This document shows, piece by piece, positions 1 through 64,000 of a stretch of 64,000 nt of DNA. The notes beneath the pieces are model-generated. The model worked only from the letters and a program-made list of their open reading frames with translations. It was not told where the DNA came from and ran no database searches. A program made the position numbers and the translations under genes. Positions within the stretch are counted from its first letter, which is position 1. Every line of letters starts with the position of its first letter. Source of the stretch: an uncultured Acidimicrobiales bacterium (GTDB lineage Bacteria > Actinomycetota > Acidimicrobiia > Acidimicrobiales > SZUA-35); assembly GCA_937922785.1 (NCBI GenBank), contig CALAJQ010000036.1, forward strand, positions 1 through 64,000, in the 5' to 3' direction.

Positions 1-880
1 TGCGGACTATGACGATGCGCCATAACGCGTTGTTGCCTTGGCGGTTTCCTCCCCGGTTGAGTCGGTGACGGCTGACCCGCCCGGATGATGCTTCGATTGG
101 TGACACGCCGCAGACGGCTGCGAACGCTGCTTCGGAGTGCACGCGTTGAGGGTCATCGCCGGCGACCACGAGCAGGGTTGCGGCGACCTCTAGCCCAACT
201 CCTTTCACCCCGAGAAGAGCCGAGTTGATCCGGGCGCATGTTGGGGCAATTACCGAGTCGAGTTCTTCGATCTTGATAGTTAGAGACTGGTAGTGGCGGC
301 CTAGGTGCCACAAAGCGAGCTTGATTGTATGGAACCGATCTGAGGATTCACCGGGTCGAAACCCGGCACGTATTACGGCCCGTTCGACAGCTGTTAATGG
401 TTCAAGTCGGGCTCGGAGCTTGTCTGGTGCAGTCAGAATTAGGTCCCTGATCTGCAAAGCTGCTTGGGTCCGGACTTTGATAGCGGACCGCCGTGCGATC
501 CTCAACGCTCGAAGCCCTTCGACTTCTCCGTCACCATTCTTGGGCTCAGATGTCGCGTCTCCGCTCAAAACTGCACGGGCGGCAGACTCTGCGTCAACTG
601 AATCAGATTGGCCCTTAAGTCGGCGTCTTTGCCGATTCGGCCGATTCACTTCAACCACCTCGACACCCTGACCGATTAGATGTCGGGTTAGGCGGGCCCC
701 GTAGGATCCGGTTCCTTCCACTCCAACCCGAACCAACCTGCCGTGACTAGCCAGCCACGCCAACAACTGTCGGTAACCGACTGCGCCAGCAGGTGACGGC
801 TCGGTCCCCAAAACCTGTCCGACATGATTAATGACCGACGCGACATGGACCTTGAGATGTGTGTCGACCCCGCCGACCAC
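1..880 (-). mobile_element. IS110-family transposase, C-terminus cut by window edge
   Basis: An uninterrupted minus-strand frame runs from a GTG at 880 (the codon -3 to an in-frame TAA is too close for an earlier start) through 293 codons and off the window. The N-terminal DEDD, RuvC-like catalytic domain is visible: VDTH with Asp6, VEGTGSYG with Glu55, and SDSVDA with Asp93 and Asp96. The C-terminal Transposase_20 part follows: LLGVKGVG near residue 235, then GDDPQRVHSEAAF and CGVSPI, then an RLNRGG motif. IS110 elements move through a circular intermediate and usually lack terminal inverted repeats, so I cannot place the upstream element end. The visible reading frame looks intact. Family assignment is firm; activity cannot be judged without the missing end. 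Confidence 0.93.
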
Positions 881-1188
881 ATCCCCTTCAAAATATTACA
901 TCATGGTTATTGCCTTCCTGTTATCCAATAGGTGTGGCACCACCGGCCAGGCAGGACAAGACATGGATGTGGAACGACCAGGCTCCTATGAGGTCACGTC
1001 CGTTCCGGCCGGTTGGTGCGTGATCAGCGCTGCGCAACAACAAGTCGACGGATCAGTGTCAAGGCACACGGGCCAGTCACAGGGAGAGCCAAACCTGGAG
1101 TCACACAACACCAACACATCATCCCCGAAACCCGCAGGAACAGAGATGAATAGTTCGATGTCATAGGGCTTTGGCTAACTTAAAGAGT

Positions 1189-1937
1189 ATGGGAGTTACC
1201 GACCACCGGCATTTGTATGTGACCTGGCGCCAACCAAACGGCCAAATTGTGCCCGTTGGTAGGCTGACGCAGTTGCCCGGATCGCATCGCCGGGTATCTT
1301 ACGAATTCGCCTATCTGAAAGTTGCAGAGCGGAGCGAGGGATTTGAACTACTCCCAGGGTTCCCCGAGCGTTACGAGAGTGCTCGCTTGTTTCCCCTATT
1401 CGCCAACCGCCAAATGCCGCAGGAAAGGCCAGACTACGATGCCTTCGTCAGAAGCCTGCACCTGGACGCCGCAGCCGATCCCTTTATGGTCCTTGAACGA
1501 AGCGAAGGAATGCGCGCGACGGACCGGATCGAGGTCTTCGCAGCACCCACCCGTACTCCGGACGACCACCCGTCAGCCTCTTCTTTGTCCGTGGCATACG
1601 ACACGTTATTGGGGACTACGACGCAATTTCCCGGCTGGAGCCGAATGAAGAGTTACAGCTAATCGATGAGCCGCAGAACGAAGTCAATCCTCGGGCTCTT
1701 CTTGTTTCGACACGGACAGATGAGCCGTTGGGCTACGCACCCGATTATCTGGTAGGGACTATTCATGAACTTAGGGAGCACGATGATTCAGCGTTGCAAG
1801 TAACTGTTGAGCATGTCAACCCTCCGGGAACACCATGGCACAGTCGACTGCTTTGCAGAATTACATGCACCTGGCCGACGAAGTATCAGCCACTTTCAGG
1901 TCCGGAGTTCCAGCCGATTGCAACCAACAAGCTCTAG
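1189..1937 (+). pseudogene. HIRAN-domain protein, frameshifted
   Basis: Two overlapping frames together make one protein. The first (from TTG 1171 or ATG 1189) gives an N-terminal domain with LFPLFANRQMPQERPDYD, and stays sensible to about 1580. The second frame then continues as LFFVRGIRHVIGDYD, LEPNEELQLIDEPQNEVNP and LGYAPDYLV, which is the HIRAN pattern (FFVRG, a pair of loops with the N-x-x-NPRAL segment, then GYxP). The join needs a -1 shift (or a lost or gained base) near 1578-1586. HIRAN domains are found with DNA-processing enzymes and as small stand-alone proteins. No canonical slippery heptamer is present, so a disabling mutation or a sequencing error is more likely than programmed frameshifting. 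Neighbour of an IS110 element. Confidence 0.75.
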
Positions 1938-2127
1938 TCATCTAGCGTGCGCATGAAGACAAACAATCCTCAAGTCATGCTCACAAGGTCTTATGGGTCG
2001 CTTGATTGGCCGACTCCATAAGATTTCATAAAGACTGGCTGCGTCACAGCGACCCGGCTATGTCCGAGACTTTAAGCTGGGCGCGTGCGCACCTGTTAGA
2101 CCTGACGGGTCTTATAGTACCTGCCGA

Positions 2128-3306
2128 TTAGACAGATCCTGTATCCGGTGACCGGCTGGGGCTCCGTGCGCCGTTGTTGGATCCGTCGATTGCGATCTGG
2201 TTGAACTCCCGTGCCATGTTCAAAATGGACAGCTCGCGCTCGCCATGATCGTCGCCGAAGAAGAACTGCAGTTCATCCTCCCGAGTTCTCCGCCAGCCCT
2301 GCAATCGGTATAGAGCCTGTGCGATCCACGATGCGTGAGCCCGCTCAGACCAGACTTCTTCGTCGAAGTCGTCGGGGAAGTCTTCGACGGTCTGCTCGGC
2401 TGGTCTCAGCGGACCTCCGCCGAGACCGACTGCGCCGTACTCAAAATTCGCCAGTGCGAAAAAGAAGGGCACGCGTACGGTTGATCGAGCGTCCATCCAT
2501 TTGGAGACATCAGCGCCGACCTTGACGCGACCGAATCTCCACTCGTCGATGAACTGTGAGATGTAGCGTGCGCGGTCGCCATAGTCGGGCAAAGACATGC
2601 GATGCACAGAAAGAATATCCTCGGGGTCGTTTGTCCTCCGTTTGCCGTTCATACCTTTTCGGTTTCTGAACACGCTGCCATCATCGTCCCGATGGGCGTG
2701 AAACCTTTGACCACAATCGCTGCAGTCCTGGGTCGCAGTGTCTCCGGTTATCGAACCAAGCATCACTCTGTTTTTGAATGAACACTCAGGGCAGCGCACC
2801 AATTCTTCGCGAACTACTCGCTCGGTCTTAGACTCAATCGTGTTCCGAAGATCTGAGAGTTCACGCTCGAGCATCTGAGCCAGCCGCGGGTCCTCAAGGG
2901 CGACCTGGTCTACTGCCCGATCGATTGAATACACGAGATCCTCACCTAACGCTTTCGGCAGGAGCCGATCTCGAATCTCCGAAAATTGTTGGGTCTGGGT
3001 CTCATCCAAACGGCGGACCCTCGACGAGACCTCGGCTAAGACCTTCGATGTCTCGCTGTTGAGCCTTTCGGATCTTTGGTTTTGGGCGTTACCAAAACCT
3101 AGCTGTGCTATAGAAATGGCGAGTTGCGCAGCGAAGGCAACTATGGCCATGATAAGAGCCACCGTGCCCAGAGTGTCTGAGTCCCCTGCTTCTGCTACCA
3201 CAAGCAGAGCAATTAGCAGTGAGACAACTAGAACTAGAAACAATGCAGAAATGGTTCTCCATCTGACCTGCAAGCTGCCCGAGTCTTGGTCGGTCTGATC
3301 ACCCAT
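2128..3306 (-). CDS. Membrane protein with zinc-ribbon-like motif, unknown function
   Basis: A 392-residue protein starting at ATG 3306, with GAGG about seven bases upstream. Two hydrophobic helices lie near residues 18-42 and 46-68, then a polar, coiled-coil-like stretch (SKVLAEVSSRVRRLDETQTQ) to about residue 160. At about residues 171-201 a CPEC...CSDC arrangement suggests one zinc ribbon, followed by an acidic/aromatic C-terminal half with no family I recognise. A hairpin of two membrane helices with a large cytoplasmic domain is the likely topology. It stands alone, convergent with the HIRAN remnant. The C-terminal region (about 240-380) may be a separate globular domain. Function unknown. 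Confidence 0.75.
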   Translation of the reverse strand: MGDQTDQDSGSLQVRWRTISALFLVLVVSLLIALLVVAEAGDSDTLGTVALIMAIVAFAAQLAISIAQLGFGNAQNQRSERLNSETSKVLAEVSSRVRRLDETQTQQFSEIRDRLLPKALGEDLVYSIDRAVDQVALEDPRLAQMLERELSDLRNTIESKTERVVREELVRCPECSFKNRVMLGSITGDTATQDCSDCGQRFHAHRDDDGSVFRNRKGMNGKRRTNDPEDILSVHRMSLPDYGDRARYISQFIDEWRFGRVKVGADVSKWMDARSTVRVPFFFALANFEYGAVGLGGGPLRPAEQTVEDFPDDFDEEVWSERAHASWIAQALYRLQGWRRTREDELQFFFGDDHGERELSILNMAREFNQIAIDGSNNGARSPSRSPDTGSV

Positions 3307-3437
3307 GGTTTCCTCGCCTTAAACCAGCATCCACAACAAGGGTCAGTATATTCAGATCCCGTACCCTGTCAATGAATCGCGGTCCTGGTGTGTTATTGCC
3401 CGAGTTAGGGTAAATTGCCGTCGGCTGAGCGTGTCGC

Positions 3438-3686
3438 GTGACTAACTGGTCGAGAGGCCAGCACATGGCAAAGCGTCTAACTGGTGGGGATCCGTACGAC
3501 GAAGACGTTCACCTCGTGGTCGAATCACTCACTACGGCGGGCGATACTGCCGGTGAGTTGGAGCGACAGAGAACGCCAACCGGAAGCATCAACCCGCAAC
3601 TTACGCATGTGCATGGTCGGCGAAGTTCAGACTCCCTGAATATCGACGCAGCGACAGCTTCACTGGAGGCTCTCGTGACCGGCTGA
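3438..3686 (+). pseudogene. Remnant of a BTAD regulator C-terminus
   Basis: The reading HMAKRLTGGDPYDEDVH and LTTAGDTAGE matches the last BTAD helices of the intact hydrolase/BTAD gene ending at 7852 (MARRLIGVDRYDEDAH, LVGSGETAE). DNA around 3455-3560 aligns with about 7675-7785. No DNA-binding or hydrolase part precedes it, and after about 3570 the similarity fades, so this is a 3'-end relic rather than a small gene. It sits just before a relic of the cupin gene, which suggests an old tandem array of the cupin plus hydrolase/BTAD unit. Confidence 0.65.
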
Positions 3687-3736
3687 GTTTCCCGCCCCTT
3701 AAGGTTTCAAAAAGGGTCGTGCGTCATTGTTTGGCA

Positions 3737-4034
3737 TTGACCACAAACACCGAAACACGAACCGAAACCACAACAACCGGGCCAGCCGTTCAGCAGGTGT
3801 CGGTGTTGGCCCAAGGCGAGGGCCGGCACCTGCATTTCCTCAACAACTTGGCCACCATAAAGGTGAGCCCGGGGTCCGACGGGTCAATGAGCGCCGTCGA
3901 GTTGCTGGCTCCGAGGCTTTGGCCCTCCTCTGCATTGGCATCGGGACGAGGACGAGCTAGTTGTGGTCCTGAATGGTGAGGTTGCTTTCCGCAGCGGCGA
4001 CACCGAAACCATCGATACCACCGGCGCGTGCGCG
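3737..4034 (+). pseudogene. Truncated copy of the downstream cupin gene
   Basis: This stretch is nearly identical to the start of the intact cupin gene at 5729, including the upstream leader (CCTTAAGGTTTC and GCGTCATTGTTTG). The initiator ATG is altered so that only TTG remains. A 2-bp deletion near 3920 breaks the frame; restoring it recovers GFGPPLHWHRDEDELVVVL, including the cupin HxH pair. Similarity stops abruptly near 4034, at the codons for the ACA of the intact copy, so the 3' half is lost. Clearly a pseudogene made by segmental duplication. Confidence 0.88.
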
Positions 4035-4129
4035 GACCGTTCGTCGGGTGGCCACGCGCCCCGCTAATGGGGCTCACGAGCCATCCGACTCAAGCGGCCC
4101 CATATTCATGTCGTTATAGGTCCATACTT

Positions 4130-4675
4130 ATGTCGACACCACCTCAGCGGCCAACTTCGCCGCCAACCATGCCTGCGCATTCCGCTCCTCACGCGTCCTC
4201 GCCTAGAGCTCAGGTTCCCCCCTTCGCCCCAGCTCCAGTTCAGCCGGGCGCTTTCAAACAATCCGACACAGGTTCCGGAAGGACCTTGAAGGTGTTCTGG
4301 CAAATTCTTGTTGGCCTGCAGGCGGCAGCTGGCGCAGCCCTCCTCGCCATAGGCGCCTTGCTCTATGGCTCGCTTAACGATCTTGAATCGACCGGTTTCG
4401 AGGACTTCGAGTTTCTAGGTGTCATTGTTGGGTCGATCTTCGCTTTCGTGGGCGGCCTGATACTTGTCTGGTCGCTAGTGATGCTCTACTTCGCTTCAAA
4501 GAAAAAGGTGGTCGCCGCCATCATGGGCGGAACCCAGGCGTTGTTATGGACGGTGACCGAACTCAGTCAGATACAGCAAGCGGGAATCGGGAACATTGGG
4601 TTGCCGACAGGCCTGTTCTTTGCTCTGGGCTTCTTAGGCCTCAACGCTAGCTATCAGCAGTGGCCGGGCAAGTAG
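4130..4675 (+). CDS. Small multi-pass membrane protein with proline-rich N-terminus
   Basis: The likely start is ATG 4130; an open frame reaches back to 4028 but enters the cupin relic. The 181-residue product opens with about 45 Pro/Ser/Ala-rich residues (STPPQRPTSPPTMPAH), then has about four hydrophobic segments: VFWQILVGLQAAAGAALLAIGALLYG, the LGVIVGSIFAFVGGLILVWSLVMLYF region, AIMGGTQALLW and the C-terminal GLFFALGFLGLNA. A short acidic loop (DLESTGFEDFEF) separates helices one and two. The layout resembles small actinobacterial membrane proteins with cytoplasmic proline-rich tails. No specific function can be assigned. Confidence 0.7.
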   Translation: MSTPPQRPTSPPTMPAHSAPHASSPRAQVPPFAPAPVQPGAFKQSDTGSGRTLKVFWQILVGLQAAAGAALLAIGALLYGSLNDLESTGFEDFEFLGVIVGSIFAFVGGLILVWSLVMLYFASKKKVVAAIMGGTQALLWTVTELSQIQQAGIGNIGLPTGLFFALGFLGLNASYQQWPGK

Positions 4676-4801
4676 AAGCCGCAGCGCGACGATCAATCAT
4701 GCCACCGTCGGCGTTTGGACATTTCGCTTACTCCGGTCCTTGGCGCGCGACGTGGATCAGTAATCCTTGCTCCAGTCGCTTTTCTCAGTCACGATGTGGC
4801 G

Positions 4802-5644
4802 ATGGCACTCCAGATCACCGATGAGCAGGTAGCTAGCTTCCAGCGTGACGGTGTAGTCATGTTGCAGTCGATGTTCGACCCCACCTGGATTGAGCTGTTG
4901 AAAGCCGGCCTGGCCGAGCATCGCAAAGCCCCATCACCTCGGGCTCGAATTTGGGATCGGGACGAGCAAGACCGCACCATGTTTTGGGACTCGATGGCGT
5001 GGCAAGGCGTGCCGCAATATCAACAGTTTGTGTTTGAATCGCCAGCCGCCGAGATTGCCGGCCGAATGCTTGGCTCACAACAAATCAACTTCTACTTCGA
5101 CGCCGTCTTCGTACGCTCGCCCGGCTCACAGTTTGAAACCCCTTGGCATCAAGACGAACCATATTGGAGTGTCTCCGGCCACGATACCTGCACCGTCTGG
5201 ATGCCACTGGAACCAGTGAAAGCAAAGAACGCCTTGGCCTTCGTGCCCGGCTCTCACCTTGGGGGAGTGGTGTTTGATCAATACGACTTCGGCACCCTCA
5301 ACCCCGACGGCAAAACAGACGTCGACCGAAGCGACTTTGCCGCCATCGCCGAAGCCGACATCCCCGACATCTCGTCAAACCCCGAAGCCTTCGGCGTAGT
5401 CAGTTGGGACATGGAACCCGGAGACTGTGTCGTCTTCAACAGCAGGATTCTCCACGGCGGTTCGGGTCAGCTTCCCGAAGACGTCGGACTAAGCGTGTTC
5501 ACTTCCAAATGGTTAGGCGACGACGTGCACATAGCATTTCGCGAACAAGGCATGGACCCTGACTTCAGCGAAATCATGAAAGAACACGGCCTCGCCCCCG
5601 GCGACCGTCCCGCCACCGACCTACTCCCACAAGTCTGGCCCTAA
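4802..5644 (+). CDS. Phytanoyl-CoA dioxygenase (PhyH) family protein
   Basis: ATG 4802 opens a 280-residue protein, MALQITDEQVASFQRDGVV, typical of PhyH enzymes. The Fe(II)/2-oxoglutarate site is visible: HQDEPYW with His116 and Asp118, and the distal His218 in RILHGGSGQ. WMPLEP and AFVPGSH are the usual core strands. Such enzymes hydroxylate or halogenate small molecules using iron, O2 and 2-oxoglutarate in the cytoplasm; the substrate cannot be read here. The length is normal for the family. It lies between the cupin relic and the intact cupin, so it may have been part of the duplicated locus or inserted within it. Confidence 0.9.
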   Translation: MALQITDEQVASFQRDGVVMLQSMFDPTWIELLKAGLAEHRKAPSPRARIWDRDEQDRTMFWDSMAWQGVPQYQQFVFESPAAEIAGRMLGSQQINFYFDAVFVRSPGSQFETPWHQDEPYWSVSGHDTCTVWMPLEPVKAKNALAFVPGSHLGGVVFDQYDFGTLNPDGKTDVDRSDFAAIAEADIPDISSNPEAFGVVSWDMEPGDCVVFNSRILHGGSGQLPEDVGLSVFTSKWLGDDVHIAFREQGMDPDFSEIMKEHGLAPGDRPATDLLPQVWP

Positions 5645-5728
5645 ATCCTCGGTCAAGGTCTGCCCGCAACCCGACACTCAGGCGCCGTCCCTTAAGGTTT
5701 CCTAAAGACTCCTGCGTCATTGTTTGCC

Positions 5729-6268
5729 ATGACCACAAACACCGAAACACGAACCGAAACCACAACAACCGGGCCAGCCGTTCAGCAGGTATCAGTGTTG
5801 GCCCAAGGCGAGGGCCAGCATCTGCATTTCCTCAACAACCTGGCCACCATCAAAGTGAGCCCGGGGTCCGACGGGTCAATGAGCGCCGTCGAGTTCCTGG
5901 CTCCTAGAGGCTTTGGCCCGCCCCTGCACAGCCATCGAGATGAGGACGAGCTAGTTGTAGTACTCGACGGGGAGGTCGCATTCCGCAGCGGCGACACCGA
6001 AACCATCGCTACCACCGGCGCCTGCGCCTATCTGCCTCATGCCATCCCGCACACGTTCCAGGTGCTGTCCGATACCGCCACGATGTTGTCGGTCACCTCG
6101 TCTGCTACCACTCGCCCACAGTTTGACCAGATGGTCTCCGAGTTGGGCATCCCAACCGACGACGCCACGATCCCGGATGAGATGGACATCGACCCGGGCC
6201 AGGTGGCAATGATCTGTGGCCGGAACGGAATCGACGTGCTTGGCCCGCCGCCAGCGCCGCTGAAATAG
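5729..6268 (+). CDS. Cupin-domain protein
   Basis: ATG 5729 (GCCATGACC) gives 179 residues. The N-terminus is Thr-rich, followed by a single cupin beta-barrel: GFGPPLHSHRDEDELVVVL carries motif 1 (G-x5-HxH-x4-E), and CAYLPHAIPHTFQVL carries motif 2 with a metal-binding His. A helical tail (PQFDQMVSELGIPTD) follows. The metal ligands look complete, so a dioxygenase, isomerase or small-molecule sensor role is possible. The gene ends 9 bases before the hydrolase/BTAD regulator and is probably co-transcribed with it. Its leader (CCTTAAGGTTTC) is preserved in the pseudogene copy at about 3697. Confidence 0.88.
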   Translation: MTTNTETRTETTTTGPAVQQVSVLAQGEGQHLHFLNNLATIKVSPGSDGSMSAVEFLAPRGFGPPLHSHRDEDELVVVLDGEVAFRSGDTETIATTGACAYLPHAIPHTFQVLSDTATMLSVTSSATTRPQFDQMVSELGIPTDDATIPDEMDIDPGQVAMICGRNGIDVLGPPPAPLK

Positions 6269-6277
6269 CGCCGCACT

Positions 6278-7852
6278 ATGGTTTCTTCTATGGCCCCAAA
6301 CATCGCGGGAGTTGAAGACGGCGGAGTACCTCCTACCCACTTCGCCCAGGCTCGTGGCGCCCGCATCGCCTACCAAGATTTCGGTGACGGACCGACGGTG
6401 GTGGCGGTGCCGCCGTTGGCCCAGAACATCGAAATGGCTTGGGAGCTACCGGAGGTTCGTTTCATGATGGAACGCTTCGGTTCGTTCGCCCGCTGGGTGC
6501 AGTTCGACAAACGAGGAACCGGCGCATCCGATCGTCGCAGCCAAGTTCCAGGTCTCGACGAGCGGGTCGAAGATTTACGGGCGGTTATGGACGATGCCGG
6601 TATCGAGCGAGCTCTCTTGTACGGGGCATCCGAAGGCGGGCCGATGTGTGTGCTGTTTGCGCTGACCTACCCCGAACGGGTCGACGGGCTGATCCTGCAC
6701 GGCACAACCGCATTGTTCCAACCGCCCGGTCTCAGCGATTCCGAAATCGAAGAACGGAACCGACGTGATCAATACATGGCCGATGTTTGGGGCACTCCAG
6801 AATCAATAGTTGGCCCATTGTTCTCGCCGTCAATGGCTGATGATCCCGACTACCGAAAGTGGCTGGAACGTTACGAGCGACTTTCGGCCGACCGGGCATC
6901 GCTGCTTGACCTGCTCGGGATGCTTCGCAGCTTTGATGTGCGTGAGGCCTTGCCCGACCTGGACGTGCCAACACTTGTGATGCACCGCAGCGGAGACCAA
7001 GTCATTCCGGTGAAGTACGGCCAGGAATTGGCGAATCAAATCAAAGGCGCTCAGTTCATCGAACACGAGGGAATTGACCATTTCGGGTTCGCCGGAGACA
7101 TGGGCTGGTTGTACGATCTGGAACGCTTCGTCACGGGCACGGTCGCTGACCACGGTGACCACCAGCGTCCGCCGGGTCGATCGACCAAACCGACAGTTCG
7201 CATCAACACGCTCGGCCGATTCGCCGTTGAAGTTGACGGTGAGGAAGTACCGACATCATCTTGGGGGTCCCGACTGTCGCGCCAACTTTGCAAACGTTTG
7301 GTTGCGGCCCGGGGATGGCCGGTCACTCGTGAGGAACTGTTCGATCTCTTATGGCCCGAAGAGCACGACATCTCCAAACTCGGGCCCCGACTGTCGGTGC
7401 AGTTGTCGGCGGTTCGCCGAGTGCTGAACGGGGGAGTGATCGCCGACCGTCAGACTGTTGCGCTCAACTTGGACGAAGTCTCAACCGACTTGGAGGACTT
7501 CTTCGCCACCGATACGGACGAAGCCGCCGTCGCCGCCTACACGGGCGACTTCCTCATAGAAGATGTGGCAGAAGACTGGACCGCTGGCGCCCGTGACGAA
7601 GCTCGCAGCAGCTTCATCCGCTCGGCTCGACACGTTGGCACGAGGTCGCTGGAGGGTGGCGACTTCGAACAAGCCGGCGCAATGGCAAGACGGTTGATTG
7701 GTGTGGACCGCTACGACGAAGACGCTCACCGTCTATTGGTCACCTCACTTGTTGGCTCGGGCGAGACCGCCGAAGCGAGGCGGGCGCACGAAGCGTGGGT
7801 GCAAGCCTTGGCCGAGATCGACGTGACGGTCCCACCGTTCGAACAGATTTAG
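6278..7852 (+). CDS. Alpha/beta hydrolase fused to a SARP-type DNA-binding and BTAD regulator
   Basis: A 524-residue fusion. Residues about 20-290 are an alpha/beta hydrolase with the nucleophile elbow YGASEGG (Ser118), an FDKRGTGASD oxyanion-side segment, a VPTLVMHRSGDQVIP strand and acid, and an EHEGIDHFGF histidine. Residues about 305-395 form an OmpR-like winged helix (INTLGRFAVEVDG, TREELFDLLWPEE), and about 400-520 a BTAD domain (YTGDFLIEDVAEDW, RYDEDAHRLL). Similar hydrolase modules occur fused to signalling domains in Actinobacteria. The layout suggests a one-component regulator in which the hydrolase fold binds or cleaves a ligand. It follows the cupin gene by 9 bases. Confidence 0.88.
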   Translation: MVSSMAPNIAGVEDGGVPPTHFAQARGARIAYQDFGDGPTVVAVPPLAQNIEMAWELPEVRFMMERFGSFARWVQFDKRGTGASDRRSQVPGLDERVEDLRAVMDDAGIERALLYGASEGGPMCVLFALTYPERVDGLILHGTTALFQPPGLSDSEIEERNRRDQYMADVWGTPESIVGPLFSPSMADDPDYRKWLERYERLSADRASLLDLLGMLRSFDVREALPDLDVPTLVMHRSGDQVIPVKYGQELANQIKGAQFIEHEGIDHFGFAGDMGWLYDLERFVTGTVADHGDHQRPPGRSTKPTVRINTLGRFAVEVDGEEVPTSSWGSRLSRQLCKRLVAARGWPVTREELFDLLWPEEHDISKLGPRLSVQLSAVRRVLNGGVIADRQTVALNLDEVSTDLEDFFATDTDEAAVAAYTGDFLIEDVAEDWTAGARDEARSSFIRSARHVGTRSLEGGDFEQAGAMARRLIGVDRYDEDAHRLLVTSLVGSGETAEARRAHEAWVQALAEIDVTVPPFEQI

Positions 7853-7961
7853 GGCACCGGGCCCGGCGTTAGACCAGTGTTGCCGTCAGGGTCGGAATCG
7901 GAGCAATACTCCAGATCGCCTCGGTTACAGGTCCAAACTTAGGACCGGCCACAATGTCTCG

Positions 7962-8774
7962 ATGCCTGAAGGTCACACCATTCACCGAGCGGCCCGCAAC
8001 CAGAACAAGTGGTTCAAAGGCAAAGTGCTGGAAATGCGTTCACCCCAGGGCCGGTTCGCCGATGGCGCCGCACGACTCAGCGGGCAAAAGCTCACGAAGG
8101 TCGAGGCGAACGGCAAACACCTTTTCTATCGCTACATGGATTCGGGCGACGTGTTGCACGTACACCTCGGCCTGTTCGGCAAGTTCAAGATCCGCAAACC
8201 CCCGTTCCCGGAACCTTCCCCCAACGCTCGCTTCATCGCCTGGACCGACGAAGCCCAACTGCACCTAGCCGGCCCCACCGCATGTGAGTTACTGACTCCC
8301 GAAGGAATGGACGCGATCAAGGCTCGCCTCGGCCCGGACCCGCTAGTCGCCGGAGTCAACGGAGCCGAACAGATCCATCAAAAACTAGCCCGCCGAAAGT
8401 CGCCGATCGGCCGTGCCCTGTTAGATCAAAGCGTGATCGCCGGGTTGGGCAACGTGTATCGAGCCGAACTGCTGTTCCTGGTCGGGCTTCATCCGTTCAC
8501 GCCGGCCAACGAAGTTCCGCTCGAGAAGATTTCCGAGTTGTGGGACCTGTCAGTCACCGAACTGAAGATCGGCGAGAAGTCCGGGCGGATCGTCACCGTC
8601 GACCCCGCTGAAATGGGCAAACCAAGCCGAGCCAAACTGACCCGCTACGAACGGCTCTACTGCTACAAACGTGCGGGCAAGCCGTGTCGCCGCTGCGGGG
8701 ACACCATCGTGTCCGCTGAGGTCGACAGCCGCAAGATCTGGTGGTGCCCAACCCACCAACCACTCACCGCTTGA
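7962..8774 (+). CDS. nei: Fpg/Nei-family DNA glycosylase
   Basis: The product (270 residues) begins MPEGHTIHRAA, with Pro2 and Glu3, the catalytic N-terminus of Fpg/Nei bifunctional DNA glycosylases/AP lyases. HVHLGLFGKFKI follows, then the helix-two-turn-helix region GRALLDQSVIAGLGNVYRAE. The C-terminus has CYKRAGKPCRRCGDTI and WWCPTHQ, a zinc-finger-like loop used for DNA binding. The EGHT start and zinc finger resemble the mycobacterial Nei2/endonuclease VIII group more than MutM, so removal of oxidised pyrimidines is the likely job. No obvious Shine-Dalgarno precedes the ATG. The paralogue assignment (nei versus fpg) is an inference. Confidence 0.9.
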   Translation: MPEGHTIHRAARNQNKWFKGKVLEMRSPQGRFADGAARLSGQKLTKVEANGKHLFYRYMDSGDVLHVHLGLFGKFKIRKPPFPEPSPNARFIAWTDEAQLHLAGPTACELLTPEGMDAIKARLGPDPLVAGVNGAEQIHQKLARRKSPIGRALLDQSVIAGLGNVYRAELLFLVGLHPFTPANEVPLEKISELWDLSVTELKIGEKSGRIVTVDPAEMGKPSRAKLTRYERLYCYKRAGKPCRRCGDTIVSAEVDSRKIWWCPTHQPLTA

Positions 8775-8787
8775 TCGCCGAGCCGCC

Positions 8788-8806
8788 GCAGCCAAAGACT
8801 ACGGCA
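8788..8806 (+). repeat. 19-bp recurrent motif, copy 1 of 3
   Basis: GCAGCCAAAGACTACGGCA lies just after the nei stop codon. The same 19-mer, differing only at one position, recurs at 19110 and 36335. The function is unknown. Confidence 0.5.
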
Positions 8807-8996
8807 TGGGTCCAGCGCTGCTGGAAGGGACCAAACTGGTGCACATAGGTATGTTCTGGTTACTCGCACGCTCGATCCTGGTCGAGTCTGACCACAGTAA
8901 ACGCCAACCCTCACCTCAGGCGTTAGTTGGGGTCAGACCTTTAGCCGGCTGCTGGTGGAGTGGGTGGAGATGGCTCTGGTATGCGAGAAGGTTGGC

Positions 8997-9149
8997 CTAG
9001 TGCACGTCGAACGGGATCTCAGCGAGCTTGAACACTCGGGCGTTTTCGGCTTCGCTGCGGTTCAGGCTTTGAACAAAGGCGAAGGCAGCGGCCGAATCGC
9101 GGTGTTGACTGTATCGGCCCTTGCCGGCAGCGTCTCGATACACAACCAT
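8997..9149 (-). CDS. Small conserved-looking protein, 50 residues
   Basis: ATG 9149 is preceded by GAAGG with about seven bases of spacing, whereas the longer frame back to 9260 has an unlikely N-terminus. The product starts MVVYRDAAGKGRYSQHRD, continues AAFAFVQSLNRSE and ends ARVFKLAEIPFDVH. The pattern 'YRD...A..FV..L......ARVFKL.E.PF' matches very small actinobacterial proteins of unknown function that I recall from genome annotations. It is soluble, with no signal peptide. It is convergent with nei. Confidence 0.6.
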   Translation of the reverse strand: MVVYRDAAGKGRYSQHRDSAAAFAFVQSLNRSEAENARVFKLAEIPFDVH

Positions 9150-9444
9150 GCAGCTGCCTTCGGCTGATTCCTGGTGACGAGGGTTATGCGGATGTACTGA
9201 GAACCCAATTTGTCCAGCGTCTTTGCCTTGGCTGCCGGAGAGTTTGTCTAAGAAGCGCACAGCATCACACTAGCTCTCGGCGAGTTTTGGCGTCCAGGTT
9301 GCCCAAGGCTAGAAACCGGGGCCCGTCACTTGGTATCGGCCAAATGGAGATTTGGTGCAATGCCCGGGTCCGATTCTGCTGAGAACGACGTCAACGCGTG
9401 CATTTCTGCAGAACCGGACGGCAGATTTGGTGTAAACAGGACCC

Positions 9445-10710
9445 ATGGGCGTCTTTGATTGTGCGTCGTTCAGAAGGCGGTCACGCCTGGCCGTATCGGT
9501 GCTGGCTGCGCTCGTTTGTTCTTTGGTTATTACGGCACTAGCTCTAGATCCTGCTTCGGCAGCTCCGACGGTTGACATCCCTGTGGTGGCCGAGTTTCAG
9601 CCTGAGTTGCCCGCAGGACACACCATCACGAGTGCGGCTCTCGCTCGCGACGGGTCGTCTATTCTCTTTGCTCACGCAGGAGTTGATGGCTCCGATCCCG
9701 CTCTGGTTCTGATGGCAGCGGACGGTTCATGGACTGAGACAGCGCCGGTTGAACTCACTTCGATTGGACCGATTGACAGCCGGATGGTGTCCGATGAGGG
9801 CAACTTTGTCGTTTTCCTGGCCGATGACGCGGCTTGGTTGTGGGCTCTGGAGGGTGGTACCGCGTCGCCGATCCGCCAGATCGCCGGCATTACTGGCGCC
9901 AGCATTTCGGGCAACGGAGACCACGTGGGTCTGAACTACCCCGACGGCCTGGCCTACCGAATTTTCCGCCCTACTGGATTCGTTCATGCAGTGGGTGGGC
10001 CGATGACTTACATGGACGAACAGAATCGAATTCTCAGCCCAGTTTTCAGCTCCCGTCTCGAGGTGCACGTATGGGTGATCGAAGGTGGCGGTGCCAGCTG
10101 GTATTACAACGAAGAGCGACTGTGTCCGGAAAAGGTGTATCGCTGCAACGATGGCGCTGCGCTGTTTCTTCTCGGCTCAAACACCGCGGGGATGATTCAC
10201 GAAACCGAACGCGGTGCCGTCTACTTGGAACTCACAAAACACCTGTCATTGGATGACCATTTTGTGATTGCGGACGGCCTGACAATCTCGCTCCACGACG
10301 CGTCGGGCGCGCATGGCTTTCTCAGGCAACTCAGTCTCCGGGACATGATTGAACACCCTGACTACGGCCCCAAGCAGGCTGAGGTTGTCCGGCTATACCA
10401 GGCATACTTCGACCGATTCCCTGACTCTAATGGAGTGAGATATTGGCTACGGATCCAGGCGCAGGGTCATGACGTGCAACAAATTGCAGCGTGGATGTCA
10501 GACCAAGAGGAGTTTGTCAACACCTATCAAAACACGACCAACGATCAATACGTGGAGATGATTTACACAAATGTGCTCGGTCGCGATTTCGATCAGGCCG
10601 GGTATCTGTATTGGTTAGGTCTACTTGACGCGGGAGAACTCGATCGGGCAGGCGTTGTCTACTGGATCACCCGCAACACCGAGTTCATCGAGAACTACCC
10701 GTTCCTATAG
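9445..10710 (+). CDS. Secreted protein with C-terminal DUF4214
   Basis: A 421-residue exported protein. Residues 1-38 form a signal peptide with basic RRRSRLAVS, a hydrophobic core and a cleavage-like ASAA. The middle 270 residues look like a beta-propeller of irregular repeats (ALARDGSSILFAHAG, SDEGNFVVFLADD, SGNGDHVGLNYP). The last about 110 residues are DUF4214: EVVRLYQAYFDRFPDSNGVRYW, then YVEMIYTNVLGRDFDQAGYLYW, ending NTEFIENYPFL at the very C-terminus. DUF4214 occurs at the ends of secreted or surface proteins; its role is unknown. It is one of four such proteins in the window and the sequence looks intact. Confidence 0.85.
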   Translation: MGVFDCASFRRRSRLAVSVLAALVCSLVITALALDPASAAPTVDIPVVAEFQPELPAGHTITSAALARDGSSILFAHAGVDGSDPALVLMAADGSWTETAPVELTSIGPIDSRMVSDEGNFVVFLADDAAWLWALEGGTASPIRQIAGITGASISGNGDHVGLNYPDGLAYRIFRPTGFVHAVGGPMTYMDEQNRILSPVFSSRLEVHVWVIEGGGASWYYNEERLCPEKVYRCNDGAALFLLGSNTAGMIHETERGAVYLELTKHLSLDDHFVIADGLTISLHDASGAHGFLRQLSLRDMIEHPDYGPKQAEVVRLYQAYFDRFPDSNGVRYWLRIQAQGHDVQQIAAWMSDQEEFVNTYQNTTNDQYVEMIYTNVLGRDFDQAGYLYWLGLLDAGELDRAGVVYWITRNTEFIENYPFL

Positions 10711-10868
10711 GGGATGTAGTCGGTAACGAGCCGTTCGAATTGGTGTTGGTTCCAGATGAGGATGCGACCGGTGAGTTCGGCGCGACGATAAGGCCCACTG
10801 GGCCCTAGTTGGCTTGATGTGGCTCTTAATCGTTGGCTTTTGCGCACCTGCTGGCCGGCCCCTAGGGG

Positions 10869-12110
10869 CTAGGGACTTGTTGTCCTCGTTTCGCCTGTGA
10901 TCGGATCGCGGGTGAATGACCAGCCGGCTTGATGCAAAAGAGTGTGGTGATGGCGACACATCAGCGTCAGATTGTTAAGCGTGGTGGGTCCGCCGTCGTG
11001 GCGAGAAACAATATGGTGCACATCGCACCAGTTCCACGGCCGGTCACAACCTTGGAACTGGCAATGACGATCGCGATAGCGAATCGCTCGGCGCTGGTTC
11101 GGGGTAATGTCCGCGGTTGGTGATGAGTAGTCCAGCTTCTGAGACGGGCCGTCCAAGATCCGTCGCCACGAAGCATCACACGACAGCTGTTCGATGATTG
11201 GGTAGGGCACCGGCCCTGTGGCCCACAAGTCGGACAAGCCGTCTTCAATCTCTGGGAGTTGATCGGCCATCGAGTAGTCGCGCCCGACCCCGGATGAGCT
11301 AGGCAAACTCAAGCTAACAACAGCTTCGATCACGGCTCCACCTTGGCGGCGGCCATGGGGCTCTAGAGGCTCAACATCAGAACCGGACTCGTCTTCTTCT
11401 GGCCCATAAGCCAGGGCCATTTCGGCTAGAGCGTCAGCCCGGCGCTGGGCGAGTGAGCGCTGGTTCAAGGAGTGCTTCGGGTCCGGTTGACCGGCCACCG
11501 AATCAAGAGTGACAGCGACAGTGGCGAAGGCAATTGCGTCAAGATCGAAGCGTCCCGTTCCGGATCCGTCGAGGCGTTGTTGGATCCAAAGGCCCCGGGT
11601 GTTGTAGCGGTGAGCGGTATCAGCTTCGGCTGCGTCGAGGTCGGCGGCGTGAATCCAGCGAGCGATTGTGTCGCTGAATCGATCTAACGTTTGACGACTA
11701 GCAATCTCCAGCAGTCGGCCCTCATCGATGGTGTACTGGTCGCCGAAGCGAGCGGCCGCCTTGGCCAGAAGACCGGCGTGACCTAACCCGAACAGGCCCT
11801 CTAACAGCGCCTTCTTGGCGGCATCAGAGTTACCGATGAGCCGGCTGATCTTTGTGTATTCGGAGGCTTGGCGGGCTGTGGTTTGTTGGGTGTAGGCGAC
11901 GTAACGTTCGGTGCTGGTGTAGCCCAGCGCCTCGGGAACTCGGCGGGCGTCGATGTCGGCCAGGGATACAAGCCACCTGATTTGGGCTAACTCCATGACT
12001 CGCCCGATTTCCTGGGCGCGACGCTCGGCAGTGAACGGCACCATGGTTTCGGTGGGTTCGGAAAGCTCGGTAAGAACCGTCTTGACTTGTTCACTTAGCG
12101 AACTGGTCAT
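10869..12110 (-). CDS. DUF222 / HNH endonuclease-domain protein
   Basis: About 413 residues from ATG 12110; the frame is open to 12143 but the first residues look untranslated. The N-terminal two thirds have the helical DUF222 character (VMELAQIRWLVSLADIDARR, ARQASEYTKISRLIG). The C-terminus is an HNH domain: RHCQFQGCDRP with one metal-binding Cys pair, then CDVHHIVSRHDGGPTTLNNL and LMCRHHHTLLHQ. Such '13E12-repeat-like' proteins are multicopy in Actinobacteria and have been suggested to be mobile or DNA-damage-related nucleases; their biological role is unsettled. A second paralogue lies at 32631. It converges with the DUF4214 gene ending at 10710. Confidence 0.88.
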   Translation of the reverse strand: MTSSLSEQVKTVLTELSEPTETMVPFTAERRAQEIGRVMELAQIRWLVSLADIDARRVPEALGYTSTERYVAYTQQTTARQASEYTKISRLIGNSDAAKKALLEGLFGLGHAGLLAKAAARFGDQYTIDEGRLLEIASRQTLDRFSDTIARWIHAADLDAAEADTAHRYNTRGLWIQQRLDGSGTGRFDLDAIAFATVAVTLDSVAGQPDPKHSLNQRSLAQRRADALAEMALAYGPEEDESGSDVEPLEPHGRRQGGAVIEAVVSLSLPSSSGVGRDYSMADQLPEIEDGLSDLWATGPVPYPIIEQLSCDASWRRILDGPSQKLDYSSPTADITPNQRRAIRYRDRHCQFQGCDRPWNWCDVHHIVSRHDGGPTTLNNLTLMCRHHHTLLHQAGWSFTRDPITGETRTTSP

Positions 12111-12221
12111 ACACATACAGTAGTTAGGGGGTATGACAGTCAAAGCCCAAAAACGGGGTGTTGGCGAAAGAAATCTGAAAGAAATCCCAAGAAAATCTGA
12201 GACGAAAAGTGCAGCGGCTTT

Positions 12222-13094
12222 CTAAGCGCTGGGGTCAGTCATTGGGAGTTCCGGATTGGCGGTGATCAGAACAGCGTTGGCCCACCAGTAGTCGCAGATC
12301 GGTGTTGCTTGGATTGATCCGAACCCGGCATCGGCTAAGTCGACCTGCCACGACGCGGCGCTTTGTTCATAGGTGTGGCGTTGTCGATTGGGAGCGAATT
12401 GGCCAAGCAATACCGGAATTAGGAAGCCATCTACAACCGTTGGTTCATTCGCATACTCGGCCACTCCCACCTCATAAGTTGCGGCCGCATAGGCCGCGTG
12501 CTCCGGCGACTGGTCGGCGAAGTCGGGCACGTCGAACTCCACCGCACTTAGCGAGTTCACCCTTGTTGCCAACTGGGCCAGCGTGGCAGCACGGTCGCCC
12601 GGGTCGAGATTGTGAAGCGCAAAGGTTGCCTGGGCGTGACCCCAACTCTGGTTGGGGTGTTCCGACAAGTAGTCCTGGATGCTCGACTGAGTGGTGACCA
12701 CGGCTGCTGGCAAAGGCTCCAACGCAGCGGCGGCCAGTGAAAGCAGTGCGCTTGACGGTTCCAGCAAGTGCACAGTCTCACACGAGGCCGGAATAGTTCC
12801 GGCCGTGATTCGGCCGTCGCCGCATCCGATGTCAATGAGAGTGGCGGGCCGGAGCGTTTCGTTAAGACTGGCCAGAGCGGCGATGGTGGATTGATACAGG
12901 TTCACGTTTGACCCACCGGAGATGAACAGTTCGAACGCGGCAGGGTCGGTGTAGGGATCTTCAGCTGAGCTTTGGCTGAGATGGTTTGCCAAGTGGGTCG
13001 CTAGCGGGGAGGTGTCGACGATCTGCTCGCACAACGTTCGAGCATCCGTCGTGTTGCCTTTGGCGATCTGTAGCAGCGCTTCGGCGACGGTCAT
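12222..13094 (-). CDS. Class I SAM-dependent methyltransferase
   Basis: 290 residues. The Rossmann-like core begins near residue 80 with TLIDIGCGDGRITAG (motif I, SAM binding) and an acidic LLEPSS at the end of strand two (ribose ligand). The N-terminal 80 residues are helical (ALLQIAKGNTTDARTLCEQIV) and may hold the substrate. The substrate is not identifiable. The C-terminus PELPMTDPSA is identical to the end of the neighbouring sulfurtransferase and is out of place for a methyltransferase. The gene lies 69 bases downstream of the sulfurtransferase, in the same direction. Confidence 0.8.
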   Translation of the reverse strand: MTVAEALLQIAKGNTTDARTLCEQIVDTSPLATHLANHLSQSSAEDPYTDPAAFELFISGGSNVNLYQSTIAALASLNETLRPATLIDIGCGDGRITAGTIPASCETVHLLEPSSALLSLAAAALEPLPAAVVTTQSSIQDYLSEHPNQSWGHAQATFALHNLDPGDRAATLAQLATRVNSLSAVEFDVPDFADQSPEHAAYAAATYEVGVAEYANEPTVVDGFLIPVLLGQFAPNRQRHTYEQSAASWQVDLADAGFGSIQATPICDYWWANAVLITANPELPMTDPSA

Positions 13095-13163
13095 GGCGTC
13101 AAGCTAGGCCGCTTTCGGAGCCAAAGCACTGGCTGACTAAGCACTGGTTTCCCAAGCTCTTGC

Positions 13164-14084
13164 TTACTCAGCACTGGGGTCGGTCATTGGCAGTTCCGGA
13201 TCGGCCGTCCATTCCATGAGGCTTCCGTCATAAACCGACACGTTGGTTTTGTCGAACAGGGCAAGGGCAAAGGCGTCAACCGTTGCGGCGATGGCTCCGC
13301 CGCAGTAGGTGATGACCGGCCGAGCGTCCAACAGCCCGGCCTTTGTGAGGTGGGCGTGCATTTGATCTGGGCCGACGAACCCTGCGGTTTCGGCTTCGAT
13401 CAAGGACCGGTAGGGAACGTTCACCGCACCCTTGATGTGGCCCGACCGTGGCCCAAATGGGGTGCCGGTTCCGTTGAAGCTGTCTTCGGGCAACGCGTCG
13501 ACTAGGCAGACAGGGCCAGCCGCGCCGTCCGGGCTGGAACCTTGAACCGCGGCCAGCACGTCGTCTTGGGTTGCTCGGGCCGACTCCCAACCAGTGGCGG
13601 GCACAAAAGGTGCGGCATCGGGGATGGTCGAGATTTCGTTCGTGAGTGGGCGGCCTTCGGATTCCCAACGCTCAATGCCGCCGTGAAGAATTGCGCAGTC
13701 AACGCCATAGTGGTGCAGCGTCCACCAGGCTCGGGTGCACCACATCGTGCCCGAGTCGATTCCCTCACGTGGGGTTCGGGCCGTGATGACCACCTTCGTG
13801 TCCGGGCCGACTCGGACTGCCGCCAGTGTGTCGGCGACCTGGCTCGGCGTGGGCCACATCCAGGGGAGTGATGCGTCGGGGTTTGAAAGCACACCTTTGC
13901 CCGAAGCGACGTCGAAGAAGACCGAGCCCGGGATGTGGCTGTCTGCGTAACATTCGAGCTTGGCCCGGTTCTGTAGTTTTGACGTGAGCTTGGCGGTGAC
14001 GTCTAACACCCGGACGTCGGACCGGTCCAGATTGTTGGCCAGCCATTCGGTTGTGACCAGGTACTCGGGTTTGGCAAAGTCCAT
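13164..14084 (-). CDS. sseA: Thiosulfate/3-mercaptopyruvate sulfurtransferase, two rhodanese domains
   Basis: ATG 14084 follows a GAGAAG Shine-Dalgarno and gives 306 residues, the normal size. The N-terminal inactive rhodanese domain has VLDVTAKL, SHIPGSVFFDV and TVVITA-type strands; the C-terminal domain carries the catalytic loop with Cys261 in TYCGGAIAAT. The end DGSLMEWTADPELPMTDPSAE is typical of these enzymes. They transfer sulfur from thiosulfate or 3-mercaptopyruvate to cyanide or thiols in the cytoplasm. The loop sequence cannot decide between the two donors, so the sseA label is tentative. It is followed by the methyltransferase gene, which shares its tail. Confidence 0.88.
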   Translation of the reverse strand: MDFAKPEYLVTTEWLANNLDRSDVRVLDVTAKLTSKLQNRAKLECYADSHIPGSVFFDVASGKGVLSNPDASLPWMWPTPSQVADTLAAVRVGPDTKVVITARTPREGIDSGTMWCTRAWWTLHHYGVDCAILHGGIERWESEGRPLTNEISTIPDAAPFVPATGWESARATQDDVLAAVQGSSPDGAAGPVCLVDALPEDSFNGTGTPFGPRSGHIKGAVNVPYRSLIEAETAGFVGPDQMHAHLTKAGLLDARPVITYCGGAIAATVDAFALALFDKTNVSVYDGSLMEWTADPELPMTDPSAE

Positions 14085-14170
14085 TGGCTTCTCGCTCTCT
14101 TTCGTGTCGCGCCCTCCAACATCCCAGATTTCTGTCTGGAGTTGCAACCGATGAACGGGTGGACGTCCGG

Positions 14171-15406
14171 TCAACCCGCAGCTACGGGGCTACGAGGGTC
14201 GGTGGTTCTGACGATGAACAGATAGGCAATCATTGCGCAGATGCCAAACATCCCCGCTTCGATATTTAAGAGAGTTCGCGACGTTGTGACTTCAAGCAGC
14301 ACTCCGGCAAGAACAGCCCCAAGGCCCATCCCCAGGTTAGAAACAGCGCTCATCAACCCGCCGAAGCGGCCCAGGATGTCGGGAGGGCTAAGCAATTGTG
14401 CGGTCGATTGGGTTCCGACGCCTGACGCCACTCCCGGGAATCCGGTGGCGCCATAAAGCACCATGTAGACCCACACCGCTGTTGTGAATGGTGGAGCGTT
14501 GATAAACGCAAACGACACGACGCAGAAAAGTAGGTACCCGCCAGCCATCAGATGCGCAGGCGCGATTCTGGCGGCCAGCGCCCCCACGGCGGCTGCTCCA
14601 AGCAAGCCGCCGATCGCCGAACTTGCACGGACTACCCCAACTTCGCTTCCGCCGCTACCGAGATACTCGGTCAGGAACACGATGAACAGAACAGGGAATC
14701 CGCCAAAGATCACGTGCGCGATTCCCTGCACCCAAAGTATGGCGGGTAGCCCGGCGTGAGCCCTGACTGTTTTGATCGCCGCCCTGACCGACGTGTCAAT
14801 CTTGTTGTGGTCACGGGTAGCTGGTCGGGTGTTGGCCCGATCGCTCAAGAGCCAGGCGGTCACGGCTCCCACCAAGAACGTGGCAGCGTTCAAGAAGGCG
14901 ACTGTTGTTAATCCTCCAAGTTCGAGGGCGATGCCTCCTGCCGCGGCCCCGACCAGTCGAGCGATTGATCCGCCAGCCGAGAATGCCGAGTTGGCGGCCA
15001 CCAGTTGTTCGCCTTCCACCAGCCGCGGTAACAACGCGAACGAGGCAGGGTCGTTCACGCTGGTGATCAGCCCTTGAAGGGCAACGACCACAGCGATTGG
15101 CCAAACTCTTTCGTCAGTCACAACAAGTAACGGGCCAAGCGCGGCGATTTGCAATAGGTTCGTGCTTACTAGAGCTGGCTTCAGTCGCACTGCGTCGGCA
15201 ATCCGACCGCCGATCGGGCCAAACAGGAATCCAACTCCAAGCCGCAGCACATAAACAAACGCCGTCTGAATCCCAGATCCAGTTTCGATAAAGACAAACA
15301 GCGGCAACGCCAACTCAAGCAGCCAATCGCCAATGCTGTTGACGGTGGCGCCAGTGACCAACAACCTCACATCGCGGTTTCGCCAGACCGACTGTGTTCC
15401 GCCCAT
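14171..15406 (-). CDS. Major facilitator superfamily transporter
   Basis: 411 residues with about twelve hydrophobic segments. The N-terminal part reads NRDVRLLVTGATVNSIGDW, then LFVFIETGSGIQTAF, and the loop after helix two, FLFGPIGGRIADAVRLKP, matches the G-x-x-x-D-R-like MFS loop (the family consensus is GRxADRxGR). The N-terminal Pro/Asp context resembles macrolide- or tetracycline-efflux-like MFS_3 proteins. The substrate is unknown. It ends at 14171, about 85 bases upstream of the sulfurtransferase start (14084), so co-transcription with the sulfurtransferase and methyltransferase is possible. Confidence 0.85.
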   Translation of the reverse strand: MGGTQSVWRNRDVRLLVTGATVNSIGDWLLELALPLFVFIETGSGIQTAFVYVLRLGVGFLFGPIGGRIADAVRLKPALVSTNLLQIAALGPLLVVTDERVWPIAVVVALQGLITSVNDPASFALLPRLVEGEQLVAANSAFSAGGSIARLVGAAAGGIALELGGLTTVAFLNAATFLVGAVTAWLLSDRANTRPATRDHNKIDTSVRAAIKTVRAHAGLPAILWVQGIAHVIFGGFPVLFIVFLTEYLGSGGSEVGVVRASSAIGGLLGAAAVGALAARIAPAHLMAGGYLLFCVVSFAFINAPPFTTAVWVYMVLYGATGFPGVASGVGTQSTAQLLSPPDILGRFGGLMSAVSNLGMGLGAVLAGVLLEVTTSRTLLNIEAGMFGICAMIAYLFIVRTTDPRSPVAAG

Positions 15407-15484
15407 ATGGCGACTCTAGGACAAGACTGAACAAGCGCCTGTTGGATTAACTTGCGACAGCTGAATCGCCGACTCTTGTTGGGC

Positions 15485-17023
15485 TTAGCCTTCGGTGTCG
15501 GTGGCGCTGAGTCCCAACCAAGAGGTGCACTGATCACGTCGGAGGTCGGTGTCTTGCGACTCTTCGAATGTGCTGGCGGTCCGGGCTTGAGGTAGGGCGT
15601 TGGAGAAGAATTCCTGCAGGGTTCTGCCGGTCAGCTCGGCGTAAATGATTGCGGGCGCCCAAGTCTGTTCCCGGCTGATCTCATCTAACGCGGCAGCTGC
15701 GGCTTCCAGGTCACCAGCTGCCAGTGACTCCTCCCAATGCCGCACCCATTCGCACCCAAGAATGATCTGGGCCCCGAACGGGTTGAGGCCCGGGCCACCC
15801 GACTGCAGGTCGCTTAAGTCAGAACCCGGCGGCAGATCCTCGAAGTAGGTGGCTAGTTGCTCGGAACGAGTTGGAACACCAAGCTGGGCAAGAATGTCTG
15901 ACTCCGACTTCAGTTCAAGCGGACCAATTTGTTCAGCGAGCCCGCTAATGGTGTCGCCCTGGTCGGCCTCGTCATAGAAACGTCGGCTGATTGTGTGCAG
16001 CGCGCCGTCCACCATCACCAGAATCTGGGGTTCGTATTGGGCCTCGGTGATCGCGGTGAGACCAAGGGTTGGATAGCTGTTGGTGTCGACCAAAGTCGCC
16101 GGCTCTTCTGGTTGGCTCAGTCGGGCGTAGAAGGCCGCCCACTCGGGAAGAGGGTGCGAGACGATTTGCACTGTCTGCCCGGGTTCAGCCTCAAGCGACA
16201 GGGTCGTGTGGGCAAACGAATCGGCTTGGGAGTGGGGGACCGGTTCGAGTCCTTCGGGCGGTTGGGCTAACTGAACGGCGTCGCCATCAATGGTTGCTGC
16301 GGTGAGTGCGTCCAGCAGTTCCTGGCGGGTGATGTTCAAACCAGCGGCAGAGATCAGGTTTCCATCGAGCAGCGTCAGCGCCTGAAGTTGCGGTTCCGGT
16401 AGCGGGTCTAGTGCAACGCGGGCGGTTCGCCCATCGGCGAGGGTTACGTCTTCGAAGAGCGTTGGTCCGTCGATCAGGTCGATCGTGTCAAGACCTTCGG
16501 TCATTGCGATGCTGAGGAACGATGAGTCCAACGGGTTGGTGCCTCGGCCCATAAACAGGATGGACTGTCGGGAGTTGTCGAACCCTGGCTCAATCGGAGA
16601 AGAGACATTCTTCAGCTCCCATTGGGAGCTGGCTGGAATCAGATACTGACGCTCGGCGACCGGTGGGGCCGCGTCTCCGGGGTCGGTGTCGCCAGGGCTG
16701 GAGTCCTCGGGGTTGGTGGCACCAGGGCTGGAGTCTCCGGGGTTGGTCGTCTCGGTCGCTGCCGGCGCTTCGGTAGCTTCGGTCGATGGCGTGGGGTCGG
16801 TGGCGATCACAACAACGTGGGGATCGGGTCTGAACGCTGCGGCTAACCCGACAATGCCAAGCAAGACAAAGGCTGCGACGCCGATTCGCTGGTTGCGTTG
16901 CTGGCGGGCTTGGGCTTTAGCCAGATCCCGTAGATCGGGGGCCGGGACGTTGGGCACATGGCTTTGCAGGAGCTGTTCGATGGCAGCTTCTTCGGCCGAA
17001 TCGGTTGTAGGGCTAGCTGACAT
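15485..17023 (-). CDS. Single-pass membrane protein, putative anti-sigma partner of the ECF sigma gene
   Basis: 512 residues. A short cytoplasmic N-terminus is followed by one membrane helix near residues 47-65 (IGVAAFVLLGIVGLAAAF), then a Thr/Pro/Gly linker with repeated GDSSPG-type units (about residues 90-115), and a long extracytoplasmic domain with acidic beta-like sequence to the end. The start overlaps the sigma gene end by 11 bases, indicating translational coupling. The cytoplasmic part has no zinc motif visible, so an anti-sigma role is inferred from gene order and topology. The exodomain has no family I recognise. Confidence 0.65.
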   Translation of the reverse strand: MSASPTTDSAEEAAIEQLLQSHVPNVPAPDLRDLAKAQARQQRNQRIGVAAFVLLGIVGLAAAFRPDPHVVVIATDPTPSTEATEAPAATETTNPGDSSPGATNPEDSSPGDTDPGDAAPPVAERQYLIPASSQWELKNVSSPIEPGFDNSRQSILFMGRGTNPLDSSFLSIAMTEGLDTIDLIDGPTLFEDVTLADGRTARVALDPLPEPQLQALTLLDGNLISAAGLNITRQELLDALTAATIDGDAVQLAQPPEGLEPVPHSQADSFAHTTLSLEAEPGQTVQIVSHPLPEWAAFYARLSQPEEPATLVDTNSYPTLGLTAITEAQYEPQILVMVDGALHTISRRFYDEADQGDTISGLAEQIGPLELKSESDILAQLGVPTRSEQLATYFEDLPPGSDLSDLQSGGPGLNPFGAQIILGCEWVRHWEESLAAGDLEAAAAALDEISREQTWAPAIIYAELTGRTLQEFFSNALPQARTASTFEESQDTDLRRDQCTSWLGLSATDTEG

Positions 17024-17510
17024 AGGTGTCCTCCTTAACGAGTGTTTTGCGTAGGAACGATCGAGCTTGAGCGGTTGCGGACTTCACGGTTCCTTCAGCG
17101 CAGCCCAGAGCTTGGGCAGTTTCGGCCACGCTTAGCCCGGCGTAGTAGCGCAGGATCACGGCCGCCCGCTGCTTTTCGGGGAGCTGATCTAGCAGGCTGA
17201 GTGCCTCAACCGGATACTCCGAGGTTTGGGTCAATCGGGTTTGCTGAGCTATGAAACCGCGATTGCGTTGCTTAGTGCGAAGCCTTCGCCACCACGAGAT
17301 TTGGGTGTTGATGGCAACGGTGACCAGCCAACCCCAACCCGACTGAAGCGAACGAACATGGTCCCAGTTCTGCATCAGCTTCAAGACTGAGTCTTGGGCG
17401 AGATCTTCGGCTAAGTCTCGATCACCGGTTCTCAGCTCCAGAAAACCGACAAGTCGGCTGTAGTGCTGCTGCACAAACTCTTCCAACTCGCCGTCGAATC
17501 CGATGTTCAC
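17013..17510 (-). CDS. ECF RNA polymerase sigma factor
   Basis: 165 residues, a normal ECF length. Region 2 is at the N-terminus (FVQQHYSRLVGFLEL, LAEDLAQDSVLKLM, WGWLVTVAINTQISWWRR) and region 4 at the C-terminus (LLDQLPEKQRAAVILRYYAGLSVAETA, GCAEGTVKSATAQARSFLRKTL), with a helix-turn-helix for the -35 element. The type resembles SigE-like Actinobacteria factors. Its stop codon lies inside the start of the membrane protein at 17023, so both products are made together. It is divergent from the gene at 17713. Confidence 0.9.
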   Translation of the reverse strand: MNIGFDGELEEFVQQHYSRLVGFLELRTGDRDLAEDLAQDSVLKLMQNWDHVRSLQSGWGWLVTVAINTQISWWRRLRTKQRNRGFIAQQTRLTQTSEYPVEALSLLDQLPEKQRAAVILRYYAGLSVAETAQALGCAEGTVKSATAQARSFLRKTLVKEDTYVS

Positions 17511-17712
17511 AAGTCTAGGAACGCCTCAGCCCGCAATTCGGTTCAGTCGGTGCAAGAAAGATTTCGCTTGCGTCAGGTGGCGCCCAGAGTTACGAGCCGG
17601 AGATCCGGGACCGACCGTGTTCGGAAGACGCTGGTTGCCCAACGCCGGTTACCCGATGCCCGAACGCCGCCGTCCCGTCCTAGTCTCGGTCTGCCTACCA
17701 CGAGAGGTATTC

Positions 17713-18279
17713 ATGACAGATTTTTCTGCAAGCCGTTCAGCCTGGGCGGAAGCATCGCGGATTCGTCCGGGAGATGCGGGCGTCTACAAAGACTGGGTCC
17801 GGGTTGGGGTAAACAGCGGATGGCTGCGGCTGGTAGCGGCCTCTGGGGGCGCTACTTCTTTCGCCGGTTGCTATCGGGCCGGTGAATTGCTGGCGGCAAG
17901 AACGACGCACCGAGAAAATCGCGAAAAAGTAAACCCCGACAGAGCAAGTGTGGCAACGCTGTTTCAGAGTTCTGGAATTGATCTAACGAGACCTGCGAGA
18001 TTGGCGTTCATTGCGCAATGGCTGCTCGGGTTAGAAAAGCCGAACAAGAAGATAACTACCGCCCTGATCACCGATTTCTCCAAACACCAGAGCTGGGAGC
18101 CGAGCGATATCACACTCGATCGAAAGCCGTTGAAGGCGAAAAGCCTTAGGTTCGGAGAACAGCAGCTAACGCTGTGCATGCTTGACTTTCGCACCGCGTT
18201 TCTCGCGGTTTGCGCTATTGATAGCTCGCTAGGTATGTTCGAAACACTGACTTCATTTCCCGAGGATCCGCTGTTCTGA
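17713..18279 (+). CDS. Unknown protein, 188 residues
   Basis: ATG 17713 is preceded by GAGAGG with six bases of spacing; the frame is open further upstream but overlaps the sigma gene promoter region, so I take the shorter form. No signal peptide or clear membrane helix. The protein has hydrophobic stretches (RLAFIAQWLLGLE, FRTAFLAVCAIDSSLG) compatible with a globular fold and a basic middle (TALITDFSKHQSW). I recognise no family. It stands alone, upstream of a small membrane protein gene in the same direction. Confidence 0.6.
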   Translation: MTDFSASRSAWAEASRIRPGDAGVYKDWVRVGVNSGWLRLVAASGGATSFAGCYRAGELLAARTTHRENREKVNPDRASVATLFQSSGIDLTRPARLAFIAQWLLGLEKPNKKITTALITDFSKHQSWEPSDITLDRKPLKAKSLRFGEQQLTLCMLDFRTAFLAVCAIDSSLGMFETLTSFPEDPLF

Positions 18280-18313
18280 AGCTGATCCAAGTTGTAACCG
18301 CGAAGGAGCCGAC

Positions 18314-18502
18314 ATGTCACGATTCATACTTGCCCTGGTCTCGTTCATTGCTGGCATAGCAGTTTTCGACATTCTTGCCGACGCCGGTTCAGGATCGCTG
18401 GGCCGAGTGTTGCTGAACCTAGTGCTTTCCACTGGCGCAGTTCTCATTTTGTATTACGCCGGCGAATGGCTTCTCAACCGCCGCAATCAACCATCGGCCT
18501 AA
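18314..18502 (+). CDS. Small membrane protein, 62 residues
   Basis: ATG 18314 follows AAGGAG by seven bases. The product has two hydrophobic helices (FILALVSFIAGIAVFDIL and VLLNLVLSTGAVLILYYAG) separated by a short Gly/Asp loop, and a basic C-terminal end (NRRNQPSA). A two-helix hairpin of this kind is a common unassigned small membrane protein. It comes 34 bases after the previous gene and ends just before the DUF1801 gene, so a short operon is possible. The function is unknown. Confidence 0.6.
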   Translation: MSRFILALVSFIAGIAVFDILADAGSGSLGRVLLNLVLSTGAVLILYYAGEWLLNRRNQPSA

Positions 18503-18507
18503 GTCCT

Positions 18508-18855
18508 ATGGCAATGACGGTCGACCAGTGGTTCGCCGAAACTAACAACCCAATGGCAGGGGTCATGCAGGCCGTGCGGGCGATCATCCTCGAAGACGAG
18601 GACATTACTGAGACCGTCAAGTACCGGGCACCAGCGTTCGAGTACGACGGCATCATGTGTTATTTCAACTGGTCAGCCAAGAAGCGGGCCAGCCTCATCT
18701 TCCCGTCGGGGCGATCGATACCGGGTGAGTTTGAGCACTTCGAGGACGGCTCCAACCTGCAACGCATGATGTACTTCGACAGCCTCGACGACGTGGCCGC
18801 GAAGGCCGACGCGCTGCGAGAAGTAGTCGGCGCATACGTCTTCCAACACTCGTGA
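18508..18855 (+). CDS. DUF1801 / YdhG-like protein
   Basis: ATG 18508 (ATGGCAATGACG) is chosen over the upstream frame because the family N-terminus is TVDQWFAE. The 115-residue product has the DUF1801 pattern: AVRAIILEDEDITETVKYRAPAF, then GIMCYFNW, KKRASLIFPSGRSIPG, and a C-terminal helix AAKADALREVVGAYV. Family members such as frataxin-like YdhG have been proposed as iron chaperones, but this is uncertain. Cytoplasmic. The gene begins 6 bases after the small membrane protein stop. Confidence 0.8.
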   Translation: MAMTVDQWFAETNNPMAGVMQAVRAIILEDEDITETVKYRAPAFEYDGIMCYFNWSAKKRASLIFPSGRSIPGEFEHFEDGSNLQRMMYFDSLDDVAAKADALREVVGAYVFQHS

Positions 18856-18911
18856 GGGTCAATAGCGCGCTGGCTGTCACGGATTTTGGCCGCTGAGGGC
18901 TTTACTTATAT

Positions 18912-19220
18912 ATGGCATTCAAATCGTTTCTTAAGAACTCGGGTCCATTCCGATTGGTCCGTGCCATCCGGTGGCCGTGGCAGTCCAAGTCGGCCCGGAG
19001 CACCGAGCACTTCGCCGACGTTGCTGACCGCTTGGCCGAGAGCCGTGGAGACAACGTCACGGCGCTGCCCGCTGACCGCAGCAAGTCATCGATCGAAAAC
19101 GTCGCCGCAGCAGCCAAGGACTACGGCATCAGCATCTTTAGTGGCGAAAGCGACTCGATGGGTAAGGCTGCAGGTGGCTATCGAGCGTCACGAAAACGAA
19201 GAGATCGCAAACGAAGCTAA
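18912..19220 (+). CDS. Basic small protein, doubtful
   Basis: 102 residues from ATG 18912. It has an N-terminal basic/aromatic stretch (FKSFLKNSGPFRLVRAI), an acidic middle (TEHFADVADRLAESRGDN) and a strongly basic end (RASRKRRDRKRS). A 19-bp motif shared with two other places in the window falls inside it and reads AAKDYG. I recognise no family; composition alone does not distinguish a real protein from a chance frame. It lies between the DUF1801 gene and the large BTAD regulator. Confidence 0.35.
   Translation: MAFKSFLKNSGPFRLVRAIRWPWQSKSARSTEHFADVADRLAESRGDNVTALPADRSKSSIENVAAAAKDYGISIFSGESDSMGKAAGGYRASRKRRDRKRS
19110..19128 (+). repeat. 19-bp recurrent motif, copy 2 of 3
   Basis: GCAGCCAAGGACTACGGCA. 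It differs from the copies at 8788 and 36335 only at position 9, and the sequence just upstream also resembles that of copy 1. Confidence 0.5.
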
Positions 19221-19345
19221 TCGCTTTCCAGGGACCGGCTTCGAGCGTCGGTGGCCAGCATGAATAGGCAACGGTTCGGCTTGGATTATGCTCGCTTAAG
19301 CGCGGGTACCCGCTCTAAACAAAAGGCATGAGGGGGTAGCCGAAA

Positions 19346-22300
19346 TTGTTTGACACCGGGGTTTCAGTCAACGTGCGAGTTGACGTGCTTGGACCGTTCA
19401 GACTGATCATTGACGGCGTCGAAGTTGCGGTGTCTCGTCCGCAGGTTCGCACGGTAATGGCCTACCTAGCGTCGGTGCAGGATTCGGTTTCAACCGGCGT
19501 CCTGGTTGAGGCCTTGTGGCCCAACGCCATCCCTGCTGACCCCGCCGCCGCACTTCGAACGGTCTTGTCTCGAACCCGTTCGGCCCTGGGCGTCTACTCA
19601 GACCGGCTTGAGGGAACTGGTGACAGCTACTTCTTGGCTGTCGATTCGGACTGGGCGGAAATGTCTCGACTTCGGGAACGGGCCAAAGGCGGCCGCCGGG
19701 CCGAAGACCTACCAGTTCTGGAGCAGGCCCATCAGTTGTGGCGCGGCGAGCCCTTCAGCGGAGCAATTGACTCGCCCGAGATGGACACAAGGCGCGCAGT
19801 TGCTGGACAGTCGTTAGCGTCGGTTCGCCGCACGCTGCTTGGTGCTTATGCCATCGCCGAGCGATACACCGAGGCAGTTGAACTAGGTGTTGAGGTTCTG
19901 AAAGACACACCAGAAGATGAGCACATCGCCTGTGTGGTGGCCCGCTCCCTAGCCCTAAGCGGTCGAAAAACTCAAGGCATCAAGGTGCTCGAGCAGACCA
20001 GATTGGAGCTTCGGGAAAGAGGACTTGACGTCTCACCAGCGCTGGCCCAGACCGAAAGCGAGATCCTCCAAGGCGCAACTGACCTAGCACTGGAGGAAAG
20101 GCACGCCGGATCGCCACCCGGATCCGGCCACTTCGTCGGGCGCGAAGCTGAGTTAGCAAAACTTGTTCACCTGCCACCTAAGTCAACCGTGCTGGTTGAG
20201 GGGGAGACGGGTATTGGGAAAACCTCGTTGCTAGGCCGTTACCAGGCTGTGCTGGCTGACCAAGGAGTTCCCGTCGTAACCGCCACAGCTTCGGCCAGCG
20301 CAGGAGCTCCCATGCAAGTGTTTCGAGAACTGGCCAGTGCCTTTATAGATATGGACGCAGACCTAGCGGAGGAACAGCGGGGCCCGCTTTCGATGTTGTT
20401 GCCTGAACGGGTGAAGGGCGACAACCGTCCCTCCACTCGAGAATCACTAGTGGCAGGCACCGTCAATTTCATTGCCGCTCGGGCCGAGAGCGTTGATGCG
20501 GTGGTCATCGTTGAGGACGCCCAGTGGCTGGACACAGCCTCGTCGCTGGCGTTGCGTCAACTAATCGAGTCGGATCGATGTCGGATCGTGCTGACGTCTA
20601 GGCCCGGTCACACAGAGCGGATTCTCGGGAACGCGAGAGACCGAGTGCAGATCGTAAGTCTTGGCCCCCTATCGCCCAGCGAGTGTGATTCGGTTGTGCT
20701 CAGCGCCTTGCCGACGGCATCGAGCGATCAGACCGCGCGCTACCACGAGCGGAGTGGCGGAAATCCTTTCTTCCTTCACATGCTTATTGATCTGGCCCAG
20801 CAAGAACTAGAGGTCGATGACGCGTTGCCGCCGGTAGTGCTTGTGGCTGTGCAACAGCGGCTTGAGGCGTTGAGCCGTGATGCCCGCCAAGTTCTTCAAG
20901 CCGCATCGGTGGTGGGTTTGGAGTTCAGCGCTTCAGTTCTTGACGAGCTTGACCATCGGGCCGAGGCCGGCCTGAGGGAGGCTAAAGGAGCGGGCCTTGT
21001 GCACGAGACCGGTGAGGTTGGCGTGGTCACATTTAGGCACGCCATTGTTGCCGATGCCGCTTACCAGTTGTTAGGCGAAGGCGACCGTGTTGCTCTTCAT
21101 GACCAGGTGGGCCGCGTTCTTGAAGCCTTCGGTGAAGAACCCATGACTGTGTGGCCTCACTGTCGGCAGGCGTCGTCGCTTGATGCCTGGCGGGCGATCG
21201 AGTTTGCCGGAAGGTCAGCGAACCAACACCTTGATGCTTATGACTGGGACGGAGCGCTGGAGGCTGCGTCGTGGGGGCTGGACTACCACGCAAGTTTTGA
21301 TGCTGACGACTTCGGTTCGCCCCACAAACTGGTGGTAGCCAAAGCCCGCGCCCAGCTGGCGCTTGGTATTCCGAACAGTCATCTCTTGCTGATCGACGGC
21401 GCTTGTCGGGCTCGCAAACACGGCGATGATGACACGCTAATTACGTCGGTTATCGAACTCTGCAACAGCGGATCCGTCGCCCTGACTGGTATCGAAATGG
21501 CACCGGTGAAGGAGCTGATCGAGGCGGCGCTTGCCAGCAATGTGGAGGACAGCCGCCTTCTTGAAGTGAAGGCCGCCGCGGCCCGAGCCTTTGTGTATTC
21601 CGAACACGGTGAGTATGGCCAGCGGCTTTATGCCGAAGCGTTCGCCAAGTTCGACCAGTGTGACCGTCGGGTTCAGGAACTGATCTTGCGTAACAGCGAG
21701 GCCGGTTTGTCGAACCCTGCCGACTTCGACCTGGCTCAAAGCGCCACCACTCGGCTTAGTAAAGCCGCCGACTTGAACCCTGAGCTGCGCTGGCTTGCCC
21801 GCTGGTTCCAGTTTCGAGATGCCTTGATCAACGCCGATGGTGACCGGCTGGCGTGGGGCCTTCGTGACCTCTGGGCGTTGTCGACCGGAGCCGAACGCAG
21901 GCACGCGTTCGTGGTGCTTGGTCAGACGTTCGATATGGATATGCAACGCTCGTGGGCGGCTGCAACTATGTCGCTAATTCACGAAGACTTCGACCTGGCC
22001 GAGGCGTGCGCCAACCAGGCGCTTGAAACCGGCATGAAGCAGCTGGCCATTCGTGACGATGGTTTCGGAGAGGGCTGGGTGACTGCCTCCTACGGTCTAC
22101 TGCTGCTGGCGATCCGTCACGGGCAAGGCCGGCTAGCGGAGTTGGTTGAGGTGGTGGAAACCGATGCGCCACTGGTTCCAGCCTGGAATGTTGCGATCGT
22201 CATCACAAACTTTGCTGCCGGCAACATGGACCGGGCCCGAGCGGAACTGGAGCCGTTGGTTGCCAACAACTTCGCCGCGCTAGTCCCGGACCCAACGTGG

Positions 22301-22582
22301 ACCGCCGCTACTTTCTTGCTGGCCGAACCAGTCATCGAACTGATGGACCTCACCGTGGTTGAACAGCTTTATCGGCTTGTCGAGCCTTACTCAGACCGGA
22401 TGAGCTACAGCGGTTTGTGTACGTTCGGGCCGATGTCGCAAGCTCTTGCGACGCTTGCTGACGCGCTCGGATGGCCCGACGTTGCTAGTAGACATCGCTC
22501 CGATGCAGGCCAAATGACCCAGAACCTGAGAGAACGTTCGCAGTGGGGTTTTGACGAGCTGCGCAACAATCACAAGCCCTAA
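19346..22582 (+). CDS. Large BTAD transcriptional regulator with AAA/STAND-type ATPase and TPR-like C-terminus
   Basis: 1078 residues from a TTG with AGGGGG about ten bases upstream. Domains in order: an OmpR-like winged helix (about 10-90, VDVLGPFRLIIDGVEV, VLVEALWPNA), BTAD (about 95-245, HQLWRGEPFSG), an ATPase starting with HFVGREAELAKL near 257, with Walker A GETGIGKT near 286 and Walker B VVIVEDAQWLD near 386, and then about 450 residues of helical repeats (EAASWGLDYHASFDADD). This is the AfsR-like/LAL-like architecture without a LuxR C-terminus. It senses ATP-driven oligomerisation and activates nearby genes. It lies 145 bases upstream of the surface-protein operon at 22728, its likely target. 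Confidence 0.9.
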   Translation: MFDTGVSVNVRVDVLGPFRLIIDGVEVAVSRPQVRTVMAYLASVQDSVSTGVLVEALWPNAIPADPAAALRTVLSRTRSALGVYSDRLEGTGDSYFLAVDSDWAEMSRLRERAKGGRRAEDLPVLEQAHQLWRGEPFSGAIDSPEMDTRRAVAGQSLASVRRTLLGAYAIAERYTEAVELGVEVLKDTPEDEHIACVVARSLALSGRKTQGIKVLEQTRLELRERGLDVSPALAQTESEILQGATDLALEERHAGSPPGSGHFVGREAELAKLVHLPPKSTVLVEGETGIGKTSLLGRYQAVLADQGVPVVTATASASAGAPMQVFRELASAFIDMDADLAEEQRGPLSMLLPERVKGDNRPSTRESLVAGTVNFIAARAESVDAVVIVEDAQWLDTASSLALRQLIESDRCRIVLTSRPGHTERILGNARDRVQIVSLGPLSPSECDSVVLSALPTASSDQTARYHERSGGNPFFLHMLIDLAQQELEVDDALPPVVLVAVQQRLEALSRDARQVLQAASVVGLEFSASVLDELDHRAEAGLREAKGAGLVHETGEVGVVTFRHAIVADAAYQLLGEGDRVALHDQVGRVLEAFGEEPMTVWPHCRQASSLDAWRAIEFAGRSANQHLDAYDWDGALEAASWGLDYHASFDADDFGSPHKLVVAKARAQLALGIPNSHLLLIDGACRARKHGDDDTLITSVIELCNSGSVALTGIEMAPVKELIEAALASNVEDSRLLEVKAAAARAFVYSEHGEYGQRLYAEAFAKFDQCDRRVQELILRNSEAGLSNPADFDLAQSATTRLSKAADLNPELRWLARWFQFRDALINADGDRLAWGLRDLWALSTGAERRHAFVVLGQTFDMDMQRSWAAATMSLIHEDFDLAEACANQALETGMKQLAIRDDGFGEGWVTASYGLLLLAIRHGQGRLAELVEVVETDAPLVPAWNVAIVITNFAAGNMDRARAELEPLVANNFAALVPDPTWTAATFLLAEPVIELMDLTVVEQLYRLVEPYSDRMSYSGLCTFGPMSQALATLADALGWPDVASRHRSDAGQMTQNLRERSQWGFDELRNNHKP

Positions 22583-22727
22583 AAACCATATTGATATAGC
22601 TGCTCTACGGCCGCCGGAAACTCTTCGGAAACAGCCGAGGTTTACCGTCGTCGTTGACTGATGGCCGTACGTGTAGGCCTGTGTCATTGGCTTTGGCCAT
22701 TGAACATTCTTTTAGGAAAGAGCGGCA

Positions 22728-24458
22728 ATGTATCAACCCAAATGGCGACACCTCCGGCTGCAATTAGCGACGGCTGCGACCCTGGCGTGGGTCGTTGTTG
22801 GTCTTGGCGGTGCTCAGGCCGGAGCTTCGGATCTGCAGATCGACTCCGAGGTGGGTCAGCTTGTTGCCGAGTGCACAGCGAACGACGGAGTGTCGGTGTT
22901 CGGGCAGGTTTGGGACGACGCCGATGGCGATGAGCAACTTCTAAACGACGCGGGAATCGCCGGAGTTGAAGTGACGTTAGATCTGCCAAGCCTTGCCGCT
23001 ACCCAAACCGATGAACTTGGTTTCTGGGCCTACTGCATTACTGATTTCGAGCTCCTTCCCCTGACAACTCAGCTAACCGTCGCAATACCCGGGCAGCTCG
23101 AGCCCGTTACACCGGGCGTTGGTCCCGAAGACGAAGACTCCGACTTGGTGGACCGTCCAACTTCGGCAACTGCGGCAACCGTCGAGTTCCAACTGTTGAC
23201 CGAGTTTGAAGGCCGTGACCCTGAGACCGGTGAAGTTGTGGTGCCCCAATTTGAGGTTGACATCGAGCAGCGAACTCTGCGAATCGATTCTGGCTTTGGT
23301 CAACAGCGAGACTTCAACCCCTGTCCCGAATGGAGCGTCGACCTCGTCGATGCTGACCCCGAGGGTGACTGGGATAGCGACGGCATTGTCAACCGCCTTG
23401 ATTCTCTGCCTTGTGACCGGGGTATCGCCAACCCGTGTCCGGAGTGGTCAGATCAGTTGCGAGAGGTAGATCCGCTTGGTGACTGGGATGGCGATGGGAT
23501 TTCCAACATCGAAGACAATCAGCCGTGTGAAACCGAACGGCCTCCGCCCGCAAATCCGTGCGACTCTGGCAGTTCTGAGATTCCTCAGCTTGCAGCGCTT
23601 AGCCCGGCCGAAGACTGGGACAACGATGGGCTTGCCAACGGAAACGACCCGCTGCCTTGTGAAGCGGGAATCGGTAATCCGTGTCCGGACTGGAACGTGG
23701 GACTGCTTGAGTTCGAGCCCAACACCGATTGGGACGGCGACGGGGAACCCAACTCGCTAGACCCGCTTCCTTGTGATGTTGGAGTGCCCAGCCCATGCCC
23801 TGATGTCAACGATCTGTGGATCGAACAAGACCCTGGCGGTGACTGGGACGACGATGGGTTGTTTAACAGCGACGACCCAAACCCGTGCGTGCCAGTTCAG
23901 CCGAATCCTTGTCCGAACTGGACCGCAGATCTTGTTGAGAATGACCCCCTGGGGAACTGGGATGGTGACTCGATTCTTAACATCGAAGACGAGGCGCCGT
24001 GTGATGCTGTCGCTGCGCCAGATCCTTGCCCGAACTGGACAACACAGTTGGTTGACGAAGAGCCGTTGGCCGATTGGGACGAAGATGGCATTTACAACCT
24101 TGAAGACACCGAGCCTTGTGGTGTGAGACCTGGTCCGTGTGGGACCGAGGGCGCCGACGCTTGCCCGGATCCTTGTTTGGAACCGACTGCTGAACAGATT
24201 GAACTGGATCAGCTCGGTGACTGGGATGGCGACGGCGCATCAAATAGTGAGGATGAGGATCCTTGCGACCCAGCAGTCCCTGGGGAAAGCAGCAGCGGCG
24301 GCGGCTTTCCTTGGGGACCATGGGGCCCACTGGTAGCAGTGGCTGCGGTAGTAGGCGGGGGCGGTATCGCGTTGACCGGCCGAGGCGACGACGAGTTGCC
24401 CCAAGAGAAGAAAAAGAAGAAGCCCAAGGCGAAGATCACGGGCATCGACCTCTCATGA
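22728..24458 (+). CDS. Surface protein: SdrD-B-like domain plus eight Trp/Asp/Cys repeats, C-terminal anchor
   Basis: 576 residues, ATG after AGGAAAG. A signal peptide (basic, then LATAATLAWVVVGLGGAQAGA) is followed by an SdrD-B-like domain (about 50-170, SVFGQVWDDADGDEQLLNDAG, GIAGVEVTLDL). Then come eight repeats of about 38 residues, each NPCP-W-...-DWD-x-DG-x-x-N...-PC, resembling thrombospondin type 3 calcium-binding loops: DxDxDG acidic loops and one Cys pair per unit. A Gly/Ser/Pro stretch leads to a hydrophobic C-terminal helix (WGPLVAVAAVVGGGGIALT) and a Lys-rich tail (EKKKKKPKAK), i.e. a type I membrane topology or cell-wall tether. First gene of the operon ending at 32634. Confidence 0.85.
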   Translation: MYQPKWRHLRLQLATAATLAWVVVGLGGAQAGASDLQIDSEVGQLVAECTANDGVSVFGQVWDDADGDEQLLNDAGIAGVEVTLDLPSLAATQTDELGFWAYCITDFELLPLTTQLTVAIPGQLEPVTPGVGPEDEDSDLVDRPTSATAATVEFQLLTEFEGRDPETGEVVVPQFEVDIEQRTLRIDSGFGQQRDFNPCPEWSVDLVDADPEGDWDSDGIVNRLDSLPCDRGIANPCPEWSDQLREVDPLGDWDGDGISNIEDNQPCETERPPPANPCDSGSSEIPQLAALSPAEDWDNDGLANGNDPLPCEAGIGNPCPDWNVGLLEFEPNTDWDGDGEPNSLDPLPCDVGVPSPCPDVNDLWIEQDPGGDWDDDGLFNSDDPNPCVPVQPNPCPNWTADLVENDPLGNWDGDSILNIEDEAPCDAVAAPDPCPNWTTQLVDEEPLADWDEDGIYNLEDTEPCGVRPGPCGTEGADACPDPCLEPTAEQIELDQLGDWDGDGASNSEDEDPCDPAVPGESSSGGGFPWGPWGPLVAVAAVVGGGGIALTGRGDDELPQEKKKKKPKAKITGIDLS

Positions 24459-24485
24459 AGTTGCCCCACGAAGAAAGAGCATCAA

Positions 24486-25691
24486 ATGTCTGACAATCAA
24501 GAAACGAGCGTTGCGCTAGGCGGCTGCGACGAAGAGGGCAACCGCGTGTTGCGAATGGTGTCGGTACTCGAACCGTCTTCGCCGTCGGACAAGATCCAAT
24601 GGGTTCTGGACGGAGAACCGCTTGGCTCACCGATGTCGCCTGGCGAGCTGTCGGTGAAAGTACCCGGTGATGGGCAAGTCCATCTGCTGGAACTACGGGT
24701 GCTCTCGCCCTCAGGTGTGGATGGAGATAGGGCCGAGATCAAGTTTCCACTTTGCAGCAGTCAGGTTGTCGGCCATATTCGTTCGGTCGACTTCGCCGAG
24801 CGGCAAGACGACGGATCGATTCCTGTTCGCCTAATCTCCAAGGTCGAACCTGAGGGCACCGAGGCGACGGTGCAGTGGCACGTCGATGGCGAGCCTATCG
24901 AGGGACCTGTCTCGGCCGGGACCCTCACGACTTCTATCTCACTAGCAGGCGGCATACACAGCTTTGAGCTGAAGGTGATCGAACCCGAGGGTGCTAAAGG
25001 AGATATCGAAGAAGTAGAAGTCCCAGGTGTGCAGGTAAATGCGCGAATTGCTGTCGCCGAATTCTCGGAGGGTGACGAGATTCCCGAACCCCGCATGGCA
25101 GTCGCAATGGCTGACGGCGCGACGGCTGATCGAGTCCGAGCCGCCCAGGCGACGAGGGATCGGGCTGCATTAGTTGGCCGTAATGACGACGTGGCCGCCG
25201 AGGTGTCTAGACATGAGGCCGATGACCCAGCCGCTCTAGCTCAGCAAAAGCAAGATGCAGCGGAACCAGAACCAGACATCTTGATTGCAATTGATTCTGC
25301 GACCTTCCAGGGAAAGGGCACAACGGCATTTCTTCTGGCCGACAAGGTGAAGCTGGAGGTTGAGTCATCGGGTCGGACGGGGGATGCCCAATGGTCCCTC
25401 GATGGTGTCAATCTTGGTGGGCCAGTGAATACTCCTGGAGCCCACGTCTTCTCGATACCGGCCAATGGTAAGACGGCTGCAGAGCTAAAGGTTCGACTAC
25501 TCCCATCGCAGCACCAGCCTCCACAAGACCCCTCCAGTCCACAAATAAACGTGGCGAAGACAATTATCGATGTCCCGGGCACGCCCAGAGCGGACCAAGC
25601 GATATCTACCGATAGCGGGAGTTTCGTAAACGCACAGGCAGTCTTTGTTGGAGGCTGCATCTACTCAGGAGAGGCAATTGAACATGTCTAG
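24486..25691 (+). CDS. Unknown protein with three WxxDGxPxGxP modules
   Basis: 401 residues, 27 bases after the surface-protein gene. No signal peptide or membrane helix. Three modules of about 80 residues, starting near residues 10, 90 and 265, each contain the pattern QW-x-x-DG-x-P/N-x-G-x-P and end in hydrophobic strands (HLLELRVLSPSG, HSFELKVIEPEG, AAELKVRLLPS), which suggests an Ig-like or PKD-like beta sandwich. Between the second and third modules is an Ala/Asp/Arg-rich helical linker (ADRVRAAQATRDRAALVG). I know no family with this module. The stop overlaps the next gene start by 8 bases. Exported or cytoplasmic location is unresolved. Confidence 0.75.
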   Translation: MSDNQETSVALGGCDEEGNRVLRMVSVLEPSSPSDKIQWVLDGEPLGSPMSPGELSVKVPGDGQVHLLELRVLSPSGVDGDRAEIKFPLCSSQVVGHIRSVDFAERQDDGSIPVRLISKVEPEGTEATVQWHVDGEPIEGPVSAGTLTTSISLAGGIHSFELKVIEPEGAKGDIEEVEVPGVQVNARIAVAEFSEGDEIPEPRMAVAMADGATADRVRAAQATRDRAALVGRNDDVAAEVSRHEADDPAALAQQKQDAAEPEPDILIAIDSATFQGKGTTAFLLADKVKLEVESSGRTGDAQWSLDGVNLGGPVNTPGAHVFSIPANGKTAAELKVRLLPSQHQPPQDPSSPQINVAKTIIDVPGTPRADQAISTDSGSFVNAQAVFVGGCIYSGEAIEHV

Positions 25692-28044
25692 CAGTCAATC
25701 GAAAACAGCTGGCCCGACTCACAAAGTACGACTGACAGCGGATGGCGTTAACGCCACGAAGGGCCAGTGGCACATGGACGGTGTACCACTCGGTTCGCCG
25801 GTTGGCCCACCGTTCACCCTGGAGACAGTTGTCCCATCCGACGGTAAGAAGCACAGCTTTGCCATTGCCCCGGTTAACGGAATGCAGATGGCCGCCAATG
25901 CCAATAGTCGAGTGTTTCTCGGCGATGAGGCGGCGACGGTGCGCGCTCTGGCGCCGATTTGTGGACTAAGTGATGGGAGAGGCGAAGTGTTGGCTCGCCA
26001 CACTGTTGGTGGCTGCAATGGCAAGGATGCCTTAAGTCAGGGCGACCACAACTTCCGAACCGTCACTCTGGAGTGTGATGCGAATCTTCCTGGCGGTGTG
26101 TTCGTCGAGTGGTTTCGAGATGGAACGTCGATAGCAATCGCAAGGAGCGACGGGCCGCCAGTTATCGACGACAGTTGTCCCATAGGCCCGACAGCTCGAA
26201 CAGTAACTTACGGCTTGGTTAATCACGGGCCGATCAGCGCACCGCCGGTCGGCAACGGCGGGCAGCAATCGGTCGCAACTCCAAAGTACGACGACGAGGT
26301 TTCATTACAGATTGAGCCCTGCACCCTCGAGATCGTCGTGAAGAACCACGCTTTCAAATCTTGCGGATTCGACTCGAAGGCGACACATGAGTTTGAGTTG
26401 GCGGTCGCCGGCGATCACCCGACATGCTCTGTGAATTGTGACAGAACAGACGTCGAGTGGGTCGGCTCTGCGGTAGCACCTGGAACGGTCGAACTAAGGA
26501 TCCCCGGAGTTCAGGTCCACGAAAAGGTTGGGTTTAGTGCTCTTGCCTCGCCAGGGATCTACAAGCCCAGCTCAGTCTTCAAGTTCAAGAGTGAGATTTG
26601 CGGTGCCTGGCCCACTGCTACTGACGCCACAAAATCGGCACCTGCCAAGGGCTGTTTGAGTCATACCTCGACAGTCGGTGATCTAAAGACCAGCAATTAT
26701 CAGGACTTTTCGGACTATGTCTACGCACAAAAGTCGGGCCCGCTCGTCAAGGTATCGAACCCATTCATCGTGAACACGGTACCTAAGCGTGTGACCGCCG
26801 CACCAAGGCATCCTCTCCGAGTAAAGCCGGGCAATCTGGACATAGCAGCTTTGCGTCAGCGCCTCGACGACCGCAAGTTCTGGGAGGGATTGCTAGATCC
26901 CGCATTGCATCCCAAGCCCGCGGGCTCCTACGGCCAAAATCTCTACTTCACAAATGGCGTATTCACCTCTTACGAGCTCGCCAAGAAGATAGCTGCATTG
27001 GTAGGTGAGTTCTACAAATCGCCATGCCGACTTGTTTACAACGAGCTGGAGATGCCAGCCAAGGTAACTGATCTAATGCAGGTGGCTGATTCGATCGATT
27101 TTGGCGATCTCATGCCGTTTGCCAATTTCCAACCCAAGGACCTGGTGCCCAACGGCAGTGCGTTCAAAAAACTTGCGGGCGATGTGCAGGAGCTGTCCCG
27201 ACTTCTCAAAGCGGTAAAGGACCTGGTCCAATGGACGAAGTCTGGGGCCGTCAAATGGATCAACGACGAGAGTGAAGCGGCCGAGACTGCTTGGGACTAC
27301 GCCTGGACTCTGAACGGACCAGGTACTCCTAACCACCCCGGGCCACTTTATGATCGGCCGTTAGGTAAGACCGATAACGGCGCAGTCGAAGCGTTGGCTT
27401 ACGTGGCCATTCTATATCTCGCTTGGCAGGACGATAGTGAAGTCGGAATCGTCGGCACCTCTCACGGGAGCCTTGTAACCGCTAAGGCCACAATGGCATT
27501 TGGCTACGCGTTCCCGATGGCGATTCCGTGGATGCAGCGCAAAGTTCGGATGGCGCACGCAGGATGTGTCGTGCACCGCAGCCGGCTTCCGCTACTCACT
27601 GAGCTTCTAAATAATTATGATGCTCACGCCGATGTGACGGACCCTTTCGCCACGGTCTTCGGTGGCCATGATCGTAAAAAGCTGGAGTCCTACTACGACT
27701 TCAAGTTCAAAGGGGGCGAAGCGCCAGCGCTATCTCGGTTGAGAAGCCTTGACGATCCGTCCAGTCGCGCGAAGACCTCAGCGGAAGACATGCACAAGTG
27801 GTTTATGCGTGGCTGGTTGCCGTTCATGGCTTCCCCGGTAGCGCCGCTTGATGCAATAGTCGCAAGCCATAACCCGCTGGTCGGTTGGAACAAAGAAACG
27901 CGCGACGAGCTCAAAGCGGGACTAGCCAAATTCAAAACCTACGGACCGATTGTCGGTCTGAGTCACTACCACTCAATAGAGAAGAACTACTTCCTTCTAA
28001 AGGGATCTGACCGGCATTTCTCCAACAAGAACTTTTTCCGGTAG
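25684..28044 (+). CDS. Putative alpha/beta-hydrolase with an N-terminal WxxDGxPxGxP module
   Basis: ATG 25684 overlaps the previous stop, so the two genes are coupled; 786 residues. Residues about 15-80 are one more copy of the WxxDGxPxGxP module (GQWHMDGVPLGSP). Residues about 110-330 are a Cys-rich beta region (CTLEIVVKNHAFKSCGF, CSVNCDRTDVEW). The C-terminal 450 residues hold a hydrolase-like GTSHGSL elbow (Ser593), a DPFATVF acid candidate near residue 652, and LSHYHSIEKNY with histidines near 761-763, giving a plausible Ser-Asp-His triad. Length, fold and neighbours suggest a surface or periplasm-facing esterase, but no signal peptide is visible. Assignment as a hydrolase is an inference from the elbow. 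Confidence 0.6.
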   Translation: MSSSQSKTAGPTHKVRLTADGVNATKGQWHMDGVPLGSPVGPPFTLETVVPSDGKKHSFAIAPVNGMQMAANANSRVFLGDEAATVRALAPICGLSDGRGEVLARHTVGGCNGKDALSQGDHNFRTVTLECDANLPGGVFVEWFRDGTSIAIARSDGPPVIDDSCPIGPTARTVTYGLVNHGPISAPPVGNGGQQSVATPKYDDEVSLQIEPCTLEIVVKNHAFKSCGFDSKATHEFELAVAGDHPTCSVNCDRTDVEWVGSAVAPGTVELRIPGVQVHEKVGFSALASPGIYKPSSVFKFKSEICGAWPTATDATKSAPAKGCLSHTSTVGDLKTSNYQDFSDYVYAQKSGPLVKVSNPFIVNTVPKRVTAAPRHPLRVKPGNLDIAALRQRLDDRKFWEGLLDPALHPKPAGSYGQNLYFTNGVFTSYELAKKIAALVGEFYKSPCRLVYNELEMPAKVTDLMQVADSIDFGDLMPFANFQPKDLVPNGSAFKKLAGDVQELSRLLKAVKDLVQWTKSGAVKWINDESEAAETAWDYAWTLNGPGTPNHPGPLYDRPLGKTDNGAVEALAYVAILYLAWQDDSEVGIVGTSHGSLVTAKATMAFGYAFPMAIPWMQRKVRMAHAGCVVHRSRLPLLTELLNNYDAHADVTDPFATVFGGHDRKKLESYYDFKFKGGEAPALSRLRSLDDPSSRAKTSAEDMHKWFMRGWLPFMASPVAPLDAIVASHNPLVGWNKETRDELKAGLAKFKTYGPIVGLSHYHSIEKNYFLLKGSDRHFSNKNFFR

Positions 28045-28141
28045 CCCATGGCTGAGTCGAGAATTGTGACGAGGTCGGGTAGCGCGAGATCGTCCAGATC
28101 GGTAAGCGGATGTCAGACACATTCGAAATGGAGCAACAACA

Positions 28142-29560
28142 ATGAGCGGTGAATTGAATTGGGAGTCGGCGTTTTCCGACGATTCTCTCGATGGTCTGAT
28201 TGATAAGGCTAGTGACGCAAAACGCCAGGCGGAGAGCCTCATCGACAAGGCATCAGAGGCCAAAGAAAAACTGAGCGACACCTTTGGTTCAAACGACGAG
28301 GCTGATACCAGCCGGAATCAGGTGAACGAGTCACACGAAGATGTGTCCGCAGCGACTCCGCCAGCCGTCACCCCCGAGCCGGCGGTTTCTGCATCTCCTG
28401 CGCCTCAGCCAGAACCTGCTCGGCGTTCGGTATCAGTCCAACCTCCGGCTACCGGTCATCAGGCGTCGCCATCTGAAGTCGTGTCCGGTGGGCCAACTCA
28501 AACCCCAATCCAAACCCCAGCGACCGCGCGGAACAACGACGATGGCGGGGGCCTACCAGTCCGCAAGATCGTGGGAGCGCTGGTCGCTGCTGTGCCGCTT
28601 TTGATTGCCGGGTTTGTGTTCTTACGCGACGGAGGCGACGTTACTGCAGCGGTCTGCGCCGAGGCAGAACAACGAATTGCTGAAAGCGAGGCCGGCAACA
28701 TGCTGGGTGACAGCGCAGACTCAGTCTTGCCGGACCGTTGCAAGAGCGACGAAGACGACGAGGGCACGACATCAACAACAACAGTCGACGAGGGAGATGA
28801 ATCGGACGACGGAGACGGCGACGGTGGCGTTACCGGATTGGCCTTCGCCTTCCCTGATAGCCAGACCGACGATGACCTCGACGGGGTCGCTGGATCGGGT
28901 TGCACTCCCGGCGACGGCCCGCTGCCGGATGGAGCTTGGTTCGGGTACGCAACCAACCTGACCGCCACCACTGTCGACTTCGATCTGGCTTGTGCGTGGA
29001 CAGGCCAGGCGGCAATCGACCAGGCCGCCACTCGTGGCCAGCAACTTGGTGCCGCAAGCATCTATGTCACTAACGACAACACCACGGGCCGCTCGTTGAC
29101 TGCGGGCACCGACGCTAAAGGTTGGCCGCTGGTTTCGGGCGCCAATCCGAACTCGATGTCTTATCCCAACTTTGCCAGCGTTCCCGCCGACAGCGGCCTA
29201 CCGCTACCTCTTCCAGTGTGGGTCTACATAAACAACGGAGAGCTAACTGAGATAGCCGTTGAAAACCCCAGCACCGTTCTGGCCGCCTCCACAACTCCGG
29301 TGTGGAACTGTGAGGAAGGAGACGGCCCGTTTGACGCAGTAGTTCAAGTGTTCGACATTCCCGCCAACGACCCCGACGGTGGCCTAAACATCCGACAGGC
29401 GCCTAACTCCGGCAGCGCCAAACTCGGCACCTATGGCAACGGCACCACGTTCAACCCGACAGGTGGTTGCGACAGAACCGCCAGCGGTTCGGTGTGGTGG
29501 GAAGTTACTGGACAGGGCATCACCGGTTGGGCCAACAGTCGATACCTCGACGGCCTCTAG
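28142..29560 (+). CDS. Single-pass membrane protein with C-terminal SH3b domain
   Basis: 472 residues from ATG 28142 with GGAG eight bases upstream. The N-terminus has two near-identical helical units (LIDKASDAKRQAES, LIDKASEAKEKLSD), then a Pro/Ala/Thr-rich disordered part (about 50-135), then one membrane helix (KIVGALVAAVPLLIAGFVFL, about 140-160). An acidic linker leads to a beta domain and finally an SH3b domain (last about 60 residues: DGGLNIRQAPNSGSAKLG, WWEVTGQGITGWANSRYL). SH3b domains bind cell-wall peptides or ligands, so this protein likely touches the envelope. It follows the hydrolase gene by 97 bases and sits in the same operon. Confidence 0.75.
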   Translation: MSGELNWESAFSDDSLDGLIDKASDAKRQAESLIDKASEAKEKLSDTFGSNDEADTSRNQVNESHEDVSAATPPAVTPEPAVSASPAPQPEPARRSVSVQPPATGHQASPSEVVSGGPTQTPIQTPATARNNDDGGGLPVRKIVGALVAAVPLLIAGFVFLRDGGDVTAAVCAEAEQRIAESEAGNMLGDSADSVLPDRCKSDEDDEGTTSTTTVDEGDESDDGDGDGGVTGLAFAFPDSQTDDDLDGVAGSGCTPGDGPLPDGAWFGYATNLTATTVDFDLACAWTGQAAIDQAATRGQQLGAASIYVTNDNTTGRSLTAGTDAKGWPLVSGANPNSMSYPNFASVPADSGLPLPLPVWVYINNGELTEIAVENPSTVLAASTTPVWNCEEGDGPFDAVVQVFDIPANDPDGGLNIRQAPNSGSAKLGTYGNGTTFNPTGGCDRTASGSVWWEVTGQGITGWANSRYLDGL

Positions 29561-29566
29561 ACAAAC

Positions 29567-29626
29567 CTGCACAGAGCCAAACCGCACAGAGCCAAACGGC
29601 ACAGAGCCAAGCCGCACAGAGAAAAC
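29567..29626 (+). repeat. Four tandem 15-bp repeats between SH3b genes
   Basis: Four direct copies of a 15-bp unit, consensus CCGCACAGAGCCAAA, occupy exactly 60 bases between the stop codon at 29560 and the start at 29666: CTGCACAGAGCCAAA, CCGCACAGAGCCAAA, CGGCACAGAGCCAAG, CCGCACAGAGAAAAC. The unit is a multiple of three. It could be a leader with a protein- or RNA-binding role, or a slipped-strand relic. Confidence 0.8.
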
Positions 29627-29665
29627 ACGCGCATCGAGAAACCGCAAGAAGACTGAAGAAGAACT

Positions 29666-30829
29666 ATGAACAACACCAATCAGAACAAGACCCGGCGCGG
29701 TCCGATACTGACCATCGCCTCGGCCATAGTCATGTTTGGGGCCGCATGCGGATCGACCAGCGCTACACCCGCAACAACGGTTGCTCAGACCTCGACGACG
29801 GCCCAAACCCCATCTACTTCATCATCGGTTGTTTCTTCAACGACCACTACTGCGCAGGCATCGACTTCTAGCTCCGCCACAAGTCCAACCACTGTGGCAA
29901 CAACAACTACCGCTCCAAACGCAACAGTTGTTGTCCCGGGTAACACCTCTTGTTCGGCAAGTGAACTTCCACCGCCAGGCAACCCGTTCTCGCCCGTCAT
30001 CGTGGCCGGGATCACCGCGGTTGATCCCGACAAGGGGCTCATAATCCGCTTCGATCCGACAACATCAAGCGGCGCACAATTCGCGCTGCCAAACGGCTCG
30101 GGCATGGGCACAACCGGACTGTGCGAGAAATCACCCGACGGAACAGTCTGGTGGGCGGTTGAAGATGGACATTGGGACGGATGGGCAAGTTCTCGATACT
30201 TGATCCCATACGTTGCTGGCACCTCAACTTGCCCCGCCGGGGTGTACAACCCGATTGGAAAGGGAACCGTCGACTCGATCCTGGGCGACTATGACGGCAA
30301 CGGCTCGGTCGATGCGCTCTTCCTCGCATATGACGGCATCGTTCAGCCACCAAACCAATGGACGGGATCCACCGCAACAGTACAAATACAGTTCGCTGAC
30401 GGAGGTCTGTCTACCGAACTCGACATCACCGCCAGCCTCGGCGATGGCGGACCCGGCCTCGGCATCTCGCAGATGCCTACCTTTCCGCAACGGGTTGACC
30501 CTGCCAACACTTTCCGCAGCGTTGCGGTGTTGGGGTCGACCTATGCAGGTTCGGCAACAGGCGCGGGCTTGTCTCACTTTGTCGGTGTGGATGGGTGTGA
30601 CCCCGTGATCCTTACTGAGATCCCAGTCACCCCATCGGTGGGAAATCCACAGCGACCATACCTGTGTGATATCGGTGGTGGCGGACGCACGCAGTTGTAC
30701 GCACTAGATGGCTTGAACCAGAGCTTTGACTTCCTGGTGACTGAGTACGACTTCCAGGGGTCAGCGTTTGTGCCGAAACCGCAGGCGACGGCTGGCAACG
30801 CAAGCACCGACCCCGACCCGACCTGCTAG
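29666..30829 (+). CDS. Lipoprotein with SH3b-like and VCBS-like domains
   Basis: 387 residues, with GAAGAAG upstream of ATG 29666. The N-terminus has a basic start, a hydrophobic segment and a lipobox-like FGAACG (Cys near residue 29), then a long Thr/Ser/Ala linker. Residues about 112-185 look like an SH3b domain (GLIIRFDPTTSSGAQF, WWAVEDGHWDGWASSRYL), strikingly similar in pattern to the end of the previous gene. A loop-rich segment (GDYDGNGSVDALFLAYDG, near residue 205) resembles a VCBS/FG-GAP calcium loop. The last about 150 residues are unassigned. Predicted surface lipoprotein; it is coupled to the next gene by a 2-base gap. Confidence 0.75.
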   Translation: MNNTNQNKTRRGPILTIASAIVMFGAACGSTSATPATTVAQTSTTAQTPSTSSSVVSSTTTTAQASTSSSATSPTTVATTTTAPNATVVVPGNTSCSASELPPPGNPFSPVIVAGITAVDPDKGLIIRFDPTTSSGAQFALPNGSGMGTTGLCEKSPDGTVWWAVEDGHWDGWASSRYLIPYVAGTSTCPAGVYNPIGKGTVDSILGDYDGNGSVDALFLAYDGIVQPPNQWTGSTATVQIQFADGGLSTELDITASLGDGGPGLGISQMPTFPQRVDPANTFRSVAVLGSTYAGSATGAGLSHFVGVDGCDPVILTEIPVTPSVGNPQRPYLCDIGGGGRTQLYALDGLNQSFDFLVTEYDFQGSAFVPKPQATAGNASTDPDPTC

Positions 30830-30831
30830 AT

Positions 30832-32634
30832 ATGCTCCGGACCGTCAGATGGGGGACCGTGCCCATTGGCCTCATGATGCTCTTTATGACGTGGATGGCC
30901 TGGAACCTCGACAACCTGGATGCCGGGGAACAAGTTGTTACCGGCACGGTTACTGAGGTTCGGTTGAACGTGCCGACCGTCGCTTACAGCGATCTGTCGG
31001 GCCAACCTCAAATTGTCTTTGGCGAGGTTGAGGACCGGCCAGCGCGCATCGGCACAACCCGTGAGGTCGTGCTGACAGTGGACGCCTCGGCCGAGCCGCG
31101 GCTGCGAAACACGAATCCACGATGGCTAGTGAACGCCTTTGGCCTGTTCGCCGTTCTGTTGGTAGCCGGCCCGTTCATACAGTTGGCGTGGCGCCTGCTG
31201 TTAGGAGCCGGGGGAGTTGCCGCAGTTGCGGTCCTAGCGAAACGGTCGGTGCAAGCGTTCCCGAACAGCGGCCAACCTGGTTCAACCAATCGATCGGGCG
31301 GCGGCATAGTTGACGATGCCAAGGCGCTAGCTACCGCCGCCCGAGATGAATACTCCGACAGTCCGGCACTGAAGTCGGCAGGAAAAGAACTGGCAGGCAC
31401 CACCCTTATCGCCGAGGGCATCGTCGGAATCGACAACCCCTTTACTTCACGTAATCGCGGCGGAATCTACTCAACACTTGTTGGATTGCTGGCCGCAGTT
31501 GGCCTGATTCTCTATGCACCGATTGTTGGCTCGTTGGTTACCGGAGCCGCCGGGGACGTCAAGGTGGAGGCGGTCATTGTGGACAGCCACGAGGTCATCT
31601 CCGAGGACGACGACGGAGCGACGCAAGTCTTCTGGCAGCCGGTCTACGAATACGCGGATCCCGCAACGGGTAGTGTTTACACCTTCGAGAGCTCTAGCAG
31701 TCATAAGCAGCAGCCATCGCTGGGCCAGATAGAAACAGTGGCCTTTCCTGCCAACAATCCTGCGGCGGCAATTGTCGTTCAGCCATGGGGTCGGTGGATC
31801 CGCCCGGGAATCACCGCACTTGGACTAGCAATAGCGCTGGCATCACTGATTGCTTTGGCTATGCGGATCACCGCACTTGTGTTGGGCATCAAGCTTTTGC
31901 GCGCCGGAACAGCCGAGCGTCGCGAGCGTGGAGATCATCGGCCGACGCTCGCGGTTCTGCGCGACGCCGCCTCGGGCGTGATAGGCCGAACAGAGGCCCA
32001 GATGCCAGATGGTGCGAGAGGCACAGTGCTTAGTGCCCTGGTTGCAACCAGACGACAGGCGAAGGGCGACGATGTGATTCGTGCTGCTCGAGAAGTTGCG
32101 GGTGCAACAATTCTTGCTGACTCGCTCTTCGGGTTGGAGAAGCCATTCGATGGAGAGAACACCCGCCTCGGGATATTCGGGAACGCCCTGTTCGTCGTGA
32201 TGTTCGGAGCGCTTGTGTTCCTTGGGGGTTGGGTGGGCAACCAGCTGGGTTATGTAGGCGACCGGCAGGTGGCTTTGGGTGAGGTGACCGAGTTTGTTGA
32301 TGACCGGGCGGTTGTTGAGTACGTCGATCACCTGGGCGAGCGTCGGTCGATCGTTGAGTCAGACTCCGGTAGCAGAGCGGTTGGCAACAACGTGCGGGTC
32401 GTGTTTGACGAAGATGCCCCCGAGCTTGGTGTGGTCTCTCAGCGGGGGGCGGGTGCGATCCGCTGGCTCTTTATTGGTTCTGGAGTGCTTGGCATCCTGG
32501 GACTCTTGCCGACTGTGCTGATGCAGTTGGCGGGCGTCGCGGCCGGGCTTGGTCTTCTGGTTGGTTTTCGCCGTCGCCCAGCACGTCATGGTCCAGCGCA
32601 TTCTGGTCCAGCGCGTTCTGGCGCGGCGCGTTAG
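30832..32634 (+). CDS. Multi-pass membrane protein with repeated DUF3592 domains
   Basis: 600 residues starting 2 bases after the previous stop. Three DUF3592-like units are visible: near residues 35-105 (TGTVTEVRLNVPTVAYSDL), near 240-320 (VDSHEVISEDDDGATQVFWQPVYEY), and near 480-550 (GEVTEFVDDRAVVEYVDHLG). Each is flanked by membrane helices, about six or seven in total (LMMLFMTWMAW, LFAVLLVAGPFIQLAW, AIALASLIALAM, LFVVMFGALVFLGGW, WLFIGSGVLGILGLLP). The C-terminus ends in repeated GPAHSG/GPARSG. Similar eukaryote-like units occur in bacterial membrane proteins of unknown function. It ends the operon and overlaps the convergent HNH gene by 4 bases. Confidence 0.8.
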   Translation: MLRTVRWGTVPIGLMMLFMTWMAWNLDNLDAGEQVVTGTVTEVRLNVPTVAYSDLSGQPQIVFGEVEDRPARIGTTREVVLTVDASAEPRLRNTNPRWLVNAFGLFAVLLVAGPFIQLAWRLLLGAGGVAAVAVLAKRSVQAFPNSGQPGSTNRSGGGIVDDAKALATAARDEYSDSPALKSAGKELAGTTLIAEGIVGIDNPFTSRNRGGIYSTLVGLLAAVGLILYAPIVGSLVTGAAGDVKVEAVIVDSHEVISEDDDGATQVFWQPVYEYADPATGSVYTFESSSSHKQQPSLGQIETVAFPANNPAAAIVVQPWGRWIRPGITALGLAIALASLIALAMRITALVLGIKLLRAGTAERRERGDHRPTLAVLRDAASGVIGRTEAQMPDGARGTVLSALVATRRQAKGDDVIRAAREVAGATILADSLFGLEKPFDGENTRLGIFGNALFVVMFGALVFLGGWVGNQLGYVGDRQVALGEVTEFVDDRAVVEYVDHLGERRSIVESDSGSRAVGNNVRVVFDEDAPELGVVSQRGAGAIRWLFIGSGVLGILGLLPTVLMQLAGVAAGLGLLVGFRRRPARHGPAHSGPARSGAAR

Positions 32635-33983
32635 GACCCAGCCCGTCCGGACTTAGGACGTTTGGCGGCGATTTCGTCTGGGGATGCGGGCCGGGTTTTC
32701 CAGGCTCGCGTTGGCATAGCACTGCAACGCTTCGTGTCCGCGTCGGAGTCCGGGTCTTTACTGCTGGCTGATGGTGTAGGTCCGCGTCGGGGTGGGCCGT
32801 GGGTCCAGTAGAGGGTTTGGTTGTTGTCGTGCAGCTGTTGATGGCAGCTGCTGCACATCAAGGCCATCTCGTCGATGTTCGTCTTACCAGCTTTGGGGGA
32901 GTTGAACGGTGTTAGGTGGTGGGCCTGGCATCTCAAGGGATTGGCGCCGCATTGGACGCAGCCTTTGTCTCTGGCGATTAGCGCCCGGACTTGAGCCGGT
33001 GTTGCTAACCGTTTCTTGCGGCCGTGGAACAGGACTTCGCCTTCACCGTCAAAGACCGTTGCCAAGAATGTTGCCTTGCACGAGAGGCGTTCTAGTAGTT
33101 GGGCAGGTAGTCGCCGACCGTCAAGACTGAATGCCTTTGTTGGTCCGTCGTCGGTCCAATCGGATGCGTAACTGATCACGTGGAATGCAACATCACGAGA
33201 GCTAAAGGCAGAACAGGACGCAGAACTAGATCCATCGTCGGGGGCCGAAGCGCCGCCTCCGGACATCAACTCGGCGAAGGCATCGAACCGTCGCTGGTCA
33301 TAGGTGCGGGGGTGATCGGCAACCGACACATTGCGGCCGCCGTCGGCTTGGAACAACTCGTCGGCCTTGGCAACGAGCCAGTCCTCGATGAGGTGAATAG
33401 TCTCGGCGTCGCCTTCGGCCATGAGAGCTTCTGTGCCGCGGCGTGTAGTGAACCGGCTGACCTTGCGGAGGCGACGTTGGCGGTCATATCGAGCGTCGTG
33501 TTCGTCTTGGGCCTTCTGCTCGTCAACCCATTGCCGAGCAACTGCGTTGGCTTTGTCCGGACCGGCCGCTTTCACTTGCTCAAACAGTTCTTCCGACGTT
33601 GCGCCCGCTCCACCGGTTTCGCCTGAGGCATAGGCAATGGCGTCCAGCTCGCTTTCACCAATGTCACCCTCGGCCAAGGCGTCACCCAAGGAACGGTTTT
33701 GGGCAACGGCCGAGGCTCGTTTTGCCACGGCGGCTGCAACTCGCTTTGAAGCGCCGGTTGCCCGGGCGGCTGATTCGTTGTTGCGGTCGGAGTTTCCGGC
33801 AGCTTTCATGTCGGCCAAGACCTGGCACTCGAGGGCGCTCAGTCGGCGGCGATGACCTGCTAACAAACTGACCGTCGCACAGGTGGCGGGCGCGTTAGAT
33901 AGGTATTCCTCCAACCCGGCAAACATTGCGTCTGCGACCTCTGGTTCGAACCCCGCCTGGGACTTACCTGCCATAGACCCCAC
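32631..33983 (-). CDS. DUF222 / HNH endonuclease-domain protein
   Basis: 450 residues, ATG 33983 or the second ATG (33974). The N-terminal two thirds are DUF222-like helices (AMFAGLEEYLSN, ALECQVLADMKAAGN, AVAQNRSLGDALAEGDI). The HNH motif lies near residue 360: GCVQCGANPLRCQAHHLTPF, then LMCSSCHQQLHD. It is paralogous in architecture to the gene at 10869, with low overall similarity. Such proteins are multicopy in Actinobacteria. The HNH Cys pairs are intact, so it may be active. Tail-to-tail 4-base overlap with the DUF3592 gene. Confidence 0.88.
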   Translation of the reverse strand: MGSMAGKSQAGFEPEVADAMFAGLEEYLSNAPATCATVSLLAGHRRRLSALECQVLADMKAAGNSDRNNESAARATGASKRVAAAVAKRASAVAQNRSLGDALAEGDIGESELDAIAYASGETGGAGATSEELFEQVKAAGPDKANAVARQWVDEQKAQDEHDARYDRQRRLRKVSRFTTRRGTEALMAEGDAETIHLIEDWLVAKADELFQADGGRNVSVADHPRTYDQRRFDAFAELMSGGGASAPDDGSSSASCSAFSSRDVAFHVISYASDWTDDGPTKAFSLDGRRLPAQLLERLSCKATFLATVFDGEGEVLFHGRKKRLATPAQVRALIARDKGCVQCGANPLRCQAHHLTPFNSPKAGKTNIDEMALMCSSCHQQLHDNNQTLYWTHGPPRRGPTPSASSKDPDSDADTKRCSAMPTRAWKTRPASPDEIAAKRPKSGRAGS

Positions 33984-34203
33984 AATAACAAGGGCCTATG
34001 ACAGTGTTACACGATTGGCTAACTTGCGCGAATATCCGCGAAAACCGGCGCGGAAAACCGGCTTCAACAACCCTTTCTAATTGCCCACGCGTGAGAACCT
34101 CCGCGAGATTTCTTCAAGATTGTGTCCGATTCCTAACGAGCTGTTCGTCGTGCCATTAGAAAGCGGATCAGGTTGGTCCGCCTAGCCACAGGAGGAAATC
34201 GAA

Positions 34204-34518
34204 ATGCCTAAGTTTGTATTGACCTATCACGGAGAAGCCGGCGGGATGCCAACCGATCCTGCTGAAGTTGAAGCAGTCATGGCCGAGTGGGGCGCATGGT
34301 ACGGAAGCATGGGTGAGAGCCTGGTTGACGGGGGCGCCCCGTTCGGCGAGTCATCGGCGATTGGTCCCGACGGCAGCACGACCGTAGCGCCCGCGTCGCT
34401 ATCTGGGTACACGGTCATCAACGCGGCCGACATGGCTGGCGCTTCGTCGATCGCCGCTGGCTGCCCGGTCCTCAAGAACGGCCACACCGTTCAAATCAGC
34501 CAAGCCATCGACATGTAA
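34204..34518 (+). CDS. YCII-related protein
   Basis: 104 residues from ATG 34204, with AGGAGG eight bases upstream. The family pattern is clear: MPKFVLTYHGEAG, an alpha helix (VEAVMAEWGAWYGSMGE), VDGGAPFGESSAI, then GYTVINAADMAGA and an ending with hydrophobic strands. YCII-fold proteins include muconolactone isomerase-like dimers and small regulators of sigma factors; a catalytic Asp/His pair is not evident here. Cytoplasmic. It stands alone, followed by a strong hairpin terminator. Confidence 0.88.
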   Translation: MPKFVLTYHGEAGGMPTDPAEVEAVMAEWGAWYGSMGESLVDGGAPFGESSAIGPDGSTTVAPASLSGYTVINAADMAGASSIAAGCPVLKNGHTVQISQAIDM

Positions 34519-34543
34519 GAAGGTTTGCCTTCGACGTCTGCCC

Positions 34544-34569
34544 GTCCCGATCCAGAATTGGGTCGGGAC
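34544..34569 (+). terminator. Hairpin after YCII gene
   Basis: GTCCCGATCC, loop AGAATT, GGGTCGGGAC makes a 10-bp stem with one G-U pair, 26 bases after the YCII stop codon. There is no clear T tract, so this is a terminator candidate of the stem-only type common in high-GC bacteria. Confidence 0.7.
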
Positions 34570-35133
34570 AAACGGAGGGCAGGGCCAACGCTGGCGAAGT
34601 TCCTGATCTGGTCGGCGCTGTCGAGGCAAATAGGCCTATATGTTTTTCGCAATGAAGCCCGGATCGCCGCTCTGTGATCTATCGCCACAACAACACTTGT
34701 GTCGGCTGTGGTGAGATTCCAAACGAGGCGTCCGACTAGTCGTTGGCGCCAGCTCCATCGTGCTAGGAGCGGTGGAAGTGTTGTCGCGTGGACTTTGAAA
34801 TCATCGAGCCATTCGGCAACGGCGTTCGTTTGAATCGCATGGGTAGTCATCGAAGCCCGGGGGTATGGATGCCGCCCGACCATGTCGATGCTTCGCACAG
34901 ACTCTTCACAGCAGCTGCACAGATACGGTCGGCGCTCCATCGCCACCAGGATCCGATTCTTGGCGGTCTACCGGCGCACCAGGTCCACGCTGTTACGCCG
35001 GTTTGAAGAGCTGAGATTTTGGGCATCTCCGTTTTGGGGTGGCGTGTTGTCTGGGCGAAAGGCGTCGGACTCTGGTTGGCGACGGCTGTTACAGTTGACT
35101 AGTTCAACATCTCGCTACGAGGAGCCAACTCCA
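34570..35133. other. Long region without a supported gene
   Basis: I see no convincing gene here. A minus-strand frame (34491-34946) begins MAMERRPYLCSCCEES and has some Cys/His, but it reads backwards through the YCII terminator and its C-terminus is antisense to that hairpin, so I treat it as chance. Composition and codon pattern are like the rest of the window. Confidence 0.5.
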
Positions 35134-35406
35134 ATGCAAACTCCCGATGAACTTCGTCGGCGGCTCATTGAGATCGACGACGAGAAACGCGGGCTCGCAT
35201 CGGATGCGTTTGCACTCAAACACAAGTTGAACATCGAAGCTGACGGATTGAGACTAGAGCTTGCATCCCAACTCGGATCCGAGATCGATGCTGCCAACAC
35301 AGGCTGGGCAGAACGTGCTGGACGCAAAGGTTCCCACAGCGTCAATGAAGAGCAGTTGATCGCACAAGCACGCATCGTGTCGCCTAGTGAGGGCGGCAGT
35401 ATCTGA
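35134..35406 (+). CDS. Small helical protein, 90 residues
   Basis: ATG 35134 is preceded by GAGGAG about ten bases upstream and opens MQTPDELRRRLIEIDDEKRG. Heptad-like leucines (LRRRLIEIDDEKRGL, LKHKLNIEADGLRLELASQLG) suggest a coiled coil of about 60 residues, followed by a charged tail. A longer frame to 34882 exists but its N-terminus looks random. No family is recognised. Stands alone; convergent with the DUF4240 gene. Confidence 0.6.
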   Translation: MQTPDELRRRLIEIDDEKRGLASDAFALKHKLNIEADGLRLELASQLGSEIDAANTGWAERAGRKGSHSVNEEQLIAQARIVSPSEGGSI

Positions 35407-35433
35407 ACCTACCTGCGAGGTTTGGACCAGCGA

Positions 35434-36111
35434 TCAGGCCCAGAACTTCCACCACGGCCGCTTGCCGCCGCGCTGGGTCGGCTCCTGCTGCTCACGCTCA
35501 CGGCCGGCGACGTCGGCAGGACCGGAACCAGACCCTGCCGACGTTCCACCCGAACCCCCCAGGTGTGGAGATGGGTCGACTGAGTTGCCAGCCTCGAAAC
35601 CGAAGCCCGGTGGAAGAGGCGGGTTCTTTAGGACCTTTGCGGCAATCCGCGGATACCTTTTCGCCATCTCAGCTTGGTCGTCGAAGTCCCAATCCGGACC
35701 TAGATCGCCAACCTTTGATCCCGGTCGTGGTGGTTGAGTCCCCGTGCGATCTGCGTATAACTCACGTGAAAGATACTGCGGCCCTTCCAGCTGATAACCA
35801 AACGAAGCCGGTACGTCAGCGAGGCTGTCGGGGTCAGCAACGACGCTCACATAAGTCTCAAGGCCCTGCATCACTAGCCAAGTTCTGAAGTATTCGAAGG
35901 CGTCGTCGGACATTCCGCCGTTGGCCAGATAGCCGGCCCCCCACACCGCATTGGTGTAGGCACCTCCCAGTGCGTCCTGAAAATACTCGTGGAAGTCGGC
36001 TAGGTCATCGTCGCTTAGCGATTCCAGGGCACGTCGAAGATTCGCTCCGACTAGCCGCGGATCATCGCCCTTGGTTTGATCAATAAGATTCCAGAACTCA
36101 TCTTCAGACAT
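35434..36111 (-). CDS. DUF4240-domain protein
   Basis: 225 residues from ATG 36111. The N-terminal domain is the DUF4240 pattern: MSEDEFWNLIDQTKG, LSDDDLADFHEYFQDALGGAY, SDDAFEYFRTWLVMQGLETYV, then LEGPQYLSRELY. The C-terminal third is Pro/Gly-rich and ends in a Trp-rich motif (RPWWKFWA). DUF4240 proteins are uncharacterised; some co-occur with toxin-antitoxin genes. Soluble. Its upstream region contains the third copy of the 19-bp motif. Confidence 0.8.
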   Translation of the reverse strand: MSEDEFWNLIDQTKGDDPRLVGANLRRALESLSDDDLADFHEYFQDALGGAYTNAVWGAGYLANGGMSDDAFEYFRTWLVMQGLETYVSVVADPDSLADVPASFGYQLEGPQYLSRELYADRTGTQPPRPGSKVGDLGPDWDFDDQAEMAKRYPRIAAKVLKNPPLPPGFGFEAGNSVDPSPHLGGSGGTSAGSGSGPADVAGREREQQEPTQRGGKRPWWKFWA

Positions 36112-36334
36112 GGTGATTACAGCTTTCAGCGGTTGGCCTGCGGGCGTAGACAGTCTTGCCTGAGAACATCCTCACACTTATTCGGAATCCAAGCAGAAAT
36201 AGCTGTCCCGACACTCTCGTGAACCAATGTTGGCGGGTGGGCACTGCGGGGGGTTCTGTGTTTCTTACTGCAAGTGCCCGCAGCTTGGACCGCCGATGGG
36301 GCTCCAACGTCAAATCCGACAAGAACGTTTGACT

Positions 36335-36353
36335 GCAGCCAACGACTACGGCA
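36335..36353 (+). repeat. 19-bp recurrent motif, copy 3 of 3
   Basis: GCAGCCAACGACTACGGCA, identical to the copies at 8788 and 19110 except at position 9. It lies in the short non-coding gap between the DUF4240 and flp genes. Confidence 0.5.
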
Positions 36354-36359
36354 GAGGAA

Positions 36360-36569
36360 CTAGGGCGAAAATACTGCTCCCTCGGAATACTCAGCTGGAG
36401 TTCCCGCCCGGCTACCACCGTCAACGATGACCTCTTTGGACTGTTGCTGAAGAAGTTCCATTCCGACGATCAAGGGGATTAGGACTATCGCAGCAATAAA
36501 CGCATACTCGGCCAGCGAGGCGCCACGTTCGGTGGCCCTGACATGTAGGTGGCAAATGGACTTGTTCAT
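36360..36569 (-). CDS. Flp-type pilin-like protein
   Basis: 69 residues starting at ATG 36569, which overlaps the upstream TadG stop as ATGA. The Flp pattern is present: ERGASLAEYAFIAAIVLIPLIVG, with a conserved Glu at the start of the hydrophobic helix and a Tyr two residues later (EY), in the place where the Flp prepilin is cut after Gly. The acidic/polar tail (GGSRAGTPAEYSEGAVFSP) is long for a mature Flp. Third gene of the Tad-like set. A prepilin peptidase (TadV/CpaA) and the TadA/B/C assembly machinery are not in this window. Confidence 0.8.
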   Translation of the reverse strand: MNKSICHLHVRATERGASLAEYAFIAAIVLIPLIVGMELLQQQSKEVIVDGGSRAGTPAEYSEGAVFSP

Positions 36570-38161
36570 CGGGTCAGCTCCGCAAATCTGAATGCACCAA
36601 TTCCATCGAGATCAGTTTGGCCCCCCAAGCCCTCAGGCAGTGCGGCGGGTGGAATGACCAGCGCTGTAAGCGCATGGGCAAGATGGGAGGGGTTCGACGC
36701 CGAGAAGTCGACCCCGGGATCGAATATGTTCGAGCATCCACTGTTGCTGCAGTTTGTTAGAACTCGTTGTAGATAGATCGGCTTGAACGTGGCGAAGTGA
36801 ATTGGGTTGTCGCCGAGGTCCTCACCCGGAAGCATCTCAGGGGTGTAGCCAAAGCGTGGAGACGCTTGAATGTCGTAGATGTCTTGCCCCTCCTTTTCGG
36901 TGTTAACGGTGAAGATCGGATCATCACACGCACCTATGCATCCAAGGCCATAGTCTGAGTCTGACCCAACAAATCCGCCGTGGTCATCCCATGGCAATCC
37001 CTCGTAATGCAAAAAGCATCGCTCCATTAGCGCAGTAGTGCGATCGCCCGCCCCCGCCTTGGTAGGTCCATAGGTGGCGATCAAGTATACATAGACCTGG
37101 GTCGGCATGTTGGTCATCCAGATGTCCTCATCCTCATTGAGGCCACCAGCGTCGCCAATGAAATTCTCCTTGTGGCAGGAATAGGGCACGTCGTAAGTGA
37201 AATCTATTGCGGGGTCGATGAACTCCCAGAGTGGGGTGTCGTCGACAACCCCGCCACCGAAAGACACAGTGTCGAATGTGCTAAGGCTTGCGGCTCGGCG
37301 AAGACGCGAGCCGTTGCCATCAGGGGCTGTGATGCTTCCATAAAGCGCGTCGCCAAAACCATTGGGGTTGTTACCGGTTCCAGGGTCTGCCGCGTTGGGG
37401 CGAACGGCGTGGGGGTCTGCCAAACCGCATACGTTCTGGTCGACCATCGCCGACGTGCCGGTAAACACGCTCAGCTCATGGTCCAAGCCTTGAGCGATGC
37501 CGTCATGAAACTGTGAAGTTCCATTGCAATCCTTCGTTGTGCCAGCGAGCGGATTTCCGAAATGAGTTAGTTTGAGTCCTCCGAAACTTCCTTGAATCGG
37601 AGTGTCGCAACCAAGGCCCGCAGGAATGTTGCCGTTGCCGGACTTGAGGCATTGAGCGCCTCTCGCCCCATTCACAAGAGCAAATGGAAAAACTGTGCCT
37701 GCGCCCTTCGCAGCTGCATGGGCAAACGCTGTGTGTTCTAGCTGGCTGATACCGACCAGTCCGGCGAACGATGTTTCCACAGTCCGGATGGGGAGGCGAA
37801 CCCTGATCTCAGTCCAATACGGGTTTCGGGCCAGGCAGTTCGCGCTGGTGTAGGTGACCCACCCGGGTGGCAGCGGTTCGCCGACACAGGTGTTGAGGTC
37901 GGCCGCGGTCAACGGTGGGTCACCAAGATTGAGATTGAGTGCGTCCACCACGGTTGTTACAACGACCGTTTCATCACGCAGGTCCCACACTGCGGCTATG
38001 GCAGCCGCATCTACAGCTGACTGGTCTTGGCGTCTGGCCAGCATTACCTGGCCGATATCAAAAATGATTGATGAAAAAACCAGCATTGCAACGATCGAAA
38101 TCATGACCAGAAGCAAGATGGCGCCGCGCTCATGCCGGCCATCCGCACTTCGCGTTGTCAT
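36566..38161 (-). CDS. TadG-like pilus/secretion protein
   Basis: 531 residues from ATG 38161, which forms an ATGA overlap with the TadE stop. It starts with a TadG N-terminus: a basic ERGAILLLVMISIVAMLVFSSIIFDIGQVMLARRQDQSAVDAAAIAAVW, the single-helix TadG segment. The rest is a long extracellular domain with many Cys, Asp and Asn residues. TadG-like proteins are minor pilins or pilus-associated surface proteins in Tad (Flp) pili. A second helix and beta-domain follow. No vWA motif is evident. Middle gene of the coupled set. Confidence 0.75.
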   Translation of the reverse strand: MTTRSADGRHERGAILLLVMISIVAMLVFSSIIFDIGQVMLARRQDQSAVDAAAIAAVWDLRDETVVVTTVVDALNLNLGDPPLTAADLNTCVGEPLPPGWVTYTSANCLARNPYWTEIRVRLPIRTVETSFAGLVGISQLEHTAFAHAAAKGAGTVFPFALVNGARGAQCLKSGNGNIPAGLGCDTPIQGSFGGLKLTHFGNPLAGTTKDCNGTSQFHDGIAQGLDHELSVFTGTSAMVDQNVCGLADPHAVRPNAADPGTGNNPNGFGDALYGSITAPDGNGSRLRRAASLSTFDTVSFGGGVVDDTPLWEFIDPAIDFTYDVPYSCHKENFIGDAGGLNEDEDIWMTNMPTQVYVYLIATYGPTKAGAGDRTTALMERCFLHYEGLPWDDHGGFVGSDSDYGLGCIGACDDPIFTVNTEKEGQDIYDIQASPRFGYTPEMLPGEDLGDNPIHFATFKPIYLQRVLTNCSNSGCSNIFDPGVDFSASNPSHLAHALTALVIPPAALPEGLGGQTDLDGIGAFRFAELTR

Positions 38162-38640
38162 GGGCAGTCCGTTAGGCCCGATGTCGCTGACCATCCGGCG
38201 TTACGTTCCAGCCTGAACGTGACCTCGCTGCTAGGGGTCAAGTTGTTGAGAAATTCGGCGTAGAAGTTAGTGAGCTGCTCCAGGTCGCGCTCGACTCTGA
38301 TCGTTGCCATGTCGCCAGCATCGGTATCTGACGCGTTTTCGAAGGTGAGGCTCACTCGCGACAATCCTGGCTCCTCAAGTCTCAGGCAGATCTCAGCGAT
38401 CAAGTCATCTCTCTGCTGAGATCCAGAATTGTCGTTGGGCGAGTAGTTGACTGCAACAAGTCGAGCGCCCTCGCGGGCTCCGTGCCTCGTATCAAGCACC
38501 TGGTAGAACACCCAACCAAACTCGACGATGGCAAACAATATGCCAACCAGGATCGGCACGATCAGAACAAACTCAACTAACGAAGCACCCCGCTGCTCTC
38601 CGTCATCGCCCAAAGACGACTGCTTGCTGGCTCTAAACAT
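38158..38640 (-). CDS. TadE-like pilus protein
   Basis: 160 residues from ATG 38640, preceded by GAAGG with about seven bases of spacing, rather than the longer frame to 38685. The TadE pattern is clear: EQRGASLVEFVLIVPILVGILFAIVEFGWVFYQVL (hydrophobic helix with Glu at position +5), then DTRHGAREGARL. TadE is a pseudopilin-like minor component of Flp pili. The stop codon at 38158 overlaps the TadG start. First of the three coupled Tad genes. Confidence 0.85.
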   Translation of the reverse strand: MFRASKQSSLGDDGEQRGASLVEFVLIVPILVGILFAIVEFGWVFYQVLDTRHGAREGARLVAVNYSPNDNSGSQQRDDLIAEICLRLEEPGLSRVSLTFENASDTDAGDMATIRVERDLEQLTNFYAEFLNNLTPSSEVTFRLERNAGWSATSGLTDCP

Positions 38641-38925
38641 GCTTGTACCTTCGGCAGCTAGCAGCTTCGATGGAGGTAAACTCACCGAAATTTCCGTCAG
38701 TGAGTAGATGTCATGGCGTAGTCAGGGGCACTTATTCCGCTTGCGGAGCGGAAATTTGATTGCCACAAGTGCACTCTTGGAGAGGATGCGTTTGCCATTG
38801 GGCGACTGCGACAACTAATCGACGTGGAGATTCTGTACTCTCGTCGATCATGCGACCGCGATCAGCTTTGACGGCAGTCCGAGACTAGTGGGCTCCAGGA
38901 ACCAATCCAGGAGCGTGAACGTCAG
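38641..38925. promoter_or_regulatory. Divergent promoter region
   Basis: About 285 bases without a coding frame between the minus-strand tadE start and the plus-strand DUF4214 lipoprotein start. Both genes must be transcribed from here; I cannot confidently point to -35/-10 elements. Confidence 0.6.
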
Positions 38926-40824
38926 ATGAGCATGTCTTCGATCCGTTGTCGGCGTCTACTGTTCCTTGCGGCCCTGGCCCTGTTAGTAGTCTCGTGCGGT
39001 ACTACCGTGAGCGACAACGTCGATTCACTTGGCGACAACGTCGATTCGGGAGCGCCACTGCCGGTGGACCTTCCGGTAAACGCTGCGGTGGAACCAATTC
39101 GTGTTCGCGTTATCGGTGAACTCCTAAACGGCACAATCTGTCCCGGCGGTCAGCGACCGTGTCTGCCTCTTTATGGAGACACACGAGGACTTGACGGCGT
39201 CGTGCAGTTGACAGGTTCGATAACTCAGAATGTGGTTGAGATCGAGTCGATCGAGCAGTACAAGCCGTACTCGATCTTGTTTGAATTCGCCGACCGGTGT
39301 GAAGGCAAGCGTCCGGGCTCAGGTGACTTTGAGCTGATCCAAACTGTCAACGCATATACCGAATCGATTCCGGACGACTACGCAACGTTGTGGAGTTCTC
39401 CGACCCAAGTTTTTCATCTAGGAGTTGTGGGGGACCCGGCTCCTCACGAGCAAGCCATGATCGACTTGGGCCTGGCTGACCGGGTGTGTGTGGTTGGTGG
39501 CTTTGCCCGATCTGACGCCGAACTAGAGGTAGTTCAAAACGAACTTTCTGAAGTGGTCGTCGATTGGCATGAGCGGCCAGATGTTGGTCTTGGTGGCTGG
39601 TCACGTAACGCGTTTCGGGGAGCGGTCGAGGTTGGCCTGTACCGGGCGGATCAGGGCATGAGGAATGCCGTGGTCGACAGGTTCGGCGACTTGGTTGTGT
39701 TGGATGCGGCGGTGGAAGTGTTGAACAGCAGCCTGGAAGATTTTGACACCCGGTTCGGCCCAGACGGTCCACCACCAGTCGAGCCGCAGCTTCATATGGT
39801 CTGTGGCGCGGTCAGGTTCGATGGTGACTCGTTTGACTTTGACACGTTCCCGGCAGCTGACGCCGACCTGGTGGCATTGCTCGTTGAAGGGTTCGGCCGG
39901 GGTGGTGGTTTTGGTGACATTGAGAACACGAAGTGGGTGATCGCAAGCAGCGACGCCACTTCAATCGGAGTTGTAGGACGACAAGACACCGACCCACCTT
40001 CGTATCTGGACGCCATAGTTACTGGCAGTGGCGACGCTCAAAGAATGACGAGCTGGGGAGGGTGCCGTCTCGAGGTTGCAGCGCTTGGTCTTCGCGGGGC
40101 GGAGACCGTCCTGGACCCTGACAAAGAGCCCGGCCCCGAAGCAAACACTCTGTCGGTTCTGATCACGGAACGAAGTTGTGCCGGCGGGCAGCCCCCAGCG
40201 GGTCGTGAAGTAATTCCGGTGATCACCGAGACTGACACTGAGGTGCACATTGTGGTTCTTGTCGCCCCCGTTAGGGGTGGCGCTACATGCCCTGGCAACC
40301 CGCAGTATCCGGTGGAGGTCCAGCTAGATCAACCGTTGGGCGACCGGATAATTCGAGATGCCCGAACCATCCCACCTGAACGACGGACCTGGTCAGCAAA
40401 CCCAGAAACAGTCGGAAAGGTTGCCGGAGCTAACACGATCGACGAAATCCTGGCAGCAACTGACTACACAACCGAAGACGCCGAAACGCTTCGCCTCTAC
40501 CGAGCCTTCCTCAACCGAGAGCCAGACGTCGATGGTGCTAAGTACTGGATTGCTGTTAGGCGGGACGGGGCAAGTCTGGATGACCTGGCCTATGGGTTCG
40601 CAGTCTCAGTCGAGTTCACCAGCGAATACGGAACGCTCGACAACTCGGCGTTTCTGACGGTGCTGTATGAGAACATGCTGGGCCGCACGCCTGACCCCGA
40701 AGGGTTTGCCTACTGGTTAGACCTAATGGACACGGGAGAGCTAACTCAACATGGCGTGGCCAGATGGGTGGTAGCGAACGCAGAGTTCGTCAGCCGATAC
40801 CCCTACGCCCCAACCCGGTCATAA
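38926..40824 (+). CDS. Lipoprotein with C-terminal DUF4214
   Basis: 632 residues. Signal peptide with basic RCRRLLFLAALALL, then a lipobox-like VVSC (Cys near residue 24). A short Asp-rich linker follows (SDNVDSLGDNVDSG, repeated). The middle part is beta-rich and unassigned. The last about 115 residues are DUF4214: LRLYRAFLNREPDVDGAKYW, then LTVLYENMLGRTPDPEGFAYW, ending NAEFVSRYPYAPTRS. DUF4214 and the lipobox make it a surface-exposed lipoprotein. It precedes a 140-residue unknown gene by 3 bases, suggesting an operon. Confidence 0.85.
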   Translation: MSMSSIRCRRLLFLAALALLVVSCGTTVSDNVDSLGDNVDSGAPLPVDLPVNAAVEPIRVRVIGELLNGTICPGGQRPCLPLYGDTRGLDGVVQLTGSITQNVVEIESIEQYKPYSILFEFADRCEGKRPGSGDFELIQTVNAYTESIPDDYATLWSSPTQVFHLGVVGDPAPHEQAMIDLGLADRVCVVGGFARSDAELEVVQNELSEVVVDWHERPDVGLGGWSRNAFRGAVEVGLYRADQGMRNAVVDRFGDLVVLDAAVEVLNSSLEDFDTRFGPDGPPPVEPQLHMVCGAVRFDGDSFDFDTFPAADADLVALLVEGFGRGGGFGDIENTKWVIASSDATSIGVVGRQDTDPPSYLDAIVTGSGDAQRMTSWGGCRLEVAALGLRGAETVLDPDKEPGPEANTLSVLITERSCAGGQPPAGREVIPVITETDTEVHIVVLVAPVRGGATCPGNPQYPVEVQLDQPLGDRIIRDARTIPPERRTWSANPETVGKVAGANTIDEILAATDYTTEDAETLRLYRAFLNREPDVDGAKYWIAVRRDGASLDDLAYGFAVSVEFTSEYGTLDNSAFLTVLYENMLGRTPDPEGFAYWLDLMDTGELTQHGVARWVVANAEFVSRYPYAPTRS

Positions 40825-40827
40825 ATT

Positions 40828-41250
40828 ATGGATATTGAAGTTGCATCCGGTTATGACGCTTATCTAGACCGCACCTGGAGTTTGTCTATTCGGTCGTTGG
40901 ACTTTGCTCCTGGCAGGCACGCCTTGATTGTGGAGGTTGATGGCTTCAGTGGCGGCGGAGGTGGCGCGTATGACTTGGCCCAATCCCCACTCACTCAGGG
41001 AGGGGGTCACAACGTTCTCTCGTTAGGACCGGGTTCGGTCGCGGTCACCGGCATCGTTCCAACATCTGAATCTGCTTCAGTCATTGTGAATCGAAGGGGC
41101 GGAGCCTCGATTGATGGTCATGTCGTTCAACTCCCTGACTCAGAGCTGAGCGGGTTTCTGTGTTTCAGCCCACTGGATGGCGAGGTCGTGCAGATGACTT
41201 GGGACACGGGTGAACACACGATCTGGCTTGATCTGTCGGGATTCAAATAG
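40828..41250 (+). CDS. Unknown beta-rich protein, 140 residues
   Basis: ATG 40828 is 3 bases after the DUF4214 lipoprotein stop, consistent with translational coupling. The product has no signal peptide and alternates hydrophobic and small residues (SLDFAPGRHALIVEVDG, GGGGGAYDLAQ, SGFLCFSPLDGEVVQMTWD), suggesting a beta fold. A Gly-rich loop (GGGGG) is notable. I recognise no family. Confidence 0.6.
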   Translation: MDIEVASGYDAYLDRTWSLSIRSLDFAPGRHALIVEVDGFSGGGGGAYDLAQSPLTQGGGHNVLSLGPGSVAVTGIVPTSESASVIVNRRGGASIDGHVVQLPDSELSGFLCFSPLDGEVVQMTWDTGEHTIWLDLSGFK

Positions 41251-41331
41251 CGTTTGCGCGACGACGTATCATGACCAACAAGACATTCTGCGGCTTAGCC
41301 CATACCTGCCGTCTGCTTGACTGGAGTCGCG

Positions 41332-41769
41332 ATGCCCGATCGGTTTGACCTAACAAAGCCAGAAGAATTGTCGGCGTTGTTCAGGATCACAGATGACTAT
41401 TGCCGGCTTGTTAATCCAGAGCGACTTACCCCAGCGGATGTCGAGCGACTAGAGCGTGGCCGGTCTTGGTTGGAGGCCATGGTTTCGGTGGTGCCTGATG
41501 CAATGGACGACGGCTACCTGACGTCGCCGGTTCTGGACAATCCAGCGTCATCTGCGAACGACGCCCGGATCTCTGCGATCGAAGCGCTCGATTTATTCAG
41601 AACAGCCAATGATGAGGCAAGAGTCGTGGCGGAGCGGTTGCTTGTTGATCACAAGAAGACGATTTCATTCCAAGGTGGCAGATTCAGTCATCTGTCAATT
41701 GCACAGCACCTGGCTAGGGTTTCGAATCTTTCCAGTGTGGACCGCAACTGGGTGTGGGACTCTTCTTAG
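41332..41769 (+). CDS. Unknown protein, 145 residues
   Basis: ATG 41332 follows GGAG by six bases; the longer frame to 41317 has no ribosome-binding site. The helical product (PDRFDLTKPEELSALFRITD, ARISAIEALDLFRTANDEARV, LSIAQHLARVSNLS) has no signal peptide and no family I recognise. It may be part of a loose cluster of unknown genes at 40.8-42.5 kb. Confidence 0.55.
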   Translation: MPDRFDLTKPEELSALFRITDDYCRLVNPERLTPADVERLERGRSWLEAMVSVVPDAMDDGYLTSPVLDNPASSANDARISAIEALDLFRTANDEARVVAERLLVDHKKTISFQGGRFSHLSIAQHLARVSNLSSVDRNWVWDSS

Positions 41770-41826
41770 TCTTCGGTGTCGGGCCCGAACTGGTTGAGAG
41801 AAGCGCGTGGGATATGTTCTAGGTTC

Positions 41827-42450
41827 ATGGGCTTCTTTGATGACCGACCGGAACCTGAGCCTGAGCCTGTGCCTGTGCCGGCGGTGCCCAAAGACTTGCC
41901 AGTGTGGGTTGGGCCACCAAAGCGTTGCTTGCCTGCGCTGTTGGATGAGCGGCTGGTCGTTTTCCGGACCGATGATTTGATGTTCTTGATTCACGACATT
42001 CGCGTCTATTCCGTTGGCCTGACTTTTGAGGCCTTGTTGTTCTCCAGGTTGGAAGAAAAGGGATTTGGAATAACTCCATGGGAGCGTCGGCGTCGGCCCC
42101 TCCGTCCTGGCGAGATTGACCGGTCCGACGAGAAGATGCGGTTCGGGGTTGAGTTGGCCGACGGAAGATCGTGGACAACGCTCGATGATGTTGACTCCCA
42201 GACCGGCGAAGAACACGACAAACCCGACAGACTCGGCGGACCCGAAGAACCCGACGGTCCGATTGTCATGGCTCGAAGTGGCAGCGGGGGAGACGGCGAG
42301 TGGAGCATGAAGTATTGGATGTGGCCGCTACCTCCTTCAGGCCCGCTCACCTTCGTTGCCGATTGGCCTTCTCGGGGCATCGCCGAGGCTCGGGTCTCAA
42401 TCGACGCCGACTTGATTGTCGCCAAGGCAACCGAAGCCGAGGTCTTCTGA
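41827..42450 (+). CDS. Unknown protein with Pro/Glu-rich N-terminus, 207 residues
   Basis: ATG 41827 is chosen because the upstream frame is not protein-like. The product begins MGFFDDRPEPEPEPVP, a Pro/Glu tract, then a beta/alpha region (LVVFRTDDLMFLIHDIRVY, LTFEALLFSRLEEK, GFGITPWERRRR), and ends in a strand-rich segment (WMWPLPPSGPLTFVADW). No signal peptide. No family recognised; the fold seems globular and cytoplasmic. Confidence 0.6.
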   Translation: MGFFDDRPEPEPEPVPVPAVPKDLPVWVGPPKRCLPALLDERLVVFRTDDLMFLIHDIRVYSVGLTFEALLFSRLEEKGFGITPWERRRRPLRPGEIDRSDEKMRFGVELADGRSWTTLDDVDSQTGEEHDKPDRLGGPEEPDGPIVMARSGSGGDGEWSMKYWMWPLPPSGPLTFVADWPSRGIAEARVSIDADLIVAKATEAEVF

Positions 42451-42539
42451 CGCACGGGTGCAAGCCACCGACGCTGGCTGCAGTCGCTTCCGCAAGAAGC
42501 GAGAAGCGAGACCGTCGGAGTGAGCAGTCCGCCAGCAAT

Positions 42540-42995
42540 TCAGTTGCCGGCATCGCCGGTCGGAAGGTCGAATGTAGATGAGTCCCACACAATCTTGTCG
42601 TCGACGTCGTATGCCTTGATTCGTACGTCAACGCCTGACTCGGTGATCGGGAACGCTGCGGTCCCAACTTTTGGCTTTTGCTGCATCGTCTCTGCCCCTA
42701 CAACTATTTCGACCATCACGACTGTGTCGGGCAAGCCGCTGACGATGATTGCCTCGTCTTGGGTGGCAGAGACGAATGGGTCGTCCGGGCCAGCCCCAAG
42801 CTGCATGTGCCACCCCGGGCCCTCGGATGAAGAGAAACCGGCGCCTTCGATCGTTGCGGGAGGAAGCTCGTTCGTAAATGTGTCGGGTGCCTCGCAAAAC
42901 ACTGCGGTCCTGATCGCTATACATGTGGCGTCTTCGAGCCAGGGGTGGTCGGCTATCAGGGTCGCTGCCGGTGGCCCGACTTCGGTGTTGCCTAC
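42540..42995 (-). CDS. Acidic protein with uncertain start; possibly 5'-truncated
   Basis: An open minus-strand frame reaches from 42540 to an in-frame TAA just after 42995. It begins with plausible protein (ATLIADHPWLEDATCIAIRTAV), but no ATG exists and the first GTG (42902) would cut off this part. The downstream half is acidic and beta-like (SSEGPGWHMQLGAGPDD, VEIVVGAETMQQKPKVG). Either the gene uses an unusual start or its N-terminus, perhaps including a lipoprotein signal, has been lost. It lies downstream of a lipoprotein gene in the same direction. Confidence 0.45.
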   Translation of the reverse strand, partial: VGNTEVGPPAATLIADHPWLEDATCIAIRTAVFCEAPDTFTNELPPATIEGAGFSSSEGPGWHMQLGAGPDDPFVSATQDEAIIVSGLPDTVVMVEIVVGAETMQQKPKVGTAAFPITESGVDVRIKAYDVDDKIVWDSSTFDLPTGDAGN

Positions 42996-43085
42996 TTAAT
43001 GTATCCGCAAGTATCGAAGCACCATTTGTTGGGCGACTAGCAACAATTCGCTGGAGGCGCTGACCAACGAAGGTTCACGGCAACT

Positions 43086-43487
43086 TTAGATCCTTAGCCT
43101 CAGACCATCAGCCTCGACCCTTACTTGGATTTGAGGCGGTGTCAGAGGCTCGGACCCATCACAGGCCCCGCGTTGGAATTCAGATGGTTCGGACATGGGC
43201 CTCGTGTACACGCCAAGGCATTCGGCGATCGAGTACCAGCTGACAGAGCATTGCGCGTAGCCAAGGCGGTCCTGTTCATCGAGCGGTTCGATGTAGACAT
43301 CCGTTCCGTCACCGAAGCCTTCAAAGTCTTGAGGCTGTGAGTCGTTCCATGCCGAGACGCACTCCTCGAGAGACACGGTTTCTCTTCCGCAAGAAGTCAG
43401 TAAAGACACCAAAAACAATGCGGTGGCAATGATCTTGGTGGCCACACGCGGTTTGCTGTCGCCCAAAATCCCCGGCGTAGAAATCAT
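43086..43487 (-). CDS. Small lipoprotein
   Basis: 133 residues from ATG 43487. The N-terminus has basic Lys/Arg residues, a hydrophobic segment (IIATALFLVSLLTSC) and a lipobox LLTSC, followed by a compact acidic domain rich in aromatic residues and two Cys pairs (CVSAWNDSQPQ, QCSVSWYSIAECLGVY, GACDGSEP). The longer frame to 43571 adds an unlikely N-terminal extension. Predicted surface lipoprotein of unknown function, 23 bases after the unknown gene at 43511. Confidence 0.75.
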   Translation of the reverse strand: MISTPGILGDSKPRVATKIIATALFLVSLLTSCGRETVSLEECVSAWNDSQPQDFEGFGDGTDVYIEPLDEQDRLGYAQCSVSWYSIAECLGVYTRPMSEPSEFQRGACDGSEPLTPPQIQVRVEADGLRLRI

Positions 43488-43510
43488 GTCTGCTTCGGTC
43501 CCCAAGTCCT

Positions 43511-44134
43511 TCACGGCCTCGGAAGAGAAGTGATTGTGAGGTTTGTTTCTGGAATGTCCATCGCTGGCCACTCGATGTGGAGGGTCATTGACTCAACCGG
43601 CGGTGGCCAAAGTTTGAGGCTTGCCTGTTGGCCGCCGTGGCCCGCGAACAACATTCGCAATCGGTCCGAAGATTGGGAGCCGATGTCTTCCTCACCCCAC
43701 GCAAACTCACAATTCTTGAACCCGGTGCCGGTCATTGCTTTGGCTCCGTTTGGGTAGCTGACACCGAATCGGCAGATGTCTTCCGGGCGGTTGCCCAGGG
43801 AGAAAACTCCCGTCTGATCATGGCTCTCATGTGGGGCTCGGGTTACCGCCCACGGGAAGCCCGGGCTTACGCCAGTCATCCCGGGTGACCATTCACGAAT
43901 AACTACTCGCAGCTTCAAACGTACGTCTTTTGCTCCGATCGCGAGTTCGTCGATCAGTATGAGAATCCGGCGATCCATAAACAGGATCTCGTTGTCTAAC
44001 TCCACCCTTTGTCGTGGTTCGTCTCGGGTGGTTCGTGCCCCGGGGTCCTCGGTCCAGGCTGGGCTGCGGTTGTCGTCGGTCGCAACCATCGACTGGGCTA
44101 TGTGATCTTGGGTGAGTGGTTCAAAGAATGTCAT
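43511..44134 (-). CDS. Unknown protein, 207 residues
   Basis: ATG 44134, divergent from the sigma gene at 44264. No signal peptide or membrane helix. The sequence is mixed alpha/beta (ILILIDELAIGAKDVRLKLRVVI, GTGFKNCEFAWGEEDIGSQ, MTLHIEWPAMDIPETNLTI). I recognise no family. It precedes the lipoprotein gene in the same direction with a 23-base gap, so co-expression is plausible. Confidence 0.6.
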   Translation of the reverse strand: MTFFEPLTQDHIAQSMVATDDNRSPAWTEDPGARTTRDEPRQRVELDNEILFMDRRILILIDELAIGAKDVRLKLRVVIREWSPGMTGVSPGFPWAVTRAPHESHDQTGVFSLGNRPEDICRFGVSYPNGAKAMTGTGFKNCEFAWGEEDIGSQSSDRLRMLFAGHGGQQASLKLWPPPVESMTLHIEWPAMDIPETNLTITSLPRP

Positions 44135-44263
44135 TGCGAGCCCCGTCCAGATAGTGAAACCTGTGCCTCATCACTCGAATGTATAGAAATTCCGGAGTTG
44201 CTGTGGTGCAAGCGGCGTCGCTGGCGCCTTAAGGGGTATGTGGTTGATGCGACGTTCTGATTC

Positions 44264-44725
44264 ATGAATAGGACCGAGGCAAACGACTTCGAGTTGTTCT
44301 TCAACTCGATCGAGCCCGGATTGCGCGCCGCGCTTGTCACCAAGTTCGGCCCCGATCGTGGGCGTGATGCTGCGGCTGAGGCTTTGGGTTATGGCTGGCG
44401 GAACTGGGATCGAGTTAGCACGCTCGAGAATCCGGCGGGCTACCTATATCGAGTTGGCGATCGGTGGGGACGACGGCAACAAACAAAGAAACCGGTGGCA
44501 TTCGAACCGCAGGAGATCGGAGGAAGCCCTCACATCGAGCCAGGTCTCGAGCCTGCTCTCGAATCGTTGACGCTTCGTCAACGTGAGGCGGTGGTGCTGG
44601 TTGCAGGTTTCGGTCTAACTCACAGGGAGGCGGCAGACCTTCTTGGGCTTCGTCGATCGTCAATTCAGAATCATCTCGAACGAGGCCTTACCAAGCTGCG
44701 TTCAGAACTCGGAGTACAAATATGA
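44264..44725 (+). CDS. ECF sigma factor
   Basis: 153 residues. Region 2 appears near residues 10-75 (FNSIEPGLRAALVTKFG, AAAEALGYGWRNWDRV, NPAGYLYRVGDRWGRR), and region 4 near 95-150 (ALESLTLRQREAVVLVAGFGLTHREAADLLG, RSSIQNHLERGLTKLRSEL), with the helix-turn-helix. The N-terminal part is short for ECF region 2 and lacks the usual aromatic DLxQE motif, so it is a divergent member. It ends with an ATGA overlap into the next gene, indicating coupled translation. Confidence 0.85.
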   Translation: MNRTEANDFELFFNSIEPGLRAALVTKFGPDRGRDAAAEALGYGWRNWDRVSTLENPAGYLYRVGDRWGRRQQTKKPVAFEPQEIGGSPHIEPGLEPALESLTLRQREAVVLVAGFGLTHREAADLLGLRRSSIQNHLERGLTKLRSELGVQI

Positions 44726-46239
44726 CACTTAAGGACGAAATCAGGGACCATATTGACACTGTCGCTCCACCGATCACCTTGGACGAGATCGTGGCGGCAG
44801 ACAACGCTCAGGTCCGGACGACTCAAGTAGATATCGTGACGGCGGAGCACTCCGCAAGACGAGGCCATCGGCGCCGATGGACGCCATCGCTATTGGTTGG
44901 AGCGGCGGCGCTTGTTCTTGGCGTGTTGACCATCGGCGCAACCGACCTGTTCGGCCAGCGCGATCTGGTCGAAACGACAGATACCCCCGCTATCGACCTT
45001 GTACCTGGGGCGTGGGAGCAGCTGCCGGATCGAGAAGGACTGTTCGTTCCGTCCGATGTGGTTGAGACGATTGAAATCCCGGGTGGCGGCAGTCAGACAG
45101 GCATCAGCTCGATAGCGGTTTCCGGACTTACTGCCACCGACGACGGATATGTAGCCGTGGGCAGCGAATCAGTCGGTTTCGTCGAAGTGGCGGCGGTCTG
45201 GTCGACAAATGACGGGGAGACTTGGACTCGAATTGGTGCCGGTTCTCCTGCCTTCGGTGAACTGGGTGTTGAAGTCGGCGACATAGGTCCAACTGGATTC
45301 TCGATGAGCGACGTAGCTGCAGCTGGTGAGAGGATTGTCGCGGTTGGCCGACAAAACGCGGACACCGTTGCCCCGACGGCATGGACGGCATCAACGCTGG
45401 ATGGGAACTGGGAGCGAGTTGCTCTCCCAATTGAAGAGCCAGGTTTTTTCTCGGGGCTCAGAGTTGCCTCTACCTCAGAGGGTTTCGTCGCAGTGGCGAA
45501 TCACAACAGAGACTTCGATACAGGCCGGGGCAACCGGACCCTGGTTTGGGTCTCACCTGACGGTCTCGAGTGGATCCCGGTGACTGACGCAGGGTTTGCT
45601 GATGGAGAAGCTATCAGCGCGATCGAAACCCACGGTGACCGAATCGTGGCAGTTGGAACTTCAGACGGATTCAACAAACCCCGAGCAGCTGCTTGGATAT
45701 CAGACGATGCAGGCCAAACATGGACCCGTGCGATACTGCCGGACGCCCCAGACGATCGGCCGGTGACAAGCATGGTAGATGTCGCGGTCGGCTCCGAAGG
45801 CTTGGTTGCGGTAGGTCACCAGGCAATCAGTGGTGACACTTCTTGGGGGCAACGCGATGGTGGGTCCAGAACACTTAGCGACCAGCAAGACATCATTGTC
45901 TGGTCCAGCCCGGACGGAATTGAGTGGAAACAGTCAGGCGAAGTCCGCGCACCAAACCAAATCACAATCGATCCCAGCATCACCGCAGGTCCCGGCGGAT
46001 ATCTAATTAGCTTCACGACACTCACCCCCGAAACGATCGAAACTTCAACCTGGCTGACCACGGGTGGAGCCACGTTTGAAGAAATCAACGAACCAGGGGA
46101 TTACGTCCACAGTGTCACAGCCTCGTTCGAAGACAGCTACGTGTCGATCGCCAAAAGCCATCCATACCGTGTGGCCCCCAGCGAGTCCGAGTCACAACCG
46201 GCAAAGCCTCTCCAGATTTGGAAGCTCCCATTCAACTGA
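44722..46239 (+). CDS. Membrane-anchored Asp-box/BNR beta-propeller protein, putative anti-sigma
   Basis: 505 residues, starting inside the sigma stop (ATGA). A short basic N-terminus is followed by one membrane helix near residues 55-80 (SLLVGAAALVLGVLTIGATDLFG), then a long extracytoplasmic beta-propeller with repeated Asp-box-like motifs: WSTNDGETWTRI, WVSPDGLEWIPV, WISDDAGQTWTRA, WSSPDGIEWKQS. Asp-box/BNR repeats occur in sialidases and plant-type receptors. The cytoplasmic stub is about 54 residues, enough for a sigma-binding helix; this role is inferred from gene order and coupling. Confidence 0.8.
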   Translation: MTLKDEIRDHIDTVAPPITLDEIVAADNAQVRTTQVDIVTAEHSARRGHRRRWTPSLLVGAAALVLGVLTIGATDLFGQRDLVETTDTPAIDLVPGAWEQLPDREGLFVPSDVVETIEIPGGGSQTGISSIAVSGLTATDDGYVAVGSESVGFVEVAAVWSTNDGETWTRIGAGSPAFGELGVEVGDIGPTGFSMSDVAAAGERIVAVGRQNADTVAPTAWTASTLDGNWERVALPIEEPGFFSGLRVASTSEGFVAVANHNRDFDTGRGNRTLVWVSPDGLEWIPVTDAGFADGEAISAIETHGDRIVAVGTSDGFNKPRAAAWISDDAGQTWTRAILPDAPDDRPVTSMVDVAVGSEGLVAVGHQAISGDTSWGQRDGGSRTLSDQQDIIVWSSPDGIEWKQSGEVRAPNQITIDPSITAGPGGYLISFTTLTPETIETSTWLTTGGATFEEINEPGDYVHSVTASFEDSYVSIAKSHPYRVAPSESESQPAKPLQIWKLPFN

Positions 46240-46272
46240 TCTGGTCGCAACGGCTTGCACAGTCAGATCGTC

Positions 46273-47604
46273 TTAGTTCAGCGGCGTTGTTGTTATTGGC
46301 CAATCCGACGTTGTGACGTAGAGCGTGTCGGTCAGTATTAGGATTTTCCCGTTGGCGTGGACTGCGTTGTAGGGCAGTTGGGTGGCCGGTGATGGCCCGA
46401 CTAGGTCCCAGGTTTGTTGTGTTGGATCGAACCGGATTAGTGCGGCCGGATTTTGGTTGTTAAGGCCGCTTCCTAATTCGCCTGGGTCGATGACTAGATG
46501 GGTTCCGGTCCACAGCATGGTTCTGCTTCCGATGTTGCACTCGCATCCGTCTGGTTCGGGGAGCGCTTCGGGTAGTGCTGTCCAAGAGTCCGTACTTGGG
46601 TCATACATTGATCCAACGGCTCGTTCGGAGTCATCGGCAGTAGGGGCGGGGAGGGCGCCCCATATCATGAGGTGGCTACCAGTCCAGGCGATGCTTGGAG
46701 CGGCTGGCCAAGCCGGGGGGTCGGGCAGGGTGCGCCATGAGTCGTTTGTCGGGTCGTATGCGAGGCCTTGGCTGAGGGTGCGTGCAACTTCGGCGGGCCA
46801 GATAAACATTTCTGTGCCGCTCCAGGCGACTTGGCGGAGGCGACCCAAGTCAGTTGGGGGAGTCGTGGTGCTGGACCATTCATTGTCGGTTGGGTTGTAG
46901 CTCGCAACTCCGGCCGGTGTTGTGACGAGCATGACCGCGCCGGTCCAGACCGCTTCGGTGAACTCGCTAGAGATGGGCGAGTTCGGAAGTACTCTCCACG
47001 AGTCAGTGTCGGGTGAGTAAGCGGTCGCCGAGGTTGAGTTCTGGCCGCAACAGATGATGAGTTCGTCACCTGTCCAGATTGCGGCGGCACCGAACGTTCC
47101 ATCTTTTGGGCCGGCGGGGAGTTCGCGCCATTGGCCCGACTCGGGGTTGAACGCGAAGCCCGGCTCGCCAGCGGCGGTGTTCTCCACGCTGTCGTTTTGG
47201 CCTCCCCATATAAGCGCTTCGGTGCCGGTCCAAACCATCACCCCGTTTGGCATAGCTATTCCGTCTGGTGGATCGAATGCCAGCCACCCGTCGGGCAGGG
47301 TGACATCTTCGAGTTCGTCTTCGGTTGGCGATGCTGTGGTGGGTGTCTCGGTCGGTCGTTGTGAAGTTTCAGTGGTGGGGGTGTTGCCGGCTGTAACTTC
47401 TGTTGGCGGCGATGCGGTAGTGGTTAGCCAAAGAAGTCCGGTGGCTGCAGCTACGGCGAGGGCGGATGCTGCTGCGTATCGTTGCCAGCGTGCCCTCTCA
47501 TTTGAGGTCAGGTCGATCGGTCGGCGCGGTTGGTCAGGCGCATGTTCGGCGAGAGCGTTTAGCCGGTCGGTGATGCCGTCTTCGAATGGAGTTCTAGCGT
47601 TCAT
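46273..47604 (-). CDS. Membrane-anchored kelch-type propeller, putative anti-sigma
   Basis: 443 residues from ATG 47604, which overlaps the sigma stop as ATGA. The N-terminus has a short cytoplasmic part (FEDGITDRLNALAEH), a membrane helix near residues 43-62 (AAASALAVAAATGLLWL), a Thr/Pro linker and then about six kelch-like repeats: GGQNDSVENTAAGEP, WTGDELIICCGQ, YNPTDNEWS, YDPTNDSWRTLP, YDPSTDSWTALP, FDPTQQTWDL. Kelch repeats form a beta-propeller facing the outside. Its coupling to a sigma gene suggests a regulatory role; ligand unknown. Confidence 0.82.
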   Translation of the reverse strand: MNARTPFEDGITDRLNALAEHAPDQPRRPIDLTSNERARWQRYAAASALAVAAATGLLWLTTTASPPTEVTAGNTPTTETSQRPTETPTTASPTEDELEDVTLPDGWLAFDPPDGIAMPNGVMVWTGTEALIWGGQNDSVENTAAGEPGFAFNPESGQWRELPAGPKDGTFGAAAIWTGDELIICCGQNSTSATAYSPDTDSWRVLPNSPISSEFTEAVWTGAVMLVTTPAGVASYNPTDNEWSSTTTPPTDLGRLRQVAWSGTEMFIWPAEVARTLSQGLAYDPTNDSWRTLPDPPAWPAAPSIAWTGSHLMIWGALPAPTADDSERAVGSMYDPSTDSWTALPEALPEPDGCECNIGSRTMLWTGTHLVIDPGELGSGLNNQNPAALIRFDPTQQTWDLVGPSPATQLPYNAVHANGKILILTDTLYVTTSDWPITTTPLN

Positions 47605-48149
47605 TGGAGTTTCTCCCGTAGTTCGCGTAAACCTCGGTGAGCGAGGCTGCGGACAGTGGACGGTCGGCATTGCAGAATGTCGGCAATCTCTTGTTCTGGT
47701 AAGTCGACGAAATAGCGGAGGACGATCACCGCACGTTTGCGATCTGACAGCGATCTGAGCGCGTCACGAGTCTCGATCAGATCGTGAGGTAGCTGACTTT
47801 CTGAACCAACGAGCAGTATGGCGTTCCGGTGCTGCTGCTGTTCGCGGCCCTTTAGCCGGAATCTTGAACGGCACTCATTCACCACGACAGCCCGCAAGTA
47901 GCTTGGCGGATGTTCGATCGAGCCGAGCCGGTGGGCGCAGCGAAGGAATGAGTCGTGCACCGCATCTTCTGCCTCGGCCGCTGAGCCCGTAAGCAGGAAC
48001 GCGATCGTGACTAAAGGCCTGAATTGCTCGAGGTAAAGAGTTTCAAAGCCCTCGTCAACACGATTCAAGGGTATGTCCACGCTTACTACAGTGCTCGCAG
48101 GACCAAAATGGTGCACGGCACCCCTAAATAATTCTTCTGTCGTGTTCAT
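47601..48149 (-). CDS. ECF sigma factor (SigE-like)
   Basis: ECF core with region 2 (LYLEQFRPLVTIAFLLTGSAAEAEDAVHDSFLRC) and region 4 (LRSLSDRKRAVIVLRYFVDLPEQEIADILQC, then RPSTVRSLAHRGLRELR). Starts are possible at ATG 48215 (GAGGG upstream), ATG 48149 and GTG 48073; I give 48149 because 48215 would leave only about 40 bases for the divergent gene at 48255. The stop overlaps the kelch gene by 4 bases (ATGA). This is the third sigma/propeller pair in the window. Confidence 0.88.
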   Translation of the reverse strand: MNTTEELFRGAVHHFGPASTVVSVDIPLNRVDEGFETLYLEQFRPLVTIAFLLTGSAAEAEDAVHDSFLRCAHRLGSIEHPPSYLRAVVVNECRSRFRLKGREQQQHRNAILLVGSESQLPHDLIETRDALRSLSDRKRAVIVLRYFVDLPEQEIADILQCRPSTVRSLAHRGLRELREKLQ

Positions 48150-48254
48150 CCGAACCGGTTTGGATCTTGACCCCGCCGATAATTTGGCTTGTCGAAGAAC
48201 TAACTTTCTTGGCATGGCAGTTGACCCTCGTAAGCCCGTTAGAGAATCAGCTGC

Positions 48255-49907
48255 ATGACTGTGCCTAACTCGGTTGCGATAAGGATGGTGGCCGCGATTG
48301 TGTTGGTGGTGGGGCTGGCGGGCGTGACGGTTGCAATCGTCCGGGCCGGCAACGTCGATCAGTCAGTTGCTGTGGCCGGAGGTTCGACTACGCCCTCGAC
48401 AATTCAAACGGTTACTGCTCCGACGACCGAACCAGAACCACAAACAACGGACCCAGTCTGTTCAACGCCGGAATTGCCTCAACCGCTCGAGGCATACGTC
48501 GAGACCTTGGTCGACGCGTACAACCGACGTGACGCTGGAGCAATAGTCGGCGTGATCGGTCAGGGCTCTGTGACCGATTCGAGCCTTCAGCTCGGGCAGC
48601 AGGATAGCTACGGCACCATCGAGGAGTGGATTTCGGAGGTGGAGCGAGTTGGAGATGTCTTGGAGGTTCAGGGCATCGGTGGGCAGGGTTTCAAGCTTTT
48701 TGCCAGTCGATCCAATAGTGCATTCGAAGCATCAGGAATTGAGGCGCTCTCGTTCACTCTCGAAATTTCTTCAAGTGATAGTTGTGAAAGTCGGATTCGG
48801 ACGACCAGCGAGATCAGCTCTCCAGACGCGTGCACCTACCAACAGGTCGTGGGCGTGATTGCTAACTCAGGATGCGCAGACAACTTCGAACCGAGGATGG
48901 GACATCTAAGTGCTTGGACCGGAGATGAGCTCCTTATCTTGGGCGGATCAGCGGGAACGGGCGGAGATGCACTACTGACTTCAGGTCTGGGTCGATCTGA
49001 GGAGGGGTGGCGGGATATCGCGCCGCTTCCGGTTCGGCTAAATACATGGCCTGGGGTAGCTACTCGGTGGGTTGGTGATCGGTTGGTCGTGGCTGGTTCA
49101 ACGAGCGAGGGTGTTCAGGTGCTCAGCTATTTTCCGGTGGAGGATCGTTGGGATGTTTCTGATCCGCTTCCCGCCGATCGTTATGGACCCGGAGCTGTCG
49201 TGATCACCGACGCTGAGGTCGTAATTGCTGGCGGCTCAAATAACGATCCGCGTGACACGGCCTGGATTTATGACTTGGCAGATCAGACCTGGGAACAGTT
49301 AGCTGACCCACCATTTCAACCGGTTGAGAACATGTCCGGAGTCTGGACCGGCACCGAGGCTCTATTCATTGGCGGTTACAGCCGCAGCAGCAAATCACCG
49401 GCGGTGGCCTTTGACCCAGCAACCCGCCAGTGGCGGTCGCTGGCCCCGATGCCCGGCCATTGGTTGGAACCCGACCAACTTGTATGGACCAGTGAGGTCG
49501 TAATCGTCGTCGGTGGGAACAGTGGGCCAGCCCACCCGACTGAGCTCTCTGTTTATGATCCCGGCGCTGATGTTTGGACTCTGACCGCGCCGTTGCCGAT
49601 CCAAGCAGTCGAAGACCTGGCGGTTGGCTGGACCGGTACGGAGCTTCTCTTGTGGGGAGGTTTCGGTACCTACAATCAGGGAGTCTCCGGCGAGGGCGCG
49701 GTCTATGACATAGCAACAGACTCATGGCGAGTTATGGCTGCTTCGCCCCTTACAGCGCGTTGTTATCATTCCGGCGAAGTGACCCGTGACGGCTTCGTTA
49801 TCTTCGGAGGATTGGAAGTTTGTGGCGACCCCGGCATCCTCGCCCGCGGGGATGGCGCGATCTATGACCCAGAGTCCGACACTTGGTCGGTGCTGTCCAA
49901 CAGCTAG
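48255..49907 (+). CDS. Exported NTF2-like plus kelch propeller protein
   Basis: 550 residues, divergent from the sigma gene. The N-terminal signal or anchor helix (VAAIVLVVGLAGVTVAIVRAG, residues about 12-33) is followed by a Thr linker, an NTF2/SnoaL-like domain (about 75-195, ETLVDAYNRRDAGAIVGVIG, GTIEEWISEVERVGD) and then about six kelch-like repeats (DLADQTWEQLADPP, FDPATRQWRSLAP, YDPGADVWTLTAPLP, YDIATDSWRVM, YDPESDTWSVLSNS). It resembles the propeller of the membrane protein at 46273, so it may act with it at the envelope. Confidence 0.8.
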   Translation: MTVPNSVAIRMVAAIVLVVGLAGVTVAIVRAGNVDQSVAVAGGSTTPSTIQTVTAPTTEPEPQTTDPVCSTPELPQPLEAYVETLVDAYNRRDAGAIVGVIGQGSVTDSSLQLGQQDSYGTIEEWISEVERVGDVLEVQGIGGQGFKLFASRSNSAFEASGIEALSFTLEISSSDSCESRIRTTSEISSPDACTYQQVVGVIANSGCADNFEPRMGHLSAWTGDELLILGGSAGTGGDALLTSGLGRSEEGWRDIAPLPVRLNTWPGVATRWVGDRLVVAGSTSEGVQVLSYFPVEDRWDVSDPLPADRYGPGAVVITDAEVVIAGGSNNDPRDTAWIYDLADQTWEQLADPPFQPVENMSGVWTGTEALFIGGYSRSSKSPAVAFDPATRQWRSLAPMPGHWLEPDQLVWTSEVVIVVGGNSGPAHPTELSVYDPGADVWTLTAPLPIQAVEDLAVGWTGTELLLWGGFGTYNQGVSGEGAVYDIATDSWRVMAASPLTARCYHSGEVTRDGFVIFGGLEVCGDPGILARGDGAIYDPESDTWSVLSNS

Positions 49908-49975
49908 CTTTAGGTGGGGTCTGCTCTTTGTCTCCACGAGCGAACCGTCTGGCAAGTTATTAGGGGCGGCGCGGA

Positions 49976-50914
49976 TTAGCGATTCGTCAGGATTCGATCG
50001 AGAGTTCGAGCCATTACGTCGCCGAGCGGATGCCGTTTGGGCACGTAGTAGAGGACGCCGCCGACAGCATGTTCGAGTTCGAACGCTCGGCCGCGGATCC
50101 AGGTGGCATCGTCAGCACCGCATGCCTCGCGAAAGTGTTCACGCTCGTTAACGGTCAGGACAGCCCAGGCCGGTGAAAGGTCCTGCGCGAGGTCGCCGAT
50201 TCCGACGCCGCCCCAGTCAATGATCGCAGTGAGCACTCCGTTGTTCAGAAGCAGATTGCCGGGTATCAGGTCACCATGAACGAATCCTTCCGTGACCGGT
50301 TCATCGACTACCTCAAGTGACTCTGCAACGAGCCGCTTGACCGCGGCGACGTCGACAAGACTCTCAGCATTCCAATCTGGGTCGTCCAACCATCCGCTGA
50401 GTCGGTCGAGGAGCGGTTCGAGCGGACCTCCGCGACTTCCTCGCGGTCTACGGTTGGCTTCGACGCCAGTGATCGCCCCGATTGCCGGTACCAAGAGGCC
50501 GAGATCTGCTGCCAACGATTGGAGTTCTGTCGCGCCCAGGCCATCCCGCAGAGTCCATGCATCAGACCCGTCGATCCATTCGAGGACCGACCATTGGTGC
50601 GGGAACAATTCGTGCGGAGAGCCGATGTGGCGCACCTTGGGTGTCTTAACCATCGAACCGACACGCGAATGACCGATCGCTTCCAGCGCTGCGATCTCCT
50701 GGGAAACACCTGCCGCTGCGCCTGGCCGACGAGGGAGCCGAACAACAACATCTGGCTCGTCGTCGAGTCGCACTCTCCACATAGCGTTGTCCGTACCGGA
50801 CGTCTCCAGATACTCAACCGGACAGCTCGACCAGTGGGCACATTCAGACCGCAAAAGCGCTCTGACGATCGGCTCACTGGTGTCGGGCTCGTCGTCGTGA
50901 ATCCTGGCTGACAC
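49976..50914 (-). CDS. Aminoglycoside phosphotransferase (APH)-family kinase
   Basis: 312 residues from ATG 50914. The APH/choline kinase fold is visible: an N-lobe with AMWRVRLDDEPDVVVRLPR, GSPHELFPHQWSVLEWIDG, then the Brenner-type catalytic motif FVHGDLIPGNLLLN (Asp in HGD) and the metal-binding IDWGGVGIGDLAQDL. Proteins like this phosphorylate aminoglycosides or, more often, unknown small molecules. Distance from known resistance enzymes cannot be judged without a database. Convergent with the propeller gene. Confidence 0.88.
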   Translation of the reverse strand: MSARIHDDEPDTSEPIVRALLRSECAHWSSCPVEYLETSGTDNAMWRVRLDDEPDVVVRLPRRPGAAAGVSQEIAALEAIGHSRVGSMVKTPKVRHIGSPHELFPHQWSVLEWIDGSDAWTLRDGLGATELQSLAADLGLLVPAIGAITGVEANRRPRGSRGGPLEPLLDRLSGWLDDPDWNAESLVDVAAVKRLVAESLEVVDEPVTEGFVHGDLIPGNLLLNNGVLTAIIDWGGVGIGDLAQDLSPAWAVLTVNEREHFREACGADDATWIRGRAFELEHAVGGVLYYVPKRHPLGDVMARTLDRILTNR

Positions 50915-50995
50915 TCGTCCATTCTTGCCCAGTCGACGATCGTCTGGCGCAGTTATGATCAGATCAGTCAGACGATTGGTTCAGGCTTAGCCCCT

Positions 50996-51277
50996 ATGGA
51001 ACGCTATTCGGTTCAATCAATTCGGGACTTGGTTCCGGTGGAGGATTGTTTGAGGCTTGGCCTGGCCTGTACAGCGATAACAAACGGAGGGTTTCTTGCT
51101 CCAGGAGAGTACGTAGGGTCTGGCAATACAAGCGTATTGAGGTCGTCCCGTTCATTTCCGGAACCGGACCCGTCGGTGGTGGAAGCGCTCAGAGTGTTGG
51201 CGGTGTCTTTGGGCGCTGACATGGTGGAGCTCGGTCGGGGGAGCGGCCAGTTTGTGTTGCTCCCGGCTGAGGATTAG
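50996..51277 (+). CDS. Unknown small protein, 93 residues
   Basis: ATG 50996 opens MERYSVQSIRDLVPVEDC. A hydrophobic segment (LACTAITNGGFLAPGEYVG) and a C-terminal strand (VLAVSLGADMVELGRGSGQFVLLP) suggest a small globular protein. It is divergent from the APH gene and has a 4-base tail-to-tail overlap with the gene at 51274. Function unknown. Confidence 0.5.
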   Translation: MERYSVQSIRDLVPVEDCLRLGLACTAITNGGFLAPGEYVGSGNTSVLRSSRSFPEPDPSVVEALRVLAVSLGADMVELGRGSGQFVLLPAED

Positions 51278-51729
51278 GGCGAAAGGTCGTTGGCGTCTTT
51301 GGTTTGGCTGGGTTTGACGATCCCGTAGTAGACGTTGTGTACACATGACTTCTTTGATCGGATCCCGAACGTTGAGCGTGCATAGACAAGCAGGATCTCG
51401 TTGCTTCGAACGACTCTTTCCAACGTGATGCTTCGGTCACCCATGTAAAACCTCACAACGCAGTTGCCAGCTTGAATTGGAGTAGTTGTTAAGGAGTCCC
51501 AGGGATCTGGTTGCGTGATGGAGAGTTGGCTGCTCCCACCGGAATGGTCGATGCCGAGAACGATAGGGAACAGTTGGGATGCACGACTTGCCACGACAAA
51601 CAGCGGCCGCCGGGCGTAGACCACCAGCGTGGCCGTCTTTTGAGCTCGGATGTTGCGGAGTCGGCGTCTGTGAAACCACCTGACCTCCGGCACTTTTTCT
51701 AACCCGTGGAGGGCGATGTCATCGTTCAT
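51274..51729 (-). CDS. Unknown basic protein, 151 residues
   Basis: ATG 51729 overlaps the upstream stop as ATGA. It is strongly basic with hydrophobic strands (ATLVVYARRPLFVVASRASQ, LFPIVLGIDHSGG, ITLERVVRSNEILLVYA). No family recognised. The coupling to the gene at 51726 and the strand pattern support a real gene, but the evidence is modest. Confidence 0.45.
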   Translation of the reverse strand: MNDDIALHGLEKVPEVRWFHRRRLRNIRAQKTATLVVYARRPLFVVASRASQLFPIVLGIDHSGGSSQLSITQPDPWDSLTTTPIQAGNCVVRFYMGDRSITLERVVRSNEILLVYARSTFGIRSKKSCVHNVYYGIVKPSQTKDANDLSP

Positions 51730-51968
51730 GGCGCGGTCAAGATCCAGTAAGAGTATCGCTCGCTCGGATCTGGCTTGTGGATCATGATCAGCGGCGCAAT
51801 TATCTCCGGGCTATCTCTCTTGCCATTAGGTGGCGGCAGGTAACCCGTCGACCATGCCAGCGTCCGTAGCTGTGTTTCGCCGGTTTCCAGTTGATCACAC
51901 GGTGTAGGGTCGACGTTGATAGCTACGGGTCGGAGAATGCCAATGCCTACCAATGAGCCTCTGTTCAT
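51726..51968 (-). CDS. Unknown protein, 80 residues, coupled to next gene
   Basis: The C-terminal part (IIAPLIMIHKPDPSERYSYW) is protein-like and ends in an ATGA overlap with the gene at 51729. The start near 51968 overlaps the divergent VOC gene start, so a later start is possible. Weakly supported. Confidence 0.35.
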   Translation of the reverse strand: MNRGSLVGIGILRPVAINVDPTPCDQLETGETQLRTLAWSTGYLPPPNGKRDSPEIIAPLIMIHKPDPSERYSYWILTAP

Positions 51969-52332
51969 CAGCGCTGATGCGTACCAGGATGATGTCCTGG
52001 CATTGCCCGTCGCCGACTTGGAGTCGGCGGCCTCGTACTACGCGTCATCGTTTGGCATGTCTGAAGTGATCCGATCGGATGACCCGATCCCGCAGGTCGT
52101 TCTCGAAAGAGACGGCGTCCAAATCGGATTCGCTGTGAATGGTGGAGATAGCTCGCAAGATGGCGCTGCGATCCGTGTCACGGATGTCTTCCAGGCACGT
52201 GATGAACTGGAAGCGAAAGGCGTCGAGATCTCGAACTGGAGAGTCGACGAGCGAGACGGTGAGAAGTTCCAAGTGTTCTTTGTTGTTGCGCCTGATGGCC
52301 TTTGCTACTACTTCTACCAACCACTTGGCTAG
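51943..52332 (+). CDS. VOC (glyoxalase/bleomycin-resistance) family protein
   Basis: ATG 51943, with GGAG at six bases, is preferred to ATG 51937 (spacing too short). 129 residues: DVLALPVADLESAASYYASSFG, the typical VOC strand-helix start, then QVVLERDGVQIGFAVNGGDS, an inter-repeat helix (DVFQARDELEAKGVE) and FFVVAPDGLCYYFYQPL. Single-domain VOC proteins bind metal and small molecules. Metal ligands are not obvious, so a non-metal-binding role is possible. Divergent from the gene pair at 51274-51968. Confidence 0.85.
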   Translation: MPTNEPLFISADAYQDDVLALPVADLESAASYYASSFGMSEVIRSDDPIPQVVLERDGVQIGFAVNGGDSSQDGAAIRVTDVFQARDELEAKGVEISNWRVDERDGEKFQVFFVVAPDGLCYYFYQPLG

Positions 52333-52571
52333 AGCGCGTCGGTTAGCAGCTGTCGACGATGGCGTGGTGATAGTCGTTGCGGATTTGCGGGTTCAACTAC
52401 GTACCGTAGGCACTTGCCAAGGTTGATGGTGTCATCTACGCCGACTGTGTTGTTTGGTACGTCGATAGTTCGATGGCCGACGCAGCGTCGGTAGGCATTC
52501 CCTGCGACCCAGACTCGTGAGGAATGTCGGGCTTTCTTTGTGTTTTCCCCGCAGGGCTAGCCGGTTAGGTT

Positions 52572-53048
52572 CTAGCCTTCCTCGAACTCGCTCAGGTCTG
52601 GTGTTTCGGGCCAGTTCTCTATTAGGCCTTCTGGATTGATCAGCAGATCGATGTCATCGCCCCAATCTCCTGGCACGACTCGGTTCGGGACGTAGCCAGT
52701 TCTACTGAGTAGCACGTTCCCGTCCCCGTCAAGCAGCGAGTACGTTCCGGTGTCGTTGACGTGAAGGTGGATCTCTGTCCTCGATTCGCGATCGGTTGGC
52801 CAGTTCTGGATCTGACCAGTCGCGATCTCGATTTCAAGGGTCAGGTTGCCGATGTGTTCGCCGGCTTCAAAGTTCATGCCGACGATCTCCTGGCTAGTTT
52901 CGAATCTCAGGCCGGGCAGGTCTGCTGGGATTTCTGCTTCTGAGACCTGCTCGCCGACAATCGGGACGTCGATCTGAATGAGCCTGGCGTTTCCATAATC
53001 CACAGGCCACACAGTAGTGCCCGGTAACACCTGCGATCTGCGTTCCAT
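52572..53048 (-). CDS. Unknown acidic beta-rich protein, 158 residues
   Basis: ATG 53048; no signal peptide. The sequence is rich in Asp, Glu and Asn with short strands (ARLIQIDVPIVGE, GNLTLEIEIATGQIQNW, EIHLHVNDTGTYSLLDGDGN, GLIENWPETPDL). It is a likely soluble beta domain with no family I recognise. It stands alone between the VOC gene and the toxin-antitoxin locus. Confidence 0.65.
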   Translation of the reverse strand: MERRSQVLPGTTVWPVDYGNARLIQIDVPIVGEQVSEAEIPADLPGLRFETSQEIVGMNFEAGEHIGNLTLEIEIATGQIQNWPTDRESRTEIHLHVNDTGTYSLLDGDGNVLLSRTGYVPNRVVPGDWGDDIDLLINPEGLIENWPETPDLSEFEEG

Positions 53049-53185
53049 CCTGGGCGAGCGGCGGGACGTATCACGGGGTTTGTGTCTGGGATCTACAGAT
53101 TTGACCCAACTAGGTCGAATCTGATCACACCAAGGGCGACAAGGTGAACTTGTAATATCGACTGTTTGCCTTGCATGCTGGTTTC

Positions 53186-53428
53186 ATGAGTGTTAGCAGC
53201 TACAGCGTGTCGGACCGGGGACAGATGGCGCTGCCAGCCGAGACGCGTCGAAGGTGGAATCTGACCGACGGGGGAGCAGTGGAGATCGCGGATCTCGGGA
53301 GCGCTCTTGTCATCGTGCCAGCCGGGAGCGGAGGACTGCGCTCCATCGTTCAAGAAGCTATAAGCGAGGCCGGTGGTTATGCGGCGTTGGCATCGTCAGT
53401 CGTAGACGAAGAACCTGATCTCGCTTGA
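53186..53428 (+). CDS. AbrB/MazE-like antitoxin
   Basis: ATG 53186 gives 80 residues. It starts SVSSYSVSDRGQMALPAETRRRW, the AbrB (SpoVT) DNA-binding N-terminal pattern, then AVEIADLGSALVIVPAG. The C-terminal part (IVQEAISEAGGYAALASSV) is probably the toxin-binding segment. AbrB-type antitoxins bind their own operator. It is followed by, and overlaps by 4 bases (TTGA), the toxin gene at 53425. The end of this gene is repeated at 60272. Confidence 0.85.
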   Translation: MSVSSYSVSDRGQMALPAETRRRWNLTDGGAVEIADLGSALVIVPAGSGGLRSIVQEAISEAGGYAALASSVVDEEPDLA

Positions 53429-53885
53429 AGATCGTGCTGATCGATGACCACCTCCTATTTCGTGTTCTTCTCGGTGAAGAACCTAAAGCGCCTCGCCCAC
53501 CGGGCACCACAATTGCGACCACATGCCTTTTGTATCACCGGCTCTGTCGCGCCCTAACCAACGACACGGTTATCGGATCGATTTCCAGGCAGCTCGGAAA
53601 CTTAGGCGCCGAAACTGCCTCCGGCGTGCTGGGTACAGTCATCACTCTTCCCGACACCATTGAGCTGGTCTCGCTCAGAACCTTAGGGTGCCCATGGGTG
53701 AACTAATGGGTTCGGGTACGCGACTCAACCTCCTCTCCCTTGAAGCACTAGCTGCTGCCCAGCATCTCTCAGCGGATCAATGCATCGCCGAAGCCGACAA
53801 CAACCCAGAACTTCGGACCGCAGCTTCATCTCTTGGAGTAGTTGTTCGAGTCATTGGCAATAGTCCCGAGCCCACGTTGAGATGA
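53425..53885 (+). pseudogene. PIN-domain-like toxin, frameshifted
   Basis: The first frame starts at a TTG overlapping the antitoxin stop: KIVLIDDHLLFRVLLGEEP, then TTCLLYHRLCRALTND and GNLGAETASGVLGTVITLPD, with the PIN-like Asp-Asp start and central Arg helix. After LRTLG at about 53688 the frame is lost. The other frame (from GTG 53688) reads VPMGELMGSGTRLNLLSLEALAAAQHL, then ADNNPELRTAASSLGVVVRVI, the expected C-terminus. Inserting one G in the GGG run near 53686-53688 restores it. Restored, its stop forms an ATGA overlap with the next gene. A broken toxin with an intact antitoxin is typical of decayed loci. Confidence 0.75.
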
Positions 53886-54676
53886 GTCTTCCTGAAGATC
53901 AGTGTTTTGACTATTTGGTCTTTCAGTTTGAGGGCTTGTTGGGTGATGTGGAGTTCTTGTTGGGTGAGGGGCATCTGTTCCAATGGTGGCAGTCCGTTAT
54001 GGAGGCAGAACCGCAGTTGGAGCAGTGGAAGCCGTATTTCGTTGGCGATTACAACGGTCGGATTCGTGGACGCAAGCTTAAGTCGGTTGAGTCAACTCAT
54101 TTCACTCAGACGCGAGAGGATTTGGAAGCGTGGAGCATCGTGGTGGGGCCCGATCCAACAAGCTTTCTTTCGGTTGCAATCTCGACCGCTCGCTTCGGTC
54201 GGGAGAAGTGGATGATTACCGGCAGTGTTGCCCGCACGCCTGCGACTGAGCAGCCGTTCGTCGAACTTTGTGAGGCGGTGGCTGCGGCAATCAACAACGA
54301 CGACGTTCAATGCCTCGGGTTTGCTGGCCACAGCTACTTGGCAGGGCATGGACCCTTCAGTTCCGCTTTCTTTCTGCTTGGCAAGGTTTTCGGCAAAGAT
54401 GCCGTTTTAGAGACCAGGGTGGCTGGTATGCATTGGATGAATCTGACGCCGGTTGACCTGCTATCGGAGACTCAACTAGCCGAGCTCGGCGCCCTGGGCG
54501 CAGCAATCATTGAGATTGAGAAGGTCGTTGTTGTTCGTCTTTGTGACCGGCCGTCGGAGCTGACCGCTGGTGTTGTCGATGGGGCTATGGCTGTTGTGAA
54601 GCCGCTGCTTCCGAGGATGCATAGAACGTTGCCCGACGATTGGTGGCTGCGTGGTGAACGTCAGCCGTGGCTTTAA
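53882..54676 (+). CDS. Unknown protein, 264 residues
   Basis: ATG 53882 overlaps the restored toxin stop as ATGA. No signal peptide. It begins SLPEDQCFDYLVFQFEGLLG and has alpha/beta character (GDVEFLLGEGHLFQWWQSV, SFLSVAISTARFGREKWMI, SSAFFLLGKVFGKD). The product reads as a soluble enzyme-like or regulatory domain; no motif points to a class. Co-transcription with the toxin-antitoxin genes is likely, but a role in it is not shown. Confidence 0.65.
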   Translation: MSLPEDQCFDYLVFQFEGLLGDVEFLLGEGHLFQWWQSVMEAEPQLEQWKPYFVGDYNGRIRGRKLKSVESTHFTQTREDLEAWSIVVGPDPTSFLSVAISTARFGREKWMITGSVARTPATEQPFVELCEAVAAAINNDDVQCLGFAGHSYLAGHGPFSSAFFLLGKVFGKDAVLETRVAGMHWMNLTPVDLLSETQLAELGALGAAIIEIEKVVVVRLCDRPSELTAGVVDGAMAVVKPLLPRMHRTLPDDWWLRGERQPWL

Positions 54677-54688
54677 GTAGGGGCGCAA

Positions 54689-55165
54689 ATGGGTATGAGG
54701 TTTGAATCAGCTCGGGTTTCAGCAGCGATGGGTCAAAGCATCATCGACTCTGGGGATATTGAAGACTGCTACGCCTCACTCGACGGTGCTGCGGCTGAAC
54801 AATTGCTGAACCTGGATTCGATGTGGGCGGTTCCGATGGAGTTGATCAACTATGGCGAACCTCGCGATGAACCTCTGTTTGTTGGAATGCAGATCAGCGA
54901 CGAAGAGAATGGTCAGTTCGCATTTGTTGGAGACATTGGAACTGTGACCCGGGTATCGGCCATCTATGACGATGTGTCGAGAGATGTGTTAGCGGATCGG
55001 TTCGATCGTGTTGATCTTGTCGGTCTCGGGTTGCACAGTTCCGAGTCCGCCATGCGAGGTGCAGAGTTCCGGGAGTGGTCAATCGAGTTGGCTTGGCGGA
55101 CGGTCGTGCATCTCAGGACGGCATCTGAACACAATCAGGCCATCGTCTCGATCATGTCGATGTAG
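54689..55165 (+). CDS. Unknown protein, 158 residues
   Basis: ATG 54689, 12 bases after the previous gene, so likely the same operon. The sequence is alpha/beta: GQSIIDSGDIEDCYASLDGAAAEQLL, MWAVPMELINYGE, LFVGMQISDEENGQFAFVGDIG, WSIELAWRTVVHLR. I recognise no family; loosely similar proteins are annotated as hypothetical in Actinobacteria. No signal peptide. Confidence 0.6.
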   Translation: MGMRFESARVSAAMGQSIIDSGDIEDCYASLDGAAAEQLLNLDSMWAVPMELINYGEPRDEPLFVGMQISDEENGQFAFVGDIGTVTRVSAIYDDVSRDVLADRFDRVDLVGLGLHSSESAMRGAEFREWSIELAWRTVVHLRTASEHNQAIVSIMSM

Positions 55166-55243
55166 TAATTCAACAGATCACGGCCTTCGCTGGTCGTGTC
55201 ACAAACGGATCAAGTAATCAAGAGCGTTCGTCGATGACGTTGC

Positions 55244-56500
55244 ATGGGTGAAAGTTGGCTTGGACGTTTTGTGGTGCTCACAATGGCGTTGGCACTCTCG
55301 GCTTGTAGTACAGCCGGAGACACGCAGGATTCGGCCAACGATTCAACAGTTCCAGCGTCAGAGTTGGCCTCCAGTCCCGACGACTTTGTCATAGCGTTCG
55401 AGGACAGCGAACGACCGGACGGCATGGTCTCGGCGGAAGTCGATTTTGAAACTCGGGTTGTCAAAGTAACGAGCAACAAAGGTGAGCCAGACGAGCTGGC
55501 CATGTGGGTAGAGGTGCCGACGACCTGGTCGTTCGACCCCGGGAGCGGAAGGTTCTCAAAGGATGCCGAAAACTGGATGGAGGTCGTCACAACCTGCGAC
55601 GGACCTTGTGAGCCGAAGGCGTGGGACGTGACGCTGTTCTTGCCTGGAGCGTTTGGTCAGCTTGCGCGTGACGAGTTCGTTGGATCAGGAACCTCGGGTT
55701 CGAGCTACGATCCCGCTCTACTTGGCACAGCTGCCCAGTCAGCAGGCGATGATTCCCACTCCGTGACCAAGATCTATCAGGTCGATAGCGCTAGTTTCGC
55801 TTCGTCGTTTCACTACCACTACGACGCCTCGCGAATCGCATCATGCAACATCTCGGTCGTCGGCGTGAGTGTCGGAGTCCGCGGCGACTACGTCAAGTTG
55901 TGCCGGCAGATGTTTGTGGATTGGGTGCCGCTAATCGAACATTCGCCGGCACCGCAGTCGCCTGAAATCGTCGTGTTGCCCAAGGTTGCGTCGCTAATCG
56001 CTCAGGCTGAGGCGGGGGATACGTTGACGAGCACTGAGTTCACCGTCGAGGAACGGCTGGTCCCTCTTGATTCAGGCGACGACGCTCCGACGGTGTCAAT
56101 GTTGGTCCCGGGTGATGGGTCGTTGGCGGTTGTTTCCGATTCGTTTACCGAAATTGGGCTGGGTCAAGATCTGTCTGTCTTCTCGGATCTAAAGGTAGAA
56201 AACCAATGCGGAGTCCGATGCGGGCCGACAGATTGGGAAGCTGAACTCAACGGATTTTCGGGCCTGCTTGGGAGAGAGCGTGCTCGTTTGGCGCCTGACA
56301 ACGATTCCCCGCTGAGCAATGGCTGGCTTCTAAGTGGCTGGGCAATCGATCGTGACGAGTATCGCGTCTTTGTTATGCGCTGGAATCACGATGGTTCGCA
56401 GCACTTCAGGTGCACCGCCGAGTTGGATTCAGAAGACGAACGATTCGTGACTGACGTGACCGCAATGTGCCTCAGCGCCGTCCCAGCGTGGCCTAACTGA
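55244..56500 (+). CDS. Lipoprotein with two related extracellular domains
   Basis: 418 residues. Signal peptide with WLGRFVVLTMALALSACSTA: lipobox LSAC with Cys near residue 22. Two domains follow. The first half (about 50-225) has VEVPTTWSFDPGSGRFS and CDGPCEPKAWDVTLFLPGA, and the second half (about 240-415) has CGVRCGPTDWEAELNG and GWLLSGWAIDRDEYRVFVMRWNH, with paired Cys in both. Each domain looks like a beta sandwich; a duplicated fold is possible. Surface-exposed, function unknown. Confidence 0.75.
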   Translation: MGESWLGRFVVLTMALALSACSTAGDTQDSANDSTVPASELASSPDDFVIAFEDSERPDGMVSAEVDFETRVVKVTSNKGEPDELAMWVEVPTTWSFDPGSGRFSKDAENWMEVVTTCDGPCEPKAWDVTLFLPGAFGQLARDEFVGSGTSGSSYDPALLGTAAQSAGDDSHSVTKIYQVDSASFASSFHYHYDASRIASCNISVVGVSVGVRGDYVKLCRQMFVDWVPLIEHSPAPQSPEIVVLPKVASLIAQAEAGDTLTSTEFTVEERLVPLDSGDDAPTVSMLVPGDGSLAVVSDSFTEIGLGQDLSVFSDLKVENQCGVRCGPTDWEAELNGFSGLLGRERARLAPDNDSPLSNGWLLSGWAIDRDEYRVFVMRWNHDGSQHFRCTAELDSEDERFVTDVTAMCLSAVPAWPN

Positions 56501-56535
56501 TTCAGCAGTTTCGGTTAGCTCGCGAGCGCTGTTGG

Positions 56536-57135
56536 CTAGTTGCGCATGAAGGCGACGAGGGGCTCAAGGTTCTCTGGGTCGCGATCGGCGGTTCTTAGTG
56601 CGCGTAGGTAGGCAGCCCGGAGCGCCGTGTTGCTGTCGAAAGCGTTTGCTCCCCAGGTTGGTGGCGCGAGGTCAAGCGCTTGGCTTAGGTAGTCGGCCGC
56701 AGCGCGGGCGTGTCTACCGTTGCCGTTAGGGAAGGGGTGGATGGCCACGAGACGGTGGTGGAATCGGGCGACGGTATCTTCGCGGTTGTCGTGGACGATC
56801 CAGGTCCTGCAGTCGCGTCCGAGTTCGCGCACAGTTGGCGAAATTGACTGCCAGTCGATGCCAATGTTTCTGTTGGAAAGTCGATATGACCCTGCCCAGC
56901 TCCACACATCACCAAACATCATTTGATGCAGCTTTCGGAGCCATATGTCGTCGGTGACGTCATCGACAGACGGTGGCCGGATGGCTTGTCGGGCTTTGAG
57001 GATGTTCGCTGCCTCGGCGTCGTTTAGGTCGCTTCGCGTTCGAATCCAGCTCGGTCGGAGCCCATGGGCTTCATCTTCGTCGATTGGTGTGTTGCCATCG
57101 CTGATTTGGAACCGTGGATCATCGGTCAAGACCAC
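56536..57135 (-). CDS. Fic/DOC-family protein (mobile mystery protein B)
   Basis: 199 residues from ATG 57135, 10-base overlap with the regulator. The Fic motif is HPFPNGNGRHAR (His133), with DYLSQALDL following. Fic enzymes AMPylate or otherwise modify target proteins; the usual motif is HxFx(D/E)GNGRxxR, and here the acidic residue is Asn. The overlap and the partner gene match the 'mobile mystery' A/B pair that moves between genomes. N-terminal part (TPIDEDEAHGLRP, WLRKLHQMMFGDVWSWAGSYR) is as expected for this subfamily. Role unresolved; may be a toxin-like effector. Confidence 0.88.
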   Translation of the reverse strand: MVLTDDPRFQISDGNTPIDEDEAHGLRPSWIRTRSDLNDAEAANILKARQAIRPPSVDDVTDDIWLRKLHQMMFGDVWSWAGSYRLSNRNIGIDWQSISPTVRELGRDCRTWIVHDNREDTVARFHHRLVAIHPFPNGNGRHARAAADYLSQALDLAPPTWGANAFDSNTALRAAYLRALRTADRDPENLEPLVAFMRN

Positions 57136-57569
57136 AGCCCTCTTTTGTCGATGTGGAGCCGGGCCGCTTCGTCGATGCGCTCACGGCGCGATTCGACATC
57201 TGGTCGTTGATTTTCTAGTGCCATTGTGTGATCCACGGCAGCGATCTCCGCAGCAGCTTTGGCCCGTGCCTTTTCCCAGACCATGACGTCCAGGTGTTGG
57301 TCCGGTACGAGTACGTATTCGACACGACAACCGAGGGCTGCAGCGACGCGTTCGAGCGTGGCGAGGGTGAGTGATCGGTCTTGTTCGGCTCGCTCGATCT
57401 GGCCGATTCGCCCTTTGGACAGCCCGGCTCGTTTTGCGAGCTCGTTGCTTGACATTCCGAGCGCGTCACGTATTGCGCGAACCCACCCGCTCCGTGGCGC
57501 GACGGTGGGGGTTTCGCGGTGGCGCGTAAGGTCGCGTTCTAATGCCGCTCTGGCTTTGGACCGGTCCAT
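57126..57569 (-). CDS. Xre-family regulator (mobile mystery protein A)
   Basis: ATG 57569, with GGAGG seven bases upstream, gives 147 residues. It carries an N-terminal helix (RSKARAALERDLTRH), then a helix-turn-helix: GWVRAIRDALGMSSNELAKRAGLSKGRIGQIERAE, then LATLERVAAALGCRVEYVLVP. It matches the pattern of mobile mystery protein A, found with Fic partners. It is likely to bind the operator repeats at 57595-57674 and control both genes. The stop overlaps the Fic start by 10 bases. Confidence 0.88.
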   Translation of the reverse strand: MDRSKARAALERDLTRHRETPTVAPRSGWVRAIRDALGMSSNELAKRAGLSKGRIGQIERAEQDRSLTLATLERVAAALGCRVEYVLVPDQHLDVMVWEKARAKAAAEIAAVDHTMALENQRPDVESRRERIDEAARLHIDKRGLWS

Positions 57570-57594
57570 ATTCGTGCCTCCATCAGCAATTCGT

Positions 57595-57674
57595 CTAGTT
57601 AAAACTAGATGAATAGGACAATCATGTCTAGTTAAAACTATCCGCAAGTCCTTTAAACGGCTAGTTATATATAG
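57595..57674. promoter_or_regulatory. Three operator-like inverted repeats, 33-bp spacing
   Basis: CTAGTTAAAACTAG at 57595, CTAGTTAAAACTAT at 57628 and CTAGTTATATATAG at 57661 lie at exactly 33-bp intervals (three helical turns) just upstream of the regulator start. Each is a 6-bp inverted repeat around a 2-bp centre. They are the probable binding sites of the Xre regulator encoded at 57126. Confidence 0.8.
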
Positions 57675-57853
57675 GCGTGATGGTCAAAATAGGCCAATTT
57701 GGGTCTATTTCATGTGCGGAGTGCTACGGCTGATGTTGGCGGTTTGAGTACTTGAGCGATGCCAGAGGGTCGGTTTTCAGGGTTGGTCCACCCATCAAAG
57801 GTGAACTACATGATTCGCTCGGCCTGAAGGAGTCGTGCTTCTCGGTTTGGTAA

Positions 57854-60238
57854 CTAGTTGCTGTAGGGGTACCGCAAAACGAACTCGGTGTTCGCTGCAA
57901 TCCACCGAACAACGCCACCTCGGGTCAGCTCACCATCGTCTAACAATTCGAGCCAATAGTCGAAGCCGTCTTGGTCATATTCTCGCCCCAGAACGTTCTC
58001 ATAGACTGCAGCCAGGTATTCGCGGTTAGTGGTCCCGGCGTAGTTGTTGGCGAACTCGTCGCTCAATGTGAAGTAGTCGGCGATTTGATCGAGGGACTGA
58101 CCTTGGGTGTTGATGTCAATCCAGTATCTTGCGCCCGACACATCGGGTTCACGATCGAAGAAGGCTTGATACAACCGAAGCACATCACCGTGCTTGGTTT
58201 GCTCGTAATCACATGCCTGGACAATTTCGGCAACAGAAGAGGCTTCAGCAATTGCCCCTGAGCCCGGACCGCTCCAGTGAGCGAAGCCCGTTTGAGGCGT
58301 GCCGCCGACGAATGGACCGTAGCGAAAGAGCCGCAGATATACGTCGTTCGCTGCGAGAGCAAAGCCGGTCCCGCCTTTCACTGAGCCGAGCGTTTCCCAA
58401 GCACCGGAACTATTGCGCTTCATTAGCTCTGCGTAGGTTAGGAGAACCAGTTCGCCGCAGCTGTTGTATTCGATTTGGAGCGGAGTTGTGGTTAGTTCTG
58501 GCGGGCCGATCGGGACCCAAGCCTCGCCATCCCATGTCGAAAGCCACGGGTCGCTATTCGGTGAAATACCTGTTGCAACCAAATCTCCTTTGGGCGAAAT
58601 GGCAAGGTCTGTGTACACATCTGAATAGGCGGGACCACGGTCAAGCCAACTCGTTCCGTCCCAAGACCATAAGTTGATGGGGAACTTGCTACTTGCGACG
58701 AAGATGTTGCCAAGGTTGTCCGCGGTAACAGCTCCTCCGGAGAACGTCTCTGAAATACCATCTCCAATCGCCGACCAACTAGCGCCATCCCAACGAGCGA
58801 TACCGCTGGCACGTTCTCCATCCGGGGTTGAATTGAAATTGCCGGTGGCAATAACACCGCCAAGACCATCGGCGACTAGAAACCTTGTGTCCCCGCCTCG
58901 AAGCGCGGGACTCATGAACTGCCACTCTTGACCATCCCAGTATTCGAAGATGTCAGATTGCGCAATTAGCACGCCGTCCGAAGTCACGACGAAGTTCACT
59001 ACTGGACCCGAGGTGTTCGCAGCGGTCCACTTTTCACCGTCCCAGTAGCCGGCAGTCATTAGCTGAACGTCGCCGCCAGACACGAGGGTGCCACCCACAA
59101 AAACGGTGCCGTCAGGGAGTGTGGCTATTGCGTCCACGCTTCCTTTCACACCCGCCCCGTACTCTGACCCATACATTTCAGACCAAGTACCGTCTCGCCA
59201 CTGAGCGATTCTGAACACGTTCAAACCGGCGAGCTCAGGCGGATCTTCAGAGGAGTAAGTGTTGCTCGTAACTACGTAACCTTCGCCAAACTTGGAGACT
59301 CTGTCGACGCCGTCTGAACCCGAATCAGCTATCGGGTCCCAACTCGTGCCGTTCCAACGAACAATGCTCTGCCCGTCGCCCGCAATCAGTTGGCCGGTTG
59401 AATCCAGGCTAAGCCTGCCGACTGATGTTTGGTCTGGCGAGAGAGTCCACGATTCGCCGTCCCACATCCAAAGCCTGTGACCCCTCCCGGTGTCGAAGTT
59501 GTAGGTGGGAACGAAAAGCGTCCCCGAAGCGTCAACGATTAGTTGAGATGCGATTCTTGATTCGGGTGTTGACATCGGTCCGTCTGGGCCCGCGTTGCTG
59601 ACACCGAGATGGTCACTGACATATAGCCTGCCATCTGGACCATACGCCGCCTTCATTCCATGGAGCCGACTGGGCAGGTCTCTGAACTTGGCCCATTCTG
59701 TTCCATCCCACGTGAACACCGCACCGTTGGTGCGCGAGCTGATTGCGACGACTGCCACCTCATCGTCGGCGGAAATAGCGAGCTCGCTCACGCCCATCTC
59801 GAACACGCCACCTTGCCAGTCCGGGTGGTCATAGAGTTCCAAGTCGGACCAGCTGGTTCCGTCCCACAGGAGAACCGAAGCGGCACGGGCGGCGAAGATC
59901 CGGCCTTGAGAGTCGACGACAACATCGTTTGGAGCCAGTGAGATTTCTTGTGCCAACGGGCTCCAGGAGGTGCCATCCCACAGCGCAATGTGATTGGCTG
60001 GCTGGCCGTCAATGGCCGTGAAATCACCCCAAACGTAAAAGTTGCCCTGACCGTCTTCGGCGCCGCCGTCGATTCGCCCGTTGAAGCCTCGACCCCAGAA
60101 TTCATCGGACCAGTATTGATCTCCGGCTTCAGGCTCAGCCTGTGCGATCGCCTGCTGAGGTACTACTAAGAGCATCAGGCAAAGCGCGATAAAGGCTTGC
60201 GCGGAAGGTCTCAAATGCGTTCGCCAAGTTGTAGCCAC
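57854..60238 (-). CDS. Exported WDGxxW-repeat protein with C-terminal DUF4214
   Basis: GTG 60238 gives 794 residues; the open frame to 60757 runs antisense to another gene. A signal peptide (RTHLRPSAQAFIALCLMLLVV, cleavage near AIAQA) is followed by about twelve irregular repeats centred on W-D-G-T/E/A-S/E/K-W: LWDGTSWSPLAQ, LWDGTSWSDLEL, TWDGTEWAKF, MWDGESWTLS, YWDGEKWTAA, RWDGASWSAI, SWDGTSWLDRG, TWDGEAWVPI. This is a long beta-propeller array. The last about 110 residues are DUF4214: LRLYQAFFDREPDVSGARYW, LAAVYENVLGREYDQDGFDYW, ending NTEFVLRYPYSN. Secreted surface protein. Confidence 0.85.
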   Translation of the reverse strand: MATTWRTHLRPSAQAFIALCLMLLVVPQQAIAQAEPEAGDQYWSDEFWGRGFNGRIDGGAEDGQGNFYVWGDFTAIDGQPANHIALWDGTSWSPLAQEISLAPNDVVVDSQGRIFAARAASVLLWDGTSWSDLELYDHPDWQGGVFEMGVSELAISADDEVAVVAISSRTNGAVFTWDGTEWAKFRDLPSRLHGMKAAYGPDGRLYVSDHLGVSNAGPDGPMSTPESRIASQLIVDASGTLFVPTYNFDTGRGHRLWMWDGESWTLSPDQTSVGRLSLDSTGQLIAGDGQSIVRWNGTSWDPIADSGSDGVDRVSKFGEGYVVTSNTYSSEDPPELAGLNVFRIAQWRDGTWSEMYGSEYGAGVKGSVDAIATLPDGTVFVGGTLVSGGDVQLMTAGYWDGEKWTAANTSGPVVNFVVTSDGVLIAQSDIFEYWDGQEWQFMSPALRGGDTRFLVADGLGGVIATGNFNSTPDGERASGIARWDGASWSAIGDGISETFSGGAVTADNLGNIFVASSKFPINLWSWDGTSWLDRGPAYSDVYTDLAISPKGDLVATGISPNSDPWLSTWDGEAWVPIGPPELTTTPLQIEYNSCGELVLLTYAELMKRNSSGAWETLGSVKGGTGFALAANDVYLRLFRYGPFVGGTPQTGFAHWSGPGSGAIAEASSVAEIVQACDYEQTKHGDVLRLYQAFFDREPDVSGARYWIDINTQGQSLDQIADYFTLSDEFANNYAGTTNREYLAAVYENVLGREYDQDGFDYWLELLDDGELTRGGVVRWIAANTEFVLRYPYSN

Positions 60239-60271
60239 CCCCTTTGAAGTTACCGCACAAGTTAGTTTCGC

Positions 60272-60323
60272 GCGGCGCTGGCATCGTTGGTCGTAGACGA
60301 AGAACCTGATCTGGCTTGAAGAT
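60272..60323 (+). repeat. Relic of the AbrB antitoxin gene end
   Basis: 52 bases here match 53381-53432 (48 of 52 identical), including the last codons of the AbrB gene, its stop and the first bases of the toxin. In frame it reads AALASLVVDEEPDLA then stop, with no start. It is the scar of a duplication or deletion. Confidence 0.9.
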
Positions 60324-60337
60324 AGGATGCGATCGCG

Positions 60338-60778
60338 ATGAGTGTTTATCGATTGCGTGTCCTTCAGTCGAGCTGGGGTTTGTGGGTCGATCTTGGGCTT
60401 TCTTCCTGTTTCGTTGACGGCGATCCTGGGGACGGGCGACCGGTTGCTGAGCGGGTTTGGATGACCGTTGCGCCTGAGGTGTTTCTCTGGGAGGAAGGGG
60501 CAAATAGTATTGCAGACGGGATTCGACGGATCGCGAGGCAGCTGATGGCTAAGGCGCCGTCGAGTCAGAGCGCTCTTGTCATCCGTGTCGAGAGTCTTGA
60601 GTTTCCTTGGGTGGACTTTCAGGATGACGCTCTTGAAGCGGCAGTAGTTGGTTGGGCTGCAGAGCTGTTGGGGATCGAGGATGACCCGGCTGTCTTCTCC
60701 TTTGACAAGGCGCACAATCGGTACGTGATCGAGTACGACGATGAGGTTTGGAGTCAAGAGCCCCCGCTCTCAGATTGA
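60338..60778 (+). CDS. Unknown protein, 146 residues
   Basis: ATG 60338 is followed by MSVYRLRVLQSSWGLWVDLG, then alpha/beta elements (VAERVWMTVAPEVFLWEEG, ADGIRRIARQLMAKAPSSQS, LVIRVESLEFPWVDFQ, ALEAAVVGWAAELLGIED). No signal peptide. The AbrB relic ends just 14 bases before it, so the gene may have been acquired or rearranged together with a toxin-antitoxin locus. No family recognised. Confidence 0.7.
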   Translation: MSVYRLRVLQSSWGLWVDLGLSSCFVDGDPGDGRPVAERVWMTVAPEVFLWEEGANSIADGIRRIARQLMAKAPSSQSALVIRVESLEFPWVDFQDDALEAAVVGWAAELLGIEDDPAVFSFDKAHNRYVIEYDDEVWSQEPPLSD

Positions 60779-60956
60779 TCCGGCGAGTCATATCCTTATA
60801 TGCAATACCGAGAGATCGTGAACCGAGCTTGTGTCGGACGCGCCAGAGACTCATCGCCTGATTGGCAATAGTTGGCAACTCTGGCGGTGGGTTCGGTCTA
60901 GGTTTAGCTGGTGGCATTCAACACACATACCGATATTTCTGAAATCCATCCGACCA

Positions 60957-61451
60957 ATGAATAGGGATTCCCGCAAATGGCGGCTTGGCATTGTCGCAAC
61001 CATTCTCAAGTTCTGGATCTTGCTCTGGTTAGGCGTAACGTTGGCGACTCCAATCGGTATCTACGCAGCCTTCGTGGATGAGAACAATGCTCTGAAAGGA
61101 GTTGCCTTCCTTGTCGCTCTGGTTGTCGAGTGTTTGATCGGATGGTTTGTGGTTCCGAAGTACTTCAGGAGTTACGTGCAGTTCCGACCAGGCGGAGTGA
61201 GCCTTTACCGAATGGGCGAAGTGATCTTGGATTCAGATGATGTAACGATGGAAGTCCCCCCGAGAGGGTTTGACGGATTCTTACCCGGAGCCGCTCGGGT
61301 CATAAACTACAGGAATAAGGGTGCCTTACGACCCCAGAGTCTGGCGATTGCTTACGGTGGTCAAGCCATGTGGCATTTCCGGCTGAACGCCTTCATCGCT
61401 GATGCCGAACGCAACCAGGTCCCTGTTATTTACATGTCTTTTGAAGACTGA
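60957..61451 (+). CDS. Membrane protein with two helices, 164 residues
   Basis: ATG 60957 is preferred over the longer frame to 60831, whose N-terminus is not protein-like. Two membrane helices (LKFWILLWLGVTLATPIGIYAAF near 15-37 and GVAFLVALVVECLIGWFVVPKYF near 47-69) are followed by a cytoplasmic beta-rich domain (YVQFRPGGVSLYRMGEVIL, LRPQSLAIAYGGQAMWHF). The layout is like PH-domain-type membrane proteins. No specific function. Confidence 0.7.
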   Translation: MNRDSRKWRLGIVATILKFWILLWLGVTLATPIGIYAAFVDENNALKGVAFLVALVVECLIGWFVVPKYFRSYVQFRPGGVSLYRMGEVILDSDDVTMEVPPRGFDGFLPGAARVINYRNKGALRPQSLAIAYGGQAMWHFRLNAFIADAERNQVPVIYMSFED

Positions 61452-61507
61452 GGAATCCCGGCTCGCGGCGCGAGTAACAGTGATAGACAATGTTCTACGG
61501 TGTGGAT

Positions 61508-63469
61508 ATGTCAACTAGGGGAGCGGCGGGGGCCTTAGGTGCGTGCCTGATTTTGTTGGTCGGTGTCATTGCGGCCAGTCCAGCATCTGCGGGAACGAGG
61601 GCGATTGAGGAAGGTTGGGTCGTGCCGTTTCCCGAGAGTGTTCTCACCTCGGTCTACAACGACTTCTTGGTCTCTGGTGACCTGAGTACCGCGGTCACCT
61701 CGAGGTGCTACAACGGCGGTCAAGGTGGCGTGGCCTTCGTCGATCTGGCCACGGGCACCGAGTCCACGATCACTGGGGCCCCTGAGAGATGCGGATCCAC
61801 ATCGCCCTGGGGTGACCCAGATCCGCCGTATGGGACCTCTGTTCACGCAATAGCCCACGACGGGACCGCTCTTGTCTCGGCCTCTTGGGAAGGTATCGAA
61901 CCGGGCGATGAAGACGGAGGCCAACTCGACGTATTCCTCATCCGTCCTGACACAGGTGAGATCGAATTGATTTCCGGTGGCCTCGACCTGACTTGGATTC
62001 TGGGCACTGCGATTTCCGATGACGGCACCCGAGCGATATTCCGGCCATCCGACGGCGACACCACTCATCCTTTCTACCTGTGGGATAACGGTGTTGTCAG
62101 AGAGGTAGCAGGCGATGCCGGCGAGCCAACCTTTGACCCCCGCCTGCCCAAGATCAGCGGAGATGGACGCTTCCTGTTTGTGTCGGTGTCGGTCGAGTTT
62201 CTCGAAACCGGTCAGCTTGCCCGAGTCGACCTAGACAGTGGAGAGATAGTCACCATCGATTTCACCCCAACTTGTTGTGGGCTTGAGCACTACGCAGTTT
62301 CCAAAGACGGATCCAAAGTGGCATGGGTCGGGCCGGGGGAAGAGTTCGACGATTTGTTCTCACCCAAAGTCACTGTCGTCGATCTGGCTGATCCCGAAAC
62401 TCCCACTTCTCAGGTCTTCACTTTGCATGACGGCCCGCTGCAGTCTCAGCCGATCCACCTAACTGACGATGGCTCCAAGGTGATTGGCAGCAGCCGCTAC
62501 TTCAACCCCGGTGGTGGCGCGTCGGGTTACACGGCTTGGTCGCTCGATATCGCAACTGGCCGACTCACCCACTTTGTTGACGAGAGACCAGGGGGCGGGC
62601 CTTGGCTTGTAGTGGACGCGATTTCGGCCAATGCCGACAAAGCTGTTATCTCGACGATGGGCCCAGTTGGATTTGAGCCTGCTTCTCCTCGAGTTGTGGA
62701 CGGAGGTCGGATTGCCACTCGACAATACTTGTGGGATTCAGCACTCACCCCGCCGCCTCATCCGGGAACCGATGCAACAATCGCAGCACAGATCCAGCGG
62801 TTGTACTTGGCGTTCTTCAACCGGGCTAGCGACCCGGAAGGGCAGAGCTTCTGGGTCGGCTGGTTGATACACACTGGCGACCTTGACCTGATCGCTGAAC
62901 AGTTTGCTTCCAGCGAAGAGTTCCAGCTGCGCTACGGGGAATTGGATGATGAGGGTTTCGTCGACCTTTTGTACAACAACGTCTTCGACCGAGTACCGGA
63001 CGCCGAAGGAGCCCAGTTCTGGCTTGATCAACTTGCAAGCGGCGCGACCAGGGCTGAGATCATGGCGGCGGTCAGCGAGTCGCCAGAGTTCATCGCTCGA
63101 ACCAAAACCCGGGCTCCTGTAAGTGCCGATGAGATTGCGTTGAAGAGGTTGTATGCGGCTTATTTCTTGCGTGACGCCGATGATGCTGGACTTCGATATT
63201 GGCTCGGACAGATACAAGCCGGCACAACGATGGAAGACGTCAGCGAGGCGTTTGCGGCCACGACTGAGTTCGCATCTTCATATGGCGAACTGGAAGATCA
63301 CGGCTATCTAACGATGGTGTACTTGAACGTGCTCGGCCGTCATCCCGATCCCGACGGGCAAGCTCACTGGATGGCCCGCCTAGCGTCGGGAACATCGCGA
63401 GGCGAAGTGATGTTGGCATTCAGCGAATCACTCGAATTCGTGACGACCACCACTCAACGACAACCGTAG
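61508..63469 (+). CDS. Exported propeller-like protein with two DUF4214 domains
   Basis: 653 residues from ATG 61508. A signal peptide (RGAAGALGACLILLVGVIAASPASA) is followed by a beta-propeller-like part (about 40-410, ALVSASWEGIEP, ISDDGTRAIFRPSD, SKDGSKVAWVGPG, LTDDGSKVIGSSRY). Two DUF4214 copies follow: IQRLYLAFFNRASDPEGQSFW with LYNNVFDRVPDAEGAQFW (about 430-540), then LKRLYAAYFLRDADDAGLRYW with VYLNVLGRHPDPDGQAHW (about 555-640). It is the only DUF4214 protein here with two copies and it lacks the YP ending of the others. Confidence 0.85.
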   Translation: MSTRGAAGALGACLILLVGVIAASPASAGTRAIEEGWVVPFPESVLTSVYNDFLVSGDLSTAVTSRCYNGGQGGVAFVDLATGTESTITGAPERCGSTSPWGDPDPPYGTSVHAIAHDGTALVSASWEGIEPGDEDGGQLDVFLIRPDTGEIELISGGLDLTWILGTAISDDGTRAIFRPSDGDTTHPFYLWDNGVVREVAGDAGEPTFDPRLPKISGDGRFLFVSVSVEFLETGQLARVDLDSGEIVTIDFTPTCCGLEHYAVSKDGSKVAWVGPGEEFDDLFSPKVTVVDLADPETPTSQVFTLHDGPLQSQPIHLTDDGSKVIGSSRYFNPGGGASGYTAWSLDIATGRLTHFVDERPGGGPWLVVDAISANADKAVISTMGPVGFEPASPRVVDGGRIATRQYLWDSALTPPPHPGTDATIAAQIQRLYLAFFNRASDPEGQSFWVGWLIHTGDLDLIAEQFASSEEFQLRYGELDDEGFVDLLYNNVFDRVPDAEGAQFWLDQLASGATRAEIMAAVSESPEFIARTKTRAPVSADEIALKRLYAAYFLRDADDAGLRYWLGQIQAGTTMEDVSEAFAATTEFASSYGELEDHGYLTMVYLNVLGRHPDPDGQAHWMARLASGTSRGEVMLAFSESLEFVTTTTQRQP

Positions 63470-63645
63470 TTTAGCCTGTAGGGATAGCGGAGTCTGAATT
63501 CGTCGTTGGCGGGTATCCAATAGCCTCGTGCGAATTTCGGTCACGCACAGGCTGCCAATGCGAGAACCGACGTCAAGGCGTATGTTTCTCGCACGACCAG
63601 CGCCGTTGTTCTCAAGTGCTACTAGTGAATGGTCGATGTAACGCC

Positions 63646-64000
63646 ATGCTTCTACGATTACTGGCTGCCTTGGGACTGTTTGCCATCGCCGGTTCGGCCT
63701 GTTCGTTTGACGAAATCGGTGAGATTGCGGTCGAGGCTGATTCCCGAGAACAGGAATCAGTCATCTTCACCCCGTCGATACCACAAGAGGCTCCAGAGTC
63801 GACTCAAGTTCCGTCGACCGAATCTGCGGCCGAGCAAAACTCGACTTCGGTAGCTGAAACTGATTCGGCCCCTTCGGCCAGTGAGCCGACTGCGATTCAG
63901 CTCGAGATCATTGAATGGCGGACCTTCCAGCGTCAGTATGCTCAGGGGCAGTTACCCAATGGCGAGACCGCAGAAGAGTCGGCGTGCATCGTCGAGGTTG
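63646..64000 (+). CDS. Lipoprotein, cut by window edge
   Basis: ATG 63646 begins MLLRLLAALGLFAIAGSACS, a signal peptide with lipobox GSAC. The next 60 residues are Glu/Ser/Thr-rich and disordered (SREQESVIFTPSIPQEAP, TESAAEQNSTSVAETDS), then a folded region begins (LEIIEWRTFQRQYAQG) and runs off the window. Surface lipoprotein of unknown function. Confidence 0.7.
   Translation, partial: MLLRLLAALGLFAIAGSACSFDEIGEIAVEADSREQESVIFTPSIPQEAPESTQVPSTESAAEQNSTSVAETDSAPSASEPTAIQLEIIEWRTFQRQYAQGQLPNGETAEESACIVEV

Follow-up and report, generated by a model that had tools for sequence, protein, structure and literature searches.

In the window, the whole stretch of 64,000 nucleotides that was analysed, a gene encoding a regulator of 1078 residues precedes six co-directional genes (g1-g6; Table 1), and the 145 bases from the end of the regulator gene to g1 contain a pair of heptamers predicted to be a SARP operator. 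By its sequence, this protein belongs to the large SARPs (AfsR-like) and carries a STAND-type ATPase, and the repeated word in the gap suggests that the regulator directly turns on g1-g6. The original prediction had placed a BTAD-ATPase regulator ahead of six genes on the + strand with gaps of 27, -8, 97, 105 and 2 bases, all of which was exact (g2 and g3 overlap by 8 bases), and its proposal that the regulator controls the cluster is supported by the operator-like repeat and its apparent recurrence at orthologous loci. All of the regulator and cluster ORFs had coding-like codon-position GC, while the RNA families and tRNAs searched gave zero matches in the window.

Table 1. Positions in the window of the regulator gene, the predicted operator and the six downstream genes
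Feature	Position	Strand	Description
Regulator	19346..22582	+	1078 aa; large SARP / AfsR-like: BTAD-containing SARP part, AAA_16/STAND ATPase and a long C-terminal part
Predicted SARP operator	22615..22632	+	CGGAAAC-TCTT-CGGAAAC; heptamers 11 bp apart
g1	22728..24458	+	576 aa; predicted surface protein
g2	24486..25691	+	401 aa; Ig-like (BiPBP_C) repeats, without hydrophobic segment
g3	25684..28044	+	786 aa, ATG at 25684; N-terminal part weakly Ig-like; C-terminal half an orphan, carrying GTSHG
g4	28142..29560	+	472 aa; single hydrophobic segment (137-165), C-terminal SH3b
g5	29666..30829	+	387 aa; lipoprotein-like (lipobox by eye), SH3b akin to that of g4
g6	30832..32634	+	600 aa; membrane protein with six hydrophobic segments and a DUF3592 part under the cut-off

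The BTAD domain of the regulator (PF03704) scored 46.8 bits (cut-off 22.1) and its ATPase (AAA_16, PF13191) 54.7 bits (cut-off 32.6); the STAND/NOD residues G289, G291 and K292 were invariant across six members. With the window protein alone as query, residues 10-245 matched the SARP domain of AfsR (8hvr, 1.9e-12), and it is by this match that the N-terminal OmpR-type DNA-binding domain of large SARPs was recognised. Pfam Trans_reg_C gave no match in the window regulator up to E 1; it was above cut-off in the homologues L079, L081 and L188 and below it in L078, L083 and L187. The window regulator and five full-length homologues formed one clade (support 100/100), the profile of which matched 8k60 at 3e-38 and 8jke at 1.6e-37. 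According to passages of PMC10936776, AfsR of Streptomyces coelicolor likewise combines a SARP part with a STAND-type ATPase and serves antibiotic production, whereas the window regulator precedes envelope genes. The match of AfsR to the clade profile was confined to positions 5-355 of 1069, and the AfsR-type C-terminal TPR was not found by Pfam in the window protein (homologue L079 had sub-cut-off C-terminal TPR matches only).

The heptamer pair was the sole direct repeat of at least 7 in positions 22560-22740, and its word had no other exact copy in the available sequence of its genome. PMC10936776 describes SARP target sites as direct repeats with a period of either 11 or 22 bp, a pattern which the pair fits at the level of sequence. 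For large SARPs a -10 element would be expected 8 bp from the 3' repeat; in the window a TANNNT match (TACCGT) sits 10 bp past the 3' heptamer, not 8. The operators of PimR and other SARP-LAL regulators, in the relevant parts of PMC5930380 and PMC3367932, are also heptameric direct repeats with 4-bp spacers, but the PimR consensus is CGGCAAG rather than CGGAAAC, the main PimR operator has three copies rather than two, and the targets are unrelated.

Operator-like repeats were also found at orthologous regulator loci in other genomes. The only exact copy in genome G113 lies at the regulator locus, 36 bp before an ECF sigma-SH3b gene pair, and a copy with one mismatch precedes a sigma gene in G169, where the genome has two copies at that level (the gaps scanned and the start of the G169 sigma gene were the analyst's choice). 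Sites with 3 mismatches were present in G042, G061 and G203, for which 12, 20 and 35 of 1000 shuffles, respectively, were equally good, while in a further clade member, G002, the operator was absent (best 5 mismatches over three gaps). By sequence comparison the repeat appears to recur at the orthologous regulator loci of G113 and G169, and weakly at those of the three genomes with 3-mismatch sites. TANNNT was not found within 60 bp of the site in G113, G169, G061 or G203, and G042 had one, 48 bp from its site. Across 253 genomes the exact operator pattern occurred in 16 and its backward control in 3, which makes the word more frequent than random letters would be; 14 further genomes of the 253 had one exact copy each, in no case with a regulator-profile match within 1.5 kb on either side. 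When two mismatches were allowed, four of the seven clade genomes had more copies of the word than of the backward control, and the other three, including G000, had fewer.

A promoter scan identified no sigma-70-like promoter on the + strand within the cluster, a result which says little here because the regulator-g1 gap was also without a promoter-like site. A 15-bp tandem array in the interval separating g4 from g5 was considered as an operator and rejected; outside it there was a single match, with 3 mismatches, which is at chance level.

A patatin-like gene adjoins the regulator in all six other clade loci (five with full-length homologues and a sixth with a short form), two of which were found independently, via the patatin-like gene alone. 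GDPD is fused or adjacent in five of the six, and a CHAT protein with a sigma-like region occurs in two clade loci. Neither the patatin-like gene nor the CHAT protein had a match in the 64 kb of the window, and the regulators next outside the clade (G040, G043) were without a patatin-like match in their genomes or 20-kb stretches. The regulator-patatin pairs are tail to tail in five of six orthologous loci, so a co-directional target is not the rule of the clade. An SH3b-type protein is encoded in the operator-led operon of both the window and G113; that of G113 scored 21.6 bits, under the Pfam cut-off of 27, and matched g5 at 5.5e-6. The ECF sigma pair of the window at 15485-17510 was rejected as a part of the system, because its sigma was no closer to that of G113 than was the sigma at 47604.

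The ECF sigma and peptidase-type (CHAT) partners in G042 and G169 resemble those of the caspase-domain/TRADD-N neighbourhoods treated in parts of PMC8195603, from which the window differs in having neither a CHAT nor a patatin-like gene; the terms 'BTAD', 'patatin' and 'SARP' are absent from the main text of that paper, as are 'BTAD', 'patatin', 'CHAT', 'SARP' and 'sigma factor' from the main text of PMC7159879. Among the literature matches listed, none dealt with patatin-like genes next to BTAD or SARP regulators, and none with DUF3592.

The predicted features of g1-g6 held in part. In g1, eight DxDxDG-type repeats, a hydrophobic segment (532-551), a Lys-rich tail and, by eye, a signal peptide were present, while the proposed SdrD_B likeness stayed under its cut-off (20.2 bits, cut-off 29.7). 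The module said to be shared by g2 and g3 is indeed common to both (g3 as query found g2 at 6.9e-9, and g2 found g3 at about 0.001) but is not novel, being the Ig-like BiPBP_C domain (PF06832; 33.1 bits in g2, cut-off 26.8, and a sub-cut-off 12.5 bits, E 0.14, in the N-terminal part of g3). An SH3b domain was confirmed in g4 (SH3_3, PF08239; 35.4 bits, cut-off 27), and that of g5, although below cut-off (10.5), is akin to it (42%, E 4e-9). The g6 protein is a membrane protein as proposed, with weak internal repetition and, in place of several DUF3592 domains, one match to this family (PF12158) of 19.5 bits (cut-off 25.3). The enzymatic payload stays putative: the proposed hydrolase elbow of g3 corresponds to GTSHG at 591-595 (a second GxSxG, GLSDG, is at 94), no hydrolase family was detected, and the C-terminal half had no Pfam match up to E 10. 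AlphaFold models made without alignment were unusable for this half (pLDDT 34) and for g2 (pLDDT 40); a PDB sequence search gave weak matches for g2 and g3, mostly to Ig-domain chains, and none for g1, g6 or the patatin-like profile. Hydrophobic segments agree with the envelope location proposed for g1, g4, g5 and g6, while g2 has no such segment.

The idea of a recurring six-gene system failed its co-conservation test in the genomes searched (g5 was not queried alone). Relatives were absent for g3 from 197 other genomes and for g2 from 147, only partial relatives of g1 and g6 were seen in the other genomes searched, and BiPBP_C, SH3_3 and DUF3592 were not found together in one operon of those genomes. 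A phage or plasmid origin was rejected, since none of g1-g6 matched PHROGs up to 0.1, g3 had no relatives in phages or plasmids, and close-relative scans of viral contigs gave none for g3 or g2.

It is unlikely that control by the regulator is limited to its own gene or to some distant target, with g1-g6 an unrelated lineage-specific operon and the heptamer pair due to chance. Such a reading would account for six genes that are not conserved with the regulator, for the tail-to-tail pairs and for the missing site in G002, and shuffling the regulator-g1 gap 20000 times did give a perfect 7/11 repeat 111 times. It does not sit well with the recurrence of the 14 defined bases in G113, once and precisely at the regulator locus, or with the one-mismatch copy at the regulator locus of G169, nor with the finding of zero operators with at most one mismatch in 78 control loci (1.40 Mb) encoding regulator relatives, in just 27 of which the match covered the SARP part.

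Quite improbable, in our judgement, is a conflict or programmed-damage system with swappable effectors, in which a STAND switch would release a hydrolase (patatin-like/GDPD elsewhere, g3 here), aided elsewhere by ECF sigma and CHAT. The patatin-like gene beside every other clade member, GDPD in five loci and CHAT in two point in this direction, but for g3 no hydrolase family is detectable, nothing in the window matches the patatin-like or CHAT proteins, and the best PADLOC match was just mad8 (0.022), to the ATPase part of the regulator, with none for g1-g6 up to 0.1. That a single surface protein has decayed into g1-g3 is very improbable: by eye, g1 and g2 share a frame, with one stop plus nine codons between them, and the g1 tail resembles the first strand of the g2 repeats, yet all three genes are coding-like in composition, g1 has a hydrophobic segment followed by a Lys-rich tail at its end, and AGGAGAGG, ribosome-binding-type by eye, precedes the g3 start.

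The explanation favoured here, which as a whole we consider rather probable, combines a SARP-STAND switch, binding to the heptamer pair, one g1-g6 transcript and an envelope assembly. A signal on the C-terminal part of the regulator, plus ATP, would free the SARP domain; a SARP dimer is predicted to bind the pair at 22615-22632, and a single transcript would run from the operator, g1 through g6, both steps having support in the sequence. The products may form an envelope assembly for envelope remodelling or repair, with g1, g4 and g5 shown outside through Ca-binding-type repeats and SH3b domains, g6 in the membrane, and g2 and g3 inside the cell or exported. The regulator clade would be older than its targets, with the operator word standing before ECF sigma genes in G113 and G169 and, in weaker form, putatively before genes for CHAT-sigma in G042 and patatin-GDPD in G061; the window lineage, with no patatin-like partner there, would have a private operon in its stead. 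We interpret the six genes as a regulon specific to this lineage under a conserved switch, probably serving envelope remodelling.

It is possible, if doubtful, that this SARP-STAND clade of an actinobacterial order shares one operator word, YGGAAAC-N4-YGGAAAC, with exchangeable output modules, and represents a family, so far undescribed, of inducible systems for membrane remodelling or self-damage; its outputs would be patatin-like/GDPD proteins plus ECF sigma or CHAT-sigma elsewhere and a private Ig-like/SH3b/Ca-repeat envelope operon here. The predicted operator gives a direct and cheap handle for a binding test on six otherwise unplaceable genes. The large SARPs of the cited papers, in the parts that describe them, are activators of antibiotic clusters in Streptomyces; if the operator is real, large SARPs would extend beyond antibiotic clusters to envelope, lipase-like and sigma genes.

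The seven open reading frames of the locus (regulator and g1-g6) and every gap length in the original prediction were exact when re-read from the sequence, and codon positions were coding-like in all seven. The overlap of 4 bases between g6 and a convergent HNH-type gene forms a natural end of the unit. Among the domains proposed, the SH3b of g4 was recovered, while SdrD_B and DUF3592 were reduced to the matches tabulated, DUF3592 to one where several had been claimed. Signal peptide and lipobox were assigned by eye.

Features of the regulator locus and its surroundings in the window
Feature	Position	Strand	Description
Hydrolase-SARP-like fusion	6278-7852	+	524 aa; Hydrolase_4 alpha/beta hydrolase (49 bits) joined to BTAD region
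DUF4214 protein	9445-10710		Flanks cluster, one side
Sigma-like gene	15485-17510 (with long protein)
Regulator	19346-22582	+	1078 aa; matches BTAD and AAA_16
Predicted operator	22615-22632		CGGAAAC-N4-CGGAAAC; repeats 11 bp apart
g1	22728-24458	+	SdrD_B below cut-off; eight DxDxDG-type repeats; hydrophobic segment 532-551
g2	24486-25691	+	Ig-like BiPBP_C
g3	25684-28044	+	Weakly Ig-like BiPBP_C
g4	28142-29560	+	Single hydrophobic segment; SH3b
15-bp tandem array	29562-29621		g4-g5 gap
g5	29666-30829	+	Lipoprotein-like; SH3b related to that of g4
g6	30832-32634	+	Six hydrophobic segments; single DUF3592 match, below cut-off
15-bp tandem array	32576-32632		3' end of g6
DUF4214 protein	38926-40824		Flanks cluster, other side
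Sigma-like gene	44264-46239 (with long protein)
Sigma-like gene	47601-49907 (with long protein)

Relatives of g1-g4 and g6 were sought gene by gene in same-order genomes, with the window's own genome excluded from the counts. None was found for g3 (0/197) or g2 (0/147); g6 gave one weak 126-residue match in 147 genomes, in G006 among genes judged by eye to be of housekeeping type, and g1 three (3/147), through its repeats only, with no relatives of g2-g6 in the 7-20 kb around them. For g3, a pattern scan across 84,980 species, sensitive only to close relatives, was also empty. Relatives of g4 occurred in 34 of 147 genomes, mostly via SH3b or a middle domain, and the loci inspected for part of these (flanks of about 1.5 kb) held no relatives of g1, g2, g3 or g6. 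The genes are thus not co-conserved in the genomes searched, contrary to the recurring system proposed, and on this evidence the set is private to the window's lineage. In four family relatives (L035, L026, L033 and L039) a sigma-type gene directly precedes a protein of ~570-620 aa, SH3b-bearing as judged by its match to g4, a pair also seen in G113.

The regulator matched the AfsR SARP domain as a single query, and the profile of its clade matched AfsR structures. Full-length members numbered six in 397 genomes (1401-1562 bits; next best 461), with two candidates scored per genome and all six being rows of the profile; where a profile was made from the very proteins it scores, the values lack independence, the discovery of G169 and G203 being the exception. 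The window regulator and five others formed one group (support 100/100) in a tree of 19 regulators, which did not settle the branching order within it; a short form in G042 (317 aa), left out of the tree, was placed by its match. G113 is of the window's order by kinship code, its contig being identical to CALJDK010000063 (uncultured Acidimicrobiales bacterium). Several compared loci derive from incomplete genomes.

A homologous patatin-like gene directly adjoins the regulator in G113, G061, G002 and G042. Pfam Patatin stayed below cut-off wherever it matched; GGGxR-, SGGS- and DGG-type motifs in the alignment also underlie the name. The patatin-like profile matched in 29/397 genomes, six above 150 bits: its four sources and, newly, G169 and G203, each with the gene immediately next to a clade regulator. 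Regulator and patatin-like gene stand tail to tail in five loci and diverge in one (G061). Six loci from the 23 weaker genomes, which include the window's own, held no regulator match. A scan of genome contigs gave 80 loci, of which G113 and G002 were two; the remaining 78 controls, a mixed set (73 match the regulator profile, 27 across its SARP part), held no patatin-like match. A GDPD is encoded adjacently in G113 and G169 and occurs as a fusion in G061, in G203 and, judged by resemblance to the GDPD of G113, in G002. G113, G169 and G002 carry an ECF sigma gene in their loci, and single proteins with a CHAT domain then a sigma-like region lie beside clade regulators in G169 (L187:10766-12016) and G042 (L083:10062-11183). 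The window lacks a patatin-like gene of the clade type, and elsewhere in its genome a different contig gives no more than a weak match. The window's three sigma-like genes, of which Pfam confirmed one and resemblance to the sigma of G113 the other two, each overlap or adjoin a long protein, two of which match BNR or Kelch.

SARP-type direct repeats were searched for in four gaps. The 145-bp regulator-g1 gap held one, the heptamer pair, whose geometry is that of the PimR and AfsR sites. A perfect 7/11 repeat arose in 111/20000 shuffles of this gap, and such repeats have 17 start positions, some overlapping, across the window. In G113 the exact pattern lies 36 bp before the sigma-SH3b pair on the same strand, and G169 has a one-mismatch copy before its sigma gene (start set by the analyst at L187:5379). 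The window's genome and G113 have one exact copy each, both at the regulator; 16/253 genomes have one exact copy (backward control 3/253), and the other 14 gave no regulator-profile match in the 3-kb locus around it. Allowing ≤2 mismatches, among the matches listed, counts exceeded the backward control in G061, G113, G169 and G002 and fell below it in the window's genome, G042 and G203. Shuffled gaps scored as well, per 1000, in 0 cases for G113 and G169, 12 for G042, 20 for G061 and 35 for G203, the gaps having been chosen by the analyst; G002 had no site (best candidate, 5 mismatches), and the 78 control loci (1.40 Mb) no match with ≤1 mismatch.

An attractive rival reading is that g3 carries an enzyme replacing the patatin-like one. 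The GTSHG elbow behind the predicted enzymatic payload is present, followed by Asp and His contexts plausible by eye; a GxSxG motif by itself is a weak indication of a hydrolase, however, no family matched and the structure model failed, so this reading stays a rival. By sequence, the regulator is of the SARP-STAND type, an operator-like site separates it from g1, and g1-g6 are close and co-directional. A promoter scan of 22400-34100 is neutral here, since it returned no + strand site anywhere, that gap included. It seems fairly probable, with confidence slightly lowered because the control loci proved mixed, that a SARP dimer at the heptamer pair starts one g1-g6 transcript: the SARP domain would be released in dependence on ATP and a signal, the transcript would be activated, and its products may build an envelope assembly.
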